Below the pieces are notes generated by a model that saw nothing but the letters and a program-made list of their open reading frames with translations, made no database searches and was not told the origin of the DNA. From contig JAAYGX010000030.1 of NCBI GenBank assembly GCA_012735585.1, forward strand, positions 1 through 64,000: a stretch of 64,000 nt of DNA. Reading direction: 5' to 3'. The translations under genes and the position numbers were made by a program. Below are positions 1 to 64,000 of this stretch, piece after piece. Numbering within the stretch: position 1 is the first letter of the stretch; each line of letters opens with the position of its first letter. Source of the stretch: Tissierella sp. Its GTDB lineage: Bacteria; Bacillota; Clostridia; Tissierellales; Tissierellaceae.

Positions 1-676
1 CTTCTATATTGGTGTTCAAGGCCTTTGTATAATCAACTTTATCCATGTCTATAGACGTAGAGTCCTTTTGATCATATTCAACTATGCTATTTAGTACGGC
101 TGCCATATCCTCTACTGAGTTTGTTATAGGTACGATTTGGTCAAAGGTTGATCTAGCACCTATAACACCATATCTAGAAATCATACCGAAGGTAGGTTTC
201 ATAGAGAATTTTCTAGAATCCTGGGATGTACTTAGTCCCCAAATTGCCCCTTTGCGATCAAGTGTTTTGGAAACAGTTTGTGTTGGAGTAAGTCCAAACT
301 CCTTAACCTTCACTTTTCCAAGAATAATAGTGTCTTCTGCTGATATTCTCTCAACAACTGTAGCATCAAAAATCGGTATATAATTTTCTAAAATTCTACT
401 TCCGGCGCTAGTTAATACTCCCTTTGTTGAAATATCATCTGTAATAATTAGAGGTATACCTGCTAAAGGACCTAATGATTCTTTATTTTTTCTCTTTCTG
501 TCTATTTCTCTAGCCTTACTTATTGCTTCATCTTTTAGTATTAATTTATATATACTAGAATCTGCTGTTTCTTTTTCAATATTTGCGATACATTCTTTTA
601 CAATCTCTTCACTTGAAACTTCATTTAATTCCATCAGCTGTATAAGCTGGGAAATACTTTTATCTATTAAACTCAC
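1..676 (-). CDS. GatA-like amidase paralogue lacking catalytic residues (3' end outside window)
   Basis: Partial gene running off the left edge; about 225 N-terminal codons are visible. It starts at GTG 676 behind GGAGGG (682-687), 11 bp after the aspS-gatC stop, so it is translationally linked to that gene. It aligns along its length with the intact GatA encoded at 4741-6174: the amidase N-terminus, GIPL, SAGSRILENY, FDATVVE, ISRYGV and TFDQI are all recognisable. The catalytic Lys of GIPIGIKDN is replaced (GIPLIITDD), and the stretch carrying the GGSSGGSAAAV and SDTGGSVRQP catalytic serines is missing, reduced to a short GAIWGLSTSQD linker. The frame is open throughout, so this is not random decay. 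Known family: GatA makes ammonia from Gln for Asp-/Glu-tRNA amidation. Inferred: an amidase-dead subunit or scaffold in a second, Asn-specific operon. Confidence 0.75.
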   Translation of the reverse strand, partial: MSLIDKSISQLIQLMELNEVSSEEIVKECIANIEKETADSSIYKLILKDEAISKAREIDRKRKNKESLGPLAGIPLIITDDISTKGVLTSAGSRILENYIPIFDATVVERISAEDTIILGKVKVKEFGLTPTQTVSKTLDRKGAIWGLSTSQDSRKFSMKPTFGMISRYGVIGARSTFDQIVPITNSVEDMAAVLNSIVEYDQKDSTSIDMDKVDYTKALNTNIE

Positions 677-687
677 TTTTATCCCTC

Positions 688-2784
688 CTATTCATTAACA
701 TTTGGTACCAATATATATCCATCTTCTGAGGAAGGAGCATTCAATAATACTTCTTCAACCTTTAAGCTTTTCTTAACTTCATCCGCCCTAGTAACATTAT
801 TAATTGGATGAATATTAATGATTGGATCAAATTTTGCTGCATCTACACGATCTAAAATTGAAATAGACTCAATCAGATCTGTAAATCCATCTTCTAGCTC
901 TTGTATTTCTATTTCACTTAAAGATATCTGTGATAGTTCTGCTAATTCTTCTATATCTATTTTTGACGAGCTAATTATATTGGATTCTTCAGATTTTCTT
1001 TGAGAAGCCATATCACCAGCGATACCTATGCCTAATATATCTAATTGATCTTTGGCAACAGTACTTGGTGCCTCTGTCATAGCACAGCTGGCATCTCTCA
1101 TCTTAGGAAATGCTATTACATCCCTAATGGAATCAGCCTGAGCCATTAGCATTACCAGTCTATCTAATCCAAAGGCAAATCCACCGTGGGGTGGTGTACC
1201 ATATGAAAAAGCTTCTATCATAAATCCAAAACGTTCTTCAATCTCCTCTTTATTAAATCCAAGTGCCTCAAACATTCTTTGTTGAATATCACTTCTATGG
1301 ATTCGAATACTTCCACTACCTAACTCTATACCATTTAATACAAAGTCATAGCTCATAGCATTCATATTAGATAAATCTTCTTTTTTCATAAATTCATCTA
1401 CATCGGCTGGCATTGTAAATGGATGATGCATGGCAATATATCTATTTTCTTCTTCAGACCATTCTAGTAAAGGAAAATCTGTTACTATTAGGAATTTATA
1501 ATCCCATTTGTTTCTTAGACCTAGTTTATCACCTATATCTAAACGTAACCCTCCTAGTGTCTTGTACACTACAGGTAACTCATCGGCACAGAATATTATT
1601 AAATCTCCTGGCTCAGATTTACAAGTTTCGATGATTTCTTAGACTTCTGACTCACTTAAGAATTTAGTAAGTAAAGTCCTTAAATTTCCATCTGGCTCTA
1701 TTGCTATCCATGCCATACCTTTTGCACCATATGAAGTAGCCTTGTCTGTTAATTCATCTATTTCATTTCTAGAAAAACTATTGCCACCTTTTATATTTAA
1801 GGCTCTTACAGCTCCACCTTGATCTACTACATTTCTAAATACTTTAAATCCACATTTTTTTGCTATATCACTTAAATCAACAATTTCCATTCCAAATCGT
1901 AAATCAGGTTTGTCAGATCCATATAGATCCATAGCCTTTTGATATGTTATTCTAGGGAATTTTTCTTTAAAATCCATGTCCATTACTTGAGAAAAAATAT
2001 GTTTAAATAGACCTTCTAGATAGTTTAGTACATCCTCCTGATTTACAAAGGATAGTTCCATATCTACTTGGGTAAATTCTGGCTGCCTATCTGCTCTTAA
2101 ATCTTCATCACGGAAACATCTTGCTATTTGATAGTATCTATCTACACCTGAAACCATCAAAAGTTGTTTAAATATCTGTGGTGACTGAGGTAGTGCATAA
2201 AACTTTCCTTGTTCCATCCTACTAGGCACTAAATAATCCCTGGCACCTTCTGGTGTACTTTTAGTTAAAATCGGAGTTTCTACTTCCATAAAATCCATAT
2301 CATCAAGATATCTTCTTATGGCCTTGGTTGTTTTGTGTCTTAATGCTAAATTATCATATAGGTGTGGTCTCCTAATGTCCAAATATCGATACTTAAGTCT
2401 TAACTCTTCCTTAACATTTATATAGTCTTCTACAGGAAAAGGTAATGTTTTAGACTTAGATAAGATTTCTAAATCAGTAGCTTTAAGCTCTATGGTTCCT
2501 GTAGGGATATTTGGATTATATGTCTCCTCATCCCTTTTTCTGATGACTCCTTGAACCTTAACCACATATTCATTTCTTAGGTTCTCTACATCTAAAAACA
2601 TCTCCTCACCAATATCCTGTAAATCAAAAACTACTTGTAAGATCCCTGTTTTATCTCGTAAATCTAAAAATATTATCCCACCCATATCACGGGTACGCTG
2701 TACCCAACCAGTAACGGTGGATTTTTTTCCTATGTCAGCATCCCTTAAAGATGCACAATAATCTGTTCTGTATAAAGCCTCCAT
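688..2784 (-). pseudogene. aspS: Aspartyl-tRNA synthetase-GatC fusion, interrupted by one in-frame TAA
   Basis: The frame is continuous from ATG 2784 (SD AAAGGAGA) to TAG 688, 698 codons, except for TAA at 1639-1641 (codon 382). Before it lie the OB-fold anticodon domain, motif 1 region (ETPILTKSTPEGARDYLVP), motif 2 (RCFRDEDLRADRQPEFTQ) and part of the GAD insertion. After it come EIIETC, the rest of the GAD domain, motif 3 (GGFAFGLDRLVML), then a GatC domain (about residues 611-698, ending APSSEDGYILVPNVNE). AspRS-GatC fusions are known in some Firmicutes; AspRS charges tRNA-Asp/tRNA-Asn and GatC is the small amidotransferase subunit. Preceded by a T-box. Either a recent pseudogene, a sequence error (a CAA/AAA/GAA codon would restore it), or readthrough. 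An intact aspS elsewhere is expected, as AspRS is essential. Confidence 0.85.
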
Positions 2785-2804
2785 GTTATTTCTCCTTTCT
2801 TTTC

Positions 2805-3095
2805 CAATAAAAAATACCTTCCATCCCCTATAAAAGGGACGAAAGGTATATATTCGCGGTACCACCCAAATTGATTATTATAAATAATAATCCACTCTTA
2901 TTCGATACAGGCTAAAAAGCTTTATATCTACTGCTGTAATGTAGCAGCTACATCTAAGTCTACTTGCTCATGCTTTCGGTTAGAAACTCCCAGATGTTTT
3001 TCAATTAAACTAAAGTACTGGACTCCCACCAATGCCAGCTCTCTTTCACTTATTATTTAATCTACTCTTCTGATCTACGTTTTTAAAATCATATT
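2805..3095 (-). promoter_or_regulatory. T-box riboswitch leader, candidate Asn (AAC) specifier
   Basis: On the minus strand the T-box consensus GGGTGGTACCGCG lies within 2851-2868. A terminator hairpin (2816-2847) followed by a U-rich run comes immediately before the aspS start. Upstream is a Stem I with the AGAGAG internal loop and GGTGGGAG terminal loop flanked by CTGG/CCAG, AAGT/ACTT and ATTAAA/TTTAAT pairings. In my hand fold the specifier loop contains GAAAAACA. AAC (2998-2996) followed by A is the best specifier, which reads asparagine; a GAA (Glu) triplet lies just upstream at 3002-3000. Uncharged tRNA-Asn would then derepress an operon making Asn-tRNA from Asp-tRNA, consistent with the AspRS-GatC product. 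T-box identity is firm; specifier assignment is a hand fold. Confidence 0.9.
2816..2847 (-). terminator. T-box regulatory terminator
   Basis: Arms ACCTTTCGTCCC and GGGGATGGAAGGT around a TTTTATA loop on the minus strand, followed by ATTTTTTATT, placed directly after the T-box sequence. This is the alternative to the antiterminator formed by the T-box bulge. Confidence 0.85.
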
Positions 3096-3114
3096 AATTT
3101 AACTTTTTTACTTC

Positions 3115-3185
3115 TGCCCTGTCATTCCGAGGAATTTTATGACGAGGAATCTTAAGATCCTTCGTGTTGCTCAGGATGACTGGCT
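3115..3185. repeat. Dispersed GTCATTC...GGATGAC repeat, copy 1
   Basis: Between gatB and the T-box there is a unit beginning GTCATTCCGAGGAA and ending CTCAGGATGAC, with AAGATCCTTCG inside. The same AAGATCCTTCG and CTCAGGATGAC words occur at 57170-57200, and a short GGTCGGAATGAC remnant is at 6514-6536. The ends are inverted (GTCAT/ATGAC). No coding sequence lies within 3096-3309; the rest is AT-rich spacer. Probably a non-autonomous mobile repeat family. Confidence 0.6.
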
Positions 3186-3309
3186 TTACTCAAGATGATA
3201 ATAATTTCTATTTATTATATCCTAAACTTCTATAATTAAACTAAAACATTCTTTAATTTTTAACTTTATACTATTCTACTTTAATTCGATAAAAAATGCA
3301 ACTCTTTTT

Positions 3310-4740
3310 TTATCTTTCTTTTAACTTCTCTAATAAAAGTTTATTTACTACTTGAGGATTGGCCTTTCCTCTTGACTTTTTCATAATTTGACCTATTAAG
3401 AATCCAACAGCCCTATCTTTACCATTTTTAAAATCAATTATGGATTGTTCATTTTCATCCAAAACAGTATCAATCATTCCTTCTAATTCACCTTCATCAC
3501 TGATTTGAATTAGTCCTTGTTCTTTAACGATTGTGTTAGGATCTTTACCTGTATCAAACATATCTCGGAGTACCTTTTTACCAGTATTGTTGTTGATTTT
3601 GCCATCCTTTACTAAAGAGATTAAATCAGCCAATGCTTTGGCACCAAATTTAAGAGAATCAATTTCTAAATCTTCTTCATTGAGTCTTCTTAATACATCA
3701 CCCATAATCCAATTGCTTACCAGCTTTGTATCATTGATGTTTTTAACAGTATCCTCAAAGAAAGCAGCAAGGTCTCTTGATTGTGTCAATACTCCAGCAT
3801 CATATGAACTCAAGTCATATTGACTTATGAATCTTTCCTTTTTCTCATGAGGAAGTTCTGGCATATTATTTTGGATTTCATTGATAAAAGTATCTTCTAA
3901 TATAAATGGCGGTATATCTCCTTCAACTGCAAATCTATAGTCGCTTGCTCCAGCTTTACCTCTCATTAGTACAGTCTCTGCCTTTACTTCATCCCAACGT
4001 CTTGTTTCCTTATCCGTGTTTTCTCCTTTTTTTAGTAGGTCAATATGACGTTCTTCTTCATATTCTATTGATTTAACTACTGATCTAAATGAGTTCAGAT
4101 TTTTTATTTCAGAGATCCTTGTCTTTTGTCCTGTTTCGCTATCTACTACATTTATATTAACATCACATCTTAAGGAACCTTCTTCCATTTTACAATCCGA
4201 TACTTCTATATATTTTAAAGTAGCCCTTAAGTTTTCTAAAAACAATCTAGCTTCTTCTGCAGAATTCATCTCTGGTTTGCTTACAATCTCAATAAGCGGT
4301 ACACCAGCTCTATTGTAGTCTAGTAATGTCTCATCATTTTCCGTATGGATAGACTTTCCTGTATCTTCTTCAATATGGATTCTTTGTAAATGAACTTTCT
4401 TAGTTCCTTCTTCTAATTCAATCTCTATATATCCTTCACTACATATTGGGATTTCATTTTGTGATGTTTGGAATCCCTTAGTCAGGTCTGCATAGAAATA
4501 ATTTTTTCTATCCATCTTTATATGATTGGATATATGAGTGTTAAATGCAGTACCGGCTTTTATAGCATATTCTAATACTCTTTTATTCAACCTAGGAATT
4601 GCACCTGGCAATCCTAAACAAACTGGACAGCAATGACTATTGGCTTCCCCACCAAATTCATTTGTACAGTTGCAAAATATTTTAGTATCTGTCATTAGTT
4701 CCACATGTATTTCTAAACCAATAATAGTTTTATATCTCAA
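3310..4740 (-). CDS. gatB: Aspartyl/glutamyl-tRNA(Asn/Gln) amidotransferase subunit B
   Basis: 476 residues, normal for GatB. It is the kinase and tRNA-binding subunit that phosphorylates the misacylated Asp or Glu and receives ammonia from GatA. Visible features: N-terminal IGLEIHVEL, the metal/Zn motif with CNCTNEFGG and CCPVCLGLPGAIP, the cradle region (DYNRAGVPLIEIVSKP; MEEGSLRCDVNIN), and a C-terminal YqeY-like tail (LIGQIMKKSRGKANPQ). The ATG at 4740 directly abuts the gatA stop (4741-4743), so it is translationally coupled. Last gene of the gatCAB unit; a spacer with a dispersed repeat and the T-box leader follow. Stop is TAA. Confidence 0.97.
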   Translation of the reverse strand: MRYKTIIGLEIHVELMTDTKIFCNCTNEFGGEANSHCCPVCLGLPGAIPRLNKRVLEYAIKAGTAFNTHISNHIKMDRKNYFYADLTKGFQTSQNEIPICSEGYIEIELEEGTKKVHLQRIHIEEDTGKSIHTENDETLLDYNRAGVPLIEIVSKPEMNSAEEARLFLENLRATLKYIEVSDCKMEEGSLRCDVNINVVDSETGQKTRISEIKNLNSFRSVVKSIEYEEERHIDLLKKGENTDKETRRWDEVKAETVLMRGKAGASDYRFAVEGDIPPFILEDTFINEIQNNMPELPHEKKERFISQYDLSSYDAGVLTQSRDLAAFFEDTVKNINDTKLVSNWIMGDVLRRLNEEDLEIDSLKFGAKALADLISLVKDGKINNNTGKKVLRDMFDTGKDPNTIVKEQGLIQISDEGELEGMIDTVLDENEQSIIDFKNGKDRAVGFLIGQIMKKSRGKANPQVVNKLLLEKLKER

Positions 4741-6174
4741 TTATTTCACCATCCCTTCAATTGCAAGTCCAAGATTTATTATGTCTTCTTCACCAAATTT
4801 ATTACCTATGATTTGGATTCCTATTGGTAGTCTATCACCATTAAATAAAGGTAAATTCATAGCACAAAGACCTGCTAGATTTACTGGTACTGTGAACAAA
4901 TCCCCCTTATACATATCAACAGGATTCTCTATTTTATCACCTAGGTTAAATGGCAATGTTGGAGATGTTGGTGAAAGTAATATATCTACATTTTCAAAGG
5001 CTTTTTCAAAATCATTTCTAATCAGTGTTCTAACCTTAAGAGCTTGCATATAATAATCCTCTGCATGATCTTCTCTTAATATATATGTTCCTAGCATAAT
5101 TCTTCTCTTTACTTCTTCACCAAAGGCTTCTGTCCTTGATTTAATGTATAATTCATCTAAAGTTTCATAGTCCTCAGCCCTAAAACCCAATCTTAGTCCA
5201 TCAAATCTAGCTAAATTTGCACTTGCTTCTGCATTTGATATCAATAGATAAGTCTCAAGAGCATATTTTAGATTTGGTAAAGATACTTCCTCTACCATTC
5301 CACCATTTTCTTTTATTAGCTCAATAGTTTTAAAGAAATTATCTTTTACTTGGTTCTCTATTTCTATATCGAATAATTCCTTTGGTATTCCTATTCTAAT
5401 TTTCTTTATATCTACTTCAGTAGATTCCAGATTAAGGTTCAAATCCATACTTACAGAAGTAGGATCTTTTTCATCATATCCAGACAATATGGATAGCATT
5501 AATGCTGCGTCCTCAGTATCCTTAGCTATTACTCCTATTTGATCTAAGGTATTTGCTAACGGAACTAAACCATATCTAGAAATCCTTCCATAGGTTGGCT
5601 TAAGACCTACAACACCACAAAAATTTGCAGGTTGTCTTACAGAACCGCCAGTATCAGACCCAAGGGCTATGGCTACTTGATTAGATGCTACTGCTGCAGC
5701 TGATCCACCTGATGAGCCTCCTGGCACTTTCTTCATATCTAAAGGATTTTTACTTGCTCCAAAATAAGAAGTCTCAGTAGATGAACCCATTGCAAATTCA
5801 TCCATATTCGTCTTACCTATAATAATTCCATCTTCTTTTTTTATAATCTCTACAACTGTAGCATCATAAGGTGATACATAATCTTTGAGCATCTTTGAAC
5901 CACAAGTAGTGACCATATCCTTTGTTACTATATTGTCTTTGATCCCTATGGGAATCCCTGCCAATCTACCTAGCTCTTCCCCATTTTTTATTTTCTCATC
6001 TATTCTAGCCCCTTGAGATCTAGCCCCTTCTTTATCAACAGTAATAAATGCATTGATATCCTTATCTTTCTCTTCAATATGTTTTATATAGGCTTCTACC
6101 ACTTCTGTGGCAGTTATTTCTCTATTTATTATCTTGTCTCTTATATCTCTTGCTTTTAAATCTAATATATCCAC
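4741..6174 (-). CDS. gatA: Aspartyl/glutamyl-tRNA amidotransferase subunit A (intact amidase)
   Basis: About 477 residues. Glutaminase (amidase-signature) subunit delivering ammonia to GatB. The catalytic Ser-cisSer-Lys set is present: Lys in GIPIGIKDN (about residue 80) and the serines in GGSSGGSAAAVAS and SDTGGSVRQPA; GLKPTYGRISRYG and the C-terminal region are normal. I place the start at GTG 6174 because GAGAGGTG at 6181-6188 is well spaced for it; an upstream GTG at 6183 overlaps that SD. Follows gatC by 14 bp. It is the functional counterpart to the degenerate paralogue at the left edge and a useful internal control for that comparison. Confidence 0.97.
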   Translation of the reverse strand: MDILDLKARDIRDKIINREITATEVVEAYIKHIEEKDKDINAFITVDKEGARSQGARIDEKIKNGEELGRLAGIPIGIKDNIVTKDMVTTCGSKMLKDYVSPYDATVVEIIKKEDGIIIGKTNMDEFAMGSSTETSYFGASKNPLDMKKVPGGSSGGSAAAVASNQVAIALGSDTGGSVRQPANFCGVVGLKPTYGRISRYGLVPLANTLDQIGVIAKDTEDAALMLSILSGYDEKDPTSVSMDLNLNLESTEVDIKKIRIGIPKELFDIEIENQVKDNFFKTIELIKENGGMVEEVSLPNLKYALETYLLISNAEASANLARFDGLRLGFRAEDYETLDELYIKSRTEAFGEEVKRRIMLGTYILREDHAEDYYMQALKVRTLIRNDFEKAFENVDILLSPTSPTLPFNLGDKIENPVDMYKGDLFTVPVNLAGLCAMNLPLFNGDRLPIGIQIIGNKFGEEDIINLGLAIEGMVK

Positions 6175-6188
6175 TAATATCACCTCTC

Positions 6189-6473
6189 TTAATCTACAAC
6201 TTTTAATATTTTAAAATATCCATACTTTTCTTCAACAGTATTCTTCAAGACTTCTTTTTGTGGAAGGCTTTCTTCAACCTCATCTCCTATAAAAGGGTCT
6301 TTGTATTGATTTACTTGATAAGTTGGCTCTATATCGGAGGTATCTGCTTCTTTGATATTCTCAACTAAGTTTAAAACCTTCTCAAATTCTTTAATAAATC
6401 CATCATTTTCCACATCATCAAAGCTCAACTTACATAGTTCAGCTATTTGAGATACATCTTCTTTAGAAATCAT
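6189..6473 (-). CDS. gatC: Aspartyl/glutamyl-tRNA amidotransferase subunit C
   Basis: 94 residues, the usual GatC size. Small subunit that wraps GatA and GatB and stabilises the amidotransferase. Shows the conserved start (ISKEDVSQIAELCKLSF), the FEKVLNLVENI helix, the SDIEPTYQV motif and a C-terminus ending YGYFKILKVVD. Strong AAAGGAGG upstream of ATG 6473. First gene of gatCAB, 66 bp downstream of ligA, so it may share the pcrA-ligA transcript. A second GatC domain is fused to the interrupted AspRS at 688-2784, so the window carries two GatC versions. Confidence 0.95.
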   Translation of the reverse strand: MISKEDVSQIAELCKLSFDDVENDGFIKEFEKVLNLVENIKEADTSDIEPTYQVNQYKDPFIGDEVEESLPQKEVLKNTVEEKYGYFKILKVVD

Positions 6474-6504
6474 TTAGTTTCCTCCTTTAAAATAAATACT
6501 ATAA

Positions 6505-6537
6505 TGTCTAAGACCCTTCCCTCTGGTCGGAATGACA
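6505..6537. repeat. Short remnant of the GTCATTC repeat family
   Basis: Between ligA and gatC, the words CCCTTCCCTCTGG and GGAATGAC resemble one end of the dispersed repeat found at 3115-3185 and 57054-57243. The fragment is only about 30 bp, so assignment rests on the GGAATGAC end. Confidence 0.35.
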
Positions 6538-6539
6538 AA

Positions 6540-8528
6540 TTAAAATTCAATTATACTTTTTAGTCTTTCTTCGTCTATAATTTCAATCCCTAATTCAAGA
6601 GCTTTTGTATGTTTGCTTCCAGGATCAGTTCCTACTATGACATAATCAGTCTTTTTACTTACAGAACCGGAAACTTTTCCACCCATCTTCTCGATTACTT
6701 CCTTGATTACACCTCTTGATAAACCTTCAATACTTCCTGTAATCACTACGGTTTTATCTGTAAATATAGATTCAGTAGTCTTTACATCCTCATATATTGT
6801 CTTAACTCCTTCAGATAATAATTTATCTATGGCTTTTAATATTTCATCATCTTGGAAAAACTCAACTATATTATCTGCAATAATAGGACCTATATCACCA
6901 ACTTGGAGCAATTCATCCACAGTAGCCTTCTTCAAATTATCTAAGGATTTATAGTAATTAGCCAAGTCAGTTGCTGTTTTTATACCTACATTACGAATTC
7001 CCAAGGCATATATAAAGGATGCCAATGATACATTCTTACTTCTTTCTATGGCTTCTAATAGATTATTAGACTTTTTCTCTTTAAATCCTTCTAGTTTAAT
7101 TAAATCATCATATTTTATTTCATATATTTCTGGTAAATCCTTTAAATCTAACTCTTCCAATAGCTTTTCAGCTGTCTTCTCACTGAAACCTTCAATGTTC
7201 ATAGCATCTCTACTGGCAAAATGTACTAGTCTTGCTACCAATTGTGGCTTACAGGATAAGGAGTTAGGGCAAAATATATGAACCCCATCTTGGTATAATT
7301 CACTGTGACAAGCTGGACAATGGGTTGGTTTCTCAATTAAAAATGTCTCCATATCTTCTTCCAGGGTTCCTAATATCTCAGGGATTACATCATTGGATCT
7401 TCTAATAAGTACATTGGAGTTAATCCTAACGCCTTTTCTTTCAATATCATCATAATTATTAAGTGTAGCCCTTCTAACAGTTACTCCACCTATATCTATA
7501 GGCTCTAAAATTGCAGTTGGAGTAACCTTAGCAGTACGTCCTACATTCCATTGCACACTTAAAAGTCTAGTACTAGTCTCCTCAGCTTCAAACTTGTAGG
7601 CAACGGCCCATCTAGGAAATCTATTTGTAAATCCCAGTGCTTCCCTAGTTCTAATATCATCAATTTTTATGACCAATCCATCGGTTAATAAATCTAGGTT
7701 TTTTCTTTCATCATTTATAAGATCAATTTCTTCAATTAGGTCATACATGCTATCAAAAGCCTTAGCATAATCAAATACAGGTAATCTATTTTCCTTTAGA
7801 AAATCAAGAACTTCCATATGTGTAGTAAAATTTTTGCCTTCTATATATCCAATATTATAGAAATAACCGGCAAGATTTCTTTCAGAAGTTACTTTGGTAT
7901 CTAAGTTTCTTAAGGCACCTGCTGCTGCATTTCTAGCATTTTTTAAAGGTTCAACAGCAGTTTTGTTATATTCCTCCAATGCAGATAAGGGCATTAGACC
8001 TTCACCTTGTATTTCCATGGTCCCTTTAAAAGGTACTGTCATTGGAATTGATTTAATAGTTTTAAGTTGCTCTAATATTCCCTCTCCTACAGTTCCATTA
8101 CCCCTTGTAGCACCTTGTACTAAATGCCCATCCCTATAAGTAAGGTTGATAGTAAGTCCATCAAATTTATATTCTAAAATATAAACTGGATTTGGTAATT
8201 TATCCAAATTAGTAGAATTATAGTCTTGGATCAGTCTCTTAACACGACTATCCCAGTTTATAAGTTCCTCAAAGCTTTGACATTTGTCTAAACTCCACAA
8301 TCTTCCTAAATGGATATGTTTGTCGAATTTTTCTAAAATATGTCCGCCTACTCTTTGAGTAGGTGAATATGCTTTAACTATTCCTGTTTCCTTTTCTAAT
8401 ATAGCTAACTCATCATAGAGTAAATCATATTCCTTATCACTAACTTTAGGGCTGTCTAAAGTGTAGTAATAGTAATTAAGATCATTGATAATTTCTATAA
8501 GTTCATCAATTCTCTTTTCCTTATCCAA
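6540..8528 (-). CDS. ligA: NAD-dependent DNA ligase
   Basis: 662 residues, typical LigA. Seals nicks in replication and repair using NAD+. Domain Ia (YYYYTLDSPKVSDKEYDLLYDEL) comes first, then the adenylation domain with catalytic Lys in LEYKFDGL and motif GATRGNGTVGE, an OB fold, a Cys4 zinc finger (CPAC...CPNSLSC), helix-hairpin-helix repeats and a C-terminal BRCT domain (about residues 590-662, TDKTVVITGSIEGLSRG). The start is TTG 8528 behind AGGGGG; there is no better ATG nearby. It lies 11 bp downstream of pcrA. The pcrA-ligA pairing is a conserved Firmicutes arrangement. Confidence 0.97.
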   Translation of the reverse strand: MDKEKRIDELIEIINDLNYYYYTLDSPKVSDKEYDLLYDELAILEKETGIVKAYSPTQRVGGHILEKFDKHIHLGRLWSLDKCQSFEELINWDSRVKRLIQDYNSTNLDKLPNPVYILEYKFDGLTINLTYRDGHLVQGATRGNGTVGEGILEQLKTIKSIPMTVPFKGTMEIQGEGLMPLSALEEYNKTAVEPLKNARNAAAGALRNLDTKVTSERNLAGYFYNIGYIEGKNFTTHMEVLDFLKENRLPVFDYAKAFDSMYDLIEEIDLINDERKNLDLLTDGLVIKIDDIRTREALGFTNRFPRWAVAYKFEAEETSTRLLSVQWNVGRTAKVTPTAILEPIDIGGVTVRRATLNNYDDIERKGVRINSNVLIRRSNDVIPEILGTLEEDMETFLIEKPTHCPACHSELYQDGVHIFCPNSLSCKPQLVARLVHFASRDAMNIEGFSEKTAEKLLEELDLKDLPEIYEIKYDDLIKLEGFKEKKSNNLLEAIERSKNVSLASFIYALGIRNVGIKTATDLANYYKSLDNLKKATVDELLQVGDIGPIIADNIVEFFQDDEILKAIDKLLSEGVKTIYEDVKTTESIFTDKTVVITGSIEGLSRGVIKEVIEKMGGKVSGSVSKKTDYVIVGTDPGSKHTKALELGIEIIDEERLKSIIEF

Positions 8529-8539
8529 ATCAATACCCC

Positions 8540-10732
8540 CTAAATAAATTCTATAGGCGCAATGGACATAAGCAATCTTTTAAGTCCTTCCTTATCAAAT
8601 GCAATAACCAGTTCCTTATCATTCTCTTGAGGCTTTATCTGAACGATGGTTCCTGTACCCCATTGTTTGTGTTTAACCTTATCTCCAATAGCTACTTCTA
8701 TATCTGAATCAATTTTTTGTTTTACAACTGATTTCTTTATAGCTGGAGCAGTATAGTCCCATATCTTCACAAGCTCCTCTTCAGGCCTTCTAGTCACTTC
8801 CACCCTCTCTGCTACCTTTTTCTCTATGGTATCTCCCATTTCTTCAATAAATCTAGATGGCAATGTATAGTTTGTATTACCATATATGGTCCTCTTCTGT
8901 GCATTAGTTATGTATAGCACTTCCTCTGCTCTTGTAACTGCAACATAACATAGTCTACGTTCCTCTTCTAGATCTTCATCATCCTCAAGGGATCTTGATA
9001 TAGGAAATAACCCATCCTCCATCCCTACTAAAAATACTGCTGGAAACTCCAATCCCTTTGCACTATGAACAGTCATCATAGTGATTAGATTAGTTTCATC
9101 ATCTGTTTTGTCAACGTCTGATAATAGTGATATGGATCCTAAAAAGTCCTCAAGTGTAGGTTCCTCATTCTTTTCTTCAAAGTTCAATGCAACAGAGATA
9201 AACTCCATTATGTTTTCGATTCTTGTCTTAGACTCTATCGTATTATCTTTTTCAAGTTCCTGTATATATCCATTGCTACTTATTAGCTCCTCAATAAAGT
9301 CCTTTAGTCCCATTATCTCCTTTTTGGCCATTAAAGTATTCATCATTTCAATGAAAGGTTTTATACTATTTATAGCCCTGGTACTTAAATTGTCTATACG
9401 ATCTATACTTAATAAGGATCCATAGATGGACTCACCTCTACTTGATGCAAATTCCTCTATTTTTTCAATAGTAGCATTCCCTATACCTCTTCTAGGAGTA
9501 TTGATAATTCTCTTTAGTGAAATATTATCATTAGGATTTTCTAGTACTTTCAGATAAGCTATGATATCCTTAACTTCTTTTCTGTCATAGAATTTTAGCC
9601 CACCAACAATTTTATAGGGTAATGCCTCACTTAAAAAGGCCTCCTCAAATGTACGGGATTGTGCATTCGTTCTATAAAGAATAGCTATATCGGATAATTT
9701 GTATCCTTTATATACCAAATGATGTATCTTACTAGCTACATAAGCAGCTTCATCATTGGAATGCTCCAATTGTTCGTAAATAACACTATCTCCTTCAGTT
9801 TTATCAGTCCAAAGATTTTTAGGATATTTATCTTGATTATATTTAATTACCTCATTGGCTACATTTAATATATTCTTTGTAGAGCGGTAGTTTTGCTCAA
9901 GTCGTACTACTTTTGCTCCATCATAGTCCTTTTCAAAATCTAATATATTACTTATATCCGCCCCTCTCCATGAATAGATCGATTGATCAGAATCCCCTAC
10001 CACGCATACGTTCTTATAATGGGCAGATAAAAGCCTTACAAGATTATATTGTATTTTGTTTGTATCTTGGTACTCGTCTACAAATACATACTGGAATTTT
10101 TTCTGATAAAATTTAAGTATCTCTTTGTTTTCTCTTAAAAGCTCAACTGCTTTTATTATTAAATCATCAAAATCTAGAGAATTATATTGTTTCAATTTTT
10201 TCTCATATAATTGATATAATTCGCCAATTTTTCTTTCTCGATAATCCCCATAGTTTTCTATTATAAATTCTTCGGGATCCGTCTGTTCATCCTTTAGTGA
10301 ACTTATTCTAGCAAGGATACTGGATTCCTTATACATATCCTTGTCCACATTTAACTCTTTGATACACTCTTTAATTAAAGTGACCTGATCGTCTCTATCA
10401 TAAATAGTAAAGGATCTATCATATCCAATTTTATCGATATCACGTCTTAGTATCCTCACACAAATAGAGTGGAAAGTTCCAATCCACATACTGTCAACAT
10501 TTGTATCTAAAAGTTTCGCCACTCTTTCTTTCATTTCATTGGCAGCTTTATTTGTAAAAGTAATTGCCAAAATATTTCCCGGGAAAACTCCCTTTTCTTC
10601 GATTAAATGTGCGATTTTATGAGTTACAACTCGCGTTTTACCACTTCCTGCACCTGCCATTATCAAGAGTGGTCCTTCTGTATGGAGAACTGCCTCTCTT
10701 TGTCTATCATTAAGTCCTGCTAAATAATCCAT
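8540..10732 (-). CDS. pcrA: ATP-dependent DNA helicase PcrA (UvrD family)
   Basis: 730 residues, as expected for PcrA, a 3'-5' SF1A helicase in repair and plasmid/rolling-circle replication. Visible: motif Ia region NDRQREAVLH, Walker A (AGAGSGKT), Walker B (FVDEYQDTN), motif III (VGDSDQSIYSWRGA), motif IV (LEQNYRST), motif V/VI (TVHSAKGLEFPAVFLVGME; EERRLCYVAVTRA). The C-terminal tail ends with the Tudor-like domain (VGDKVKHKQWGTG...). First gene of the pcrA-ligA-gatCAB run. Upstream 10733-10763 is a short AT-rich spacer, then the terminator region of the toxin gene. Confidence 0.97.
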   Translation of the reverse strand: MDYLAGLNDRQREAVLHTEGPLLIMAGAGSGKTRVVTHKIAHLIEEKGVFPGNILAITFTNKAANEMKERVAKLLDTNVDSMWIGTFHSICVRILRRDIDKIGYDRSFTIYDRDDQVTLIKECIKELNVDKDMYKESSILARISSLKDEQTDPEEFIIENYGDYRERKIGELYQLYEKKLKQYNSLDFDDLIIKAVELLRENKEILKFYQKKFQYVFVDEYQDTNKIQYNLVRLLSAHYKNVCVVGDSDQSIYSWRGADISNILDFEKDYDGAKVVRLEQNYRSTKNILNVANEVIKYNQDKYPKNLWTDKTEGDSVIYEQLEHSNDEAAYVASKIHHLVYKGYKLSDIAILYRTNAQSRTFEEAFLSEALPYKIVGGLKFYDRKEVKDIIAYLKVLENPNDNISLKRIINTPRRGIGNATIEKIEEFASSRGESIYGSLLSIDRIDNLSTRAINSIKPFIEMMNTLMAKKEIMGLKDFIEELISSNGYIQELEKDNTIESKTRIENIMEFISVALNFEEKNEEPTLEDFLGSISLLSDVDKTDDETNLITMMTVHSAKGLEFPAVFLVGMEDGLFPISRSLEDDEDLEEERRLCYVAVTRAEEVLYITNAQKRTIYGNTNYTLPSRFIEEMGDTIEKKVAERVEVTRRPEEELVKIWDYTAPAIKKSVVKQKIDSDIEVAIGDKVKHKQWGTGTIVQIKPQENDKELVIAFDKEGLKRLLMSIAPIEFI

Positions 10733-10763
10733 TATTCCACCATCCTAACTATTCTACCCTATA

Positions 10764-10831
10764 ATTATATAGTATTTGATACAAGATTTCCACAAACAGT
10801 TTAGAAATAGAAAAAGGATGGAAGACTTAAG
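10764..10831. repeat. 68-bp direct repeat, copy 1 (flanks toxin-antitoxin pair)
   Basis: Nearly identical to 11392-11459 at an offset of 628 bp, with two mismatches in the middle (TTAG versus TTGC). Begins ATTATATAGTATTTGATAC and runs into a terminator stem. The two copies bracket the toxin-antitoxin genes. Confidence 0.9.
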
Positions 10832-10843
10832 CTTTCCATCCAA
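10809..10843 (-). terminator. Terminator of the toxin gene
   Basis: On the minus strand, GGATGGAAAGC and its complement GTCTTCCATCC form a hairpin around TTAA, followed by TTTTTCT. Lies 22-56 bp after the toxin stop and overlaps the direct repeat. Confidence 0.8.
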
Positions 10844-10864
10844 TTTTAACTTATTTATCATCAA

Positions 10865-11116
10865 CTAAAGTGAATTATAAATTTCTCCTCTGTTTCCTAT
10901 ATTTAATATAATGATGATTACTTTATTATAATCAATGGAATAAATAACCCTATAATCACCAACTCTTAGTCTATATAATCCATCTTGACCTACTAACCTC
11001 TTTATATCGCCATGGGGAATATTATATATTGCCTTTAATATCCTTTTTTGCACCTCTGGGTTTTGCCTCAATAGAAACTTTTTTGCTTTATTCTTAATTT
11101 CAATTTTGTAATTCAT
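10865..11116 (-). CDS. RelE/ParE-type toxin
   Basis: 83 residues from ATG 11116. Basic N-terminus (MNYKIEIKNKAKKFLLRQ), the family pattern of two helices followed by a beta sheet (PEVQKRILKAIYNIPHGDIKRLVGQDGLYRLRVGDYRVIYSI) and a hydrophobic end. YRLRVGDYRVIYSI is the hallmark of RelE-superfamily mRNA interferases. The ATG lies inside the antitoxin gene (17-bp overlap), as is usual for such pairs, so I prefer it to the longer upstream frame. Inferred role: ribosome-dependent mRNA cleavage on antitoxin loss. Flanked by the duplicated terminator repeat, which suggests acquisition or rearrangement at this site. Confidence 0.85.
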   Translation of the reverse strand: MNYKIEIKNKAKKFLLRQNPEVQKRILKAIYNIPHGDIKRLVGQDGLYRLRVGDYRVIYSIDYNKVIIIILNIGNRGEIYNSL

Positions 11117-11333
11117 CCACATCAAACCCCAATTCTTTAACAAAATCATCTAAATCTTCTGTTTCATCGTTATCTTTTTCAGATTCTTTTATCAGAAACA
11201 GATCTAATTCATCAGGATTCTCATTTGGGATACTGATACCTTTAATTCCTTCAATTATGTTTATAATATAAGCTATTTGGTCCTCTGGAAGTCTTTCAAT
11301 TAGGTTATGTGCTTTCTGTCTTATCATTGACAT
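11100..11333 (-). CDS. Antitoxin partner of the RelE-type toxin
   Basis: 77 residues, strongly acidic C-terminus (ESEKDNDETEDLDDFVKELGF), short N-terminal helical segment (MSMIRQKAHNLIERLPEDQIAYIINIIEG) of the kind seen in small RelB/DUF2281-like antitoxins. The stop overlaps the toxin start by 17 bp. Sequence family is not recognised with certainty; identification rests mainly on size, acidity and the overlapping downstream toxin. Likely autoregulates the pair from a promoter in 11334-11391. Confidence 0.75.
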   Translation of the reverse strand: MSMIRQKAHNLIERLPEDQIAYIINIIEGIKGISIPNENPDELDLFLIKESEKDNDETEDLDDFVKELGFDVDELQN

Positions 11334-11391
11334 ACAATCACCCTCAATTTATATTTTTTCTATAATAATACATTATTCTCTATCTATTTAT

Positions 11392-11459
11392 ATTATATAG
11401 TATTTGATACAAGATTTCCACAAACAGTTTGCAAATAGAAAAAGGATGGAAGACTTAAG
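11392..11459. repeat. 68-bp direct repeat, copy 2
   Basis: Second copy of the 10764-10831 repeat, placed just upstream of the toxin-antitoxin genes and just downstream of the DEAD-box helicase gene, whose terminator it contains. Confidence 0.9.
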
Positions 11460-11472
11460 TTCTCATCCTTTT
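11436..11472 (-). terminator. Terminator of the DEAD-box helicase gene
   Basis: Minus-strand GGATGAGAAC and GTCTTCCATCC pair around TTAA, followed by TTTTTCTATTT. Same element as at 10809-10843, with a slightly diverged 5' arm. Confidence 0.8.
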
Positions 11473-11478
11473 TAAAAC

Positions 11479-12720
11479 CTATTTCTTCTTTCTTTTACTA
11501 ATACTCCTAATGGTCTTCTTTTTGCCAGGCTTTTTATTTCCTTTAAAATCCTGCTTTTTATTTTTATTGTTTGATTTTCTATTATTCCCTTTATCCTTTA
11601 TATTATCTTTCGTTGCTGTCTTTTTCTTTATATTCATTCTTATTTTATTCTCTATTGCAATTAGATCCTGTTGATTCTTTGGTGTTACAAAAGTAAATGC
11701 CTTCCCACTTTCTCCTGCTCTACCTGTACGGCCGATTCGATGGATATAGGACTCTGCATCTTCAGGTATATCATAATTAAATATGTGGGTTATGCCTTCT
11801 ATATCTAAACCACGGGCTGCCACGTCTGTTGCCACTAAAAGTTGTATTTTCATTTTCCTAAAATCAGTTATGACTTTTTCACGTTTGGCTTGACTAAGGT
11901 CCCCATGTATTTCATCGGAATTATATCCACGACTTAATAAATCATTATTTAATGCTTTTACTCGCCTTTTTGTACGGCAGAAGATTATGGCCATAAATGG
12001 CCTTTCTTCATCTATTAATTTACATAGGGCATCTTGTTTGCCTCTGTCAGTAGTTTCTATTACTACTTGTTGAATCTCATCCAATGTTACCTTTTCGCTC
12101 TCTACCTGTATTTCTACAGGCTTTCTCATATATTTTGCAGCTAAACTCTTTAATTGTTTTGGCATTGTTGCTGAAAATAACATTGTTTGTCGGGTTTTAG
12201 AGGTTTTATAGATAATATCCTCAACATCTTTTAAGAATCCCATATTTAACATTTCATCAGCTTCGTCTAGGACAATCATTTTTACTTGACTTAGATCAAT
12301 GGTTTTTCTTCTTATATGATCCAACAATCTACCTGGTGTACCAATTACAATATTGACTCCTCTTTTTAGCTGTCTTAATTGTCTTTCCACATCCTGTCCA
12401 CCATAAACAGCCAGTATACTTATGCCTCTATCTTCTGCTAGTTTTTTGGCCTCATTCGTTATTTGAATTGCCAACTCCCTAGTTGGAGTAATGATCAAAG
12501 ACTGTATATATGGTTTATCCATATCTATATTTTCCATAATTGGCAACATAAAAGCAAAAGTTTTACCTGTTCCCGTATGGGCCTGAGCTATTACATCTTT
12601 TCCTTTTAATAATTCAGGAATTGCCTGTTCCTGTACAGGAGTTGGTTTAGTAATACCTTCTTTCATTAAAGCTTTTTCCAAATCTTCACTTATACCAAGT
12701 CTTCTAAAATCTATTGTCAT
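11479..12720 (-). CDS. DEAD-box RNA helicase (CshA/RhlE-like)
   Basis: 413 residues. RNA unwinding in ribosome assembly, RNA decay or cold adaptation. Motifs in order: [15 protein letters not shown]-motif ([14 protein letters not shown]), Walker A (AHTGTGKT), [20 protein letters not shown] ([13 protein letters not shown]), SAT, and the second RecA domain with [23 protein letters not shown] and [10 protein letters not shown]. The C-terminal tail of about 50 residues is very rich in Lys/Asn and probably binds RNA. Monocistronic by appearance, with its own terminator. Exact orthology (CshA, CshB, RhlE) cannot be settled here. Confidence 0.95.
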
Positions 12721-12831
12721 TATTTTACAGCCCTTTTTCTTATTTTTCTTAGATAGTATATTTTACCACAAAAGATAAATAAATATAGGAAATTATATTT
12801 ATTTTACTAAAAACCGGCTTCCAGATAATAG

Positions 12832-12860
12832 TATAAGGGATGGAGTAGCCATCCCTTATG
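12832..12860 (-). terminator. Terminator of the kbl-tdh operon
   Basis: Inverted arms ATAAGGGATGG / CCATCCCTTAT around GCTACT (minus strand), 8 bp after the tdh stop codon. The following minus-strand sequence is only moderately T-rich. Confidence 0.55.
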
Positions 12861-12867
12861 CTAAATA

Positions 12868-13827
12868 TTATATTTCACCTAATTTATCTTTTAATTTTTC
12901 TAACATATCTTTTACCATAGTGTCTAAATCATATTTAGGATTCCAATCCCATTCCTCTCTTGCAACACTGTCATCTAATGAGTTGGGCCATGATTCAGCA
13001 ATTTCTTGCCTTACTGGGTCCACATCATAATCCAGCTCAAAATCTGGTATGTGTTTTCTTATTGAGGCTGCCAATTCTTCTGGTTCAAAACTCATGGCAG
13101 TTACATTAAAGGCATTTCTATGTTCTAATCTAGATGGGTCTGCTTCAATTAACTTGATTATTGCCTCTAGTGCATCTGGCATATACATCATATCCATATA
13201 GGTTCCTTTGTCTATGTAGCTTGTGTATCTCTTATGCTGAATAGCCTTATAAAAAATATGAACTGCATAATCCGTAGTTCCCCCACCTGGTAGGGTTTCG
13301 TATGATATCAAACCAGGAAATCTTACCCCTCTGGTGTCAACTCCGTATTTTTTAAAGTAATAGTCACATAATAACTCTCCTGCCACTTTTGTTACTCCAT
13401 ACATGGTAGTAGGTCTTTGAATGGTATCCTGTGGTGTTTTATCTGGTGGTGTAGACGAGCCAAATGCTGCTATAGAACTTGGATTAAAGATTTGTAAATC
13501 TTTTGCTCTACCTAATTCTAATACATTGATCAGACCATTCATATTTATATTCCAACAACTAGAAGGATCCTTTTCACCTTTAGCCGATAAAATTGCCGCT
13601 AAGTTAATTATTGTATCAACCTTATATTTACCAACCACTTTGCTCATTTGGTCCATATTATTGATATCTACTATTTCAAATGGTCCACTTTCAATCAGGT
13701 TCATATGCCCTTCTTTTATCCGCCTGTTACTTGCGATTATATTGTCTTTTCCGTAAACTTCTCTGAGCCTTAGTACAAGTTCCGATCCTATTTGACCTAA
13801 TGCACCAGTCACTAATATTTTTCGCAA
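12868..13827 (-). CDS. tdh: NAD-dependent L-threonine 3-dehydrogenase (SDR/epimerase type)
   Basis: 319 residues. Extended short-chain dehydrogenase: GALGQIGSE nucleotide-binding loop at the N-terminus, catalytic Ser in NPSSIAAFG and YGVTK catalytic Tyr-Lys, then TPPDKTPQDTIQRPTTMYG and GTTDYAVHIFYKA substrate-side motifs typical of SDR-type threonine dehydrogenases. I use TTG 13827 (MRKILVTG) because AAAGGGGTG precedes it; the longer frame begins inside that SD. It lies 22 bp after kbl, the classical pair: Tdh oxidises Thr to 2-amino-3-ketobutyrate and Kbl cleaves this with CoA to Gly and acetyl-CoA. Supports an amino-acid-fermenting lifestyle. Confidence 0.92.
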   Translation of the reverse strand: MRKILVTGALGQIGSELVLRLREVYGKDNIIASNRRIKEGHMNLIESGPFEIVDINNMDQMSKVVGKYKVDTIINLAAILSAKGEKDPSSCWNINMNGLINVLELGRAKDLQIFNPSSIAAFGSSTPPDKTPQDTIQRPTTMYGVTKVAGELLCDYYFKKYGVDTRGVRFPGLISYETLPGGGTTDYAVHIFYKAIQHKRYTSYIDKGTYMDMMYMPDALEAIIKLIEADPSRLEHRNAFNVTAMSFEPEELAASIRKHIPDFELDYDVDPVRQEIAESWPNSLDDSVAREEWDWNPKYDLDTMVKDMLEKLKDKLGEI

Positions 13828-13849
13828 TACAAACACCCCTTTTTATCTA

Positions 13850-15037
13850 CTATAAGATCCCCATTTCATTTCCTACCTTTTTAAATGCTTCAACCGCTAT
13901 ATCTAATTGTTCCTTAGTATGGTCTGCTGTTACCATGCATCTTACCCTTCCCGTTCCTTTTGGTACGGTAGGAAATACTATAGCCGAGACAAATACATTG
14001 TGGTTCAATAATCTCCTGCTAAATTCCATAGCTTTAGCTTCTTCACCTATAATCACTGGTGTTATAGGAGTTTCACTTTTGCCCGTATTAAATCCTAGCT
14101 TTCCTAATTTTTCTTTGAAGTATCTTGAATTATCCCATAGTCTATTGGTGTACTTTGTTGATTCCATTAACATTTTTATAGCTTCTATTATTGCACCTAT
14201 AGTTCCAGGTGGTAAGGAAGTAGAGAATAATACAGGTCTAGCTCTATGATTTAGCCAATCATACATGGTCTGTGAACCTGCCACATATCCTCCTATTGCA
14301 CCTATGGCCTTGGATAAAGTACCCATGGAAAAGTCTACTCTTCCATGTAAGTCAAAATGGTCAACGATTCCCCTACCACTCTCTCCAAGTACACCTGAAC
14401 CATGAGCATCATCCACATAAGTCATAGCCTGATATTTCTCAGCTAACTCTACTATTTCTGGTAGCTTAGCAATGTCTCCATCCATACTAAATACACCATC
14501 TGTTATGATTAGAATATTTTTATATTGCTCCCTATTTTTCTTCAGCACTTCTTCTAAACTATTCATATCCGAATGTTTATAGATTGCCTTATCCGCTTTA
14601 GACAATCTAGCACCATCAATTATTGAAGCATGATTCAGTTCATCAGATATTATGATATCCCCAGCTTCAGTAATTGCCTGAATCGTACCAGCATTGCAAT
14701 TAAAACCAGATTGATAGATAAATGCTGCTTCTTCTCTTTTAAACTTCGCAAGTAGTTCTTCTAATTCTTCATGAATTCCCATATTTCCAACTATGGTTCT
14801 TACAGCTCCTGCCCCAGCCCCATATTTCTCAATTGCTTCAATTGAAGCTTTTTTTAACCTAGGATGATTAGAAAATCCAAGATAATTATTAGATGATAGA
14901 TTTATAACTTTCTTCCCATCTAAAATTATTTCTGCTTCATTTGGACTATATAGTACAGGTAACTTCCTAAAAACACCTTGATCCTTTAATTCTTGAATCT
15001 TTTCTTTTAAGAATGTTAATTCATGGACGTTTGACAA
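13850..15037 (-). CDS. kbl: 2-Amino-3-ketobutyrate CoA ligase (glycine C-acetyltransferase)
   Basis: 395 residues, PLP-dependent alpha-oxoamine synthase. Shows [16 protein letters not shown], the [13 protein letters not shown] segment, [36 protein letters not shown] and the PLP-lysine in STGTLSKA context ([16 protein letters not shown]). The start is best placed at TTG 15037 (MSNVHELTF) with GGAGGTG at 15044-15050; a longer frame begins at a TTG inside that SD and is unlikely. First gene of kbl-tdh. The upstream region 15053-15198 is AT-rich promoter space with no recognisable riboswitch. Confidence 0.95.
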
Positions 15038-15198
15038 AATCCACACCTCCAAAGATTTGTTTTAGTTCTACTATTATTATTTAGGGTCAATTTTTGTTAA
15101 TTTCACTACTTTACTATTATGTATATAATTGTGGAGGCAAAATTAATACTAGAATGATAAAGTTTGTCTAGAAATGGATAGTATAAATTTTCCCAATA

Positions 15199-15233
15199 AA
15201 AAAGACATATTCATCAAAGTTAATGAATATGTC
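15199..15233 (-). terminator. Terminator of the coiled-coil protein gene
   Basis: Perfect 11-bp arms GACATATTCAT / ATGAATATGTC followed on the minus strand by TTTTTTATTGGG. Confidence 0.8.
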
Positions 15234-15245
15234 AATTGAATTAAT

Positions 15246-15575
15246 TTATTTTACAGCCTTTAATTTTGCTATATCAAATGCATTTTTTGTAGTTAATATT
15301 TCTATTGTACTTAAGTCACTTCTCAGTTCACTTACCTCATCATGCACTGCTTGGATTTCCGTATGAAGTTCAACTCCCAAAAGATCAATATCATCTTTTG
15401 TAGCTAAATTCTTTAAATCATCCTTGGTTGCAAAGTTTTTCAAGTCATCCTTGGTTGAAAAGTTCTTTAAGTCATCCTTAGTTGCCATAGTCGATTTCAT
15501 AAGTTCCATTTCAGACTTTAAGCCTTGTACCTCAATATACATCTTTTCCATTAAATCATACAATTTATCTTCCAT
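15246..15575 (-). CDS. Small coiled-coil protein with tandem 8-residue repeats
   Basis: 109 residues, no transmembrane segment or signal. An N-terminal helix (MEDKLYDLMEKMYIEVQ) is followed by near-perfect octad repeats of the form ATKDDLKNF (about residues 32-62) and a heptad-like C-terminal helix (ELHTEIQAVHDEVSELRSDLSTIE). At the DNA level the repeats are about 24 bp units at 15405-15490. The pattern resembles coiled-coil stalk proteins that accompany phage or HTH proteins, but no partner is adjacent. Monocistronic, with promoter space upstream (15576-15670) and its own terminator. Function unknown; probably an oligomerising scaffold. Confidence 0.7.
   Translation of the reverse strand: MEDKLYDLMEKMYIEVQGLKSEMELMKSTMATKDDLKNFSTKDDLKNFATKDDLKNLATKDDIDLLGVELHTEIQAVHDEVSELRSDLSTIEILTTKNAFDIAKLKAVK
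15405..15490. repeat. 24-bp tandem coding repeat
   Basis: Three to four units with the shared core TTTAAGTCATCCTTGGTTG (plus-strand sense; small variations) inside the coiled-coil gene. The in-frame unit length of 24 bp equals eight residues, so slippage would lengthen the coiled coil without breaking the frame. Confidence 0.8.
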
Positions 15576-15670
15576 TGCAACACCCCCTCCAAGTTTTCTA
15601 ATTATAGTATATCATTGCTATATTTCCTTTCAATGACTAATTTTATCTATTTTAGTATATTGATCATCAA

Positions 15671-16132
15671 CTATTTTTCAGTTAAAAATATACTTACAGA
15701 AAATTCTCCAATATCAGTGTTCATTGAGATAACCAAAGCCTTTTCATTAGCCATAGATAAGGATCTATACTCACCTATAATAACTTGTGGTGGTACGATA
15801 TCACATGTATAGTTATACTCCGTTAGGTTGGTTATTGCATTTCCACCAACGATATTTGCAACTTCACCCAAAGCTGAAGAAACAAAATTGTCAATTTCAT
15901 TCATTTCCATGCCTGCCATTATTTTAACCATTTCCAGAGTCATAGATTTTGTAAAACTAAATAGAATGGATCCCTTTAAATCTCCAGTTACTCCAAGTAT
16001 AACATTTGCCTCTTTACTACTTATCAGTCCCTCTACTACATCTAATTTTCCCCTTTCTACATCTAAGTCCAACATCAATTTAAACACATCTTGGGTTGCT
16101 GAATAAAAGGAGTTTATATATTCTGCTTTCAT
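15671..16132 (-). CDS. CheX-like CheY-P phosphatase
   Basis: 153 residues, single CheC/CheX domain. The catalytic signature ExxN is visible in SALGEVANIVGGNAIT (Glu and Asn three apart), following the FVSSA segment; MKAEYINSFYSATQDVFK at the start and the GSILFSFTKSMTLEMVK strand-helix are typical. Dephosphorylates CheY-type response regulators. ATG 16132 overlaps the upstream hemerythrin stop by 1 bp (TAATG), so the two proteins are made together. No other chemotaxis gene lies in the window. Could act on a non-motility receiver domain. Confidence 0.88.
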   Translation of the reverse strand: MKAEYINSFYSATQDVFKLMLDLDVERGKLDVVEGLISSKEANVILGVTGDLKGSILFSFTKSMTLEMVKIMAGMEMNEIDNFVSSALGEVANIVGGNAITNLTEYNYTCDIVPPQVIIGEYRSLSMANEKALVISMNTDIGEFSVSIFLTEK

Positions 16133-16551
16133 TATGCTTGTCCCCCTTTTTCTTTTACGTATTCACCAATTTGTTGATCCATTTTACCTACATGCATAAT
16201 CAGCCATGTCATAAGCTTAGCCCCAAGTTCCTGAATTTTATCTTCAGTAAATCCTCCCTCTTGAAGAAGGTTAACATAGTCATTGATACTATCTTTAAAA
16301 TCTTTATGAATCTTTTTATGTAGTTCAATATGAGGATAATCTATTTGTTCCATATATTTTTCTTCATCATCAAAGTGAAAAACTACATATTCTTGCATAA
16401 ATGCCATGGTTTCTTTTACTTCATCTAATTTTTCATCCCAGTCATTTTCATTTTGTACTATTTGAATAAAATTAGATAGCCGAGAAAATAGCTCTATATG
16501 TTGGCTATCAATTAGCCCCACACCTACCCTATATTTTTCTTTCCACATCAT
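16132..16551 (-). CDS. Bacteriohemerythrin (oxygen/iron-binding)
   Basis: 139 residues. All diiron ligands can be seen: His in DSQHIELF, HxxxE in HFDDEEKY, HxxxH in HIELHKKIH and HxxxxD in HVGKMD. Such domains reversibly bind O2 or sense redox/iron; in anaerobes they are linked to oxygen sensing or transport. Starts MMWKEKYRVGVG, the usual hemerythrin N-terminus. Coupled to the downstream CheX-like phosphatase, which suggests oxygen-responsive signalling (inference). Confidence 0.93.
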   Translation of the reverse strand: MMWKEKYRVGVGLIDSQHIELFSRLSNFIQIVQNENDWDEKLDEVKETMAFMQEYVVFHFDDEEKYMEQIDYPHIELHKKIHKDFKDSINDYVNLLQEGGFTEDKIQELGAKLMTWLIMHVGKMDQQIGEYVKEKGGQA

Positions 16552-16670
16552 TGAAAATCCCTACTTTCTTTTTTATACTCTAGTCATTATTACCCAAGTT
16601 TCTCCAATTTAAAATATTATTCGTCAAAAGAAAAACTTAAACTAATTGTACATTAGCCCAAAAACTTAAT

Positions 16671-16706
16671 CAAGGTCCCTAAGAATATGATATCTTAGCG
16701 ACCTTG
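16671..16706 (-). terminator. Terminator of the LtaS-like gene
   Basis: Arms CAAGGTCGCTAAGA / TCTTAGGGACCTTG on the minus strand with one mismatch, followed by ATTAAGTTTTTGG, just after the stop of the LtaS-like gene. Confidence 0.75.
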
Positions 16707-16729
16707 ATTTTAATTACTTATTTATTTTT

Positions 16730-18712
16730 CTATGAAATATTGTCATCTATAACTTCAATAATTTTATTATTTTGTGCCAATACACCATTATAGTATCTAA
16801 TTAAATTATTTTGAATTATATTATTAGATATTAGTATTCTATGCTCAATATCTTCATTGGCTTTAAGTAGTGTCTCTTCCTCTTCTATAACTTCATGTGT
16901 TTCAAGACTATAATATTTGGAATTAGATGCTGTATAAAACACATCTTTATTTATCCAATCTTCATTTGGAAATATTACAGTATTATTTTCTACAGACATT
17001 ATATCCTTTCCTAACTGATAAGGGTTAAATACGCCAAACATATTTGAAATTGTTGGCAGTGCATCTACCATACCCATAGGCGTATCTATTTCTTTAGCTA
17101 GGTCATGATCTTTTGACCATATAATAAATGGTGTCTTTTTTAACTCTTTATTAAATACAGTATCTACTTTTACATATTCAGGATCTTCTGAGGTATAATA
17201 GGTACCTAGTTCCTCATTATAGTTATAAAACTTCTCATAATCACCCTTTGCTATTTTAGCATGGTGATCTCCATAAAGGACAATGACTGCATTATCAAGT
17301 AGTCCTTCTTCATCTAAACCTGTTACAAAACTCTCCAACGCAGAGTCCGCATAATGATATGATTTTAAATAATTCGCCATGGCCGTACCTTCTAAATGTC
17401 CAACATCAAATTCCTCAAATAATTCAAGATCATCAAATGGATAGTGATTTGTTAATGTTATTAAGGTAGCCATTATTGGTGAACTATCATGTTCTTTTAT
17501 TTCTTTTATTTTCTCTATGGATTGCCTGAAGAAAGACATATCGCTTAATCCTAACCCTATTTCCTCATCAATCTCATAGTCTTGTTTACTAAAAAATTTA
17601 TTAAATCCTAAGGATTTATGCATTACATTTCTGTTCCAAAAATCACCATTATTACCATGCATACTAATGGTATTGTATCCTTCATCTTTTAACATCTTTG
17701 GTAGAGTGATATATTCTCTGTCAGTATGAGTAATAAATACTGTTCCATCATTTATAGGTAATAAAGATGTATTAAATGTAAATTCAGTATCGCTACTTGT
17801 CCCAACTGAATGCTGTGGATAAAAGTTGTTAAAGAATAATCCTTCAGATGCCAATTTATTTAAAAATGGCGTTACAGGGCCATCGGGCATTTCTACGTCC
17901 ATAGCAAAAGACTGGGCACTTTCATAATGTATAACATAGATATCTTTACCTTTAAATATATCCTTATATTCGTTATCTACTTTAGCATTTGTATTTTCCT
18001 CAATCAAATCACTTAATACAAAGTCTACCTCCTCTTCAGGTAGTGTTGTAATCTTTGGCGTAAAAGTATTTTTCACAAAATCTGCCACTGTGTAGCTATA
18101 TATACCCAATTGCTCTACCAAATATGGTCTGTTCCATTGCTTAGCTAAACGACTTAAGTCAGTGCTAGTAAGTGTATTAGCTACTAATCCTAGAAGCATA
18201 GCCCCTATAGCAAAGGCTTTAAACATTTCACCTTTTGTTCTATAAGCCTCTATTTCATCAAAAAAGTTGGTTTTTTTAAGCCTTCTAATTATCACTACTA
18301 AAATTATAGTAGGTACTGCAAATAATAACACCCCAACATCTAGTATAGACTTTGATATCCCATCTCCCAAATCATTAAGCTGCTTTATTTGCTCAAGTAG
18401 GGAAAATGATAAAAATGAGTTATAAAATCTATAATATAAGAAGTTTGAACCATTAATTAATCCAAATATTATAGACCATACTATATAAAAAGTATTTCTT
18501 CTCCTATGTGGTAAGAAAAGTGAAACTGAACTGATCAATATTATTACAGATATACTTGTGACTATAGGTTTCCAATAGAGAGTAAAGCCTGTTGTCATAG
18601 CTCTTAATAATAAATCACTTGATATTCCACTAAGTATTAATAATATAAGAATTGTATTGTTTTTAAGTTTATTCATTGCATTTTTTTTAATTTTGCTAAT
18701 TTTATTATCCAT
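16730..18712 (-). CDS. Lipoteichoic-acid-synthase-like sulfatase, membrane
   Basis: 660 residues from ATG 18712 (SD GGGGGAT; a longer frame upstream lacks an SD). About five N-terminal transmembrane segments lie within residues 15-200, followed by an extracellular alkaline-phosphatase/sulfatase domain. The domain has the metal Glu in VIHYESAQSF, the catalytic Thr in SVGTSSDTEFTF, PLNDGT-like INDGTVF, MHGNNGDFWNRN and the metal-binding YGDHHAKI. Transfers glycerol-phosphate from phosphatidylglycerol to a glycolipid or polymer in the LtaS family; substrate not resolved here. C-terminal 70 residues are charged and Asn-rich. Divergent from the YibE/F gene. Confidence 0.9.
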   Translation of the reverse strand: MDNKISKIKKNAMNKLKNNTILILLILSGISSDLLLRAMTTGFTLYWKPIVTSISVIILISSVSLFLPHRRRNTFYIVWSIIFGLINGSNFLYYRFYNSFLSFSLLEQIKQLNDLGDGISKSILDVGVLLFAVPTIILVVIIRRLKKTNFFDEIEAYRTKGEMFKAFAIGAMLLGLVANTLTSTDLSRLAKQWNRPYLVEQLGIYSYTVADFVKNTFTPKITTLPEEEVDFVLSDLIEENTNAKVDNEYKDIFKGKDIYVIHYESAQSFAMDVEMPDGPVTPFLNKLASEGLFFNNFYPQHSVGTSSDTEFTFNTSLLPINDGTVFITHTDREYITLPKMLKDEGYNTISMHGNNGDFWNRNVMHKSLGFNKFFSKQDYEIDEEIGLGLSDMSFFRQSIEKIKEIKEHDSSPIMATLITLTNHYPFDDLELFEEFDVGHLEGTAMANYLKSYHYADSALESFVTGLDEEGLLDNAVIVLYGDHHAKIAKGDYEKFYNYNEELGTYYTSEDPEYVKVDTVFNKELKKTPFIIWSKDHDLAKEIDTPMGMVDALPTISNMFGVFNPYQLGKDIMSVENNTVIFPNEDWINKDVFYTASNSKYYSLETHEVIEEEETLLKANEDIEHRILISNNIIQNNLIRYYNGVLAQNNKIIEVIDDNIS

Positions 18713-19039
18713 AATATCCCCCTTGCTGTTACATAAATATGTCATATACTAAAGTTAGGTTTCGAAGAAAATCCCCTCAATAACTATGCATAGAAATTAA
18801 GGGGAGTGTTATTAGATTGTATTATATCAAAGCTGATTGATTAATCTATTACAAAACCTTTACAAATAGTTTACAAATCACATTTAAGTATAATACCATC
18901 ATATTGATTTATTTGCAATGGCTTATTTTGGTATATATATTTGAGCTAAAATATAAAATCTATTTAATTTTTGTGACATTCCTTTTATAAATTGATATAC
19001 TTATTAAGTGTAGTAAAATTTTGTTTTAAGGAGTGTCAA
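18713..19039. other. Divergent intergenic region, no gene seen
   Basis: 327 bp of very AT-rich sequence between the divergent LtaS-like and YibE/F genes. It must hold both promoters. I see AT-rich -10-like words but no -35/-10 pair I would assign, and no riboswitch, RNA gene or repeat. Confidence 0.5.
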
Positions 19040-20191
19040 ATGATAAAAAATAAAGGCTTTATAATTTACATAGTTGTTGTTCTTATTTCAATTTTGTTTG
19101 TATTTGTGGGATACAAAATAACTAGCCCTGATATACCCCAAGATGATGTGGATAATTTCTATAAGGCTAAGGTAATTGCAATTGGGGAAGTAGATACCGA
19201 AGAATTTACTTTTGATGATATTAGCTACATGGAAAATAAAAGAATCAACTTTGAAGCAAAAATCTCAAGTGGCCCACATAAAGGCGAAACTGTACATGCT
19301 GTGCAAGAAGTTAATTCTATGTATGCAATTCAGCCTAATGAAATAGAAGAAGGCGATAAAATATTGGTTTCCTATATGCCAGCAGATGGGATTTATGAAG
19401 AAGAATGGATTTTTGTAGAGTATAATAGAACAGATACTGTAATGTGGCTTACACTCATATTCCTATTTCTGATTATAGTTTTGGGAGGGTGTAAGGGATT
19501 TTCAACGGTCTTATCCCTTATTTTTACGATACTTATTATATTCCTTGTATTTATACCTTCAATTTTAAAAGGGTATAATATATACTTATCAACGAGTATT
19601 ATTACTATTTACATTATATTTATGAGCCTTACAATTATTAACGGTGTAAATAAAAAAACTCTTTGTGCCATTGTAGGAAATATTGGTGGAGTAGCTATAG
19701 CTGCATTAATTGCTATTATGTTGAACAATATATTGAATCTAACAGGCTTTATTGATGAGGATTATGTATACTTGACCTATATGGAGTTAGATAATCCAAT
19801 AAATCTAGTTGCCATAATTTGGAGTGGTATTGTCATCGGTTCCCTTGGGGCAATTATGGATGTTGCAATGTCTATCTCTTCTGCTATGAATGAGTTGGCG
19901 GAAAATATGGAAAAAAAGACATTTTCAAGAATGTTACAATCCGGTATGACGATAGGACGTGATGCAATCGGTACAATGACCAACACTTTAATTTTAGCAT
20001 ACGTTGGAAGTTCACTAGCTACGGTGCTATTGCTTATTGTATATAACAAAAACCTATTGTATCTATTTAGTATGGAAATGATTGTAGTAGAGGTGCTTCA
20101 AGCAGTGATAGGAAGTATGGGGATATTATTTGCAGTTCCTGTAACTGCCTTGTTCTCGGCCTATATATTTACTAAGGAAACTGAAAAGTAA
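19040..20191 (+). CDS. YibE/F family membrane protein
   Basis: 383 residues from ATG 19040 (SD GGAG at 19030-19033); an earlier in-frame start at 18992 has no SD. One N-terminal transmembrane anchor (FIIYIVVVLISILFVFVGY), an extracytoplasmic beta-rich region of about 100 residues (NFEAKISSGPHKGETVHAVQE), then about seven membrane segments with family motifs ILGGCKGFSTVLSLIFT, GNIGGVAIAALIAI, MDVAMSISSAMNEL and GRDAIGTMTNTLILAYVG. The function of the family is unproven; a transport role has been suggested. Monocistronic with a terminator at 20174-20209. Confidence 0.9.
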   Translation: MIKNKGFIIYIVVVLISILFVFVGYKITSPDIPQDDVDNFYKAKVIAIGEVDTEEFTFDDISYMENKRINFEAKISSGPHKGETVHAVQEVNSMYAIQPNEIEEGDKILVSYMPADGIYEEEWIFVEYNRTDTVMWLTLIFLFLIIVLGGCKGFSTVLSLIFTILIIFLVFIPSILKGYNIYLSTSIITIYIIFMSLTIINGVNKKTLCAIVGNIGGVAIAALIAIMLNNILNLTGFIDEDYVYLTYMELDNPINLVAIIWSGIVIGSLGAIMDVAMSISSAMNELAENMEKKTFSRMLQSGMTIGRDAIGTMTNTLILAYVGSSLATVLLLIVYNKNLLYLFSMEMIVVEVLQAVIGSMGILFAVPVTALFSAYIFTKETEK

Positions 20192-20209
20192 CATTCAGTT
20201 TCCTTTTTT
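20174..20209 (+). terminator. Terminator of the YibE/F gene
   Basis: AAGGAAACTGAA / TTCAGTTTCCTT arms with a run of six T, overlapping the stop codon. Confidence 0.9.
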
Positions 20210-20321
20210 ATTGCCTCTGTCCCTTAATTTGTACTTTTTACATCCTTTTATTCTGCTTTTGTTGTTTATAAAATTTCCAGATGTTATAATTAGCTTAAAT
20301 AATTAAACAGGGGGTTAGTCT

Positions 20322-21605
20322 ATGAAACTAAATTACAAAAGAACTTTCTTCATTGGTATGGCTTTTATGTCTATTACTTCGTTTTGGCAATTATACGACA
20401 ATATTATCCCTTTAATACTACAGAACAACTTCGGTCTTGGGGAGACATTAACCGGAGGAATAATGGCTGTTGATAATATTTTAGCTTTGTTTTTACTTCC
20501 AATTTTTGGGTCATTATCAGATAGAATAGATACTCGACTTGGTAAAAGAACTCCTTTTATTCTTGGGGGAACTGCCCTAGCTGTTATTTTGATGATGATC
20601 ATCCCATACTCAGCTAAAACTACTAATTTCCCATTATTTTTTATTTCTTTAGGCCTAGTTTTAATATCTATGGGAACATACCGTTCCCCAGCCGTTGCAT
20701 TGATGCCTGATTTAACACCTAAGGTCCACAGAAGTTCAGCAAATGCTGTCATCAACTTAATGGGAGCTGTTGGAGGTATAACAACTCTATTATTCATTAG
20801 ATTTTTAGTACCTAAGGGTGAACTTCCTGATTATACAAATGTATTTTTAACCGTCGCTGTTTTTATGGTTGTGGCGGTTATAATACTAATAAGTACTATA
20901 AAAGAAAAGAAATTATTAAATGAAATAGCTGATTCTCCTGATTATAAAAATGATCAAAAAGTGGAAAAACAACAGGAATCAACGGGAGATATGCCTAAGG
21001 ATGTTAAAAGAAGTTTGTATTTTATACTTGCATCCATATTCCTATGGTTCACTGCTTACAATGCTATAACTACAGCCTTTTCAAGATATGCTACTAGGGT
21101 TTGGGGAATGGAAGGCGGAAGCTTTGCTGGTGCTTTGATGGTAGCTACAGGTGCTGCTATTGTCTCTTATATACCTATAGGGTTTATCTCTAGTAAACTT
21201 GGAAGAAAGAAAACCATAATAATAGGGATCATCACCATGAGTACTTCATATTTCTTTGGATACTTTTTCTTAGAACCTACTCCAATGATTAATGTCGTAT
21301 TTGCCTTTACTGGATTTGGTTGGGCTGCTATCAATGTAAACTCTTATCCAATGGTTGTGGAAATGAGTAAAAGTGGTGATATTGGAAAATATACAGGACT
21401 ATACTACTCCTTTTCAATGGCAGCCCAGGTATTTACTCCTATATTTTCTGGATTCCTATTGGAGAATATCTCCTATAGAACGCTTTTTCCTTATGCTGTA
21501 GTGTTCTCCTTATTGTCATTATGTACAATGCTATTTGTAAGACACGGGGACTCTAGACCACCTAAAAAGAAAAGTGCATTAGATAATTTTGACGTAGAAG
21601 ATTAA
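20322..21605 (+). CDS. MFS transporter
   Basis: 427 residues, about 12 transmembrane segments in two halves with a charged central loop (about residues 190-230, EKQQESTGDMPKDVKRS). The loop-2/3 motif appears as GSLSDRIDTRLGKRTPFI, which resembles the SLC45/GPH-like sugar carriers rather than drug exporters; PAVALMPDLTPKVHRSSANAVINLMGAVGG is another family mark. Substrate unknown, possibly a sugar. SD GGGGG precedes ATG 20322. It is 16 bp upstream of the GDPD gene, so both are probably co-transcribed and may serve uptake plus lipid-derived substrate use. Confidence 0.88.
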   Translation: MKLNYKRTFFIGMAFMSITSFWQLYDNIIPLILQNNFGLGETLTGGIMAVDNILALFLLPIFGSLSDRIDTRLGKRTPFILGGTALAVILMMIIPYSAKTTNFPLFFISLGLVLISMGTYRSPAVALMPDLTPKVHRSSANAVINLMGAVGGITTLLFIRFLVPKGELPDYTNVFLTVAVFMVVAVIILISTIKEKKLLNEIADSPDYKNDQKVEKQQESTGDMPKDVKRSLYFILASIFLWFTAYNAITTAFSRYATRVWGMEGGSFAGALMVATGAAIVSYIPIGFISSKLGRKKTIIIGIITMSTSYFFGYFFLEPTPMINVVFAFTGFGWAAINVNSYPMVVEMSKSGDIGKYTGLYYSFSMAAQVFTPIFSGFLLENISYRTLFPYAVVFSLLSLCTMLFVRHGDSRPPKKKSALDNFDVED

Positions 21606-21621
21606 TGAAAGGTGTATGTAA

Positions 21622-22443
21622 ATGCTTATATATTTTATATCTATAATTCTAGCTATAGTGGTTGTATATCTCATATTGATTATGCCAAAGATATTAAATA
21701 AACCTGACTTGAAGGATTTTAAGGGAATATACTATGCTCATAGAGGTTTGCATCAGGAGAAGAATATTTCTCCTGAAAACTCTTTAGCTGCTTTTAAACT
21801 CGCAGTTGATCATGGTTATGGAATAGAGCTTGATGTACAGTTAAGCAAAGATAAAGTTCCTGTAGTATTTCATGATGGTGATTTAAAAAGGCTTTGTGGC
21901 TTAAGTAAAAAAGTACGGGACATGAGCTTTAAAGAGCTTAGAGACTTATACCTATACGATTCCCAAGAAAAAATACCTTCTTTAGAAGAGGTACTTAAAT
22001 TAGTAGATGGACGTGTACCTTTGATTGTAGAGTTAAAAGTTTTTAATAATGAGAATCTTGATTGTTCCATAATCGCCTCTTATTTGGATTGTTATAAAGG
22101 ATTGTATTGTATAGAGTCCTTCAATCCAATTGCTGTACTATGGTACAAAAAAAATAGACCCCATATCATAAGAGGTCAGCTTGCTACTGTGAAAATCCAT
22201 AGTAAGCCAATTTTCAAACAAAGAATCTTAAATTTTACTTTACGAAATTTAATGTATAATTTCTTTACTAAACCTGATTTCATTGCATATAATTACAAGA
22301 TTAGTCACTTAGTTTCATACAATCTTTGTAGGGCCTTATATCGTCCACTTACAGTAGCTTATACTATTAAGTCTCAAGAAAGTTTGGATAAACAATATAA
22401 GAAATTTGATTTATTTATATTCGAAAGTTTCACACCAAAATAA
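21622..22443 (+). CDS. Glycerophosphodiester phosphodiesterase, membrane-anchored
   Basis: 273 residues. N-terminal membrane anchor (LIYFISIILAIVVVYLILIM), then a GDPD TIM barrel: catalytic His in YYAHRGLH, SPENSLAAFKLAVDHGYGIELDVQ with metal Glu/Asp, FHDGDLKRLCG with the second His, and IVELK. Hydrolyses glycerophosphodiesters to glycerol-3-phosphate and an alcohol, or acts on related head groups. Overlap-free but close (16 bp) to the upstream MFS gene. Ends in a terminator facing the convergent GGDEF gene. Confidence 0.92.
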   Translation: MLIYFISIILAIVVVYLILIMPKILNKPDLKDFKGIYYAHRGLHQEKNISPENSLAAFKLAVDHGYGIELDVQLSKDKVPVVFHDGDLKRLCGLSKKVRDMSFKELRDLYLYDSQEKIPSLEEVLKLVDGRVPLIVELKVFNNENLDCSIIASYLDCYKGLYCIESFNPIAVLWYKKNRPHIIRGQLATVKIHSKPIFKQRILNFTLRNLMYNFFTKPDFIAYNYKISHLVSYNLCRALYRPLTVAYTIKSQESLDKQYKKFDLFIFESFTPK

Positions 22444-22477
22444 AACAGGGGATAATTTAAAATTATCTCCTGTTTTT
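22443..22477. terminator. Bidirectional terminator between GDPD and GGDEF genes
   Basis: ACAGGGGATAATT / AATTATCTCCTGT arms with T-run on the plus side and A-run on the other, serving convergent genes. Confidence 0.85.
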
Positions 22478-22488
22478 ATAACTTATAT

Positions 22489-23373
22489 TTAATGATTATT
22501 CTTCCTTGCCTTTTTAGCCTCATACATTTTTTTGTCAGCCTCACGTATTAATTCTTCCGCCGTTAATTTTGCATCTATCATTGTATAAATACCAATTGAA
22601 ACAGTTAAATTAATCAATTTATCATTTGAAGATATCGATATTTTATTGATACTATCACAAATCCTATCGGCAACTATTTCAGCTTCTTTATAATTTGCAT
22701 TATTAAGGCCAATTATAAACTCATCTCCTCCGTATCTAGCCGCCCAATCCAGTTCATTACGTACACAACTTTTTATGGCACTCCCTACCTCTTTTAATGC
22801 ATTGTCACCAGTGGTATGACCATATTCATCATTGATGTCCTTTAAATTGTCAATATCCATAAAAATAACAGACAATGGGTAATCTTGAATTGTTGCTTTT
22901 ACTATATCTGCCGGTAATCGTTCATTAATGAATCTCCTATTATTTAAAGAGGTCAGGGAATCATTTACGATTTTTTGATTAAAATCATCAACTATAGTTT
23001 TAATTTTATATCCTTCCTTATAATTACCTTGACCAATTAGCATAGTATCGGTGGCGTTTTTTAACAATTCCACTATGATGGGTGTTTTAGCATGCTCTAT
23101 TGGTATAGCCGTAACTAACATAGTTACATTTTCTGTTTGCTCTAATTTTATAAACGTCTTATTTTCAATATGGGCACGTATAGAAATACAGTTATCACAT
23201 ATCTTGCCATCTACCCAATATTCATAACAAATATCATCAGTAGCCTTTAATAGAGAATCACTATAATCCACAACTCTCTTACATAGCGGGTCAACAATTC
23301 TTACAACATCATACATCTTTTTAAAAAAATTTAAATTATCCTCAATTTTATCAATTGTTATTCCATCAGACAT
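22489..23373 (-). CDS. Diguanylate cyclase with cysteine-containing N-terminal domain
   Basis: 294 residues. C-terminal GGDEF domain (about 130-290) with intact RYGGDEFIIG active site, DSLTSLNNRRF start and FMDIDNLKDINDEYGH; makes c-di-GMP from GTP. The allosteric RxxD position upstream reads NELD, so product inhibition may be lost. The N-terminal ~120 residues carry four Cys (31, 49, 59, 62; the last pair is CDNC within CYEYWVDGKICDNCIS), suggesting a metal- or redox-responsive sensor (inference). No transmembrane segment, so cytosolic. Monocistronic. Confidence 0.9.
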   Translation of the reverse strand: MSDGITIDKIEDNLNFFKKMYDVVRIVDPLCKRVVDYSDSLLKATDDICYEYWVDGKICDNCISIRAHIENKTFIKLEQTENVTMLVTAIPIEHAKTPIIVELLKNATDTMLIGQGNYKEGYKIKTIVDDFNQKIVNDSLTSLNNRRFINERLPADIVKATIQDYPLSVIFMDIDNLKDINDEYGHTTGDNALKEVGSAIKSCVRNELDWAARYGGDEFIIGLNNANYKEAEIVADRICDSINKISISSNDKLINLTVSIGIYTMIDAKLTAEELIREADKKMYEAKKARKNNH

Positions 23374-23450
23374 CTTTTTCCCCCAAAAAAATATTAATGT
23401 AATTCTAAGTCAACTTTTAAACCTCTTAAATGTCAGTTCATTGATATCCT

Positions 23451-24839
23451 CTATACTTCCGTGATTATCTTCTCACTTGTCATACTTCTAATTTCAATAG
23501 ATACTAATAACAATGCTACAATTGCTGCTGCACCATCTGCAATTGAACCTGCATACATAACTCCTTCGATTCCAAAGAATATAGGGAAAATCACTATTAA
23601 TGGCAATAGAAAAATTATCTGCCTTGTCAACGATAATACTGTACCTCTAGTAGCCTTTCCTATGGATGTGAAGAAACTGGATGTCACCGGCTGAATACCA
23701 TTTGCAAATGTTAATAACATATATATTCTTATATATTTGATGGCAAAATCAAAATATTCTGGGCTACCGTCTCCAAATATGCCTATGATCTGTCTTGGGA
23801 ATAGCTGGAAACATAAGAAGGCTATGGTGGCAATGGTTGTTGTAATAGTTATGGCTGTCAAATACGTCTTTCTTACTCTTTCATAGTTCTTAGCACCATA
23901 ATTAAACCCATTGATAGGTTGACATCCTATGGATGTACCTATAACAAATGCCATAAAAACTACATTCACCTTTGAAACAATACCCACACTTGCCAAAGGA
24001 ATTTCACTACCATATTTTGATAATGATCCATAATATGTCAATGTATTATTCATGGCTATTTGAACTACAGTCATGGCCATTTGATTAAAGAAAGAGGCCA
24101 TACCTAAAGATATAATTGCTAGAAAATACTCCTTACCGATACGAAGATATTTCTTTGACAATTCAACAGTCTTAAATCTCGTTAGATAGACTACAATCAT
24201 TATGCTAGATGCAACTTGTCCAATCACTGTGGCCCAAGCAGCACCAGCCATTCCCATATTAAACTGGAAAACAAAAATATAATCTAGTACTACATATAAA
24301 ACAGCCCCTAATATTACAGAAAACATTGCATATGTTGGACTTCCGTCAGCACGAACTAGGGTACTAGCGCCAGTTGAAAATACTAAAAAAGGTATACCTA
24401 GTGTGGTAATCCCAGTATAAGTAATGGCATAGGGCATCACTTCTGTTGTAGCACCAAAAGCATTCAGTAATGGCTTTAAAAAGATAATAATTATTATACT
24501 TAATAAAATTCCTAGAATCACTAATAGTCCCACACCATTTCCCGCAATATACCCTGCTCTCTCCTTGTTTCCTTTTCCTAATTCAAGATTAAAATTAGAT
24601 GCACTTCCAACTCCTATTAACAATGCTATTGCTGTACTAATTGTTGTTAATGGAAAGGATACATTGGTTGCTGCATTTCCAAGCATACCTACACTTTGTC
24701 CTATAAAAATCTGGTCCACTATATTATATAAAGCTCCAACTAACATAGAAATTATAGCAGGAACAGCAAATTTCATAATTAATTTTCCAATATTCTCGGT
24801 AGCAAGTGGGTTCTGGGATACGTCATATTTATCATCCAT
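23451..24839 (-). CDS. MATE family efflux transporter
   Basis: 462 residues from ATG 24839 (SD AGGAGG). Twelve predicted transmembrane helices. MATE marks: FAVPAIISMLVGALYNIVDQIFIGQSVG at the start, GSASNFNLELGKGNKE, GTSIGCQPINGFNYGA in the middle of the second half and RTG-like NYERVRKTYL. Exports cationic drugs or metabolites using Na+ or H+. A slightly longer frame starting at the upstream ATG lacks an SD. Divergent from the stress-protein gene; 24840-25080 is promoter space with nothing else recognisable. Confidence 0.93.
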   Translation of the reverse strand: MDDKYDVSQNPLATENIGKLIMKFAVPAIISMLVGALYNIVDQIFIGQSVGMLGNAATNVSFPLTTISTAIALLIGVGSASNFNLELGKGNKERAGYIAGNGVGLLVILGILLSIIIIIFLKPLLNAFGATTEVMPYAITYTGITTLGIPFLVFSTGASTLVRADGSPTYAMFSVILGAVLYVVLDYIFVFQFNMGMAGAAWATVIGQVASSIMIVVYLTRFKTVELSKKYLRIGKEYFLAIISLGMASFFNQMAMTVVQIAMNNTLTYYGSLSKYGSEIPLASVGIVSKVNVVFMAFVIGTSIGCQPINGFNYGAKNYERVRKTYLTAITITTTIATIAFLCFQLFPRQIIGIFGDGSPEYFDFAIKYIRIYMLLTFANGIQPVTSSFFTSIGKATRGTVLSLTRQIIFLLPLIVIFPIFFGIEGVMYAGSIADGAAAIVALLLVSIEIRSMTSEKIITEV

Positions 24840-25080
24840 TTTAATTCCTCCTAATCTCATGTAAATTCCTATACTAAATTTTAGTATAGAAGTCGAAAAG
24901 TGTCAATAAGGTCTGTCTTCTTCTAATTCTGGATGCTCACGTTTATTTAATAAAAAAAACTTTGATATCCATAATTTCAGACTTCGTCAGACTATTCAGA
25001 AATGTTTTAAATAGAAATTTAATGGGCATAAATTTATTAAGCTTATAAGCTAAGCATTCAATTATTCAAGGAGGGTTAAA

Positions 25081-25638
25081 ATGGCTAAGAAAGTGGTTGG
25101 TATATTTAGAACACAAGCAGAAACAATTAATGCAATTGAAAGGCTTAAAAAAGATGGATATTATGATAATGAAATTTCTGTTGTAGCCAAACACCAGGAA
25201 GACTTGGACGTGCTTAGAGATTTAACAGATGTGGATGTGGATACAACAGATGTTAGTGGAGGCGCAGCAACTGGAGCTATGGTCGGTGGAACAATAGGTG
25301 GCATTGGTGCCATATTGATAGAAATTGGTGTTATTGCGATTCCAGGTGTAGGCCCCTTTTTAGCTGCAGGTCCGATAGCTGCTGCCCTAACAGGAGCAAT
25401 AGCAGGAGGTGCGCTTGGTGGCGTAGTAGGAGCTTTAGTAGATCTTGGAATTCCTGAAGAGGAAGCAGTTGGATATGAAGAATTTATAGATCTTGGATAT
25501 ATATTGGTTTTAGTTGATCAATATGAAGGACGAGATGTATATGGTAATTTCTATGAAAATAATAGCGTCATTAGGGATCGCTATAATTATGATCATGTGA
25601 ACACTCATTACTATGATGATCCAAATAGAAAGTTATAA
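25081..25638 (+). CDS. General stress protein-like (YflT-type N-terminus, glycine-rich membrane segment)
   Basis: 185 residues. N-terminus (MAKKVVGIFRTQAETINAIERLKKDGYYDNEISVVAK) matches the YflT/GSP17M fold of Bacillus stress proteins. The middle (about residues 60-130) is a long Gly/Ala-rich hydrophobic stretch with two GxxxG-rich helices (GGTIGGIGAILIEIG; GAIAGGALGGVVGAL), followed by an acidic Tyr-rich tail (YEGRDVYGNFYENN). Strong SD AAGGAGGG upstream. Probably a stress-induced membrane-associated protein; molecular function unknown. Followed by a terminator at 25706-25744. Confidence 0.8.
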   Translation: MAKKVVGIFRTQAETINAIERLKKDGYYDNEISVVAKHQEDLDVLRDLTDVDVDTTDVSGGAATGAMVGGTIGGIGAILIEIGVIAIPGVGPFLAAGPIAAALTGAIAGGALGGVVGALVDLGIPEEEAVGYEEFIDLGYILVLVDQYEGRDVYGNFYENNSVIRDRYNYDHVNTHYYDDPNRKL

Positions 25639-25705
25639 GAAATAAAAGATGAGCCTTATACCGGTAAGGGAAAAAAGGCCTAAAATTAATTTAGGTTAGA
25701 TTGAT

Positions 25706-25744
25706 ACCCTCATTGTTTTATTAAATAATGGGGGTTTCTTTATT
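25706..25744 (+). terminator. Terminator of the stress-protein gene
   Basis: ACCCTCATT / AATGGGGGT arms, AT-rich loop, then TTTCTTTATTT. Confidence 0.75.
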
Positions 25745-25781
25745 TCCCAATTCTGTTTATGAACTATAATAAATGAAATTG

Positions 25782-25825
25782 GGGAAAGACTGTTGACAAA
25801 CTTTACTTTGTCAACAGTCTTTCCC
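25782..25825 (-). terminator. 19-bp perfect hairpin after the ABC operon
   Basis: GGGAAAGACTGTTGACAAA and its exact complement (25807-25825) surround a 6-nt loop, 10 bp after the last permease stop. The trailing T-run is weak, so it may protect the 3' end rather than terminate efficiently. Confidence 0.7.
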
Positions 25826-25834
25826 GTAGTAGGC

Positions 25835-26893
25835 CTAATTGGCAGCTTTATTATCTTCAAAGTTTAATCTATCCATCTTTTCTATTTGATTTCTTTTTTC
25901 CATTGCATGAAGAATCAACGCAAATCCTATTACTCCATAGGCTACGAACACCCTAAAGTATTCTCCTATTTGGGCATCTCCCATGAGATTTTGGCCTGCT
26001 AATGGAGATACTATAAATAATAGATGGAATAAAAGTGTCCCAATGACAGCTTCCTTCCATGTGGCCTTTTCTACAGAAGCACCACCTATTAATAAGGCTG
26101 CTACTGAAAAGAGACCTACTTGCTCATGGTTTGTATAAGTATTAAATGTGCCTAGATTTTGTAAGTAAATGATCTGTCCCCAAGCAGCCAATACTGTAGA
26201 TATTACAATGGCTTTAATCCTTGTTTTATCCACATCGATACCTGCTACTGAAGCTATTTGCATATTCTGACCTATGGCCCTCATATCTTGACCAAGTTTT
26301 GTCTTAAAGAATAGGAAAATAAAAAGAAAGATAATCCCTGAAAATATTAAAGGAGCAATTGGTAGACGTGTCATACCTCCAAATATAAAGTTATCAAAGG
26401 CTTTTCTTATAGACAATAAATCGATTGTATTTTTAAGACCCTGTCCTGAATTCACCATCATACTTTTATTACTAAATGGAATAATACGACCTACTAATAT
26501 TATAAATACCAGTTGATAAATCCCATTTGCAAAAAATCCTAGGATCATTGATGTAATCATCTCTTTTCCCTTGGCTCTATTTAAAACCAATCCAACCAGA
26601 TAACCAAATAGTATTGCAAAAGGTATAGATACTATCATAGCTACTACTATTCCTGTCATCCCGCCAATGCCATAATTTATTATAAATAATAAACCAATCT
26701 GTCCTGCCATAGCTCCGATTACTATACCGAAATTAAGTCCTAAACCGGAAATAACGGGAATAATCAATGAAGCTACCAACACTAAATTTCTAGATAATCT
26801 AAAGAACATTTCATCAAAGATAAAGTCAAATGTAAGTCCTGAATAATAAAATCCAATTGCACAGATTGCCATAAAGACTATTGGCACGATCAT
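25835..26893 (-). CDS. ABC transporter permease 2 (BPD_transp_2 family)
   Basis: 352 residues, about 9-10 transmembrane helices, of the RbsC/NupQ type: SGLGLNFGIVIGAMAGQIGLLF, AKGKEMITSMILGFFANGIYQL, LGQDMRAIGQNMQIASVAGIDVDKTRIKAIVISTVLAAWGQ and FSVAALLIGGASVEKATWKEAV. Forms the membrane channel with the neighbouring permease. Its ATG lies within the end of the upstream permease gene (4-bp overlap). Substrate of the system is unknown; the fold is shared by sugar and nucleoside importers. Last gene of the operon. Confidence 0.9.
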   Translation of the reverse strand: MIVPIVFMAICAIGFYYSGLTFDFIFDEMFFRLSRNLVLVASLIIPVISGLGLNFGIVIGAMAGQIGLLFIINYGIGGMTGIVVAMIVSIPFAILFGYLVGLVLNRAKGKEMITSMILGFFANGIYQLVFIILVGRIIPFSNKSMMVNSGQGLKNTIDLLSIRKAFDNFIFGGMTRLPIAPLIFSGIIFLFIFLFFKTKLGQDMRAIGQNMQIASVAGIDVDKTRIKAIVISTVLAAWGQIIYLQNLGTFNTYTNHEQVGLFSVAALLIGGASVEKATWKEAVIGTLLFHLLFIVSPLAGQNLMGDAQIGEYFRVFVAYGVIGFALILHAMEKRNQIEKMDRLNFEDNKAAN

Positions 26894-27930
26894 GCAGTAT
26901 CACCTGCCTTTCTAGTTAATGCGTATAGAATAATACCATTACTTATGGTTATTCTTATGATTTCTGCCATACTTCCTTCTGATACAATGTTGATAACTGG
27001 GAGAGCGACTACTAAAAGTCCTTGAAATAAGAAGGTTCCAATTATTACATGAGTAATCGTTGCTTTTTTTAGTGTAGCTCCTCCTATTAGAATGGAAGCC
27101 GCAGCAGGCATAGATACATATAATGGTGCATTATATAATTGCAAAAATCCAAAAGCTTGACTATATATAATGATACCAATTGCTGCTAGTACTGTTGATA
27201 TTATCACACTTAGTATTCTATATTTATCTACATTAAGACCATTGGATACAGCAAACTTTTCTCCACTTCCTGATACTCTTAGAGCTGTACCAGTCTTTGT
27301 ATTTGTAAACAAATAAACTAGCCCAGCACATATTGCGAAAAATAATAATAAGCCAGTTGGGATTTTTACCCCAGCTATCTTGAAAGCTAAGAAATCATTT
27401 AATAATGACCCGAATGAGTCTTCTAAGGTTAATGTAACCCTAAGTCCCTTACCTCCCATAGCCCATACCAATGATTCATTTTTGAATGGAGCTATTAACC
27501 AAAAGATACACATCAAAGACACTATAGAGAATCCAAAATAGTTACCTACTGTCATCTCTTGTCCTTTTATCCTATTCATAAGTAAGCCATATAAGTAACC
27601 AGCAATAATTGCCAAAGGAATAGCTATACTAAAGGCAACGATCATACTGTTCCATCCTTGAAGTCCCATTTCCATACTTACTAATGCTCCAATAAGTCCA
27701 AATATTACTCCTAATGCCAAATTCAAGTTGATTCCTGTACCTGCCTGTATTGTAGGAACCATAGCAAGTACCATGATTGCATTCATACCAAAGCGGTTGA
27801 TTATATCAGTAAGTAAATCTGGAAGAGATAGACCTAAGCCAACTGCTGAGATTAGAAACATAATAAGGAATACTGTTATTATAAGTCTTGGAAATCCAAT
27901 TTTTTTATAAAGATTTTTTATAATTTCCAT
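26890..27930 (-). CDS. ABC transporter permease 1 (BPD_transp_2 family)
   Basis: 346 residues, homologous to the next permease: GTGINLNLALGVIFGLIGALVSMEMG, IKGQEMTVGNYFGFSIVSLM, TGTALRVSGSGEKFAVSNGLNVDKYRILSVIISTVLAAIG and MPAAASILIGGATLKKATITHV. The internal EAA-like loop (LRVSGSGEKFA) contacts the ATPase. Pairs with the downstream permease as a heterodimer. ATG 27930 overlaps the ATPase stop by 1 bp. Confidence 0.9.
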   Translation of the reverse strand: MEIIKNLYKKIGFPRLIITVFLIMFLISAVGLGLSLPDLLTDIINRFGMNAIMVLAMVPTIQAGTGINLNLALGVIFGLIGALVSMEMGLQGWNSMIVAFSIAIPLAIIAGYLYGLLMNRIKGQEMTVGNYFGFSIVSLMCIFWLIAPFKNESLVWAMGGKGLRVTLTLEDSFGSLLNDFLAFKIAGVKIPTGLLLFFAICAGLVYLFTNTKTGTALRVSGSGEKFAVSNGLNVDKYRILSVIISTVLAAIGIIIYSQAFGFLQLYNAPLYVSMPAAASILIGGATLKKATITHVIIGTFLFQGLLVVALPVINIVSEGSMAEIIRITISNGIILYALTRKAGDTA

Positions 27931-29513
27931 TAATTGATTACCTCCTTAATATCTTCTCCAGACATTGCAAGGCCGAATAACCTGTCATCAGCATCAGCAG
28001 GTAGTATGGTTTGAATTTTTCCTTCAGTGATAATAGCAATTCTATCAGAAACTTGCTTTAGTTCTGCTAGTTCACTTGAGGTTATAATAATTGTCATATT
28101 ATATTTTTTATTTAATTCAAGTAGGGTATCTAAAACTAAATTTTTTGCTCCAATATCTATACCTCTTGTAGGCTCTGATACCATTAATATATCAGGATTA
28201 AATGTAAGAGCTCTTGCAATACAAACTTTTTGTTGATTTCCACCACTTAAATATCTAGTATGTTGTTTTTGATCTTTACACCTTATGTCCAATTTCTTTA
28301 TCATATCAAGACTATGATCTCTAACCTTTATTTTATCTACTATCTTTAATGGTCCTAATTTTTTAATGAAATCTTCCTTAATTTCTATACTAGTATAAGC
28401 TATATTAAAATCAATAGGTTCATCTAATAACAACCCTACTTCCTTTCTATCTTCAGACAAAAAAGCAATCTCATGCTCTAAAACTTCCCTAGGATTATTT
28501 AGTGGTAGTTCTTTACCATCTTTATAAATTTTCCCTCTAGTAGGATATAATCCAATGATTCCATTGGCAATACCCAGTTTTCCTTGGCCTGCTAGGCCCC
28601 CAATACCTAAAATTTCACCTTTTCTAATGTCCAAGTTAATACCCTTTATAGCTTCTCCTGGCATATTAACATAAAGTTCTTCAATTTTTAAGGCTATCTC
28701 CGAATCATCATCAAACTTCCTTATGGAAGAAGCTGTTATATCAAAATCTCTACCTACCATAAGACCCGCTATTTCTATAGTAGTGATATCTTCTGTCTTT
28801 ACTGATTTGATCAGTTTACCATCTCTTAGTATGGTGATATGATCTGTTACGCTTTTTATTTCATCTAATCTATGGGTAATAAATAGAATTGCTATTCCCA
28901 GATTTGATAATCTTTTTATAACTTCTAGAAACTGTTCTGCCTCTGACTCAGTAAGTACCGCTGTTGGCTCATCTAATATCAATACTTTTAGATTAGACTT
29001 GTCTATTTCCCTTGCAATTTCTATAAACTGCATATAGCCTACAGGCAATCCCTTAACTGGCAGATTATAGTCCAAATCCAAATTCAATTTATTTAGAGCA
29101 TCTTTAGCGTCTTCTACCATTTGTTTTTTATCTAACACTTCTAGTTTTTTGCCAAATACCTTACTCACTACAGTGGAACGTGTATTTTCTCTATTAAGTT
29201 TAATATTCTCCACAACAGTGAATCCTGGTATTAACATAAATTCCTGATGTACCATTCCTATCCCCAAATTCATAGCTTCCATAGGTGTCTTTGGATTATA
29301 GACTTCACCATCTAGAAACATTTCTCCTTCATAGCCACCAGTTGAGTGTATAACCGGCATTCCAAATAGGATATTCATAAGAGTAGATTTACCTGCTCCA
29401 TTTTCTCCAACTAGGCCATGAATCTCCCCTGGATTTAATTCTAAAGAGACACCTTCTAAAACTTGGTTTCCAGAATATTTTTTTCCTATATCTTTTAATT
29501 GGAGTAAAGCCAT
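27930..29513 (-). CDS. ABC transporter ATP-binding protein, duplicated nucleotide-binding domains
   Basis: 527 residues, RbsA/NupO architecture. First domain: GENGAGKSTLMNILFG Walker A, LPVGYMQFIEIAREI signature, LILDEPTAVLTESEAEQF Walker B. Second domain: degenerate Walker A (GLAGQGKLGIANGI), LSGGNQQKVCIARAL signature and MVSEPTRGIDIGAKN. The asymmetric second site is normal for this family. Cytosolic, powers the two permeases. Lies 87 bp downstream of the binding-protein gene. Confidence 0.95.
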   Translation of the reverse strand: MALLQLKDIGKKYSGNQVLEGVSLELNPGEIHGLVGENGAGKSTLMNILFGMPVIHSTGGYEGEMFLDGEVYNPKTPMEAMNLGIGMVHQEFMLIPGFTVVENIKLNRENTRSTVVSKVFGKKLEVLDKKQMVEDAKDALNKLNLDLDYNLPVKGLPVGYMQFIEIAREIDKSNLKVLILDEPTAVLTESEAEQFLEVIKRLSNLGIAILFITHRLDEIKSVTDHITILRDGKLIKSVKTEDITTIEIAGLMVGRDFDITASSIRKFDDDSEIALKIEELYVNMPGEAIKGINLDIRKGEILGIGGLAGQGKLGIANGIIGLYPTRGKIYKDGKELPLNNPREVLEHEIAFLSEDRKEVGLLLDEPIDFNIAYTSIEIKEDFIKKLGPLKIVDKIKVRDHSLDMIKKLDIRCKDQKQHTRYLSGGNQQKVCIARALTFNPDILMVSEPTRGIDIGAKNLVLDTLLELNKKYNMTIIITSSELAELKQVSDRIAIITEGKIQTILPADADDRLFGLAMSGEDIKEVIN

Positions 29514-29600
29514 ACTGTACCTCCTTTATAAATTACTAAACTAATGGAGCCTTAAGACTCCATTAGTTATGCTGTCTATTACATTTCAACAAGATTTTTT

Positions 29601-30782
29601 TTAAAATATTTGTGATCCTATTGTGAATAGTAAGAAGTTATCCGTACCTTCTAATACTGAGAAGTTTGCCTCTACTCCTTTTTCCTTAGCTATGCCTTTA
29701 AATATATCCATCATAGCATCATAATCATTTTTCTCTACATTACCTTCTGCATATTCAATACCATATGCCACTCCAGCTTCTATCATCGTTGGATTTGCTG
29801 GCATCATCCAAGTTGCAAATCTTCCTTGACCACCTTTGGATTCAACTTTTTCTTTAATTTGTTGTGACATATATTCAATATCTCCTGCTTTATCTTCAGG
29901 AATTGCAATTCCTAAAGCTCCTGGATAAGCATGGTAAGGTGACGGACAACATTGTTCTGGATAAATTGCTCCAGTTTCCAGTGATTGTTTTATTAAAGGT
30001 TCTTGCATACCACAGTTAGTGGAGAAAAATGCAGTATTCGCACCATAATTCTCTACTTGTCTTGGAACATCTTCTAATATGAATTGTTGTGCTCCAGGTA
30101 CTCCTGCATCACCTGTTGGGTCTGGGGCATCTACTTCAACAAAATTCATACCTAATTCCTCTGCTTTTGCTTTAAATCCATCTCTTCTAGCTGCTAATAG
30201 TTCCATTTGCATATGTCTTGGGAATGAATAGTGTACAAAAGTCTCAGCTCCCATATCTGATGCTAGTTGTATTATTGAACTACCACGTGCTATTTGGTCT
30301 ACATCAAGAAGAATATCTCCCCTAGCTGCGATTGTAGCTGGGTCTTCATGTGGTGAACCTAATATGAAAACAATATCATCTCTAGTTTCTTTAACTCTGT
30401 CTATTGCTGCTGCGGCACCTGTAACAGCTTGAGTAAATACTATAGCTTTAACTTCCGGATCTGATGCTAAACTTGCTACTTGAGAGATTGTTGTTTCTGT
30501 CTCTTGAGCAAATTTGTCAGGATATGTAACGTGAAGTATGACATCTGAACCGTATTTTGCTACCATATTCTCAGCTGCTCTAAACTCTTCCTCGCCTTGG
30601 GATACTGTACCTGTTACAATACCAATTTTATAGCCTGTACTTTCTGAGCCACTACTTGTATCACTATTTGCTGGTGGTGGAGTATCTGTACTTCCTGTTT
30701 TTGTAGTACCTTGACTACATCCCGCTAATACTCCAATCAACATTAGTGCTACTAATAATAATGATATCAACCTTTTTTTCAT
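29601..30782 (-). CDS. DUF3798-type substrate-binding lipoprotein
   Basis: 393 residues. Lipoprotein signal with lipobox LAGC (Cys22) and a Ser/Thr/Pro linker (about 23-48), then a periplasmic-binding-like fold: YKIGIVTGTVSQGEEEFRAAENMVAKYG, TYPDKFAQE, AIVFTQAVTGAAAAI, VFILGSPHEDP. It resembles the BMP/sugar-binding class but the closest family I recognise is DUF3798, whose ligand is not established. Contains a CCPSPYHAYPGALG motif with a Cys pair (NCGMQ and QCCPS) that is unusual for such proteins. Feeds the two permeases and ATPase downstream. Preceded by a strong promoter and an attenuator-like hairpin. Confidence 0.85.
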   Translation of the reverse strand: MKKRLISLLLVALMLIGVLAGCSQGTTKTGSTDTPPPANSDTSSGSESTGYKIGIVTGTVSQGEEEFRAAENMVAKYGSDVILHVTYPDKFAQETETTISQVASLASDPEVKAIVFTQAVTGAAAAIDRVKETRDDIVFILGSPHEDPATIAARGDILLDVDQIARGSSIIQLASDMGAETFVHYSFPRHMQMELLAARRDGFKAKAEELGMNFVEVDAPDPTGDAGVPGAQQFILEDVPRQVENYGANTAFFSTNCGMQEPLIKQSLETGAIYPEQCCPSPYHAYPGALGIAIPEDKAGDIEYMSQQIKEKVESKGGQGRFATWMMPANPTMIEAGVAYGIEYAEGNVEKNDYDAMMDIFKGIAKEKGVEANFSVLEGTDNFLLFTIGSQIF

Positions 30783-30833
30783 TACCTATTCCCCCTTAAT
30801 GTACTAGTGCTTTAATCAATTAAAATTTCTAGC

Positions 30834-30862
30834 TAAAAAAATAGCCACTTATTGTGGTTATT
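30834..30862 (-). terminator. Attenuator-like terminator in the ABC operon leader
   Basis: Minus-strand AATAACCAC / GTGGCTATT around AATAA, followed by seven T. It sits between the promoter at 30896-30924 and the start codon at 30782, so transcripts must read through it to express the operon. Confidence 0.75.
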
Positions 30863-30895
30863 TACATATTATGACTAATCGACTAAGATTATACT

Positions 30896-30924
30896 ATTAT
30901 AAAAAATTAATTGACTATTGTCAA
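30896..30924 (-). promoter_or_regulatory. Consensus sigma-A promoter with overlapping inverted repeat
   Basis: TTGACA (30924-30919), 17-bp spacer and TATAAT (30901-30896), both boxes perfect. The -35 box is part of ATTGAC-AATA-GTCAAT, an inverted repeat that could bind a repressor. Drives the DUF3798/ABC operon. Confidence 0.85.
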
Positions 30925-30962
30925 TATAGAAAATACATTAAATTTTAAAAAATAAGATAAAA

Positions 30963-30986
30963 AAAGATTCCCCGCAGGGAATCTTT
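30963..30986 (-). terminator. Terminator of yerC
   Basis: AAAGATTCC / GGAATCTTT hairpin with GC-rich loop and T-run on the minus strand directly after the stop codon of yerC. Confidence 0.9.
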
Positions 30987-30987
30987 A

Positions 30988-31308
30988 TTATTTTGTTTCT
31001 TCTTCATCCTTTTCAAAAAAACCTAATCTTTCTAAAACTATATTATATCCATCTGAACCATAGTTTAGAGCACGATTAATCCTACTAATGGTAGCAGTAC
31101 TAGCACCAGTTGCGTCTTCGATTTCGTTATAAGTCTTATTAACCTTAAGTAGTTTAGCTACTTCCAATCTTTGAGCAATTGACTCTATCTCTTTAATAGT
31201 GCATATATCTTCAAAAAATCTATAGCACTCTTCTATGTTTTCTAATTTTAAAATAGCATCAAATAAATCATCCGCTTGTTTACTTTTTATCCTTGGATTA
31301 TACGACAT
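30988..31308 (-). CDS. yerC: YerC/YecD family TrpR-related regulator
   Basis: 106 residues. TrpR-like all-helical fold with HTH: DICTIKEIESIAQRLEVAKLLKVNKTYNEIEDATGASTATISRINRALNYG is the family core. In Bacillus subtilis yerC lies in the same neighbourhood as pcrA, ligA and gatCAB, and the purine genes are also nearby, so position supports orthology (from memory). Target genes of the family are not well defined. SD AGGAGGTG before ATG 31308. Monocistronic. Confidence 0.9.
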   Translation of the reverse strand: MSYNPRIKSKQADDLFDAILKLENIEECYRFFEDICTIKEIESIAQRLEVAKLLKVNKTYNEIEDATGASTATISRINRALNYGSDGYNIVLERLGFFEKDEEETK

Positions 31309-31365
31309 ATTTTAACACCTCCTATTAGATTATACATTGTTAATAAAATAACCTCAAGCGTTTTC

Positions 31366-33045
31366 CTAAAATAATCCTATAATTTCTCCACTTGGCAGTA
31401 TATCAATGTTATTGGCTGCAGGTACTTTTGGTAAACCTGGCATTGTCATTATATCTCCTGTAAGAGCAACTAAGAATCCTGCTCCATTGGATATTTTTAT
31501 ATCTCTAACAGTTATTCTAAACCCTGTTGGCCTTGCAAGTAGTGTTGGATCATCGGATAAGGAGTATTGAGTCTTAGCCATACAAATAGGCATCTTATCT
31601 AGTCCTAGTTTCTCAATATTTAATATTTGTCTTTCACAGGCCTTTGTAAAATCTACTCCATCCGCACCATAAACTTCAACAGCTATTTTTTCTATCTTTG
31701 CTTTTATACTTTCATTTACATCATAGATGGGCTTGAAATTGGACTCTTTAGTCTCAACTACTTCAACTACTTTTCTAGCTAGATCTATAGCTCCATCTCC
31801 ACCTTTAGCCCATACTTCAGAAAGTACAGCATCTGCTCCTAAGGCTCTACATTTATCTATTAAGAAGTCCAATTCCTGATCTGTGTCTGTAGGGAACTTA
31901 TTGATAGCAACTACTGCTGGCACACCAAATTTATTGATATTTTCTATATGTTTTTCTAAGTTTTCAAAGCCTTTTTTTAGATACTCTATGCTTTCCGTGC
32001 CTAATTCGTCCTTAGGGGATCCACCATGATGTTTTAATGCCCTAACAGTTGCTACTATAACAGCTGCATCAGGTTTTAAATCACCGAATCTAGCTTTAAT
32101 ATCAAAGAATTTTTCAGCACCTAAATCCGCTCCAAAACCCGCTTCAGTAATTGTATAATCAGCTAGTTTTAGAGACATTTTAGTTGCTATAATGGAGTTA
32201 CAACCATGGGCAATATTTGCAAATGGTCCTCCATGTATAAATGCAGGTGTATTTTCCAAGGTTTGAACCAAATTAGGTGCCATAGCATCCTTCATTACAA
32301 GTGCCACTGCTCCTTGAGCTTTTATATCTTTTACATAGACTGGATTTCCATCGTATTTATAAGCGATTATAATTTCTCCAACTCTAGTTTTTAAATCTTT
32401 CAAATCACTAGCTAAGCAAAATATTGCCATGATCTCTGATGCTACTGTAATATCAAAACCGTCTTCACGAGGCACACCGTTAGTTCTACCTCCAAGACCT
32501 ACAATAACATTCCTTAAAGCTCTATCGTTCATATCTAATACTCTTTTCCAAACGATCCTTCTAGGATCTATTCCTAGGTCATTACCTTGCTGTATATGAT
32601 TGTCTAATAATGCAGAGATTAAATTATGGGCAGTTGTTATAGCATGAAAGTCACCAGTAAAATGGAGATTGATGTCTTCCATAGGAACTACTTGTGCATA
32701 TCCCCCACCTGCTGCTCCTCCTTTAATACCAAAGCTTGGTCCTAAAGATGGTTCTCTAATGGCAGTAATAGCATTTTTACCAATTTTATTTAATCCCATA
32801 GATAGACCTATATTTGTCGTGGTTTTACCTTCACCTGCTGGTGTCGGGCTAATTGCGGTTACAAGGATTAATTTTCCGTCTTCTTGTGTCTTTAGTTTAT
32901 CTAATAAACCTAAAGAAACCTTTGCCTTGTACTTTCCATAGTGTTCTAAATGATCCTCACTTATTCCTAATCTTTCTGCTACTAAAGAAATTGGCTCCAT
33001 AGTTGCACTTTGAGCTATTTGAACATCTGTCTTCAATTCATCCAC
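31366..33045 (-). CDS. fhs: Formate-tetrahydrofolate ligase
   Basis: 559 residues, normal for Fhs. ATP-dependent formation of 10-formyl-THF from formate, feeding PurN/PurH and the Wood-Ljungdahl/glycine-cleavage folate pool. P-loop-like [54 protein letters not shown], and [25 protein letters not shown] are all present. SD AAAGGAGTGG. Separate transcription unit from the pur operon (208-bp gap with a palindrome and a terminator). Confidence 0.97.
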
Positions 33046-33096
33046 TCCTTTATTTAATTGATATACTATTAATACCCAATAAAGAAAACTTGCAAC

Positions 33097-33118
33097 AGAT
33101 AAGGTTTAAACCTTATCT
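33097..33118. promoter_or_regulatory. 22-bp perfect palindrome upstream of fhs
   Basis: AGATAAGGTTT followed directly by its exact complement AAACCTTATCT, centred about 62 bp before the fhs start. No loop, so it looks like a dimer-binding operator rather than a hairpin. Regulator unknown. Confidence 0.5.
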
Positions 33119-33230
33119 AATTCATATCTACATTTGTCCAAGAAGTTATATCATTGTATATATTTGTGAAACAAAAAGTTATTCTTATTTCATATAGTAG
33201 TATAACAGTATTTTGATATTTTGGAAATAA

Positions 33231-33255
33231 AAAAAGCAGGAAATCCTGCTTTTTT
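33231..33255 (-). terminator. Terminator after the purine permease
   Basis: AAAAAGCAGGA / TCCTGCTTTTT hairpin overlapping the permease stop codon; ends the pur operon transcript. Confidence 0.9.
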
Positions 33256-34555
33256 ACATAAATATTATTCTCGCAATAAATACAATTGCTAAAATCCACA
33301 TTGTAGGTGATGCTTCTTTACCTCTACCTGTGATAGCTTTTAGCACTGTATATGATATCATACCAAATACGATTCCTTCTGCGATACTATAAGCGAAAGG
33401 CATCATTATTATAGTTAAAAATGCTGGTATTGCTTCAGTAAAATCATCAAAGTTTATATTTTTAATAGGGCTCATCATAAACAATCCTACTATAATTAAT
33501 GCTGGTGCTGTAGCTGCTGAAGGAATTATTGTGAATAAAGGGGCGAAGAATAATGCAAGAGCAAACATTACCGCCGTTGATAGTGCTGTAAGTCCTGTTC
33601 TTCCACCTTCTGCAACTCCTGCAGCTGACTCAACAAATGTTGTTACTGTTGAAGTACCTAAGCAAGCACCTGCAACTGTACCAACAGCATCTGCCATTAG
33701 GGCCTTTCCTACTCTAGGTAAGTTACCTTTTTCGTCTAAAAGATTTGCTTTTGAAGCAACTCCTGCTAAAGTACCAACTGTATCAAATATATCTACAAAC
33801 AAAAATGTAAATACAACCACTACCATCTCTATTGAGAAAATTTCATTAAAAGGTACAAATTGAAATGCAACTTTACTTACTGAAGGTGGCATACTGATGA
33901 TAGAAAATCCTTCTGGTAAAATAGTAACTCCAAGTGGTATACCTATTAAAGTAGATACTAAAATTCCAATTAACAAAGCTCCCTTAACATTTTTAGCATA
34001 TAAAAATCCAATTAATATAATACCTATTACAGCAACTACTGCTGACCCTGATGTTAAGTCACCTAATCCTAAAAGGGTACCATCTCCTGCTTGGATAATA
34101 CCTGCTCCATCTAAACCAATAAAAGCAATAAAAAGTCCAATACCTACTGATACTGCATTTTTCAAACTTACAGGTATAGATTCAAAAATCTTCTCTCTTA
34201 CATTCACTGCTGATAATAAAATAAATATAATACCTTCAATTAACACTGCAGTTAGTGCAAACTGCCATGATTTCCCCATAGGTCCCAGTACTATAGTATA
34301 GGCAAAGAAAGCATTTAGACCCATACCTGGAGCCAATCCAAATGGATGCTTAGCATATAAAGCCATCATCAATGTTGCGATAACTGCTGCTAAGGCAGTA
34401 GCTGTAAATACTCCACCAGGATCCATACCTGCATCTGATAATATTAGCGGGTTAACCGCTAATATGTAGGCCATGGTCATAAAAGTAGTAATCCCTGCTA
34501 ATACTTCTGTCTTTACATCTGTGTTGTGTTCTTTAAGCTTAAAAAAATTCTCCAC
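33254..34555 (-). CDS. Purine base permease, NCS2/AzgA family
   Basis: 433 residues, about 12 transmembrane helices. Family marks: LKEHNTDVKTEVLAGITTFMTMAYILAVNP, GLAPGMGLNAFFAYTIVLG, FLFVDIFDTVGTLAGVASKA and LGTSTVTTFVESAAGVAEGGRTGLTAL. Imports adenine, guanine or hypoxanthine (PbuG/PbuO type); exact base not resolvable. Starts 11 bp after purD, so is probably the last gene of the purL...purD operon and under the same guanine/PRPP control; salvage and synthesis would rise together on guanine shortage. Confidence 0.93.
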   Translation of the reverse strand: MENFFKLKEHNTDVKTEVLAGITTFMTMAYILAVNPLILSDAGMDPGGVFTATALAAVIATLMMALYAKHPFGLAPGMGLNAFFAYTIVLGPMGKSWQFALTAVLIEGIIFILLSAVNVREKIFESIPVSLKNAVSVGIGLFIAFIGLDGAGIIQAGDGTLLGLGDLTSGSAVVAVIGIILIGFLYAKNVKGALLIGILVSTLIGIPLGVTILPEGFSIISMPPSVSKVAFQFVPFNEIFSIEMVVVVFTFLFVDIFDTVGTLAGVASKANLLDEKGNLPRVGKALMADAVGTVAGACLGTSTVTTFVESAAGVAEGGRTGLTALSTAVMFALALFFAPLFTIIPSAATAPALIIVGLFMMSPIKNINFDDFTEAIPAFLTIIMMPFAYSIAEGIVFGMISYTVLKAITGRGKEASPTMWILAIVFIARIIFM

Positions 34556-34566
34556 TGTAAACCTCC

Positions 34567-35820
34567 TTAAATTTGTCCAATATCATTTCTATAATTAATA
34601 CCTTGGAAATTGATTTTTCCAATGTTTTTATAGATCTTGTTTCTTGCTACTTCCATAGTGTTTCCAAGAGCAGTAATACTCATTACTCTTCCACCATTAG
34701 TAGTTAGGTCATTGTCTAAATACTTTGTCCCATTGTGAAAAACAATAATTTCTTTATCTATGGTCTCTAAACCAGTAATTTTATATCCTTTTTCATAATT
34801 TCCAGGATATCCTTCTGATGTTGTAACTACTGTTAAACATACATCATCTGTCCATACTAAGTCTGATTGTTCAATGGATCCATCAAGGGATTTTTCTATT
34901 AAATCTACTAAATCACTTTGTAGTCTAGGAAGTAGTACTTCAGTCTCAGGATCACCAAATCTTACATTGAATTCCAAAACCAAAGGCTCTCCATCTACGA
35001 TCATTAGCCCAATAAATAATATTCCATTGAAGAATAAATCATCTTTTTTAAGACCATTGACTATATTATGGATAATATCTTTATCGATTTTTTCCATTAG
35101 TTCATGAGTAAATAGTGGACTTGGAGAATAACATCCTACGCCACCTGTATTTGGTCCTTTATCACCGTCATAGATTTTCTTATAATCCTTTGCACTTTCC
35201 ATTGGAATCACCTTGTCATCAGCTACAAAACATAGCAGGGATGCCTCTATTCCATTTAAAAACTCTTCTATGACTACTGTACTTCCTTCATCACCAAATA
35301 TTTTTTTCTTTAATATATTATCTAAGGTATCTATAGCTTCATCCTTTGAAGCACAGATCACTACACCTTTTCCTAAGCATAGCCCATCAGCCTTTATAAC
35401 CAATGGATAGCTAAACTCTTCTAAACCTTTTACTGCATCATCATAATTATTGAATGTTCTATATTTTGCTGTAGCAACATTATGTCTTTCCATAAATCTT
35501 TTGGAGAAGTCCTTGCTTCCTTCTAACTCTGCTGCCTTTTTATTTGCTCCAAAGATTTTTAATCCCTTTTCCTCAAATCTATCTACCACTCCTAAAACAA
35601 GGGGATCCTCTGGACCAACTATGGTCAGATCAATATTATGATTTAGAGCAAAATTAAGTAAACCATCAATATCATCTGCCTGAATATCAATATTCTCAGC
35701 GACTTCGGCAGTACCACCATTACCTGGTGCACAATAAATCTTCTTTACCTTATTTGACCCTGCCAATTTCCAACATAGTCCGTGTTCACGGCCACCACTA
35801 CCTATAACCAGTAAATTCAT
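34567..35820 (-). CDS. purD: Phosphoribosylamine-glycine ligase
   Basis: 417 residues. Second step of purine synthesis: PRA + Gly + ATP to GAR. ATP-grasp fold with MNLLVIGSGGREHGL, IVGPEDPLVLGVVD, ADGLCLGKGVVI, GPNTGGVGCYSP and EFNVRFGDPETEVLLPRL; all family motifs are present. PRA is labile, so the enzyme would be fed by PurF, whose glutaminase site here is degenerate. 15 bp after purH. Confidence 0.97.
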   Translation of the reverse strand: MNLLVIGSGGREHGLCWKLAGSNKVKKIYCAPGNGGTAEVAENIDIQADDIDGLLNFALNHNIDLTIVGPEDPLVLGVVDRFEEKGLKIFGANKKAAELEGSKDFSKRFMERHNVATAKYRTFNNYDDAVKGLEEFSYPLVIKADGLCLGKGVVICASKDEAIDTLDNILKKKIFGDEGSTVVIEEFLNGIEASLLCFVADDKVIPMESAKDYKKIYDGDKGPNTGGVGCYSPSPLFTHELMEKIDKDIIHNIVNGLKKDDLFFNGILFIGLMIVDGEPLVLEFNVRFGDPETEVLLPRLQSDLVDLIEKSLDGSIEQSDLVWTDDVCLTVVTTSEGYPGNYEKGYKITGLETIDKEIIVFHNGTKYLDNDLTTNGGRVMSITALGNTMEVARNKIYKNIGKINFQGINYRNDIGQI

Positions 35821-35835
35821 GTCTACCTCCTAGTA

Positions 35836-37365
35836 TTAGTGTTTGAAATGTCTTATCCCTGTAAATAGCATAGCTATTCCATTTTTGTCAGCCTCATCTA
35901 TAACTTCTTGATCCTTAATAGAACCTCCAGGTTGAATAACAGCCTTTATACCATTCTTTGCTAATATCTCTATAGAATCTTTAAATGGGAAGAAGCCATC
36001 TGACGCCAATACACTTCCTTCAATCTTTTCCAATCCTCTTTCTATAGCCTCTTCAACAGCCCAGAATCTATTCACTTCTCCTAGACCTATACCTATGGTA
36101 GCTTTGTCCCTAGCCAATACGATTCCATTAGAATTAATATTTTTAGCAGCTTTCCAAGCAAATAATAAATCTTCCATCTCTTTATCAGTGGGAACCCTCT
36201 TGGTCGCAATCTCCATTTCATCTAATAACAAAATACGATCCATGTCTTGAACTAATAATCCACCATATACCTTCTTCATATCCAGTTCATGAATTTCATT
36301 TTCTATATTATCTATTCGGATGAGTCTTATGTTTTTCTTTCCAGTCAGTATTTCAAGTGCTTCTTCAGTAAATCCTGGAGCCAATACTACTTCAATAAAT
36401 ATACTATTGATCATTTCAGCCACATCTTTTTCAATTACTCTATTAGCAGCTACTATGCCACCAAAGATCGATTCCTTATCACATTCATAAGCCTTAATAT
36501 ATGCTTCTAGAAGGGTTTCACCGCTACCTATGCCACAAGGGTTGGAGTGCTTAACTGCCACTACTGTTGGCTCATCAAATTCTTTGAGTGCCTTTATAGC
36601 TCCATTGGCGTCATTGATATTGTTAAAGGATAGCTCTTTTCCATGAAGTTTCTTGCCTGATGCTAATGTACCTTTTACATCCCCTATTTCTCTATAAAAA
36701 GCAGCTTCTTGATGTGGATTTTCTCCATATCTAAGGGCTTGTTCTTTTTTATAAGTCAAAGTCATGGTTTCAGGGAATTTCATCTCATTTATTTCATTGA
36801 AATATTTAGCTATTAAGGCATCATAATATGCTGTATAGTTAAATACTTTTGCTGCCAAGTATTTGTTGGTCTCTTCACTTACCTTATCTGAAGCTTTTAA
36901 TTCATCTATTACTAAATCATAATCCTTAGGATCAACTATAACGGAAACAAATTTATAATTCTTAGCTGCAGCCCTTATCATAGAAGGTCCACCAATATCG
37001 ATATTCTCAATGATCTCATCATGGCTTACTCCTTCCCTTTTAACGGTTTCTTCAAATGGATATAGATTATTTACTACAATGTCTATAGGGCCTATATTCA
37101 TACTATCTACAGTTTTAACATGCTCTTTATCATCTCTTCTGTAAAGTAACCCACCATGTATATATGGGTTCAAAGTCTTGACCCTGCCATCTAATATCTC
37201 TGGAAAGTTGGTAATATCTTCAACTTCTAAAATATCAATTCTTGCTTCCTTTAGTGCTTTAGAAGTTCCGCCAGTAGATATGATCTCCCAACCTAATTCT
37301 TTTAAAGAAGTAGCAAACTCAACGATTCCTTCTTTATCAAATACGCTAATCAATGCCCTTTTCAC
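35836..37365 (-). CDS. purH: Bifunctional AICAR transformylase/IMP cyclohydrolase
   Basis: 509 residues from GTG 37365 (SD AGGAG). IMP cyclohydrolase (MGS-like) domain first (ALISVFDKEGIVEFATSLKELGWEIISTGGT), then the formyltransferase with RYGENPHQEAAFY, KHSNPCGIGSG and QPGGSIKDQEVIDEAD. Last two steps to IMP, using 10-formyl-THF (from Fhs). All expected motifs are intact. Gap of 10 bp to purN. Confidence 0.96.
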   Translation of the reverse strand: MKRALISVFDKEGIVEFATSLKELGWEIISTGGTSKALKEARIDILEVEDITNFPEILDGRVKTLNPYIHGGLLYRRDDKEHVKTVDSMNIGPIDIVVNNLYPFEETVKREGVSHDEIIENIDIGGPSMIRAAAKNYKFVSVIVDPKDYDLVIDELKASDKVSEETNKYLAAKVFNYTAYYDALIAKYFNEINEMKFPETMTLTYKKEQALRYGENPHQEAAFYREIGDVKGTLASGKKLHGKELSFNNINDANGAIKALKEFDEPTVVAVKHSNPCGIGSGETLLEAYIKAYECDKESIFGGIVAANRVIEKDVAEMINSIFIEVVLAPGFTEEALEILTGKKNIRLIRIDNIENEIHELDMKKVYGGLLVQDMDRILLLDEMEIATKRVPTDKEMEDLLFAWKAAKNINSNGIVLARDKATIGIGLGEVNRFWAVEEAIERGLEKIEGSVLASDGFFPFKDSIEILAKNGIKAVIQPGGSIKDQEVIDEADKNGIAMLFTGIRHFKH

Positions 37366-37375
37366 ACAATCACTC

Positions 37376-37993
37376 CTATACAATTTTTACACGTCTGCCT
37401 TCTACAGATATTCTATTATCACTAAATAGTTTTATAGCCTCAACTAATATTTTGTGCTCAATCTCTAAGACCTTCTGCTGTAGACTTTGTACAGTTTCGT
37501 TTTCTGCTACTTCTACGGACCTTTGTAGAATAATCGGACCTGTATCTGTTCCTTCATCGACTATGTGCACCGTTGCTCCAGTTATTTTACATCCATAATC
37601 TAAAACTCCTTTATGAACCTTTTCTCCGTAGTAGCCATCTCCACAAAAACTTGGTATCAAAGAAGGATGTATATTGATGATCCTATTTTTGAATTCCATA
37701 ATAAAGTCAGCAGACAAAATCTTTAAATATCCTGCCAATACGATTAAATCTATTTCTCTGTCTTTAAGCTCTTTTATAAGTTTTAAATCATATTCTTGAT
37801 TGTTTTTAAAATCCTTAGGATTGACATATAGGGTTTCTATACCAGCTTTTTGACCTCGCACTAAACCATAGGCATCTTCCCTGTTGGAGATAATAAGCTC
37901 TATTTTACCATTAATATAACCATGATCTATATTATCTATAATGGCTTGGAGATTGGTGCCTCCACCAGAAATCAAAACCCCTATTTTTAGCAT
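37376..37993 (-). CDS. purN: Phosphoribosylglycinamide formyltransferase
   Basis: 205 residues. Formylates GAR using 10-formyl-THF. Shows ISGGGTNLQAIID at the N-terminus, catalytic Asn/His in NIHPSLIPSF, and Asp in VDEGTDTGPII. ATG 37993 overlaps the purM stop by 7 bp, so it is translationally coupled. Confidence 0.96.
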   Translation of the reverse strand: MLKIGVLISGGGTNLQAIIDNIDHGYINGKIELIISNREDAYGLVRGQKAGIETLYVNPKDFKNNQEYDLKLIKELKDREIDLIVLAGYLKILSADFIMEFKNRIINIHPSLIPSFCGDGYYGEKVHKGVLDYGCKITGATVHIVDEGTDTGPIILQRSVEVAENETVQSLQQKVLEIEHKILVEAIKLFSDNRISVEGRRVKIV

Positions 37994-39015
37994 AGGACTA
38001 CACCCTCATTACCTTTTATAACTCTACCTAATTCATAGAATTTTTCGCACTTTTTCTTTAATTCTTCAGTAACTTTGCTATATTCATCTTTTGAAACGAC
38101 TAGGACCATTCCAACCCCCATATTGAATGTGGAATACATCTCTTCAAGCTCAATATTGCCCCATCTTTGAAGTAAATTGAAGATCTTAGGTGTATCTATT
38201 ACTTCTGTATTGATCTCAGCTGTTAGGCCTTCTGGAAGCATTCTAGGTATGTTTTCAAAGAACCCACCACCTGTTATATGACATAGTCCTCTAATATTGA
38301 AATTATCAACTAAATCATATACTGGATTGGTATATATTCTTGTAGGTATCAATAGTTCTTCACCAATTGTAGTACCTAGTTCAGGAATAAAAGTATCGAT
38401 ATCCATTCCTTCTTTTTCAAAGATGATCTTTCTTACTAATGAATAACCATTACTATGGATTCCTGAGGAAGGTAGACCTATGATATAATCTCCTTCTCCT
38501 ATAGTAGAACCATTAATGATCTTGCTTTTATCTACTGCACCTACTGAAAATCCAGCCACATCATATTCATTATCATTATAGAATCCAGGCATCTCAGCAG
38601 TTTCTCCACCAATTAGGGCACATCCTGCCTTGATACACCCATTAGATACACCTTCTACAATCTTAGCCATAGTTTCAGGCACTAGCTTACCAGTAGCTAT
38701 ATAATCTAAGAAAAATAAAGGCTTAGCCCCTTGGCATAAAATATCATTTACACACATAGCCACACAGTCTTCTCCGATCGTATCGTGTTTGTCCATCATA
38801 AATGCTATTTTCAGCTTAGTTCCTACGCCATCGGTTCCTGATACCAATACTGGTTCTTTAAATTTTCTAATATCCAACTGGAATAATCCTGCAAACCCAC
38901 CGATATCAGATAGTACTCCTGGTACATGAGTCTTTTTAATCATTCCTTTGATTAATTGTACCTGCTTGTAACCAGCTTCCTTATCTACACCTGCATCCTT
39001 ATATGTTAGTGACAT
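37987..39015 (-). CDS. purM: Phosphoribosylformylglycinamidine cyclo-ligase (AIR synthetase)
   Basis: 342 residues from ATG 39015 (SD AAAGGAGG). Converts FGAM to AIR. Motifs: TYKDAGVDKEAG, LVSGTDGVGTKLKIAF, VNDILCQGAKPLFFLDY, GGETAEMPGFY, GLPSSGIHSNGYSLVR and HITGGGFFENIPRML. A longer frame running back into purF is not needed. Follows purF by 1 bp. Confidence 0.97.
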   Translation of the reverse strand: MSLTYKDAGVDKEAGYKQVQLIKGMIKKTHVPGVLSDIGGFAGLFQLDIRKFKEPVLVSGTDGVGTKLKIAFMMDKHDTIGEDCVAMCVNDILCQGAKPLFFLDYIATGKLVPETMAKIVEGVSNGCIKAGCALIGGETAEMPGFYNDNEYDVAGFSVGAVDKSKIINGSTIGEGDYIIGLPSSGIHSNGYSLVRKIIFEKEGMDIDTFIPELGTTIGEELLIPTRIYTNPVYDLVDNFNIRGLCHITGGGFFENIPRMLPEGLTAEINTEVIDTPKIFNLLQRWGNIELEEMYSTFNMGVGMVLVVSKDEYSKVTEELKKKCEKFYELGRVIKGNEGVVLC

Positions 39016-39016
39016 A

Positions 39017-40363
39017 TTAATCCTCCTTTTCAATAGGGTAATTTCCATTGAAACACCCAGTGCAGAATCCATTTTTTTGCCCTGTTGATTCAAGTAAACC
39101 TTCCAATGAAATATATTCCAATGAATCAGCGCCTGTTAATTTACATATCTCTTCCTTAGTATAATTAGCTCCAATAAGATGCTTTTCATTTGGCGTATCC
39201 ATCCCAAGATGGCATGAACGTGTAACTTGAGCAGAACTTATCCTTACATGAACTTCCTTTGCACCTGCATTTTTTAACATTTCAACAGTTCTTTTTATAG
39301 TAGTTCCTCTTACTATGGAGTCATCCACTAAGACCAACCTTTTTCCTTCTACATTTTCCTTTAATGCATTCAGCTTGATCTTTACTCCTTGGTCCCTTAG
39401 CTCCTGTGTAGGTTGAATAAAAGTTCTTCCAACGTATCTATTCTTTACGATACCTTCTGCATAGGGAATTCCTGATTCTTCAGCATAACCAATAGCTGCT
39501 ACAATACCTGAATCAGGCGCACCTATGACTATATCCGCATCTACGGGGTGTTCTCGTGCAAGGACTCTACCAGCTTCATTTCTACTTAGATAGATACTCT
39601 TACCATCTACTTTACTATCTGGTCTGGCAAAATATATGGACTCAAATAGGCATAGACTTCTAGGTTGTGGATCGTTTTTAATAGTTCTTAATCCAGTATG
39701 ATCAATTACTACAATCTCTCCTGGCCCCACATCCCTGACAAATTCAGCACCCATCGTATCAAAGGCACAAGTTTCTGAAGCCAATACATAGCTATTTCTA
39801 AACTTCCCTATGGACAATGGCTTAAGCCCATAAGGGTCTCTAGCACCGATGATTCTATCGTTGGTCATTATAATTAAGGTATATGAACCTCTGATATCTT
39901 CTAGGGCTTTAATTATTGCCTCATTTACATCATCTTTATGATATCTTGCGATTAAGTTTGCTATGACTTCAGCATCTAAATCCGACTGGAATATACTGCC
40001 TTTATCTTCTAACTCATCTCTTAAACTATTAAAATTGACTAATTTGCCATCATGAACCAATGCTAGGGCACCTTTTCTATAACCTACTACTAAAGGCTCT
40101 GCATTTTTTACATTTCTTTCTTGAGAGGAAAATCCATGTCTTACATGACCTAGGGCAATGTTGCCTCTTAATCTTTCCATAACATCACCCAGGAAAACTT
40201 CATGTACCAATCCTAGATCCTTGAAGTAATCCACAAATCCATTATTGTTTACTGCTATTCCTGAACTAATTTGCCCTCTATGTTGTAATCCATATAATCC
40301 ATAATAAATTATCTTAGATACATGATCCATTTCATTGCTATAAATTCCAACAACACCGCTCAA
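39017..40363 (-). CDS. purF: Amidophosphoribosyltransferase with degenerate glutaminase site
   Basis: 448 residues from TTG 40363 (SD AAGGAGG). First committed purine step, PRPP + ammonia donor to phosphoribosylamine. The phosphoribosyltransferase half is intact: PRPP loop LVDDSIVRGTT, KNRYVGRTFIQP and the four Fe-S Cys of Bacillus-type PurF (CLFESIYF, SCHLGMD, CTGC). The N-terminal Ntn glutaminase half is changed at key sites: Ser2 (MSGVVGIYS) where the catalytic Cys of MCG is required, His76 for Tyr in GHVRY, Asp105 and Lys107 for the two Asn of HNGNLVN (oxyanion region). Arg75 and Asp130 remain. No upstream Cys start exists in frame. Likely needs free ammonia (inference). Lies between purE and purM. 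Confidence 0.95.
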   Translation of the reverse strand: MSGVVGIYSNEMDHVSKIIYYGLYGLQHRGQISSGIAVNNNGFVDYFKDLGLVHEVFLGDVMERLRGNIALGHVRHGFSSQERNVKNAEPLVVGYRKGALALVHDGKLVNFNSLRDELEDKGSIFQSDLDAEVIANLIARYHKDDVNEAIIKALEDIRGSYTLIIMTNDRIIGARDPYGLKPLSIGKFRNSYVLASETCAFDTMGAEFVRDVGPGEIVVIDHTGLRTIKNDPQPRSLCLFESIYFARPDSKVDGKSIYLSRNEAGRVLAREHPVDADIVIGAPDSGIVAAIGYAEESGIPYAEGIVKNRYVGRTFIQPTQELRDQGVKIKLNALKENVEGKRLVLVDDSIVRGTTIKRTVEMLKNAGAKEVHVRISSAQVTRSCHLGMDTPNEKHLIGANYTKEEICKLTGADSLEYISLEGLLESTGQKNGFCTGCFNGNYPIEKED

Positions 40364-40375
40364 ATCAGTGCCTCC

Positions 40376-40858
40376 TTATCTAGATTCAAGTTCCCTATTC
40401 ATAGCTTCGACTTCTTCTGCCAGTTGCACTTTGTAGTTCTTAAACTTAGCTCTTAATTCTGGATACTTAACCGATAAAATCTGAGCAGCCAATAGTCCAG
40501 CATTTTCCCCTCCATCAATAGCTACTGTGGCCACTGGAACTCCCTTTGGCATTTGAACTACTGATAGTAAGGAGTCAAGGCCATCCATAGTAGATGACTT
40601 AGCCGGAATACCGATGACAGGTAGTGGCGTTATACCTGCAATAACACCTGCTAAATGTGCCGCCTTACCTGCTATAGCTATAATAACTTCCGTACCATTT
40701 GCCTCTGCATTTTTTGCAAAATCCGCTGCCAAATCCGGGGTTCTATGGGCTGATATTACCTTTACTTCATATTCAATTCCAAAACTATCTAAAATCTTAG
40801 TGGTTTTATCTCCGATTGCTTTGTCTGAAATACTTCCCATAATTATACTAACTTTCAT
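40376..40858 (-). CDS. purE: N5-CAIR mutase (class I PurE)
   Basis: 160 residues. Motifs GSISDKAIGDK, ISAHRTPDLAADF, AGKAAHLAGVIAG and SLLSVVQMPKGVPVATVAID fit class I PurE, which rearranges N5-CAIR (from PurK) to CAIR. No purK lies in this operon; whether it is elsewhere is unknown. The conserved GGAAHLPG is GKAAHLAG here, a mild deviation. 11 bp after purL and 12 bp before purF. Confidence 0.93.
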   Translation of the reverse strand: MKVSIIMGSISDKAIGDKTTKILDSFGIEYEVKVISAHRTPDLAADFAKNAEANGTEVIIAIAGKAAHLAGVIAGITPLPVIGIPAKSSTMDGLDSLLSVVQMPKGVPVATVAIDGGENAGLLAAQILSVKYPELRAKFKNYKVQLAEEVEAMNRELESR

Positions 40859-40869
40859 TCTATCTCCTC

Positions 40870-43800
40870 CTAGTCAAAGTACTTTATACCTGATTCAAAT
40901 ATATTGTGCACACCTTTTATATTCACATTTTTATATAATCCATCATCTATTCTGTCGATTCCAGTTAATGTTCCAAATATATTTCCCCTTTGACAAGATA
41001 AGGATTCAATTCTTAAGTCTGAACCTGTAAGATTTGAACCTGCAACAAACTCAGTTGTTATTTGGTCTAAGGTAACATTACTACCACCTACAGGAAGTAT
41101 CACTCTACCTTCATATGTTGCTAAAGGAGCGGTATATACATCTCCAACTGACATTCCACTCAACCAAGGTGATTGATTGGACCTAACTTTCACATCAACT
41201 AAAGTTGATATAAATCTGTCTGATTGATTATTTGTAATTATTGTATTTACATCTTTAGGGCTGACCTTTCCATTATCTATAAGACCTGATTTGACTAATC
41301 CTAAAAGTCCATTGCCAATTCCTAGTATAAGCCCATCTCTTTGACCGGTATGTCCATCTATGGCTTCTTTTACCAAAGGATTACTCAATATTATTTTCAA
41401 TAAAATCCCACCAGACTCAGGTTCATTTCCAAGTAATGCTCCATCAGGGAAGGCAATGATATTAGATTGATTGATTTTATTAGCCAGTTCTCTATAGGAA
41501 TCTTCTATGCTTTCTTTGCTTAAAGTATTGAATACAAAGGCCTCAACATCTCCACCAGCTTTTTCAAATCTTTGGGTCAATGTATACTCACTGTGGGTGC
41601 CAGTAAATATTGGTATTAAAACTTTAGGCCTAATGTTTTTACTTATGTTTACTTTTTTATATTCATTGATAGCTTTATAATCATCTTCAACTTTTGCCTC
41701 TTCAATTGGGAATACATCTTTTAATGGACTTTCCCATGATTTAAGAAGCTCTTGTAGATTGATGGCCTCATTATTAATTTGAATTTCCCTTGATTCTATA
41801 GTACTTCCTAATACTTCAAAATCAACTCCTTCAAATTCCTTTACTAAGTCAAGTTCTTTTGAAGTCTCTAATACTATGGAACCAAATAAAGGTTTAAATA
41901 GTCTTTCCTTATTCATTGAATCAAATTTGAATCCTATCATATTACCAAAGGCCATCTCTGAAATAGTTCTAGCAATTCCACCATGTTTAACAGTTTGGGC
42001 TGCTTTTATTAATCCTCTATCTACTAATTCTTTTATTTTTGTATAGTTTGCTTTCAGTTGATTCAAATCAACTAATCCATTTTCATCTATATTTAATGGT
42101 ACTAATACTACATTCGTATCTCTTTCTTTAAATTCATTTGAAACTATATTTTGGACCTTATCAGAAGTAACAGCAAAACTGATAATAGTTGGCGGGACAT
42201 CTATATCTTCAAAGGTGCCGCTCATACTGTCCTTGCCACCGATACTTGGTATATCAAGCTCTTTTTGCACTAAGTAAGCACCTAATAATGCAGCTAGTGG
42301 CTTACCCCATTTATTCTTGTCTTCTCCAAGCCTTTCAAAATACTCTTGGAAAGACAGTCTCGCCTTTCTATAATCTCCACCTAATGCAGTGATCTTAGCC
42401 AAGGATTCAATAACTGCATAGTATCCTCCATGGAATGGGCTCCATTTTGATATATTAGGCTCGAATCCATAGGTCATAATTGAGCAGGTATTAGTATTTC
42501 CTTTTAATACAGGAATCTTTGCTACCATACCTTCACTAGGACTAAGAGCATACTTCCCACCATATGGCATTAGTACAGTACCTCCACCTACAGTATGATC
42601 AAAGTTCATAGCTAATCCTTTTTGACTGCCTATATTTAAATCATTCATGTTATCCATGAAAGCATCTTTTATATTATCTACATCAACAGATGTTTCATTC
42701 AGATATCCATAATCTGTTGGTTGCTGAATCCTTACATCCATTTTCTTTCTGATACCATTGGTGTCAAGGAAAGATCTTTCGATATTTACGATCTCTTCAC
42801 CTCTCCAGTTCATAATCAGTCTTTTTTCTTCTGTTACTGTAGCAACTACTGTACCTACTAAATCCTCTTTAACAATTTCATCCATAAATTGATCCACATG
42901 GTCCTTATCTATTACTACTGCCATTCTTTCCTGAGATTCTGATAGGGCTATTTCCGTACCATTTAGACCCGGATATTTTAGTGGTACTTTGTCTAAATCA
43001 ATAGTCACTCCATCTGCTAATTCACCAATAGCTACAGATACACCACCTGCACCAAAGTCATTACAAACTTTAATCATTTTAGATACTTCTTCTTTTCTAA
43101 ATAGACGTAGTATCTTTCTTTCTAATGGTGGGTTTCCTTTTTGGACCTCCGCACCACTTGTGTGCAGTGATTCCTCTGTATGTTCCTTAGATGAGCCTAC
43201 TGCTCCTCCTAAGCCATCTCTACCAGTAGGGCCACCAACCAATATGATTCGGTCTCCTGGCTCTGATTGTCCTCTAAATACCCAATCTTTAGGAGCTGCA
43301 GCTACCAATGCACCACATTCCATTCGTTTTGCCACATAACCTTCGTCATATATTTCCTTGACAAATCCAGTTGCAGCACCTATCTGATTGCCATAGGAGC
43401 TAAAACCTTCCATAGCTTGAGTCGTAATCTTTCTTTGAGGTAATTTCCCTGGTAATGTATCTTCATAAGCTTCTCTTGGATCAGCAGCTCCAGTGATTCT
43501 CATACCTTGATATACAAAGGATCTACCTGATAGTGGATCCCTAATAGCTCCACCTAAGCATGTGGATGCTCCTCCAATTGGTTCCATTTCAGTTGGATGA
43601 TTGTGGGTTTCATTTTTAAACATCAATAACCATCTTTCGGTTTTACCATCGATATCAACATCTATTTCTATACTTGCAGCATTTACTTCATCGGATTTTT
43701 CTTTATCATCAAGAAGGCCTTTCTTTTGGATCTCCTTCATATTAATAGTCGCTAAATCCATTAAAGATACTGCTCTTTCTCTGTCTTCATATACATATTT

Positions 43801-44568
43801 TCTTGAGGATAAATACGCTTTTATAGTTGACTCAAATATTTCTTTATATTTACCCTCTTCTAATTCTATATCTGTTAATTGGGTCATAAATGTTGTATGT
43901 CTACAATGATCAGACCAGTATGTGTCAATTAGCTTGATTTCAACGATATATGGATTTCTTCCTACTTCTTTATAATACTTTTGGCAAAATAAGAGGTCGT
44001 CCATATCCATGCCGATACCATACTTATCTTTAAAGTTTTTTATTTCATCTTCATTAAATTCAATAAATCCATCAATTACTTCTACATCTTCTACTGTATC
44101 TGATTCCTTCTCATAGGTAATACTGTTTAATTCTACTTCTCTTGACTCTATAGGGTTGATGTAATAGGACTTGATTTTGTCTAAGTTTTCTTGAGGAATT
44201 TCATTTACTATGATTATTTTGGAGTGTAGTGCTTCTTTGTCTTCATCAAGTAAAAAATTCTTTACCAAGAAATTCATGGAATCTTCTCTTTGATTGAATT
44301 GTCCTTTTAACATTTCTACTCTAAATGCTAATTCATTTTCGGCGATTTGAAGTTGGTCATTAATACGATACAATTGTGATTCATTTAGAACACTATCAAC
44401 CACAAGATTTTTTTCACTTTCATCCACATTGATCAAATCATAAACATTGACCACACGAACATATTCCAATTCTCTAATTCTTAAGTAATCCCTAAACTCT
44501 CTTAACAACTTCTTGCTTTCAGTACATAGAAACTTAGCCTTTTCCACATAAACTCTTTTATAATCCAA
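40870..44568 (-). CDS. purL: Phosphoribosylformylglycinamidine synthase (single-chain, clade II) with dead glutaminase triad
   Basis: 1232 residues, the long single-chain Clostridia/Streptococcus type. N-terminal PurS-like part, then the ATP-using synthetase: FKNETHNHPTEMEPIGGAS, FVYQGMRITGAADP, CNDFGAGGVSVAIGELADG, SIGGKDSMSGTF, FSPHGG-like FHGGYYAV. The C-terminal class I glutaminase domain (about 995-1232) is complete in length, but its nucleophile elbow reads LGIGNGLLGL with Gly1085 where Cys is required, and the His-x-Glu is Gly1203-Ile-Asp1205 (TLTGIDRID). The whole Cys-His-Glu triad is lost. The enzyme likely uses ammonia directly for FGAR to FGAM (inference). First gene of the operon, behind the tandem riboswitch. 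Confidence 0.96.
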   Translation of the reverse strand: MDYKRVYVEKAKFLCTESKKLLREFRDYLRIRELEYVRVVNVYDLINVDESEKNLVVDSVLNESQLYRINDQLQIAENELAFRVEMLKGQFNQREDSMNFLVKNFLLDEDKEALHSKIIIVNEIPQENLDKIKSYYINPIESREVELNSITYEKESDTVEDVEVIDGFIEFNEDEIKNFKDKYGIGMDMDDLLFCQKYYKEVGRNPYIVEIKLIDTYWSDHCRHTTFMTQLTDIELEEGKYKEIFESTIKAYLSSRKYVYEDRERAVSLMDLATINMKEIQKKGLLDDKEKSDEVNAASIEIDVDIDGKTERWLLMFKNETHNHPTEMEPIGGASTCLGGAIRDPLSGRSFVYQGMRITGAADPREAYEDTLPGKLPQRKITTQAMEGFSSYGNQIGAATGFVKEIYDEGYVAKRMECGALVAAAPKDWVFRGQSEPGDRIILVGGPTGRDGLGGAVGSSKEHTEESLHTSGAEVQKGNPPLERKILRLFRKEEVSKMIKVCNDFGAGGVSVAIGELADGVTIDLDKVPLKYPGLNGTEIALSESQERMAVVIDKDHVDQFMDEIVKEDLVGTVVATVTEEKRLIMNWRGEEIVNIERSFLDTNGIRKKMDVRIQQPTDYGYLNETSVDVDNIKDAFMDNMNDLNIGSQKGLAMNFDHTVGGGTVLMPYGGKYALSPSEGMVAKIPVLKGNTNTCSIMTYGFEPNISKWSPFHGGYYAVIESLAKITALGGDYRKARLSFQEYFERLGEDKNKWGKPLAALLGAYLVQKELDIPSIGGKDSMSGTFEDIDVPPTIISFAVTSDKVQNIVSNEFKERDTNVVLVPLNIDENGLVDLNQLKANYTKIKELVDRGLIKAAQTVKHGGIARTISEMAFGNMIGFKFDSMNKERLFKPLFGSIVLETSKELDLVKEFEGVDFEVLGSTIESREIQINNEAINLQELLKSWESPLKDVFPIEEAKVEDDYKAINEYKKVNISKNIRPKVLIPIFTGTHSEYTLTQRFEKAGGDVEAFVFNTLSKESIEDSYRELANKINQSNIIAFPDGALLGNEPESGGILLKIILSNPLVKEAIDGHTGQRDGLILGIGNGLLGLVKSGLIDNGKVSPKDVNTIITNNQSDRFISTLVDVKVRSNQSPWLSGMSVGDVYTAPLATYEGRVILPVGGSNVTLDQITTEFVAGSNLTGSDLRIESLSCQRGNIFGTLTGIDRIDDGLYKNVNIKGVHNIFESGIKYFD

Positions 44569-44581
44569 ATTTACATCCTCC

Positions 44582-44637
44582 TCAAAAAAAAATATAGCCC
44601 AGTCAGGTAGGTAAAGCGAAACCTACCCGACTGGGCT
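44582..44637 (-). terminator. Riboswitch-controlled terminator before purL
   Basis: GC-rich hairpin AGCCCAGTC...AGGTAGGT with its complement and a T-run on the minus strand. Its 5' arm overlaps the 3' end of the PRPP aptamer (AAAAGCCCAGTCGGG), so aptamer folding and termination exclude each other. Confidence 0.9.
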
Positions 44638-44722
44638 TTTATCCCTTCGGTGTAATGCCAAAAATATAGCATCTGTACCGCTCGGACCAGCAGATATATT
44701 ATCTCGGAACCCTAGGTACACT
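44626..44722 (-). promoter_or_regulatory. PRPP riboswitch (ykkC subtype 2b) aptamer
   Basis: Minus strand has the ykkC-class core: CCTAGGGTTCCG, CTGGTCCGAGCGG and ACACCGAAGGGATAAAAGCCC. Placement before purine genes and behind a guanine aptamer points to the PRPP-sensing subtype rather than guanidine or ppGpp types. PRPP binding should favour readthrough into purL. Established class; assignment by motif and context. Confidence 0.9.
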
Positions 44723-44794
44723 TTCGCCCATAGCCAATGATTTTCGGTCATTTGTAGAAACATCTCAACCATATTATGAGAATTATATGAGCTT
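44721..44794 (-). promoter_or_regulatory. Guanine riboswitch aptamer
   Basis: Minus strand: P1 GCTCAT/ATGGGC, J1/2 ATATAAT, P2 TCTCA/TGAGA with loop ATAATATGGTT, J2/3 TGTTTCTAC, P3 AATGA/TCATT with loop CCGAAAA, and J3/1 GGCTATGGG. The specificity base is C (position 44733), the guanine/hypoxanthine type. In tandem with the PRPP aptamer, so purine excess shuts the operon. Confidence 0.95.
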
Positions 44795-44819
44795 AATATT
44801 CAGTTTAAATCTTAATTAA

Positions 44820-44847
44820 ATCTTAACACAAGTAATTATTATGTCAA
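44820..44847 (-). promoter_or_regulatory. Promoter of the pur operon
   Basis: TTGACA at 44847-44842 and TAAGAT at 44825-44820 with 16-bp spacing, about 27 bp before the guanine aptamer. The rest of 44848-45014 holds AT-rich spacer and the DUF975 terminator repeat. Confidence 0.7.
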
Positions 44848-44940
44848 GACATAATTTTAATTTTCACCAAAAATTGAGTATATTCTACACCCCTTCTATA
44901 CCCAAATGAATATGGACTAAAACTTAGAAAAGTAATGGGC

Positions 44941-45018
44941 AAAAAAAGATAGGAAACATATCAATTTGATACGTCTCTTATCTTTAATTTTATCCAAATC
45001 AGGAACCTATTTAACTAT
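44941..45018. repeat. 78-bp terminator-containing repeat, copy A
   Basis: Begins AAAAAAAGATAGGAAAC and ends TTTAACTATT; recurs at 46585-46662 in the same orientation. Contains a hairpin (AAAGATAGGAAAC.. / ..TATCTTT) that acts as the terminator of the DUF975 gene, whose last codons overlap the repeat. Confidence 0.8.
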
Positions 45019-45806
45019 TCATAAACTATATCGTATTCTTCATTTGGATCATCATTTCCAGATAACACATTATATAATCTTGCTCGAGTTGCTTCGTAGT
45101 ATGGAGTTACAAAGAATACTCCTATGCCAAATAATAATCCTCCTAGCAGATACCATCCTATAAAGGATAGGTCCAATACAAACATCTCCCACTTATGATC
45201 ATCTGTAAGTTCCCTACTTATTTCTATTGCTTCACTAGAAGTAAGATCAGGATTCTTGGTTAATAGATAAGGTACCATGCTGTATTCGTAGGATTTAATT
45301 ATTCCAGGAATTATAAATACAAAATACCATAAGATATTCTTAAGGTTGGTAATAAAGATACATTTAAATATTCCCCAGAACTCATCTCTATTGAATGCAG
45401 AGAATACATCTCCTATATTTACATCCCCTTTGAAGCCATTGAGGAAAAACCTATTCTTACCTACGGTAATAAGCGGCCCTATAAATAGTTTAATTATCCA
45501 TAGGATTAAAACAAATGCAAATATAGTGGATCCAATAAAGAAGCCTGGAAAAAATCCAAATAATTTGAATCCTTCTGCTCCCACATCATTTATTATACTG
45601 TTTACACTATCATCAATTATTATCTGCTGTTCGTATAGTGATGGTGATTCAATGTTAATGTTAGTACTTCTGTTATTATTGCTACTGCTATTATTACTGC
45701 CATCTCCCGCAAGTATAGTAAATATAAGGCATACTAAAAATGCCTTCCAGTAATGTTTCTTCAAAAAACTCTTGGCATAATCCTTAAGTTCTACTCTAGT
45801 CCACAT
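45015..45806 (-). CDS. DUF975 membrane protein
   Basis: 263 residues. N-terminal MWTRVELKDYAKSFLKKHYWKAFLVCLIF is the DUF975 signature; about four to five transmembrane segments and a long Asn/Ser-rich loop (SNNSSSNNNRSTN, about residues 36-48) follow. FFLNGFKGDVNIGDVFSAFNRDEFWGIFKCIF and GIIKSYEYSMVPYLLTKNPDLTSSEAIEISRELT are further family motifs. Function unknown; DUF975 proteins are common in Firmicutes. Monocistronic. Confidence 0.9.
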   Translation of the reverse strand: MWTRVELKDYAKSFLKKHYWKAFLVCLIFTILAGDGSNNSSSNNNRSTNINIESPSLYEQQIIIDDSVNSIINDVGAEGFKLFGFFPGFFIGSTIFAFVLILWIIKLFIGPLITVGKNRFFLNGFKGDVNIGDVFSAFNRDEFWGIFKCIFITNLKNILWYFVFIIPGIIKSYEYSMVPYLLTKNPDLTSSEAIEISRELTDDHKWEMFVLDLSFIGWYLLGGLLFGIGVFFVTPYYEATRARLYNVLSGNDDPNEEYDIVYE

Positions 45807-46054
45807 AATATTCCCCCTCGAAGTTTAAATATCTCTAGTAACTATGATATTTTTATATCATTGTATTTATACCCAATTGAATCTTAATTATATCCTTATT
45901 ATTCTATTCTTATGAAAAAAACTACGGAATTCAACTCACTTCCATTATGAGGATAATAAGGTTGATTTAATTAATACTAGTTACTTCCAGATATGATATA
46001 ATAATCCTAATAGAATATTAGAAAAATTATTTTAGATGAAAGGAGTATTTATGT

Positions 46055-46576
46055 ATGCTAGATTTATTATTAAATAGGCGTAGTATCAGAAAGTTCAAAG
46101 ACCAAAAAGTTGAAAAAGACAAATTAGATATGATTTTAAAAGGTGCTCTAACTTCTCCTTCTGGAAAAAACATTCAGCCTTGGGATCTTGTTATAGTAGA
46201 TGATAAGGAAATCCTAGAAAAATTAGCAGCTTCCAGAGGTGGCCCTTCTAAACCTTTGGCTAATGCACCTTTAGCAATAGTAGTAGTTGCCAATCCAGAA
46301 TTGACTAATGTTTGGGTAGAGGATACATCTATTATATCTACTATAATTCAACTAATGGCTGAATCCTTGGGCCTTGGTTCTTGCTGGATTCAATCAAGAC
46401 AAAGATTTACCCAGGCTGATGAAAATATGGTTGTCAGTGATTATGTTAGAGATATCCTAGGTATTCCAGAGAATTACTTTGTGGAATCAATGATAGCAAT
46501 AGGCTATCCTGATGAGGAAAAGAAGCCTCATGAGATTGATTTAGATATTGATAAAATACATTATAATAAGTTTTAG
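46055..46576 (+). CDS. Nitroreductase family protein
   Basis: 173 residues. FMN-dependent reductase fold: LLNRRSIRKFKDQKVEKDKLDMILKGALTSPSGKNIQPWDLVIV is the family start, and VEDTSIISTIIQLMAESLGLGSCWIQ and AIGYPDEEKKPHE are conserved. Short single-domain type. The SD AGGAG serves ATG 46055; a nearer out-of-frame ATG at 46051 is rejected. Substrate unknown; NAD(P)H-dependent reduction of nitro or quinone compounds is typical. Monocistronic with the terminator repeat downstream. Confidence 0.9.
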   Translation: MLDLLLNRRSIRKFKDQKVEKDKLDMILKGALTSPSGKNIQPWDLVIVDDKEILEKLAASRGGPSKPLANAPLAIVVVANPELTNVWVEDTSIISTIIQLMAESLGLGSCWIQSRQRFTQADENMVVSDYVRDILGIPENYFVESMIAIGYPDEEKKPHEIDLDIDKIHYNKF

Positions 46577-46584
46577 ATTCACTT

Positions 46585-46662
46585 AAAAAAAGATAGGAAA
46601 CGTATCAAATTGATATGTTTCCTATCTTTAATTTTATTAAAACTATGAATTTATTTAACTAT
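46585..46662. repeat. 78-bp terminator-containing repeat, copy B
   Basis: Second copy of 44941-45018, offset 1644 bp, with about ten substitutions and a better-paired stem (GATAGGAAACGTATCAA with its near-exact complement). Terminates the nitroreductase gene. 46663-46838 otherwise holds only AT-rich promoter space for truA. Confidence 0.8.
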
Positions 46663-46838
46663 TAATACGGAAATATCAATATGATGAATTACTTTATCTG
46701 ATTCTATCAATATATTTATACCCAAAATAAGATTTTAAAAGACAATATTTTTTATATCTATGTGGTGCCAATTAATATTTATATATACTTTAATTCTATA
46801 TGATAGGCTATAATAATAAATAATAAGGAGTGGATTAT

Positions 46839-47576
46839 ATGAGAAATATAAGGATAAATCTAGCATTTGATGGTAGTAGGTATTCTGGATGGCAAAGATT
46901 AGGTGATGATAATAATACTATTCAAGGGAAGCTAGAAGAATTATTAAGTAAAATGACTGGTGAAAAGACTAATGTAATTGGCTGTTCTCGAACCGATAAG
47001 GGTGTCCATGCTAGGCCTTATGTTTGCAACTTCTTTACAGAATCCAATATGACTATTGATGAAATGGAAGAATACATGAATCGATACCTGCCTGATGATA
47101 TAGTTGCCTATAACTTAGGAGAAGTAGATGATAGATATCACTCAAGATATAATGCCAAATCAAAGTTATATAGATATACCATTGATAATAATAAATACCA
47201 AGATGTATTTACAAGAAGGTATACAAGCCATGTAGCCGAAACCCTTGATTTAAGATTAATGCAAGAAGCCGCCTCTTACCTAATAGGTAATCAGGATTTT
47301 GCTGCATTTACCACTATGAAATCTAAGAAGAAAAGCACCATCAAGACTATTATGGATATAAAGATTACTGAGAAAGACAACTATATCTACATAGATTATG
47401 AAGGTGATGGATTTTTACATAATATGATTAGAATCATAACTGGTACACTTATTAGAGTAGGAAAAAAAGAATTAAGTCCCAAAGATATCAAGAATATCCT
47501 TGAAGCAAAGGATCGTAGTATAGCTGGTCCAATGATCGAGGCTAAGGGTCTTTGTTTACTTGAGGTCAGGTATTAG
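46839..47576 (+). CDS. truA: tRNA pseudouridine synthase A
   Basis: 245 residues. Makes pseudouridine 38-40 in the tRNA anticodon arm. Catalytic Asp in CSRTDKGVHA, YRY-type KSKLYRYTID, and the DGFLHNMIRIITGTLIRVG C-terminal motif. Start ATG 46839 with AAGGAG 8 bp upstream; a GTG nine bases earlier is within the SD spacing and unlikely. The active-site stretch has Lys where Ala is common (TDAG), so a paralogue with altered specificity cannot be excluded. Confidence 0.93.
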   Translation: MRNIRINLAFDGSRYSGWQRLGDDNNTIQGKLEELLSKMTGEKTNVIGCSRTDKGVHARPYVCNFFTESNMTIDEMEEYMNRYLPDDIVAYNLGEVDDRYHSRYNAKSKLYRYTIDNNKYQDVFTRRYTSHVAETLDLRLMQEAASYLIGNQDFAAFTTMKSKKKSTIKTIMDIKITEKDNYIYIDYEGDGFLHNMIRIITGTLIRVGKKELSPKDIKNILEAKDRSIAGPMIEAKGLCLLEVRY

Positions 47577-47582
47577 ACACAA

Positions 47583-47622
47583 AAAATCCCTAAAAGCAAA
47601 ATATTTAACTTTTAGGGATTTT
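47583..47622. terminator. Bidirectional terminator between truA and the DUF2812 gene
   Basis: AAAATCCCTAAAAG / CTTTTAGGGATTTT hairpin. The same CCCTAAAAG...CTTTTAGGG stem recurs at 51416-51446 behind the second hcp gene. Confidence 0.85.
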
Positions 47623-47627
47623 TCATA

Positions 47628-49091
47628 TTAATTCAATTCTAATCTATCCTTCACTATTTCAATTATCTCAGGATTTGAGAAGTCTTCTCCTCCAAGAAAG
47701 AATACTTCCTTACCTTTTCTAATTACTATTTCACTTTTATCAAGGTTTAGAAAATAAGCTTCATCCAAATTCCAAAGATTATCCTTGTCTTCTACTATAG
47801 ACTTATGCTTTGTTATTTCCAAAGCCTCATTTACAGCTTCTTTTGTATCTTTATTTTTTAAATTGTTGAAATCCTCCTCTGTCAAACCAGTTCGACCTAA
47901 ATATGAATCATAAATGCCATTTTCAAACATAAATTCTAGTTCTCGAGAATTTCTACCTATGATCCTATTTTCCCCTTCCCCTTTATATCTATTTACCAAA
48001 TTCTTAGCTATGCTCTCATTTAGAGCTTGAGAATACTCAGTATCCACGACTCCACCTCTAGAGTAGGATGAATAATCATAAGACTTTGAAATAAGTATAC
48101 TCACATTCTCTCTTAATTCTCTAAAATCTTCTTCTACATCTGTATCTATAAAGTCATTAATAGATAAAACTCTATATCCATCTATATTTAATTTGCTTTC
48201 CCTATTCGCTAGTACTCCTATATTTAATATTCCTATCCAGATGGAAATAACAGTTGCCGTAACAAGAGTTATAGCTAGTACCTTTTTCTTATAACTAATA
48301 CTTTTTTTAGATGGCTTTACATAGATTCTATATAAAGTGCCTATAGTTATTCCAATTAAAGATGGAATAAGTGCCATTAATAAAATTGTATTTTTTAAAA
48401 TTATAGCTGAGTATAATAAATATATAATAAAAGAAATAATAACTATATGGAACAAGATAAAACAGATTTTAAATCTATAATATTTAGAATCACTAAATTC
48501 TATGTTCTTTCCTAAATCTATGTTTTTTCTGTTTCTCTTTAAGAATCCCCTTAGATCAACCACATTTATTATAGCTAGAATAATCCCTACAGATATAAGA
48601 AAGGATACTATTTGAGTTAATCCATCTCTCATGCCATATACGCTACCAAAGCTTCTACCAATATTCATCCAGGCTAAAAGAATGAATAATGGTATTTGAA
48701 AATATTGAGCTTTTAGCTGCTTCTTGGCTAATAATTCTAGTGTTTTAAACTCTTCCTCTTCATCTGTTTGTATCGGTACTGCATCCATACCCTTTTCTTT
48801 AAAATATATATGAAGATCATAGGATTTTGTAGCATAGTTCCATCCTACAGATTCACAAACAGTTTGAAACTCCTCTAATTCTTCTTTAGTTTTTCTGCTA
48901 TAAGATGTTTCTACTTCATATGGTGATATGGAAAAGTCTAATTCTTCAGGTTCTATTTTTTTATATATAAATACACTCCCCATAATAATCTTACTTATCA
49001 ACCAGCCTTTATTGGCCATTTTTTCAAAATGTTTCTCCATAGAAGGATAATTAGTAATATTAAGATAGTTATTTTCTATTTTGAAATTCAT
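47628..49091 (-). CDS. DUF2812 membrane protein
   Basis: 487 residues from ATG 49091 (AAGGAGG 8 bp upstream; an ATG at 49097 is too close to the SD). The N-terminal ~120 residues are the DUF2812 region (YPSMEKHFEKMANKGWLISKIIMGSVFIYKKIEPEELDFSISPY; FQTVCESVGWNYATKSYDLHIYF), followed by about six membrane segments (130-300) and a soluble C-terminal domain. Overlaps the padR gene. PadR-DUF2812 pairs are common in Firmicutes; the DUF2812 function is not established, possibly stress or antibiotic sensing. Confidence 0.88.
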   Translation of the reverse strand: MNFKIENNYLNITNYPSMEKHFEKMANKGWLISKIIMGSVFIYKKIEPEELDFSISPYEVETSYSRKTKEELEEFQTVCESVGWNYATKSYDLHIYFKEKGMDAVPIQTDEEEEFKTLELLAKKQLKAQYFQIPLFILLAWMNIGRSFGSVYGMRDGLTQIVSFLISVGIILAIINVVDLRGFLKRNRKNIDLGKNIEFSDSKYYRFKICFILFHIVIISFIIYLLYSAIILKNTILLMALIPSLIGITIGTLYRIYVKPSKKSISYKKKVLAITLVTATVISIWIGILNIGVLANRESKLNIDGYRVLSINDFIDTDVEEDFRELRENVSILISKSYDYSSYSRGGVVDTEYSQALNESIAKNLVNRYKGEGENRIIGRNSRELEFMFENGIYDSYLGRTGLTEEDFNNLKNKDTKEAVNEALEITKHKSIVEDKDNLWNLDEAYFLNLDKSEIVIRKGKEVFFLGGEDFSNPEIIEIVKDRLELN

Positions 49092-49398
49092 CCTCATTAC
49101 CTCCTTTTACATATCTTGCATCTTCTAATAATTGACTCAATCTCTCTATTTCTTCATCTAAAATCTCTTTACCAATGTCGGTTATAATATAAGTTTTCTT
49201 ATTATCATCATCTGAGACCATATCAATATATCTATCATCTTCAAATCGTGATAGAAGTGAATATAAAGTCCCTGGCCCAACCTTCACGCGTCCTTCAGTG
49301 AGCCATTCTATAAATTGCATAATCTCATATCCATGTCTTTTTTCTTTTAAACTTAAAAGTATATAGTACATTGGCTGGGTCAAAGCTTTTTTAGCCAT
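49069..49398 (-). CDS. PadR family transcriptional regulator
   Basis: 109 residues. Winged-helix DNA-binding domain: TQPMYYILLSLKEKRHGYEIMQFIEWLTEGRVKVGPGTLYSLLSRFEDDRYIDMV is the PadR core, followed by a C-terminal dimerisation helix (about 80-105). SD AAAGGAGG. It overlaps the DUF2812 gene and sits behind two identical palindromes, so it is probably autoregulated. Confidence 0.95.
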   Translation of the reverse strand: MAKKALTQPMYYILLSLKEKRHGYEIMQFIEWLTEGRVKVGPGTLYSLLSRFEDDRYIDMVSDDDNKKTYIITDIGKEILDEEIERLSQLLEDARYVKGGNEDEFQNRK

Positions 49399-49428
49399 AT
49401 CGGTCCTCCTTTATCTGTTGTTCAAAAT

Positions 49429-49497
49429 TATATCGACTGATGTTATATCGTTACTCGATATAGTTCTTATTGTCATTGTATATCGGATGTCGATATA
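49429..49497. promoter_or_regulatory. Twin PadR operators
   Basis: Two palindromes TATATCG-N5-CGATATA at 49444-49462 and 49479-49497, identical arms and spacing, 35 bp apart, plus a half site TATATCG at 49429-49435. They lie upstream of padR in promoter position. Binding partner is inferred from adjacency. Confidence 0.75.
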
Positions 49498-49524
49498 AGT
49501 CAATAGAAAATCTTATTTGAATAA

Positions 49525-49565
49525 AAAAAGATGAGCTCAGTCTTATTGACTTTACTCATCTTTAT
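49525..49565 (-). terminator. Terminator of hcp (first copy)
   Basis: AAGATGAG / CTCATCTT arms with a long imperfect loop and T-run on the minus strand, 21 bp after the stop codon. Confidence 0.7.
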
Positions 49566-49585
49566 ATATTTAAACTTTATTATCT

Positions 49586-51253
49586 TTATACTATTTGCTT
49601 TAACGCTGTTCTTAAATCATCTTCTGCTGTGCTTATTGTTTGTATATCAAATGTATCAACTAGATATTGTAATACATTTGGTGATAAGAATGCTGGCAGT
49701 GTAGGTCCCAGATATATACCTTTCACTCCAAGATTTAAAAGAGCTAGTAAATCTGCTAGAGCTTTTTGTTCGTACCATGAAAGTATTATTGTTAGTGGTA
49801 GACCATTTACACTAGTTTCAAAAGCATCTGCTAAGGCAGTAGCTATTTTGATTGCAGCGTATGAGTCGTTACATTGACCTACGTCTAGTAGTCTTGGGAG
49901 TCCTGCAACTGTTCCAAAGTCTAATTTATTGAATCTATATTTACCACAAGCTAAAGTAAGTATTACACAATCTTCTGGGACTTTTTCAGCAAATTCTGTA
50001 TAATAGTTTCTTCCCGGTCTTGCTCCATCGCATCCACCTATTAGGAAGAAATGTCTTATTTGTCCATCTTTAACAGCTCCAACGATTTTCTCTGCATGGG
50101 ATAGTGTTGCATGATGTCCAAAACCTACTGTGATTTCATGCGGGTCTTCATCTTCTTTAAACCCACCTAATTCTAAAGCTTTATTTATAACTTCACTGAA
50201 ATCTTTCTCACTATGATTATTTGCAGTATCATCACTAAAGTCAATATGTTGAATTCCTTCCCAACCTACTACATTAGTTGAAAATATCCTATCTTTATAA
50301 CTTTCCCTCGGTCTCATCAAGCAGTTTGTAGTCATTAGAATTGCTCCTGGAAGGTCATCAAATTCTGCTTGTTGGTTTTGCCATGCTGATCCGTAGTTTC
50401 CTACTAAATGTTTAAACTTCTTAAGTCTTGGATATCCGTGGGATGGAATCATTTCTCCATGGGTATATACATTTATACCTTTTCCTTCAGTTTGTTCTAG
50501 TAGCATCTCTAGATCCCTTAGGTCATGACCTGAAACTACAATAAATGGCCCTTTCTTAGTTCTTACATTTACTTTGTTTGGAGTAGGATTTTCATAAGTA
50601 CTTGTATTAGCATCATCTAGTACTCTCATGACGACTTCACTCATTGCCCCAGTTCTCATAGTCATACGTATTAATTCTTCTACAGTTAAATTAGGATTGG
50701 TTGTAGCTTCTAATCCTATAAAATAGAAGTGATCCACTTCATCACTAGTATATCCTAGAACCCTTGCCTGATGACCATAAGCACTGATTCCTTTTAAACC
50801 ATAGACTATTGTCCATATTAAAGAACGATAATCTGGATCAAGATCATCATCATACATGATCCCTGCTTTTTCAGCGTCCTTCAGCATTTCTTCCTTTGTA
50901 GCTGCTAAATTATAGCTTGCGTATTCATTATAGTCACCTTTTGGTGCCTTGCTTCTTAAATTTTGTTTTATTACTTGGGACTCTTTTAGAAGTTTAACAT
51001 GATTATCTGCATCAAAGTTAACATTTGTTAAGGTAGTAAATAGACTATTTTCTACAAAAGCTACTATATCTTTATCAATTTTTTCACCTTTATCTATAAG
51101 AGCCTTTGCATAGGTAGATATTCCTTTTAGTTGATAAATTAATAAGTCTTGAAGTCCTGCTATTTCTGGAGTTTTTCCACATACTCCTAGTTTGGTGCAA
51201 CCTTTACCTCCTACTGTTTGTTCACACTGAAAACAAAACATTGCATTTTCCAC
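49586..51253 (-). CDS. hcp: Hybrid cluster protein (hydroxylamine reductase), copy 1
   Basis: 555 residues. N-terminal Fe-S ligand set CFQCEQTVGGKGC...GVCGK (Cx2Cx8Cx5C). Hybrid-cluster ligands can be seen: His in SGHDLRDLE, Cys in TTNCLMRPRESY, GGCDGARPGRNY, LACGKYRFN, GQCNDSYAA and Glu/Lys in SWYEQKA. Reduces hydroxylamine or NO-type substrates; linked to nitrosative stress. Adjacent paralogue at 51455-53107. Each gene has its own terminator, so they may be expressed separately. Confidence 0.96.
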   Translation of the reverse strand: MENAMFCFQCEQTVGGKGCTKLGVCGKTPEIAGLQDLLIYQLKGISTYAKALIDKGEKIDKDIVAFVENSLFTTLTNVNFDADNHVKLLKESQVIKQNLRSKAPKGDYNEYASYNLAATKEEMLKDAEKAGIMYDDDLDPDYRSLIWTIVYGLKGISAYGHQARVLGYTSDEVDHFYFIGLEATTNPNLTVEELIRMTMRTGAMSEVVMRVLDDANTSTYENPTPNKVNVRTKKGPFIVVSGHDLRDLEMLLEQTEGKGINVYTHGEMIPSHGYPRLKKFKHLVGNYGSAWQNQQAEFDDLPGAILMTTNCLMRPRESYKDRIFSTNVVGWEGIQHIDFSDDTANNHSEKDFSEVINKALELGGFKEDEDPHEITVGFGHHATLSHAEKIVGAVKDGQIRHFFLIGGCDGARPGRNYYTEFAEKVPEDCVILTLACGKYRFNKLDFGTVAGLPRLLDVGQCNDSYAAIKIATALADAFETSVNGLPLTIILSWYEQKALADLLALLNLGVKGIYLGPTLPAFLSPNVLQYLVDTFDIQTISTAEDDLRTALKQIV

Positions 51254-51415
51254 TTATTTTCCTCCTCTTGTCGGTTTTTAGTTTTACGATTCAATATTTT
51301 ATTATGCCCTAAACAGTATAATTTAAAATGCAATATACTATTATTTTCTCTAAATCCATTGACTTACTAATTATTTTCCCACCAACTATTCCTTTGCATC
51401 TTTATAGATATAAGA

Positions 51416-51446
51416 AATCCCTAAAAGCTCTTAACTTTTAGGGATT
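51416..51446 (-). terminator. Terminator of hcp (second copy)
   Basis: AATCCCTAAAAG / CTTTTAGGGATT hairpin on the minus strand, 9 bp after the stop; same stem as the truA-side terminator at 47583-47622. Confidence 0.8.
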
Positions 51447-51454
51447 ATTGTGTT

Positions 51455-53107
51455 TTATGCTAATTGTTTAAGTGTTGATCTTAAATCTTCTTCAGCTGTA
51501 CTTATTGGTGTTAATTCAAATGTATCTACTAGGTATTGTAGCACATTTGGTGTTATGAATGCTGGTAATGTAGGTCCAAGATATATTCCTTTTATTCCTA
51601 GGGATAAAAGAGCTAGTAAATCTGCTACAGCTTTTTGCTCATACCATGAAAGTATTATACTTAGTGGCAGATCATTTACATCTGTTTCAAAGGCATCTGC
51701 TAGGGCAGTAGCTATTCTAATTGCTGAATAGCAGTCATTGCATTGTCCTACGTCAAGTAGTCTTGGTAGTCCCGCTACTGTTCCAAAATCTAATTTATTG
51801 AATCTATATTTACCACATGCTAGAGTAAGGATTACACAGTCTTCTGGAACTTTTTCTGCAAACTCTGTATAATAGTTTCTTCCTGGTCTTGCTCCATCGC
51901 ATCCACCTATTACGTAGAAGTGTCTTATTTTACCTTCTTTTACAGCTCCAACAATTTTCTCTGCATGGGATAGGGTTGCATTACGTCCAAATCCTACTGT
52001 GATTTTATGTGGTTCTTCATCTTCTGTAAATCCGCCTAATTCTAGGGCTTTGTTTATAACTTTAGTGAAATCCTTTGTACCATCTTCATTAAAGTCTACA
52101 TGCTGCACTCCTTCCCATCCTACTACGTTGGTTGAGAAGATTCTACCCTTATAACTCTCTCTTGGTCTCATAAGGCAGTTTGTAGTCATCAGAATAGCTC
52201 CTGGTAGATTATCAAATTCTGATTGTTGATTTTGCCATGCTGATCCAAAGTTTCCTGCTAAATGTTTGAATCTATTAAGTTTAGGATATCCATGGGATGG
52301 TATCATTTCACCATGAGTATAAATATTGATACCCTTTCCTTCTGTTTGTTCTAGTAATTGTTCTAGATCCCTTAGGTCATGACCTGATACTACTATGAAT
52401 GGTCCCTTCTTGGTCTTAACATTTACTGTCTGTGGTGCAGGATGATCATAAGTACTTGTGTTGGCATCATCTAGTACTTCCATAATTGCCACACTCATTG
52501 ATCCAGTTTCCATGGTCAACTCTATTAAATCTTCTAGTTTTAAATTATCATTTGTTGTAGCCTCTAGTGCTATAAAGTAGAAATTATCCACTTCATCACT
52601 GTTATAACCAAGGATTCTTCCTTGATGTCCATAGGCACTTATTCCCTTTAAACCATAAGTAATGGTCCACCTTAAGGAACGGATATCTGGATCTAAGGTT
52701 TCATCATACATGATCCCGGCTTTTTCAGCGTCCTTCAACATTTCTTCCTTTGTAGCTGCTAGGTTATAATTTGTATATTCATTGTAGTCACCCTTTGGTG
52801 CCTGACTTCTTAAGTTCTCTTTTATTTCTTGAGATTCTCTCAGGAACTTAACATGATTATCTGCATCAAAGTTAACATTTGTTAAGGTAGTAAATAAGCT
52901 ATTTTCTACAAAGGCTACTATATCTTTGTCGATTTTTTTACCTTGATCCATAAGGGCTTTTGCATAAGTAGATATTCCTTTTAGTTGATAGATTAATAAG
53001 TCCTGAAGTCCTGCTATCTCTGGAGTCTTGCCACATACTCCCTGCTTTGTACAGCCCTTTCCTCCTACGGTTTGTTCACACTGGAAACAAAACATTGCAT
53101 TTTTCAC
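51455..53107 (-). CDS. hcp: Hybrid cluster protein (hydroxylamine reductase), copy 2
   Basis: 550 residues, clearly homologous to the adjacent copy along the whole length, with the same ligand residues (CFQCEQTVGGKGC...GVCGK; GGCDGARPGRNY; GQCNDCYSA has an extra Cys). Sequence divergence between the copies is spread evenly, so the duplication is not recent. Own SD (AAGGGGGAAATT) and promoter space upstream (53108-53324, nothing else seen there). Confidence 0.96.
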   Translation of the reverse strand: MKNAMFCFQCEQTVGGKGCTKQGVCGKTPEIAGLQDLLIYQLKGISTYAKALMDQGKKIDKDIVAFVENSLFTTLTNVNFDADNHVKFLRESQEIKENLRSQAPKGDYNEYTNYNLAATKEEMLKDAEKAGIMYDETLDPDIRSLRWTITYGLKGISAYGHQGRILGYNSDEVDNFYFIALEATTNDNLKLEDLIELTMETGSMSVAIMEVLDDANTSTYDHPAPQTVNVKTKKGPFIVVSGHDLRDLEQLLEQTEGKGINIYTHGEMIPSHGYPKLNRFKHLAGNFGSAWQNQQSEFDNLPGAILMTTNCLMRPRESYKGRIFSTNVVGWEGVQHVDFNEDGTKDFTKVINKALELGGFTEDEEPHKITVGFGRNATLSHAEKIVGAVKEGKIRHFYVIGGCDGARPGRNYYTEFAEKVPEDCVILTLACGKYRFNKLDFGTVAGLPRLLDVGQCNDCYSAIRIATALADAFETDVNDLPLSIILSWYEQKAVADLLALLSLGIKGIYLGPTLPAFITPNVLQYLVDTFELTPISTAEEDLRSTLKQLA

Positions 53108-53324
53108 TTAATTTCCCCCTTTTCATTTGCTTATACATTTCTTAGTGCGCAAATGTTTTCATTCTACTGATTGATTTTTCGTAAAATTATAAACATTTTC
53201 TAATCTTATACCCAAATCATATAGATTTAACTCCATAATTGGAAAACTTTAGTCTCAATTTTACAATTTTAGACATCTTATCAAAGTAAACCTTCTTATC
53301 TCTCCATATAAGTAGCATAATAAA

Positions 53325-53363
53325 AGTCCCCAAGAGTTAGAAAACTTATAACTCTTAAGGACT
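53325..53363 (-). terminator. Terminator of hydF
   Basis: AGTCCTTAAGAGT / AACTCTTGGGGACT arms on the minus strand, 4 bp after the hydF stop, followed by TTTTATTATG. Confidence 0.8.
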
Positions 53364-53366
53364 CTC

Positions 53367-54572
53367 TTATATAAATATCTCAACTGCTCTATCTAATATC
53401 CCAGCTCCATATGCCAATACCATACCATAATTGGTAATAGGTACTCCTGCTTCCTTACATAGTCTTATTCTATTGAACATCGTCTTTTTATTAAGCATAC
53501 ATGATCCGCAGTGTATGACCAAATCATATTCTTTCAAATTCTTTGGAAAGTCCTTTCCCATAGCGAAGTGATACTCTATTTCCTTCCCTAAGGTCTTATT
53601 TATGACTTTAGGTATCTTGACCCTTCCTATGTCTTCGTGGGATGTATTGTGGCTGCAACTTTCCATAACCAGTATTCTAGGATTATCCTTATTCTTTAAA
53701 CTTTTAAGTTGATCTATTCCTTCTATTAATTCCTTTAAATCTCCCTTTTGTCTTGCCATGATGATGGAAAAGCTGGTTAAGTTCATGTCTTTTGGAATCA
53801 TACTTTCTACATATTTAAAGATTTTAGAATCTGTAACCACTAATTCTATATTTTTTAAATCAGAAATTGCTGACTCAAGTTCTCTATCAGAAACTACATA
53901 GGACTTTATCCCATGATCTAAACAGTCTCTTATTAACTGTACTTGAGGTAGTATCAATCTTCCCTTTGGCGCTTCTGCATCTATAGGAATTACCATAATT
54001 ACTTTGCCATTATAAGGAACTATATCTCCGATTAGTGTATCTTCAATTTCTAGTGTCTCTAGTCTTTCAATCAATTTATTTCTTAGATCATCTATGGTTG
54101 ATTTGACTTCCACTGAAGTATATAGGATTTCTTTATTTTTCAACCGGAATCCAAGCTTTTCTTTTATAATATCCAATCTCTCTTTGGATACTTGATCGAT
54201 TTTATTGATGACTATAATATATGGAATATTTCTTTTGTCAAACTCTTGGTCTAATTCGATTTCTATATGATCTATTTCTTCTATATCTATTACATATATT
54301 GCAAAATCTGCACTTTCCAATGTTTTTTTTGTCTTTTCTATCCTGAGTTCACCTAGAGTTCCTTGGTCATCGATACCACCTGTATCTACAAAGACTACTG
54401 GTCCAAAGGGTATCAGTTCTACTGCTTTGGATACTGTGTCTGTGGTAGTCCCCTTTATATCTGATACTAAGGATACTTCTTGACCTATTAAACTATTCAT
54501 AATTGAAGATTTACCTGCATTTCTTTTACCATAGAAAACGATATGTTTTCTATTAGCATTAGGTGTTTTCAT
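53367..54572 (-). CDS. hydF: [FeFe]-hydrogenase maturation GTPase HydF
   Basis: 401 residues. Scaffold on which HydE and HydG assemble the 2Fe subcluster. GTPase domain: Walker A YGKRNAGKSSIMNSL, DTGGIDDQGT, INKID, then the dimerisation domain and the C-terminal Fe-S domain with the CxH...HCxxC ligands (CSHNTSHEDIG; HCGSCMLNKK). All expected motifs present. Last gene of hydEGF, 15 bp after hydG. Confidence 0.97.
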   Translation of the reverse strand: MKTPNANRKHIVFYGKRNAGKSSIMNSLIGQEVSLVSDIKGTTTDTVSKAVELIPFGPVVFVDTGGIDDQGTLGELRIEKTKKTLESADFAIYVIDIEEIDHIEIELDQEFDKRNIPYIIVINKIDQVSKERLDIIKEKLGFRLKNKEILYTSVEVKSTIDDLRNKLIERLETLEIEDTLIGDIVPYNGKVIMVIPIDAEAPKGRLILPQVQLIRDCLDHGIKSYVVSDRELESAISDLKNIELVVTDSKIFKYVESMIPKDMNLTSFSIIMARQKGDLKELIEGIDQLKSLKNKDNPRILVMESCSHNTSHEDIGRVKIPKVINKTLGKEIEYHFAMGKDFPKNLKEYDLVIHCGSCMLNKKTMFNRIRLCKEAGVPITNYGMVLAYGAGILDRAVEIFI

Positions 54573-54587
54573 AGAATTCTCCTTAAT

Positions 54588-55976
54588 TTAAAAATATAGA
54601 TCCCTTTGTCCTTGCTTAATTCTATCTACATTATCTATTAGTTTCATTCTTGTTTCTTCTCTTTTTATATTGGCTGTTTCTTTATTTATCATTTCTTCTA
54701 CGACTTTTCTAAACTCTTCGTCTCCATAATCCAGTGCATATTCCATTAAAGTCATTAATGCATTTGGATGACATACATTTTGTATCTGTCCACTTTTGGC
54801 TAAACTCATAAACCGATCTCCTGTCCGACCCATCCTATAACATGCCGTACAATAGGATGGAATATGTCCTTCTTCTAATAGCTCTTTTAATACTTCCAGT
54901 GGTTTTCTATTATCTGTTACTTCAAACTGAGATTCATCTTTTTTCTCTTCACTTTCTTTATACCCACCTACTCCTGTACAGGATCCAGCACTGATTTGGG
55001 ATATTCCATATTCGATTGCTTCTTTTCTCATTTCATGGCTTTCTCTAGTAGAAAGGATTAAACCAGTAAACGGTACAGCTAATCTAAGTATGGCTACTAT
55101 CTTTTTAAATTCATCATCACTTACCAAGTTCGGAAATTGATCTAAATTCATTCCTTTTGCAGCCTTAATCCTAGGAACTGATATGGTATGAAAACCTACA
55201 CCATAATTTCTCTCTAAATATTCGTTATGAAGCATAAGGGCTAATACTTCAAATTTATAATCATAAAGACCAAATAGTACCCCTGCTCCTACATCATCGA
55301 TTCCGGCTTCCATCGCCCTATTGAATGCCGAAATATGATAATCATAGCTTTTCTTAGGTCCTTTTAAATGCATAGCTTCATAGGTTGGTTTATGATAGGT
55401 TTCCTGAAATAGTATATAGGTTCCTATTCCTGCATCCTTTAGCTTTTTATAATTATCTACTGTAGTAGACGCTATATTTACATTTACTCTGCGAATACTT
55501 CCATTTTCATTATATGTCTCATAAACCGCCTTTATGGCATCGACTATATAGTCGATATCACAGTTTTTAGGATCTTCTCCGGCTTCTAAGGCTAATCTTT
55601 TATGACCCATCTTCTCTAAATATATGACTTCTTCTTGGATTTCTTCTTTGGTTAATTTCCTTCTAGGTATTTCATTTCCTTGCTTATATCCACAATAGAC
55701 ACAGTCATTTATACAATGGCTACTTAAATATAATGGGGCAAAAATTACGATTCTATTTCCATATATTTTCCTTTTGATTTCTCCTGCTTTTGTGAATATA
55801 TCTTTTATATCTACTATATCTTCAACTTGAAGTAAGATAGCTATATCTCTGTGAGATAAATCTTCATTTCTTGCAGCTTTATCTAGGACTCTTTTTATAT
55901 CTTCCCTACTAGGATTCTTGGTTTGTTCTAATAAATCATATATATACTGGTCATAAACTATCAATTTTTCTTCCAT
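54588..55976 (-). CDS. hydG: [FeFe]-hydrogenase maturation radical SAM enzyme HydG (tyrosine lyase)
   Basis: 462 residues. Makes the CO and CN ligands from tyrosine. Radical-SAM CxxxCxxC in HCINDCVYCGYKQ, SGSCTGVGGYKE-like ISAGSCTGVGGYK, and the C-terminal auxiliary cluster CTACYRMGRTGDRFM...NVCHPNALMT. ATG 55976 overlaps the hydE stop region by 16 bp, giving coupled expression. Confidence 0.97.
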   Translation of the reverse strand: MEEKLIVYDQYIYDLLEQTKNPSREDIKRVLDKAARNEDLSHRDIAILLQVEDIVDIKDIFTKAGEIKRKIYGNRIVIFAPLYLSSHCINDCVYCGYKQGNEIPRRKLTKEEIQEEVIYLEKMGHKRLALEAGEDPKNCDIDYIVDAIKAVYETYNENGSIRRVNVNIASTTVDNYKKLKDAGIGTYILFQETYHKPTYEAMHLKGPKKSYDYHISAFNRAMEAGIDDVGAGVLFGLYDYKFEVLALMLHNEYLERNYGVGFHTISVPRIKAAKGMNLDQFPNLVSDDEFKKIVAILRLAVPFTGLILSTRESHEMRKEAIEYGISQISAGSCTGVGGYKESEEKKDESQFEVTDNRKPLEVLKELLEEGHIPSYCTACYRMGRTGDRFMSLAKSGQIQNVCHPNALMTLMEYALDYGDEEFRKVVEEMINKETANIKREETRMKLIDNVDRIKQGQRDLYF

Positions 55977-57028
55977 TTTATATTATCCCCCCTTGACATA
56001 TCTACCATATAACCAGCTTGACAAATTTTATTTTCCAGTGAACTTCTACATTCTGCTGCTTCATAGCCTGAGCTTATTTTTCCATCGTATAATGAATAGT
56101 CGTCTCTTATCTCCACTGGTGATAGATTTGGCATAACTACATTTGCACCAGATTTTAAACCTAATTCTCTACCATTTTCAGCGATACTTGCTAAAGCTGT
56201 AGTTGAAGGAATAAGTGCATTAGGCAAAAATAGTCTTGTAAGTGCAACCATTGTAATGGTATCTTCTAATGTTCCAGAGGGTTCATCCCTATAAAGTGTA
56301 TCTTTATGAGGGATGAATGGCCCAATCCCTACCATTTCTGGATCTAGTTCCTTTAAAAAAAGTAACTCCTTGGCTAAATCTGATTTTGTTTGATTGGGAA
56401 TTCCAACCATAAACCCGGCCCCAATTTGGTATCCAATTCTCTTTAAATTCCATAGGGATTTTATCCTGTTTTCAAAGTTAGAATTAATATGAATATCATT
56501 ATAAAGCTTCTTATTTATAGTTTCGTGACGAAGTAGATATCTATCGGCACCAGCTACCAGAAGCTTCTCATATGATAGAAAATCTCTTTCTCCTAGAGAT
56601 ATGGTAATAGCCACATCTGGATACTTTCTTTTGATTTTTAATATAATATTAGTCAAAATAGAATCTGTAAAATAGCTATCCTCGCCACCTTGTATAACAA
56701 AAGTTCTAAATCCCAATTTATATCCTTTTTCACAGCATTCCAGGATATCCTCTAAGGTCAATCTATATCTATGGACATTGTTATTTAAAGCACTTATACC
56801 ACAATATTTACATTGTCTTTTACAGTGATTGCTTATCTCAATAAGGCCCCTCATATATACCTTGGTACCATAGACTTTTCTTCTAGTTTCATCAGCCTTT
56901 TCAACCAGATAATCTCTACAATAGATATTTACATTTTCTTAAACAAAAATCAATTCATCCTCATTTAAGAAATTATCTCTATATAGTTTTTCAATTAGAT
57001 GTTTAAATAGATGCTTTTCATTGACCAT
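55961..57028 (-). pseudogene. hydE: [FeFe]-hydrogenase maturation radical SAM enzyme HydE, interrupted by in-frame TAA
   Basis: Continuous frame of 355 codons from ATG 57028 to 55961, a normal HydE length, broken only by TAA at 56939-56941 (codon 30). The codons beyond read ENVNIYCRDYLVEKADE...VYGTKVYMRGLIE, the usual HydE N-terminal region. Radical-SAM CxxxCxxC is in CKRQCKYCGI; GADRYLLRHET, IGAGFMVGIPNQT and VGIGPFIPHKDT follow. HydE builds the dithiomethylamine bridge. A restart at ATG 56854 would leave only nine residues before the cluster motif and remove part of the barrel. Because the hydrogenase, HydF and HydG are intact, a fully dead HydE would be surprising; sequence error or readthrough are alternatives. 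Confidence 0.88.
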
Positions 57029-57053
57029 AATATCCCTCGATTCCTTGGTAAAA

Positions 57054-57243
57054 TGGGACAGAATTCTGAAGCCACTGAAAAAGTACTATTTTATATGTTT
57101 TGTCATTCTGCCTGTACCCAGCGTATTTCTGGGTAAACACAGTCAAGAATCTATTGTTCTCAGTGCATCCAAGATCCTTCGTTCCACTCAGGATGACAGA
57201 AAAATGACTTTTTCAGTGCGTTCCTTCATCCTCTGTCCCTTCT
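57054..57243. mobile_element. MITE-like element with ~50-bp terminal inverted repeats
   Basis: Sits between hydA stop and hydE start. Left end GGGACAGA..CACTGAAAAAGT..GTCATTCTG; right end, on the other strand, GGGACAGA..CACTGAAAAAGT..GTCATCCTG. Both ends share the spacing of these words. The inside carries AAGATCCTTCG and CTCAGGATGAC, as in the copy at 3115-3185. No open frame of a transposase, so non-autonomous. Inserted immediately after the hydA stop, it may separate hydCBA from hydEGF. Confidence 0.7.
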
Positions 57244-57244
57244 A

Positions 57245-58930
57245 CTATTTTTTGTGAACATGGATTAGGTGTTTTTTGTCCTTTAACATATCTTCAAATA
57301 TTTTTGATACGATTGGGTTTTTATCTGAGCTTTTGATAAATGATGTTCTATCGATTTTATATAATCCTTTAGCTCTTTCTTTCCTAAGTTCAGTATCCAC
57401 AGGTGAAGGCTGACCACCGCCAGATACACAGCCACCTGGGCAAGCCATTACTTCTATAAAATCATAGTATCTTTCTCCTGATTTAATCATTTTGATTAAA
57501 TCGTCAGCATTTTTAAGACCATGAACTATGGCTACCTTTACTTCTCTTCCATCAACAGTAAATATGGATTCTTTGATATTATCCATTCCTCTTACATTTT
57601 TGAATATTACTTGTTTTTCTGTGTGATCTGGTTTGTCTTTAAGTAATCTAGTTACCACAGCCTCAGTTACTCCTCCTGTAGCACCAAATATAATGCCTGC
57701 TCCACTTGCTAGACCAAATGGCATATCTAGAGATTCATCTTCCAACTCATCAAATACGATTCCCATTTCTTTAATTATTCTAGCCAATTCATTTGTAGTG
57801 ATGACGATATCAACATCCCTAACTCCATCAACTTCAAACTCTTCTCTTGCTGCCTCTGCTTTTTTAGCAGTACAAGGCATGACAGAAACCATGACGGTCT
57901 CCTTGCCATCTTCCTTATCTTTTTCCTTATAGTACTCCTTAACAACTGCCCCAAACATCTGTTGAGGAGATTTGCAAGAGGATATATTGTTTTCCAGTTC
58001 TGGGTATCTATTTTCAGCAAACTTAACCCAACCTGGACAACATGATGTGAATAGTGGTAAATTTTCTTCACTTGTCAGTCTTTGTACGAACTCTTCACTT
58101 TCCTCCATAACTGTCATATCAGCGGCAAAGGCTGTATCATATACTTCATTTACCCCTACCTTCTTTAATGAAGCTACTATTTTACCTATTGTAACTTCCC
58201 CAGCTTCCATCCCAAATCTTTCTCCCAAGGCAACCCTAACTGCTGGAGCTATTTGGGCTACAACTCGTTTATTTTTGTCCCATATAACCTCCCAAAAATC
58301 TTCCCTATCATCCTTAACCGTTATTGCTCCTGTTGGACATGAGGTTCTACATTGGCCACAGTCCACACAGTTTACCTCACCAATGCCTTTGTTAAATGCA
58401 GGTGAAATCCTAAGATCGGATCCTCTATGGGTGAAGCTTAGAGCTCCAACACCTTGAACTTCTTCACATACTCGAACACAGTCTCCACAGTATATACATT
58501 TATTTGGATTTCTAACTATACTATGACTTGAATCATCTATAGGTAGTTTTTTATCTAATTCACCAAATCTAATTTCCTCTATACCAAATCTACGAGCTAA
58601 TTTTTGTAAATCACATCTACCTGTTATATTACAAGAAGTACAATCCCTATCATGACTTGATAATAAAAGCTCAAGTATGTTTTTTCTATATCTTCTAAGT
58701 TTAGGTGTTTGTGTAGATATACTCATACCATCCTTTGGAAGTTGAGAACAAGATGTAAATATATTTCCCCACTTGTCTTCTACTATGCACATTCTACAAG
58801 CTCCATAAATACTTAATTCTGAGTAGTAACAAAATGTAGGTAGATCAATTCCCGTCTTTCTTATTACTTCTAGAACATTTTTTTCATTACTAAATTCAAC
58901 CTTTTTATTATCTATAATCATAGTACCCAT
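57245..58930 (-). CDS. hydA: [FeFe]-hydrogenase catalytic subunit HydA
   Basis: 561 residues, multi-domain. N-terminal 2Fe-2S domain (YGACRMC...CSQLP), His-ligated cluster (HDRDCTSCNITGRCDLQ), two 4Fe-4S (CIYCGDCVRVC; CVDCGQCRTSCPTGAI), then the H-cluster domain with TSCCPGW (L1), MPCTAKK (L2) and MACPGGCVSGGGQP (L3). All H-cluster Cys are present. H2 production, with HydB and HydC as an electron-bifurcating trimer (inferred from neighbours). SD GGAGGTATAATTA before ATG 58930. Stop is TAG, next to a MITE-like repeat. Confidence 0.97.
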   Translation of the reverse strand: MGTMIIDNKKVEFSNEKNVLEVIRKTGIDLPTFCYYSELSIYGACRMCIVEDKWGNIFTSCSQLPKDGMSISTQTPKLRRYRKNILELLLSSHDRDCTSCNITGRCDLQKLARRFGIEEIRFGELDKKLPIDDSSHSIVRNPNKCIYCGDCVRVCEEVQGVGALSFTHRGSDLRISPAFNKGIGEVNCVDCGQCRTSCPTGAITVKDDREDFWEVIWDKNKRVVAQIAPAVRVALGERFGMEAGEVTIGKIVASLKKVGVNEVYDTAFAADMTVMEESEEFVQRLTSEENLPLFTSCCPGWVKFAENRYPELENNISSCKSPQQMFGAVVKEYYKEKDKEDGKETVMVSVMPCTAKKAEAAREEFEVDGVRDVDIVITTNELARIIKEMGIVFDELEDESLDMPFGLASGAGIIFGATGGVTEAVVTRLLKDKPDHTEKQVIFKNVRGMDNIKESIFTVDGREVKVAIVHGLKNADDLIKMIKSGERYYDFIEVMACPGGCVSGGGQPSPVDTELRKERAKGLYKIDRTSFIKSSDKNPIVSKIFEDMLKDKKHLIHVHKK

Positions 58931-58933
58931 TAA

Positions 58934-60805
58934 TTATACCTCCTCTATGGCATGGAATGCACAGGACTCTATGCAAGCACCACATTTAATACATTTATCT
59001 TGATCAATGGTATAAGTTTCTCTTACTTTACCTAATATAGCATCCGCTGGACATATTCTTGCACATTTACTGCATCCCTTACATAGTTCAGGAATTATTA
59101 TTATTGTCTTTAGGGCTTCACAAACTTTGGAATGACATTTTTTATCTACTATATGCTCTATATATTCATTTTTAAAATATTTCATTGTACTAAGCACTGG
59201 ATTGGCAGCAGTCTTGCCTAGTCCGCATAGTGAGGTTTCTGTAACTGTATATGCTAATTCTTCTAATAAATCTAAATCCCTCATATTGGCTTTTCCAGCA
59301 ACGATTTTTTCCATGATCTCTAACATTCTTTTGGTACCTTCCCTACAAGGGACGCATTTACCGCAGGATTCATTTTGAGTAAAGTTCATAAAGAATCTTG
59401 CCACTTCTACAATACATGTATCCTGATCCATGACTACCATTCCACCAGAACCTATCATGGCCCCAACCTCAGTTAAGGAGTCAAAATCAAGGGGCATATC
59501 TAGGTGTTCTTCAGTTAAACAACCACCTGAAGGACCTCCTATTTGAACAGCTTTAAAATTCTTGCCATCCATTATTCCACCACAAGTGTCAAAGATCATC
59601 TCCCTTAGGGTTGTGCCCATTGGGACCTCTACTACTCCTGTATTGTTGACATTACCTGTTACAGAAAAGGCCTTGGTCCCAGGACTATTTTCGGTGCCAT
59701 GGGATCTGTACCACTCTGCTCCATTCATGATGATATATCTTACGTTTGCAAAGGTTTCTACATTGTTTAGAACTGTAGGCTTCTTCCATAGTCCTTCTTC
59801 TACAGTTCTTTTGGCCTTGACCCTAGGCATACCTCTTTCCCCTTCTATTGAAGCAATCAGCGCACTACCTTCACCACATACAAAGGCACCTGCACCTTGA
59901 TTGATATGTATATCAAAGCTTAGATCTGTGCCTAGTATATTTTTACCTAATAATCCGTATTGTCTAGCCTGTTGAATAGCCTTAGTCAATCTTTTAACTG
60001 CCAATGGATACTCAGCCCTAACGTATATATATCCTTCCTTTGCCTTTGTTGCATAAGCAGCTATGATCATACCTTCAAGTATACTGTGTGGAATTCCTTC
60101 CATAATACACATATCCATAAATGCACCTGGGTCCCCTTCGTCACCATTGCAGATGATATATTTCATATCAGATTCATAAGAAAGAACTTGTGACCATTTG
60201 GTACCAGCACTAAATCCTCCGCCGCCCCTTCCCCTTAATTTTGATTCTACTATTTCATTGCAAACATCCTTTGGACTCATCTTATCTAGAACTCTTGCCA
60301 ATGCTAAATACCCGCCATTTGCAATATATTCCTCTATGGATTCTGGATCTATTTCACCACAATCCTCCAGCACTATTCTTGATTGATTTATATAAAAAGG
60401 GATAGAATGTTTAGATACATAAACCTCTCCATCTACGTTGAACAACAGCCTCTCTAAAGGCTTATCATGGCCAAATGTTTCGTCTATAATATCCTTACAA
60501 TCCTCAACTTTTACCATAGTATATAAAATATCGCCAGGCTCTATTCTAACCAAAGGCCCTGCTTCACATAAACCGGGGCATCCACTTTTTTTAAGAGAGA
60601 TATCTTCTACTTCTTTTACTAAATCAACTTTACCATCTAAGTTCTTTTCACCAAGCAATCTTTCAAATTCATCATATATATCTAAAGCTCCCCCAGCTAC
60701 ACAACCAGTACCAGCACATACGATTATTTTTTTTGTTTCTTTTTCTTTTGTTTCTTTAAATAAATTATGATTATTATATAATTCCTGAGTATTAGTTATC
60801 TTCAC
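58934..60805 (-). CDS. hydB: Hydrogenase subunit HydB (NuoF-like, NADH/FMN)
   Basis: 623 residues. N-terminal thioredoxin-like 2Fe-2S segment (CAGTGCVAGG...GCPGLCEAGP), central NuoF core with GRGGGGFSAGTKW (FMN/NADH), ICNGDEGDPGAFMD, GAGAYVCGE-like GAGAFVCGEGSALIASIEG and NQNESCGKCVPCREGT (4Fe-4S), and two C-terminal ferredoxin clusters (CKGCSKCARICPADAI; CIKCGACIESCAFHAI). Site of NADH oxidation in HydABC enzymes that couple NADH and ferredoxin oxidation to H2. ATG overlaps hydC by 14 bp, gap of 3 bp to hydA. Confidence 0.96.
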   Translation of the reverse strand: MKITNTQELYNNHNLFKETKEKETKKIIVCAGTGCVAGGALDIYDEFERLLGEKNLDGKVDLVKEVEDISLKKSGCPGLCEAGPLVRIEPGDILYTMVKVEDCKDIIDETFGHDKPLERLLFNVDGEVYVSKHSIPFYINQSRIVLEDCGEIDPESIEEYIANGGYLALARVLDKMSPKDVCNEIVESKLRGRGGGGFSAGTKWSQVLSYESDMKYIICNGDEGDPGAFMDMCIMEGIPHSILEGMIIAAYATKAKEGYIYVRAEYPLAVKRLTKAIQQARQYGLLGKNILGTDLSFDIHINQGAGAFVCGEGSALIASIEGERGMPRVKAKRTVEEGLWKKPTVLNNVETFANVRYIIMNGAEWYRSHGTENSPGTKAFSVTGNVNNTGVVEVPMGTTLREMIFDTCGGIMDGKNFKAVQIGGPSGGCLTEEHLDMPLDFDSLTEVGAMIGSGGMVVMDQDTCIVEVARFFMNFTQNESCGKCVPCREGTKRMLEIMEKIVAGKANMRDLDLLEELAYTVTETSLCGLGKTAANPVLSTMKYFKNEYIEHIVDKKCHSKVCEALKTIIIIPELCKGCSKCARICPADAILGKVRETYTIDQDKCIKCGACIESCAFHAIEEV

Positions 60806-61283
60806 TTAATTGCCCCTCCTTTATCTTTCTTACTAAAGCTTGAGTCTTACTAGGAGTCATCTTAGCATATACTACACCATCTACATTGACTACAGGGGCC
60901 AAACTACATGCACCAAGGCATGATACCATCTCAACTGTAATTAATAAATCGTCAGTAGTGATTCGATCTTCTGAAAGGGACAACTCTTTTCTTAAAGCAT
61001 CAAGTATTGGTTGGGATTTACGAATATGACAGGCTGTTCCATCACATATTTTTATTATATGTTTACCCTTTGGCTCCAATGAGAAGTTCTCATAAAAAGT
61101 GGCAATGCCATAAATCTTTGATGAACTTATATCCATCCTATCTGATACATAATTTAGTGCTTCCTCAGGTAGATACCTGTATTCCCTCTGAATCCCTTGG
61201 AGAATACTAATAATTGAAGATTGGTTATTATCATGTTCATTGATAATAGTGTCCACTGTTTCTATCATTTCACTAGTAAGCAT
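60792..61283 (-). CDS. hydC: Hydrogenase subunit HydC (NuoE-like)
   Basis: 163 residues. NuoE fold: N-terminal helical bundle (LTSEMIETVDTIINEHDNNQSSIISILQGIQREYRYLPEEALNYVSDRMDI), then 2Fe-2S thioredoxin-like domain with ligands in CDGTACHIRKS and MVSCLGACSLAPVV. First gene of hydCBA. The region upstream carries two Rex-like sites, so expression likely follows the NADH/NAD+ ratio. Confidence 0.96.
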   Translation of the reverse strand: MLTSEMIETVDTIINEHDNNQSSIISILQGIQREYRYLPEEALNYVSDRMDISSSKIYGIATFYENFSLEPKGKHIIKICDGTACHIRKSQPILDALRKELSLSEDRITTDDLLITVEMVSCLGACSLAPVVNVDGVVYAKMTPSKTQALVRKIKEGQLSEDN

Positions 61284-61302
61284 TAATAAACCTCCTATAA
61301 AT

Positions 61303-61322
61303 TTGGTTAATTTTTTAACGAA
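61303..61322. promoter_or_regulatory. Rex-like operator 2 (proximal)
   Basis: TTGGTTAA-TTTT-TTAACGAA, an 8-4-8 imperfect palindrome 20-39 bp before the hydC start, resembling the Rex consensus TTGTTAAnnnnTTAACAA. Confidence 0.55.
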
Positions 61323-61359
61323 TTGAGTTAAAAAAATATTTAACGTATTTGTTGTTATA

Positions 61360-61377
61360 TTGTTAAAGTATTAACAC
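61360..61377. promoter_or_regulatory. Rex-like operator 1
   Basis: TTGTTAA-AGTA-TTAACAC, one base from the Rex consensus TTGTTAAnnnnTTAACAA, upstream of hydCBA. Rex is the NADH/NAD+-sensing repressor of fermentative genes in Firmicutes; no rex gene is in the window. Confidence 0.7.
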
Positions 61378-61537
61378 AAATATCATAGCAATTTATAGTT
61401 TGTATGTCAATACCTTTTCAAGTCAATTGTAAATATTTTAACTAGTCTTTATTCCATGATTTCTGTAACTACTTTGTTACCCTATATAACAAATAACTAT
61501 ATATAATATATATAGAAGGAAAGGAGAAGGATAATTA

Positions 61538-63115
61538 ATGAAGTCTAAATATATATTTTTATTACTGGCTCTTTTACTCACTAGTATTTTTATAACAGCA
61601 TGTAGTGAAATCCAAGGTCTTCCTACTGTAGTAGAATTAGAAGATAGCATGAAGGAAATAATCTCTTCCAAAGGTGATAGTTATGATTTCCTAAATGATG
61701 AACAATATATTGCTAAGATGAATGAGTTGGTGCATCTAGTTGTGGAGAATAATTTTATCAAAGAAGAACATTTTCAAATAGGTAATTTAAATGATGACAA
61801 CATCCCTGAATTAGTAGTATTTCGTGAGAGAGATCCTAAAAATGTAGATGATCAAGGTGCTTTAGAGGTCTATGGATTCATCTCAGGTAAATACAGTCTA
61901 CTTAGTCAAGTCCCAATGAATTATGATAATACGAACTATGAATTGGTTATAGGCAAAATTGGGCCTAATCAAAATGGAATACTCCTAAACAATCAGGCAG
62001 GTTCTCAATCTGGAGTCACATATGGGTTTATATTAGACGATGGTAATTTAGTAAATGTTCTAAATAGCAATATAATAAATCTAGTGTCTATAAACACTGA
62101 AAATGAAATAAAGGATATTGATAAAGATGGTGTTTTAGAGTTTAGTATCATTACAATAGATCCTGAATCTACTGATGATTCTATGAAAAATTCTCATAAA
62201 ATCAAATATTGGTATCGATGGAATGGCTCAGATGGTGCTGATTTTATTAAATATGAGAAGGTTAAAGATGATAATTCTAAGAATGTGAAAACATCCGAGA
62301 ATGATGTATTAGAAGAAGCAAAAAAACTATTATCCTCAGATAGACAAAACTTTATAGCGTATTTAAAATTAAATAAGAAATTCTTATCTTCAGTTGATAA
62401 TACTACTCTTTTAAGTGAGTATCTAAACACAATGATGGTTGAAGCTAAGGCTAAAGAAGTAATTGTAAACAGCTTATTTTCTAAATATCAATTAGGTAAT
62501 AGCAGTGATTATCTATTTAGTAAATATGGACTTTCTTTGGAACGATTAAATGATGCAGCATATTTAAATAGAGAAAAAACTTTAAATCAAGAGATAGAGT
62601 TGAAAGAACATCTACTCAACAATCTAAACCTTGGATATAAGTTAAGTGCTAAAGATGGTAAATATATTTATGACCTTAATTATCAAGCTTTTCTAGATGA
62701 GTTTGGAGATAATATCCTGAGGGAGTACAGAGACTTTTATAGTATTCTAGCTCTTAACTCAAATAGTCAGTATCAAAATAATGGAACTTTAATGATCCCA
62801 TTAGATAAATTAGCTGAAAGAATAATTATAATAGATAATTTTAAAGTTACCTATCCCTATTCAGAATTTATAGCTAAGCTAAATCCAATATATAATAATT
62901 ATTTAAATACTTTTTTATTTGGCAGTACCAATAGCCCTGTATTTGATAAAGAATCTGGTTTAATTGACCAGGATATATTATCACAATACAAAGATATAAA
63001 AGAAAAGTACCCTGAAACAAACCTTGGTGACATAGTTTCTTCTTTCATTAATGAATTACAAAACAATGGAAACAAAATCAGTCGTGCTATAAAAGATAAA
63101 TTTAGCAATTATTAA
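61538..63115 (+). CDS. Lipoprotein of unknown function
   Basis: 525 residues. Lipoprotein signal peptide with lipobox ITAC (Cys22), so anchored outside the membrane. Residues about 75-215 contain calcium-loop/FG-GAP-like segments (IGNLNDDNIPELVVF; IKDIDKDGVLEFSII); the C-terminal ~300 residues are helical and charged with no recognised motif. SD AAAGGAGAAGG. No homologue recognised. Monocistronic; its 3' end runs into the hairpin upstream of the DUF2935 gene. Confidence 0.85.
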   Translation: MKSKYIFLLLALLLTSIFITACSEIQGLPTVVELEDSMKEIISSKGDSYDFLNDEQYIAKMNELVHLVVENNFIKEEHFQIGNLNDDNIPELVVFRERDPKNVDDQGALEVYGFISGKYSLLSQVPMNYDNTNYELVIGKIGPNQNGILLNNQAGSQSGVTYGFILDDGNLVNVLNSNIINLVSINTENEIKDIDKDGVLEFSIITIDPESTDDSMKNSHKIKYWYRWNGSDGADFIKYEKVKDDNSKNVKTSENDVLEEAKKLLSSDRQNFIAYLKLNKKFLSSVDNTTLLSEYLNTMMVEAKAKEVIVNSLFSKYQLGNSSDYLFSKYGLSLERLNDAAYLNREKTLNQEIELKEHLLNNLNLGYKLSAKDGKYIYDLNYQAFLDEFGDNILREYRDFYSILALNSNSQYQNNGTLMIPLDKLAERIIIIDNFKVTYPYSEFIAKLNPIYNNYLNTFLFGSTNSPVFDKESGLIDQDILSQYKDIKEKYPETNLGDIVSSFINELQNNGNKISRAIKDKFSNY

Positions 63116-63129
63116 GGAAACTTTTATCT

Positions 63130-63180
63130 CCTCCTATAATATGATGTATTAGACCATATTATGGAAGGAGGTATTTTTTT
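63130..63180 (+). terminator. Terminator-like hairpin whose 3' arm contains the DUF2935 RBS
   Basis: CCTCCTATAATATG pairs imperfectly with CATATTATGGAAGGAGG, followed by TATTTTTTT. It may terminate the lipoprotein gene. The same stem hides the AAGGAGG ribosome-binding site of the next gene. Confidence 0.6.
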
Positions 63181-64000
63181 GTTATCACGTTCAGAGTTTA
63201 TAAAGAAATCTTTAGAAATAAACCTATTCTTCTTAAGAATAATGAAAGAACATCTAATATTTATTGTAGCAGCCCTACCAACAATCAATGAAGAGTTAAT
63301 CCGGGAGGCAGATATTTTAAAAAGAAGCCTAGAAATGCTATTAGATGAGACTGTCAATCTTGCAAATGGGCCCATAAGCCAAGGTGCCCTAGATGCTAAC
63401 ACCATAGTTACCCCTTATACTTTAGATGCTGAGGAAGTAACATCCACATTAACAGGAATCCCTATTGATACAAGGATTACTAGAAAAGAAATGAATCTAT
63501 CTAATGATCCAAACTTTGATTACAGCTCTTATTTAGAAAATCAATTAGAAAATATCAACTGCAGGGCTAAGAACTTAGTGGAAGAAGTTATTGATTTGAA
63601 ATTGAGACTGCTTCAATTAGTACTAGAATGTAAAGTATTTACTACATTATATCCATCATTATTCGCCATATTACAGAAGAAGCTGAGATGTATATAGAAT
63701 TACTAGATGCTTTAATAGATAAGGAATTTCCTGATGAGCCATTATGCGATACCCTTGATTTTTGGAACCAAACTATGGCAGGTCATGCTGAATTCATAGA
63801 TGGACTCCTTGACCCAAGTGAAGAAGAATTAAAATCTATGGCTCAAAAATTTACTAGAATTTTTGAAAACTTAGTAGATGACTGTAATAGATGTTCCAGA
63901 AGACATATGTTAGAAAAAAGTACAAGGGCAACAAGGAACATTGCAGAATTTAAAAGAGCTGCAACAGTAGGCCTACTAGAGTGCGAAATTGAGTCCATAA
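63179..64000 (+). pseudogene. DUF2935 (hemerythrin-like metal-binding) protein, frameshifted and cut by window end
   Basis: Starts at TTG 63179 (MLSRSEFIKKSLEINLFFLRIMKEHLIF) with GGAGG upstream. The frame reads to LYPSLFA and then shifts: from CAT 63667 the -1 frame continues as HITEEAEMYIELLDALID...WNQTMAGHAEFIDGLLDP to the window end without a stop. A missing C in GCC(C)AT at 63665-63667 would join the two parts exactly as LFAHITEEA. DUF2935 proteins are two-domain helical, metal-binding, common in spore-forming Firmicutes; function unknown. Single-base deletion is either a sequence error or a recent mutation. Confidence 0.8.

Follow-up and report, generated by a model that had tools for sequence, protein, structure and literature searches.

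A transamidation operon dedicated to asparagine is known from Clostridium acetobutylicum. In the portions of the reports cited here (Saad et al. 2012, 2013; PMC4052509, PMC4206432), a tRNA-dependent transamidation operon is controlled by a T-box, the specifier of which consists of overlapping GAA and AAC codons (PMC4052509). According to the cited portion of another report, an Arg of GatA binds the glutamine carboxylate, and yeast GatFAB takes 20 mM NH4Cl instead of Gln (PMC4027206).

The window analysed here is a 64,000-nucleotide stretch of a Tissierella sp. contig (G000:C213:1-64000), the contig beginning at base 1. As in C. acetobutylicum, an Asn-codon T-box goes together with an extra AspRS and an extra GatCAB for asparagine. 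The portions of the C. acetobutylicum reports cited above mention no dead GatA, whereas the GatA paralogue described here (GatA2) lacks the catalytic triad and no glutamine synthetase (GlnA) was found in the genomes that carry it. Compared with T-box AspRS-GatCAB asparagine operons as a class, the GatA2 loci have the Asn-specifier T-box and no intact GatA. The AspRS-GatC fusion encoded next to GatA2 has the domain order of the fusions modelled as NCBIfam NF009460 (PRK12820), but it scores 685.9 against a model cut-off of 1379, and the accompanying GatA of Tissierellaceae is dead. GatA2 itself shares its fold and gene neighbours with the GatCAB subunit GatA (TIGR00132; structures 2df4, 3h0l and 4wj3), but it is devoid of Lys-Ser-Ser and falls below the cut-off of the TIGR00132 equivalog model (481.1), with 290.9 bits for L106, 315.7 for L184 and 146.6 for the window fragment.

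Two more distant systems offer parallels. Vertebrate carbamoyl-phosphate synthetase I is a glutamine amidotransferase that works with free ammonia, its glutaminase site having been lost. GatA2 shares the lost site and would, we propose, share the use of free ammonia; the difference is that carbamoyl-phosphate synthetase I is one enzyme with a class I GATase, whereas the loss described here affects a subunit with the amidase fold, belonging to a tRNA enzyme, along with several further enzymes of one lineage. The vestigial GatA-GatC-like complex in PDB 6c62, which we take to be AtzE/AtzG, is likewise a Gat-type complex retained for another purpose; the difference is that AtzE is an active hydrolase.

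Active site of GatA2

The GatA2 gene runs without a stop for 225 codons up to the contig edge (Table 1). The fragment matches the Pfam family Amidase (PF01425) in two stretches, with an E value of 5.9e-38, and GatA of known structure (2df4), with an E value of 1.3e-32. When it is aligned to GatA1 of the ordinary GatCAB operon in the window, Thr79 stands opposite Lys82 of GatA1, and the block containing cis-Ser158 and the nucleophile Ser181 is deleted. Relative to S. aureus GatA, the window protein is about 30 residues short, with 19 residues between the aligned parts compared to 48 in 2df4. An earlier sequence-only reading of this DNA had described an open, alignable frame of 225 codons in which the catalytic Lys is replaced and the Ser-Ser segment is missing; the alignments bear out all three statements. 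The GatB1 proteins of Tissierellaceae, including the one in the window, read AVEGDIPP or a near variant where other GatB proteins read FPEPDL or FPDPDL.

Table 1. Positions of the features discussed in the 64,000-nucleotide window
Feature	Position	Strand	Remark
GatA2, N-terminal 225 codons	2..676	(-)	glutaminase-dead GatA paralogue; ends at contig edge
Junction in place of the cis-Ser and nucleophile Ser segment	203..265	(-)	about 30 residues shorter than 2df4
Codon 79 (Thr) of GatA2	440..442	(-)	where the catalytic Lys belongs
AspRS-GatC fusion gene	688..2784	(-)	collinear with intact relatives apart from one in-frame TAA
GatC domain of the fusion	688..972	(-)	approximate; alignment and domain call on orthologue
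In-frame TAA inside AspRS	1639..1641	(-)	an amino acid there in all five relatives
T-box leader, specifier region AAC (Asn)	2832..3086	(-)	Rfam RF00230, 127.7 bits
GatB1 of the ordinary GatCAB operon	3310..4740	(-)	comparison
GatA1 with Lys-Ser-Ser	4741..6183	(-)	comparison
GatC1	6189..6473	(-)	comparison; named by place in gatCAB order
PurF	39017..40363	(-)	Ser for the N-terminal catalytic Cys
PurL	40870..44568	(-)	C-terminal GATase with Gly for Cys

Orthologues, fold and selection

The sequence-only reading had proposed a search of relatives for conserved GatA-like proteins lacking the signature. Among 60 relatives, long open frames were found in G002, G001, G026 and G007 (64%, 56%, 41% and 39% identity to the window GatA2) and in G012 (41% identity over part of the sequence). 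These are five full-length orthologues of 404-441 amino acids, and the Lys, the cis-Ser and the nucleophile Ser are absent from every one of them. The G012 genome is that of a cultured member of Tissierellaceae, Tissierella creatinophila DSM 6911; the other four are metagenome-assembled genomes titled Tissierellia bacterium. With the window protein included, the Lys is replaced in 6/6 sequences (by Thr, Thr, Val, Ser, Ser and Glu) and the cis-Ser is deleted in 6/6. G000 (the genome of the window), G001 and G002 lack the nucleophile Ser through deletion, and G026, G007 and G012 have Glu in its place. All three residues are kept in 19/19 aligned GatA1 sequences. Chance similarity or an artefact is rejected, as six genomes from three genera share the loss.

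The position of the Arg that contacts the glutamine carboxylate, placed by its spacing to a Glu, is occupied by Lys in four of the five full-length GatA2 proteins. In GatA1 of the carriers G002, G026, G007 and G012, Glu or Asn takes the place of the Asp that is conserved in the glutamine pocket; this Asp is kept in G000 and in 13 non-carrier GatA1 sequences, and the GatA1 of G001 is cut. Given these pocket substitutions, the GatA1 of the carriers may be changing too.

Both the PF01425 match and the comparison of a predicted structure place GatA2 in the amidase fold. The AlphaFold2 model of the G002 protein has a mean pLDDT of 86.8 and a pTM of 0.88, and the solved structures that it matches best are chains of GatA (for S. 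aureus 2df4, Z 44.2 and rmsd 2.0 over 417 residues, VIA-align); the alignment behind the model took in 25 intact GatA sequences, which favours a GatA fold. As far as the model goes, the GatA fold is retained without the active site, and the fold by itself is no proof of function.

Dead GatA2 proteins were not seen beyond the known copies. A scan of 249 genomes of the order gave scores above 600 bits for the five known copies alone; the next sequence reached 480 and the G000 fragment 361. Among the best 80 of 390 relatives in genome contigs, five had no Ser segment, 68 contained the first motif pattern at some point of the locus, and the remaining seven showed a variant of it. Among open-licence papers, searches listed none with a title or opening of the abstract that describes a glutaminase-dead GatA in Tissierella, which does not amount to proof of novelty.

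Selection was read from the pair G026-G007, as other pairs are near or past synonymous saturation. The dN/dS of GatA2 is 0.167 at a dS of 0.89, compared to 0.134 for GatA1, 0.106 for GatB1, 0.085 for AspRS-GatC and 0.063 for GatB2 in the same pair. GatA2 is under purifying selection, which is weaker than that on its operon partners. A plain pseudogene, which the earlier reading had said would be recognised by frameshifts or stops further along the gene or by a dN/dS near 1 among relatives, is thus rejected for the family, G000 excepted: the five full-length copies are open throughout and the ratio is far from 1.

Gene order, T-box and origin of the operon

The order AspRS-GatC fusion, GatA2, GatB2 is found in 5/5 complete loci, all of which encode gatB and gatC together with GatA2; in G000, GatC is present. 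These five genomes have two GatB copies each and the other seven of the 12 searched, G000 included, have one. GatB2 looks intact and, by inspection, retains the conserved GatB motifs. An intact orthologue of the fusion (L106) shows the Pfam domains tRNA-synt_2, GAD, OB and GatC. A T-box precedes the fusion at all six GatA2 operons (the window and five relatives) and also at L165, where GatA is intact; at L133 no T-box scored above threshold. The specifier region contains AAC in 7/7 leaders and an overlapping GAA in 5/7, the codon having been placed by eye. Only G001 has an asparaginase-like gene, named from its sequence, upstream of its GatA2 operon (L040, 4691-5662). None of the other four complete loci shows such a neighbour, and the gene was set aside as an operon partner for that reason.

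GatA2 forms one clade (support 100/98) apart from GatA1. Its branches are long, that of T. creatinophila among them, which makes its exact place in the tree unsure. GatB2 is sister to the GatB of L133, L143 and L165 (100/99), and AspRS-GatC frames lie ahead of an intact GatA at L132, L133, L143 and L165. A recent duplication of GatA1 is unsupported, as GatB2 groups with the GatB of AspRS-GatC operons and not with GatB1, and the GatA2 clade is separate. Because the sisters of GatB2 come from AspRS-GatC operons with intact GatA, the GatB tree points to a likely origin in an older asparagine operon of Firmicutes, the GatA of which would have lost its chemistry within Tissierellaceae.

State of the operon in the genome of the window

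The earlier reading had pointed to the sequence on the left for the C-terminal half of GatA2 and for a second gatB. Neither was found in the G000 assembly, where GatB2 would lie past the contig edge; in the five relatives both are present. The AspRS-GatC gene of G000 carries an in-frame TAA, and so does its AsnRS gene (G000:C1 near 14982, L258); each has this one stop and no other lesion. By our own reading, no other conserved gene was clearly interrupted by a nonsense codon in the 280.5 kb sampled (235 ORFs of at least 120 amino acids); the stretches that hold these two genes had been included in the sample on their account. Given the stop in AspRS and the failure to find GatB2, the GatA2 operon may be broken in G000, or the assembly may be wrong.

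The interrupted AspRS and the missing GatB2 are what would be expected if the operon were being lost, with GatA2 a relic and its partners persisting for other reasons, and it also fits this explanation that GatA2 is the fastest-evolving gene of the operon and that the T. creatinophila copy sits on a long branch. Against it stand the conserved gene order and the five full-length copies, which are open and come from three genera, as well as the dN/dS values of GatA2 and GatB2, and we regard decay as an improbable explanation of the family. The regulatory remnant suggested by the earlier reading is improbable for the five relatives on the same grounds of open genes and purifying selection; for G000, with its AspRS stop and no GatB2 found, it may apply.

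Asparagine and ammonia supply

In a search of 12 Tissierellaceae genomes, with a control that was positive in 14/14 genomes, GlnA turned up in three of the six non-carriers and in no carrier of GatA2 (0/6), which is not a significant association (Fisher p 0.18). AsnA, the ammonia-dependent asparagine synthetase, was likewise not found in any of the six carriers and is present in 8/9 non-carriers (six Tissierellaceae and three from other families; Fisher p 0.0014, uncorrected for kinship in a set of few, related genomes). Within genus g6, two carriers have no AsnA and two tested non-carriers have it; in G010, neither GatA2 nor AsnA was found. AsnRS was not found in the carriers G001, G002 and G007 and is present in G012 and G026, so the GatA2 operon is not always the sole route to Asn-tRNA.

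The absence of AsnA implies that the carriers need some route to asparagine. It counts against a reading that we consider very improbable, in which GatA2 is a regulatory subunit that holds or tunes the AspRS-GatC/GatB complex as an organiser of a transamidosome, with amidation not its main role. The fusion of AspRS to GatC and the loss of the glutamine pocket do suggest a stable particle, and the Lys at the position of the carboxylate-binding Arg (for the role of which see the cited portion of PMC4027206) points the same way; the retained motifs of GatB2 do not.

Ammonia might instead arrive in trans, GatA2 acting as a docking scaffold in a mixed complex with another glutaminase or asparaginase, chiefly GatA1. 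GatA1 or its operon could supply the amide, as its Lys-Ser-Ser triad is kept in every carrier; the GatA fold predicted for GatA2 would allow docking, and G001 has the asparaginase-like gene just upstream of the operon. We nevertheless consider this unlikely: that gene is not beside the operon in the other complete loci, no GlnA was found in the carriers, and GatA1 is encoded away from the GatA2 operon.

Other glutaminase sites

The earlier reading had counted GatA2 as the third ammonia-releasing module in the window to lose its active site, and PurF and PurL are confirmed as the other two (Table 1). A purine riboswitch aptamer (68.8 bits) lies upstream of purL at 44711-44810 (-). We surveyed glutaminase sites in ten Tissierellaceae genomes, the enzyme names being our own reading of the sequences. 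The PurL Cys is Gly in 10/10 and the PurF Cys is Ser in 9/9 readable genomes (PurF of G007 is cut). Further Tissierellaceae genomes gave the same result, with PurF Ser in all eight that had a match (nine searched; 17/17 in total) and PurL Gly in 8/8 (18/18 readable in total). PurF also has Ser in families f2 and f6, and Cys in 16/16 other families (one genome each). PurL has Gly in f2 and f6 and Cys in f13 and f9; in this wider survey it was readable only where it lies near PurF, the other 14 families being unreadable. Nor did the searches of open-licence papers list one with a title or opening of the abstract that describes ammonia-dependent PurF or PurL in Tissierella, which again does not prove novelty.

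Other enzymes vary by lineage. PyrG has Ala or Ser for Cys in G000, G001, G002, G012 and G007 and keeps the Cys in G026, G015, G021, G003 and G010; loss of this Cys is associated with GatA2 carriage (Fisher p 0.048, from few, related genomes). GuaA has Phe for Cys in G003 and shortened GATase frames (411-414 amino acids) in G026, G015, G021 and G007; for the remaining five genomes this search returned no GuaA. CarA of G026 has Gly for Cys, and AsnB of G002 (L081) has Ser at the N-terminal Cys position. In two controls from the same genomes, GlmS (4/4) and hydrolase-like C26 relatives (11/11), the Cys is kept, so the loss of glutaminase sites is not general.

Discussion

A lost glutaminase nucleophile in GatA2 together with conserved motifs in GatB2 matches, at the level of sequence, the pattern of an ammonia-dependent amidotransferase. 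We think it likely that the GatA2 complex is an ammonia-dependent tRNA amidotransferase that makes Asn-tRNA(Asn) and replaces AsnA; from gene content and the lost residues we infer its use of ammonia, as we do its tRNA specificity and the formation of the complex. In our proposal, a second GatCAB has its GatC fused to aspartyl-tRNA synthetase, and GatA2 would be its structural, glutaminase-dead subunit. A rise in uncharged tRNA(Asn) would cause the T-box leader to allow readthrough into the operon, and the AspRS domain would then load Asp onto tRNA(Asn). GatB2 would phosphorylate the Asp side chain and amidate it, with free cellular ammonia and not GatA as the source of the amide, while GatA2 keeps GatB and GatC assembled. 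The resulting Asn-tRNA(Asn) would be used in translation and take over from the ammonia-dependent AsnA. Several observations weigh against this proposal: GatA1 has an intact triad in every carrier, so that it or its operon could supply or replace the function; the operon of G000 has a stop in AspRS and no GatB2 was found there; G012 and G026 have AsnRS; GatA2 evolves faster than GatB2 and AspRS-GatC; and G010 has neither GatA2 nor AsnA.

The sequence-only reading had offered a scaffold, or an ammonia-dependent partner in tRNA-dependent Asn synthesis, as possible roles. Both gain support from the conserved operon with AspRS-GatC and GatB2, the Asn-type T-box and the purifying selection, and from the failure to find GlnA or AsnA in the carriers and the family-wide loss of other glutaminase sites.

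For the lineage as a whole, we lean towards the view that Tissierellaceae and two neighbouring families have moved much of their glutamine-using biosynthesis to free ammonia. The glutaminase site is lost from PurF and PurL throughout the genomes read and, in some lineages, from PyrG, GuaA, CarA and AsnB; often there is no glutamine synthetase either. GatA2 would carry this shift into translation, as the first naturally ammonia-dependent tRNA-dependent amidotransferase, in place of AsnA. If this is true, GatCAB can function without a glutaminase of its own, and the amide donor for Asn-tRNA formation can be switched from glutamine to ammonia in the course of evolution. The family would then provide a natural series, including the cultured T. 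creatinophila, of how glutamine amidotransferases shed their dependence on glutamine, and GatA2 would show a use for a dead subunit, kept for assembly after its chemistry was lost.

Follow-up and report, generated by a model that had tools for sequence, protein, structure and literature searches.

Nucleotide synthesis is generally taken to draw its nitrogen from glutamine, regarded as the universal donor. The purL gene of a Tissierella sp. genome (assembly GCA_012735585.1) raises the question of where its FGAM synthase takes nitrogen from, as it encodes a full-length glutaminase domain in which the catalytic triad is lost. The gene lies with the other purine genes in the window, by which we mean the whole 64,000-nucleotide stretch of contig JAAYGX010000030.1 that was analysed. 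The relevant features are the following.

40870..44568, reverse strand: purL, FGAM synthase (TIGR01857), 1232 aa (open reading frame and profile match)
40873..41658, reverse strand: class I glutaminase domain (GATase_5) of PurL, full length, triad lost (profile and fold)
41314..41316, reverse strand: PurL codon 1085, GGC, nucleophile Cys replaced by Gly in LGIGNG (motif positions recomputed)
40951..40968, reverse strand: LTGIDR in PurL where MGHSER is expected, His replaced by Gly1203 and Glu by Asp1205 (motif positions recomputed)
41419..41448, reverse strand: PurL oxyanion loop PDGALLGNEP, compared with PGGFSxGDEP (motif positions recomputed)
40376..40858, reverse strand: purE (open reading frame and profile)
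39017..40363, reverse strand: purF, amidophosphoribosyltransferase (TIGR01134), Cys1 replaced by Ser and Asn101 by Asp (open reading frame, profile, alignment)
40358..40360, reverse strand: PurF codon AGC, Cys1 replaced by Ser (motif positions recomputed)
40049..40051, reverse strand: PurF Asn101 (mature-enzyme numbering) replaced by Asp, motif LVHDGK (alignment)
37987..39093, reverse strand: purM (open reading frame and profile)
37376..37993, reverse strand: purN (by sequence)
35836..37383, reverse strand: purH (by sequence)
34567..35820, reverse strand: purD (by sequence)

Glutaminase sites of PurL and PurF

PurL matched TIGR01857 over residues 4–1231 with 1484.1 bits, above the NCBI cut-off of 1057.05, and retains its synthetase residues. 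The PF13507 (GATase_5) profile covers residues 980–1231, the whole length of the domain. The LGIGNG segment (residues 1082–1087, window 41308–41325) lacks the GxCxG nucleophile elbow of class I glutamine amidotransferases (GATases), LTGIDR (residues 1201–1206) stands where live relatives have M-[GA]-H-S-E-R, and the oxyanion loop (residues 1041–1050) is altered; in place of the Cys-His-Glu triad are Gly1085, Gly1203 and Asp1205. Two further motifs have changed from HGEGR to TYEGR and from GTNCEYD to GTHSEYT. The first-pass annotation had described a conserved synthetase domain, a full-length glutaminase domain and each of the three altered motifs, all of which were reproduced by profile matching and recomputed motif positions. 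Its statement that all three triad residues were lost independently is wrong for PurL, because the replacements are common to the whole clade (see below) and hence inherited. In its sequence, PurL resembles ammonia-specific amidotransferases of the CPS1 type, in which the catalytic Cys is replaced and the domain retained.

An AlphaFold2 model of the glutaminase domain (pLDDT 86.5) superimposes on known PurL and PurQ structures with Z scores of 26–28, those against PurL being 27–28, and rmsd values of 2.0–2.5 over 211–238 residues, and the dead domain is thus predicted to have the class I GATase fold.

PurF, encoded two genes downstream of purL with the gene start (TTG)-AGC-GGT, matched TIGR01134 over its full length (473 bits, cut-off 350) and B. 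subtilis PurF (1ao0) likewise (E 1.7e-128). We take Cys1 to be the nucleophile, Asn101 the oxyanion residue, and an Arg and an Asp the binding residues for glutamine. Like the B. subtilis enzyme (1ao0, 1gph), this PurF retains the Arg and Asp of the glutamine site and the PRPP motif VDDSIVRG; unlike it (Cys1, Asn101), it has Ser1 and Asp101. Residues that define the hydrolysis of glutamine are therefore missing from each of the two amidotransferases in the purine operon. The PurF structure model, built from 14 alignment rows (pLDDT 72), is too weak for reading the geometry of Ser1 and Asp101.

Other amidotransferases and glutamine synthetase in the genome

The source assembly, a draft of 237 contigs and 3.0 Mb, is 97.3% complete. 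The separate purQ that might have supplied PurL was looked for across this genome and was not found: PF13507 matches PurL only at E<=1, which leaves no second GATase_5 domain, and no second live copy of PurL or PurF was found either. PurF is the sole GATase_6 protein, so the genome has neither GlmS nor AsnB. Two proteins match PF00117, namely PyrG and a PuuD-like hydrolase. The nucleophile elbow of PyrG reads GIALGMQ, with Cys replaced by Ala382 and the HPE motif kept; the hydrolase has an intact GICRG and is not a synthetase. CarA, TrpG, HisH and a GuaA glutaminase were not found in the genome by PF00117. GuaA, of ∼310 aa and encoded beside guaB, begins at its ATP-pyrophosphatase domain without a GATase domain. 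No glutamine synthetase (GS; PF00120) was detected in the source genome or in either of its two congeners. The glutaminase-dead PurL inferred in the first-pass annotation is supported by these data but was too narrow a description, since PurF, PyrG and GuaA have also lost glutamine use. Conservation of the synthetase and transferase parts is good (PurL 1484 bits, PurF 473 bits), which indicates that the enzymes themselves are kept.

The window also carries genes for tRNA amidation:

4741..6183, reverse strand: gatA of GatCAB, with its catalytic Lys and cis-Ser/Ser in place; this is the tRNA glutaminase that the window still has
3310..4740, reverse strand: gatB (by sequence)
688..2865, reverse strand: fused aspS-gatC, interrupted by a single in-frame TAA (1639–1641)
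1..676, reverse strand: second gatA-like gene, cut by the window and contig edge, Lys replaced by Thr and the segment with both Ser deleted

The possibility that gatA in the complete gatC-gatA-gatB cluster is dead too was rejected, as its triad is kept; its loop SSGYYDAYY is degenerate. The dead gatA paralogue sits downstream of the aspS-gatC fusion, which apart from the TAA is open over 725 codons and is open in congeners. In the congener G002 the same dead gatA is complete after aspS-gatC and is followed by a second gatB, and a related dead form occurs in G007; besides the window, the paralogue is read at L306 (732–2036, reverse strand) and L308 (541–1881, forward strand). This suggests that there is a further tRNA amidotransferase, one that has no glutaminase, and that it may use ammonia only. 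Elsewhere in the window, two adjacent near-duplicate genes resembling hydroxylamine reductase (hybrid cluster protein) lie on the reverse strand at 49586–51253 and 51455–53107.

Distribution and order of the losses among relatives

The PurL state was compared in 60 genomes around the source genome. Dead PurL (LGIG[NSAEDT]G, DR for ER) is found almost throughout family f1 and partly in neighbouring families, and live PurL (LGICNG, HSER) in other families of the same order; outgroup PurL of the same type retains the Cys-His-Glu triad. All loci in the main dead clade (∼34) carry the Cys-to-Gly change, which is thus more than chance or sequencing error, and 71 PurL loci outside that clade retain [LI]G[IVF]CNG. 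The clade includes Tissierellaceae and the cultured [Clostridium] ultunense; names found among the relatives are Tissierellia MAGs, Tissierellaceae bacterium SM1-B8.1, Tepidimicrobium sp. and [Clostridium] ultunense DSM 10521.

In a tree of 108 sequences built from the synthetase domain alone, the dead enzymes form one main clade with support 1.0, and its live sister comes from G039 and G053. As judged by this tree, the main clade is the product of one ancestral loss. Two more separate losses appear on it, one in G058 (Cys to Ser) and one in G075 together with a Halothermothrix sp. MAG. At the separately changed loci L086 (G058), L118 and L264 (G075), where Cys has become Ser or Gly, the H-x-E-R motif remains. 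Genus g12 carries both dead and live copies of PurL or PurF (L027 and L088 versus L081 in G013; L082 versus L083 in G019), and family f4 has PurL open frames of 1641–1649 aa, ∼400 aa above the usual length (G030 C3:1436805-1440464; G047 C1:1263125-1266790).

The glutaminase domain is full length across the entire main dead clade. Relative to the synthetase domain its rate of divergence there is 1.37, compared with 0.75 in live enzymes, a ∼1.8-fold faster evolution. The faster rate together with the full length and predicted fold indicates that the dead domain is under weakened constraint that has not vanished, which is what a structural part would show.

Ser1 and Asp101 are near-invariant in PurF of the dead clade. 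A tree built from the phosphoribosyltransferase part groups G321 (Ser1/Asp101) and G230 (Cys1/Asn101) as sisters (support 0.99), and the Ser1/Asp101 pair therefore arose at least twice; Ser codons of the AGY and TCA kinds suggest more separate Cys-to-Ser changes. PurF of G039 and G053 (L026, L028) combines a retained Cys1 with Asp or Ser as residue 101 and an altered GHVRY motif, a state that may represent the onset of decay. In other Clostridia, PurF-like genes close to live purL (L159, L162, L167) encode products that start with MGG(F/V)(F/I)G, have Gly at position 1 and share ∼30% identity with PurF.

Intermediate states are found in extant genomes. G039 lacks GS and has a vestigial GuaA glutaminase domain, a PurF with Cys1 but Asp101, and a live PurL. 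In C. ultunense and two MAGs, PurL is dead and PurF has Cys1 but Asp101. In most f1 genomes PurL and PurF (Ser1/Asp101) are both dead and PyrG is live. The PyrG Cys is also lost in the genus of the window (to Ala), in g11 and G007 (to Ser) and in G004 and G008 (to Gly); the PyrG tree shows these as four losses. The GuaA domain is complete with a good PF00117 score in, for example, G011, full length with Cys replaced by Gly in G003, G032 and G048, reduced to remnants of ∼110–125 aa in G015, G026, G028 and G039, and wholly lost in the source genome, G001, G004, G008, G010 and G012. Read from these extant sequences, the decay of PurF, GuaA and PyrG is a stepwise one, with GuaA providing a series of fossil domains. 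The AsnB-like protein of G002 also begins with Ser. In f1 genomes without an ordinary GS, a GS-like protein of 630–650 aa is encoded near the purine operon (L072 in G011).

GlmS is known to be unable to use ammonia. It was considered as a further victim and rejected, as Cys1 is kept wherever GlmS was read; MCGIVG is retained in the GS-less G003, G005 and G010 and also in G025, G048 and G057. The pattern is that enzymes capable of using NH3 lose their glutaminase, and GlmS, which is not, keeps its own or is absent as in the source genome. The PyrG Cys is likewise retained in some GS-less relatives (G003, G005, G010, G014, G020), and its retention along with that of the GlmS Cys indicates that some glutamine is still there, presumably imported.

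Among 392 class-wide genomes of at least 95% completeness, GS is absent in 60, 40 of these having been deduced from gaps in the list. PurF with Ser1/Asp101 was present in 8 of the 21 GS-less genomes with a standard PurF and in none of the 18 GS-bearing controls read (Fisher p 0.004, kinship ignored). Most GS-less members of other families have a live PurF, so GS loss does not force decay; as a sufficient cause it was rejected, many small GS-less genomes having kept a live PurF.

Proposed ammonia-only synthesis and competing explanations

We consider it very probable that PurL is an ammonia-only FGAM synthase within a genome-wide switch from glutamine to free ammonia. Its synthetase domain would form FGAM from FGAR, ATP and free NH3/NH4+, and its glutaminase domain would have ceased to produce ammonia and would persist as a folded structural element. 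Relaxed selection is the simplest account of the switch, beginning after the lineage lost GS in habitats rich in ammonia: the NH3-accepting GuaA, PurL, PurF and PyrG, and locally AsnB and the aspS-linked GatA, lost their glutaminase sites singly and in turn, through point changes of the nucleophile or deletion of the domain. The ammonia-loving anaerobes of this family probably build nucleotides straight from free ammonia, and we infer that high ammonia and GS loss were the drivers. Several observations run against parts of this account. Ser1/Asp101 is invariant in dead PurF, which free decay does not predict, and live PurL or PurF stands beside dead copies in G013 and G019. The Cys kept in PyrG and GlmS of some GS-less relatives, and the live PurF of most GS-less members of other families, also weigh against it. 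A broader version is tentative and may well prove wrong: nucleotide synthesis would be wholly off glutamine and tRNA-dependent amide synthesis partly so, with PurF, PurL, GuaA and PyrG NH3-only and GS and GlmS gone, AspRS-GatC with the dead GatA would amidate Asp-tRNA(Asn) with free ammonia, and the recurrent Ser1/Asp101 of PurF would mark an adaptation for NH4+ uptake.

The dead sites could instead have been repurposed, with Ser1/Asp101 of PurF and the new PurL residues (GTHGEY, TKEGR, SIDR) forming an ammonium entry port to the old channel, so that the dead domains would be active NH4+ collectors and not passive scaffolds. The near-invariance of Ser1 and Asp101, their renewed origin in G321 next to the Cys1/Asn101 sister G230, the two kinds of Ser codon (AGY, TCA) pointing to several separate changes, and invariant columns particular to the dead PurL domain all fit this idea, which we nevertheless think unlikely: Ser and Asp are readily reached through single-step codon neighbours and the rules of Met removal, the PyrG Cys was replaced by Ala, Ser or Gly, and GuaA dropped the domain. 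Decay of the whole gene set, with purine synthesis made dispensable by salvage and PurL and PurF heading for loss, would agree with the purine permease and nucleoside-type ABC transporter genes adjoining the operon and with the faster evolution of the dead PurL domain. It is improbable given that purE-L-F-M-N-H-D are all intact open frames in the window, PurL is full length clade-wide, the synthetase residues and VDDSIVRG are retained, and the same losses affect PyrG and GuaA, which purine uptake does not replace likewise. Enzymes split into PurL, PurQ and PurS are known, PurQ being the homologous subunit (3d54), and a separate glutaminase might feed PurL in trans and leave the enzyme dependent on glutamine; this is highly improbable in a genome that has no PurQ or other GATase_5, whose only class I GATases are the dead PyrG and the PuuD-like hydrolase, and in which GS is missing and the PurF, PyrG and GuaA sites were lost in parallel. 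The 237-contig draft and the nearby aspS with its in-frame stop might raise the suspicion of sequencing or assembly error, which is refuted by the loss of the same residues in dozens of assemblies, including the single-contig G020, G021 and G032 and C. ultunense DSM 10521. Ammonia-only synthesis remains the preferred explanation.

There are precedents for its parts. Human CPS1, with Cys replaced by Ser (Ser294), uses ammonia only and keeps the inactive domain (PMC4655335), and PfGMPS C89A retains NH3 activity, the C89A/C113A form having a lower Km for NH4Cl (PMC9312489). As in animal CPS1, a class I GATase domain is kept here with its nucleophile Cys replaced; CPS1 is one enzyme of animal urea synthesis, whereas here several bacterial enzymes of nucleotide synthesis are affected and GS is lost too. 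PurL resembles clade II PurL (TIGR01857) in its full domain order, synthetase motifs and operon context, and differs in the replaced triad and pocket motifs and the faster evolution of that domain. GuaA resembles the archaeal two-subunit GMP synthetase in having an ATP-pyrophosphatase part without a fused GATase, but there is no separate GATase subunit here and relatives lose the fused domain stepwise. The ammonia-tolerant C. ultunense, T. acetatoxydans and S. schinkii, which oxidise acetate syntrophically, likewise lack GS, assimilate nitrogen via glutamate dehydrogenase and occupy ammonia-rich niches (PMC5924567, PMC5113046); those papers do not mention amidotransferase decay, which was found here for C. 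ultunense PurL. No report of ammonia-only PurF, PurL or PyrG or of family-wide GATase loss was found in the open-access literature, most subscription journals lying outside the scope of the search. GS loss in such bacteria was known before, and the amidotransferase decay is apparently undescribed in that literature.

If the ammonia-only explanation is true, a free-living lineage, having lost GS and later the glutaminase sites in four of its nucleotide enzymes, would show that nitrogen assimilation can do without its glutamine arm where ammonia is abundant. The lineage would supply natural ammonia-only PurF, PurL, PyrG and GuaA in every stage of decay, and with them a genomic marker of organisms specialised on high ammonia in digesters and guts. 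These enzymes are predicted to be naturally insensitive to the glutamine analogues DON, acivicin and azaserine, for which a cultured organism, C. ultunense, is available for testing.
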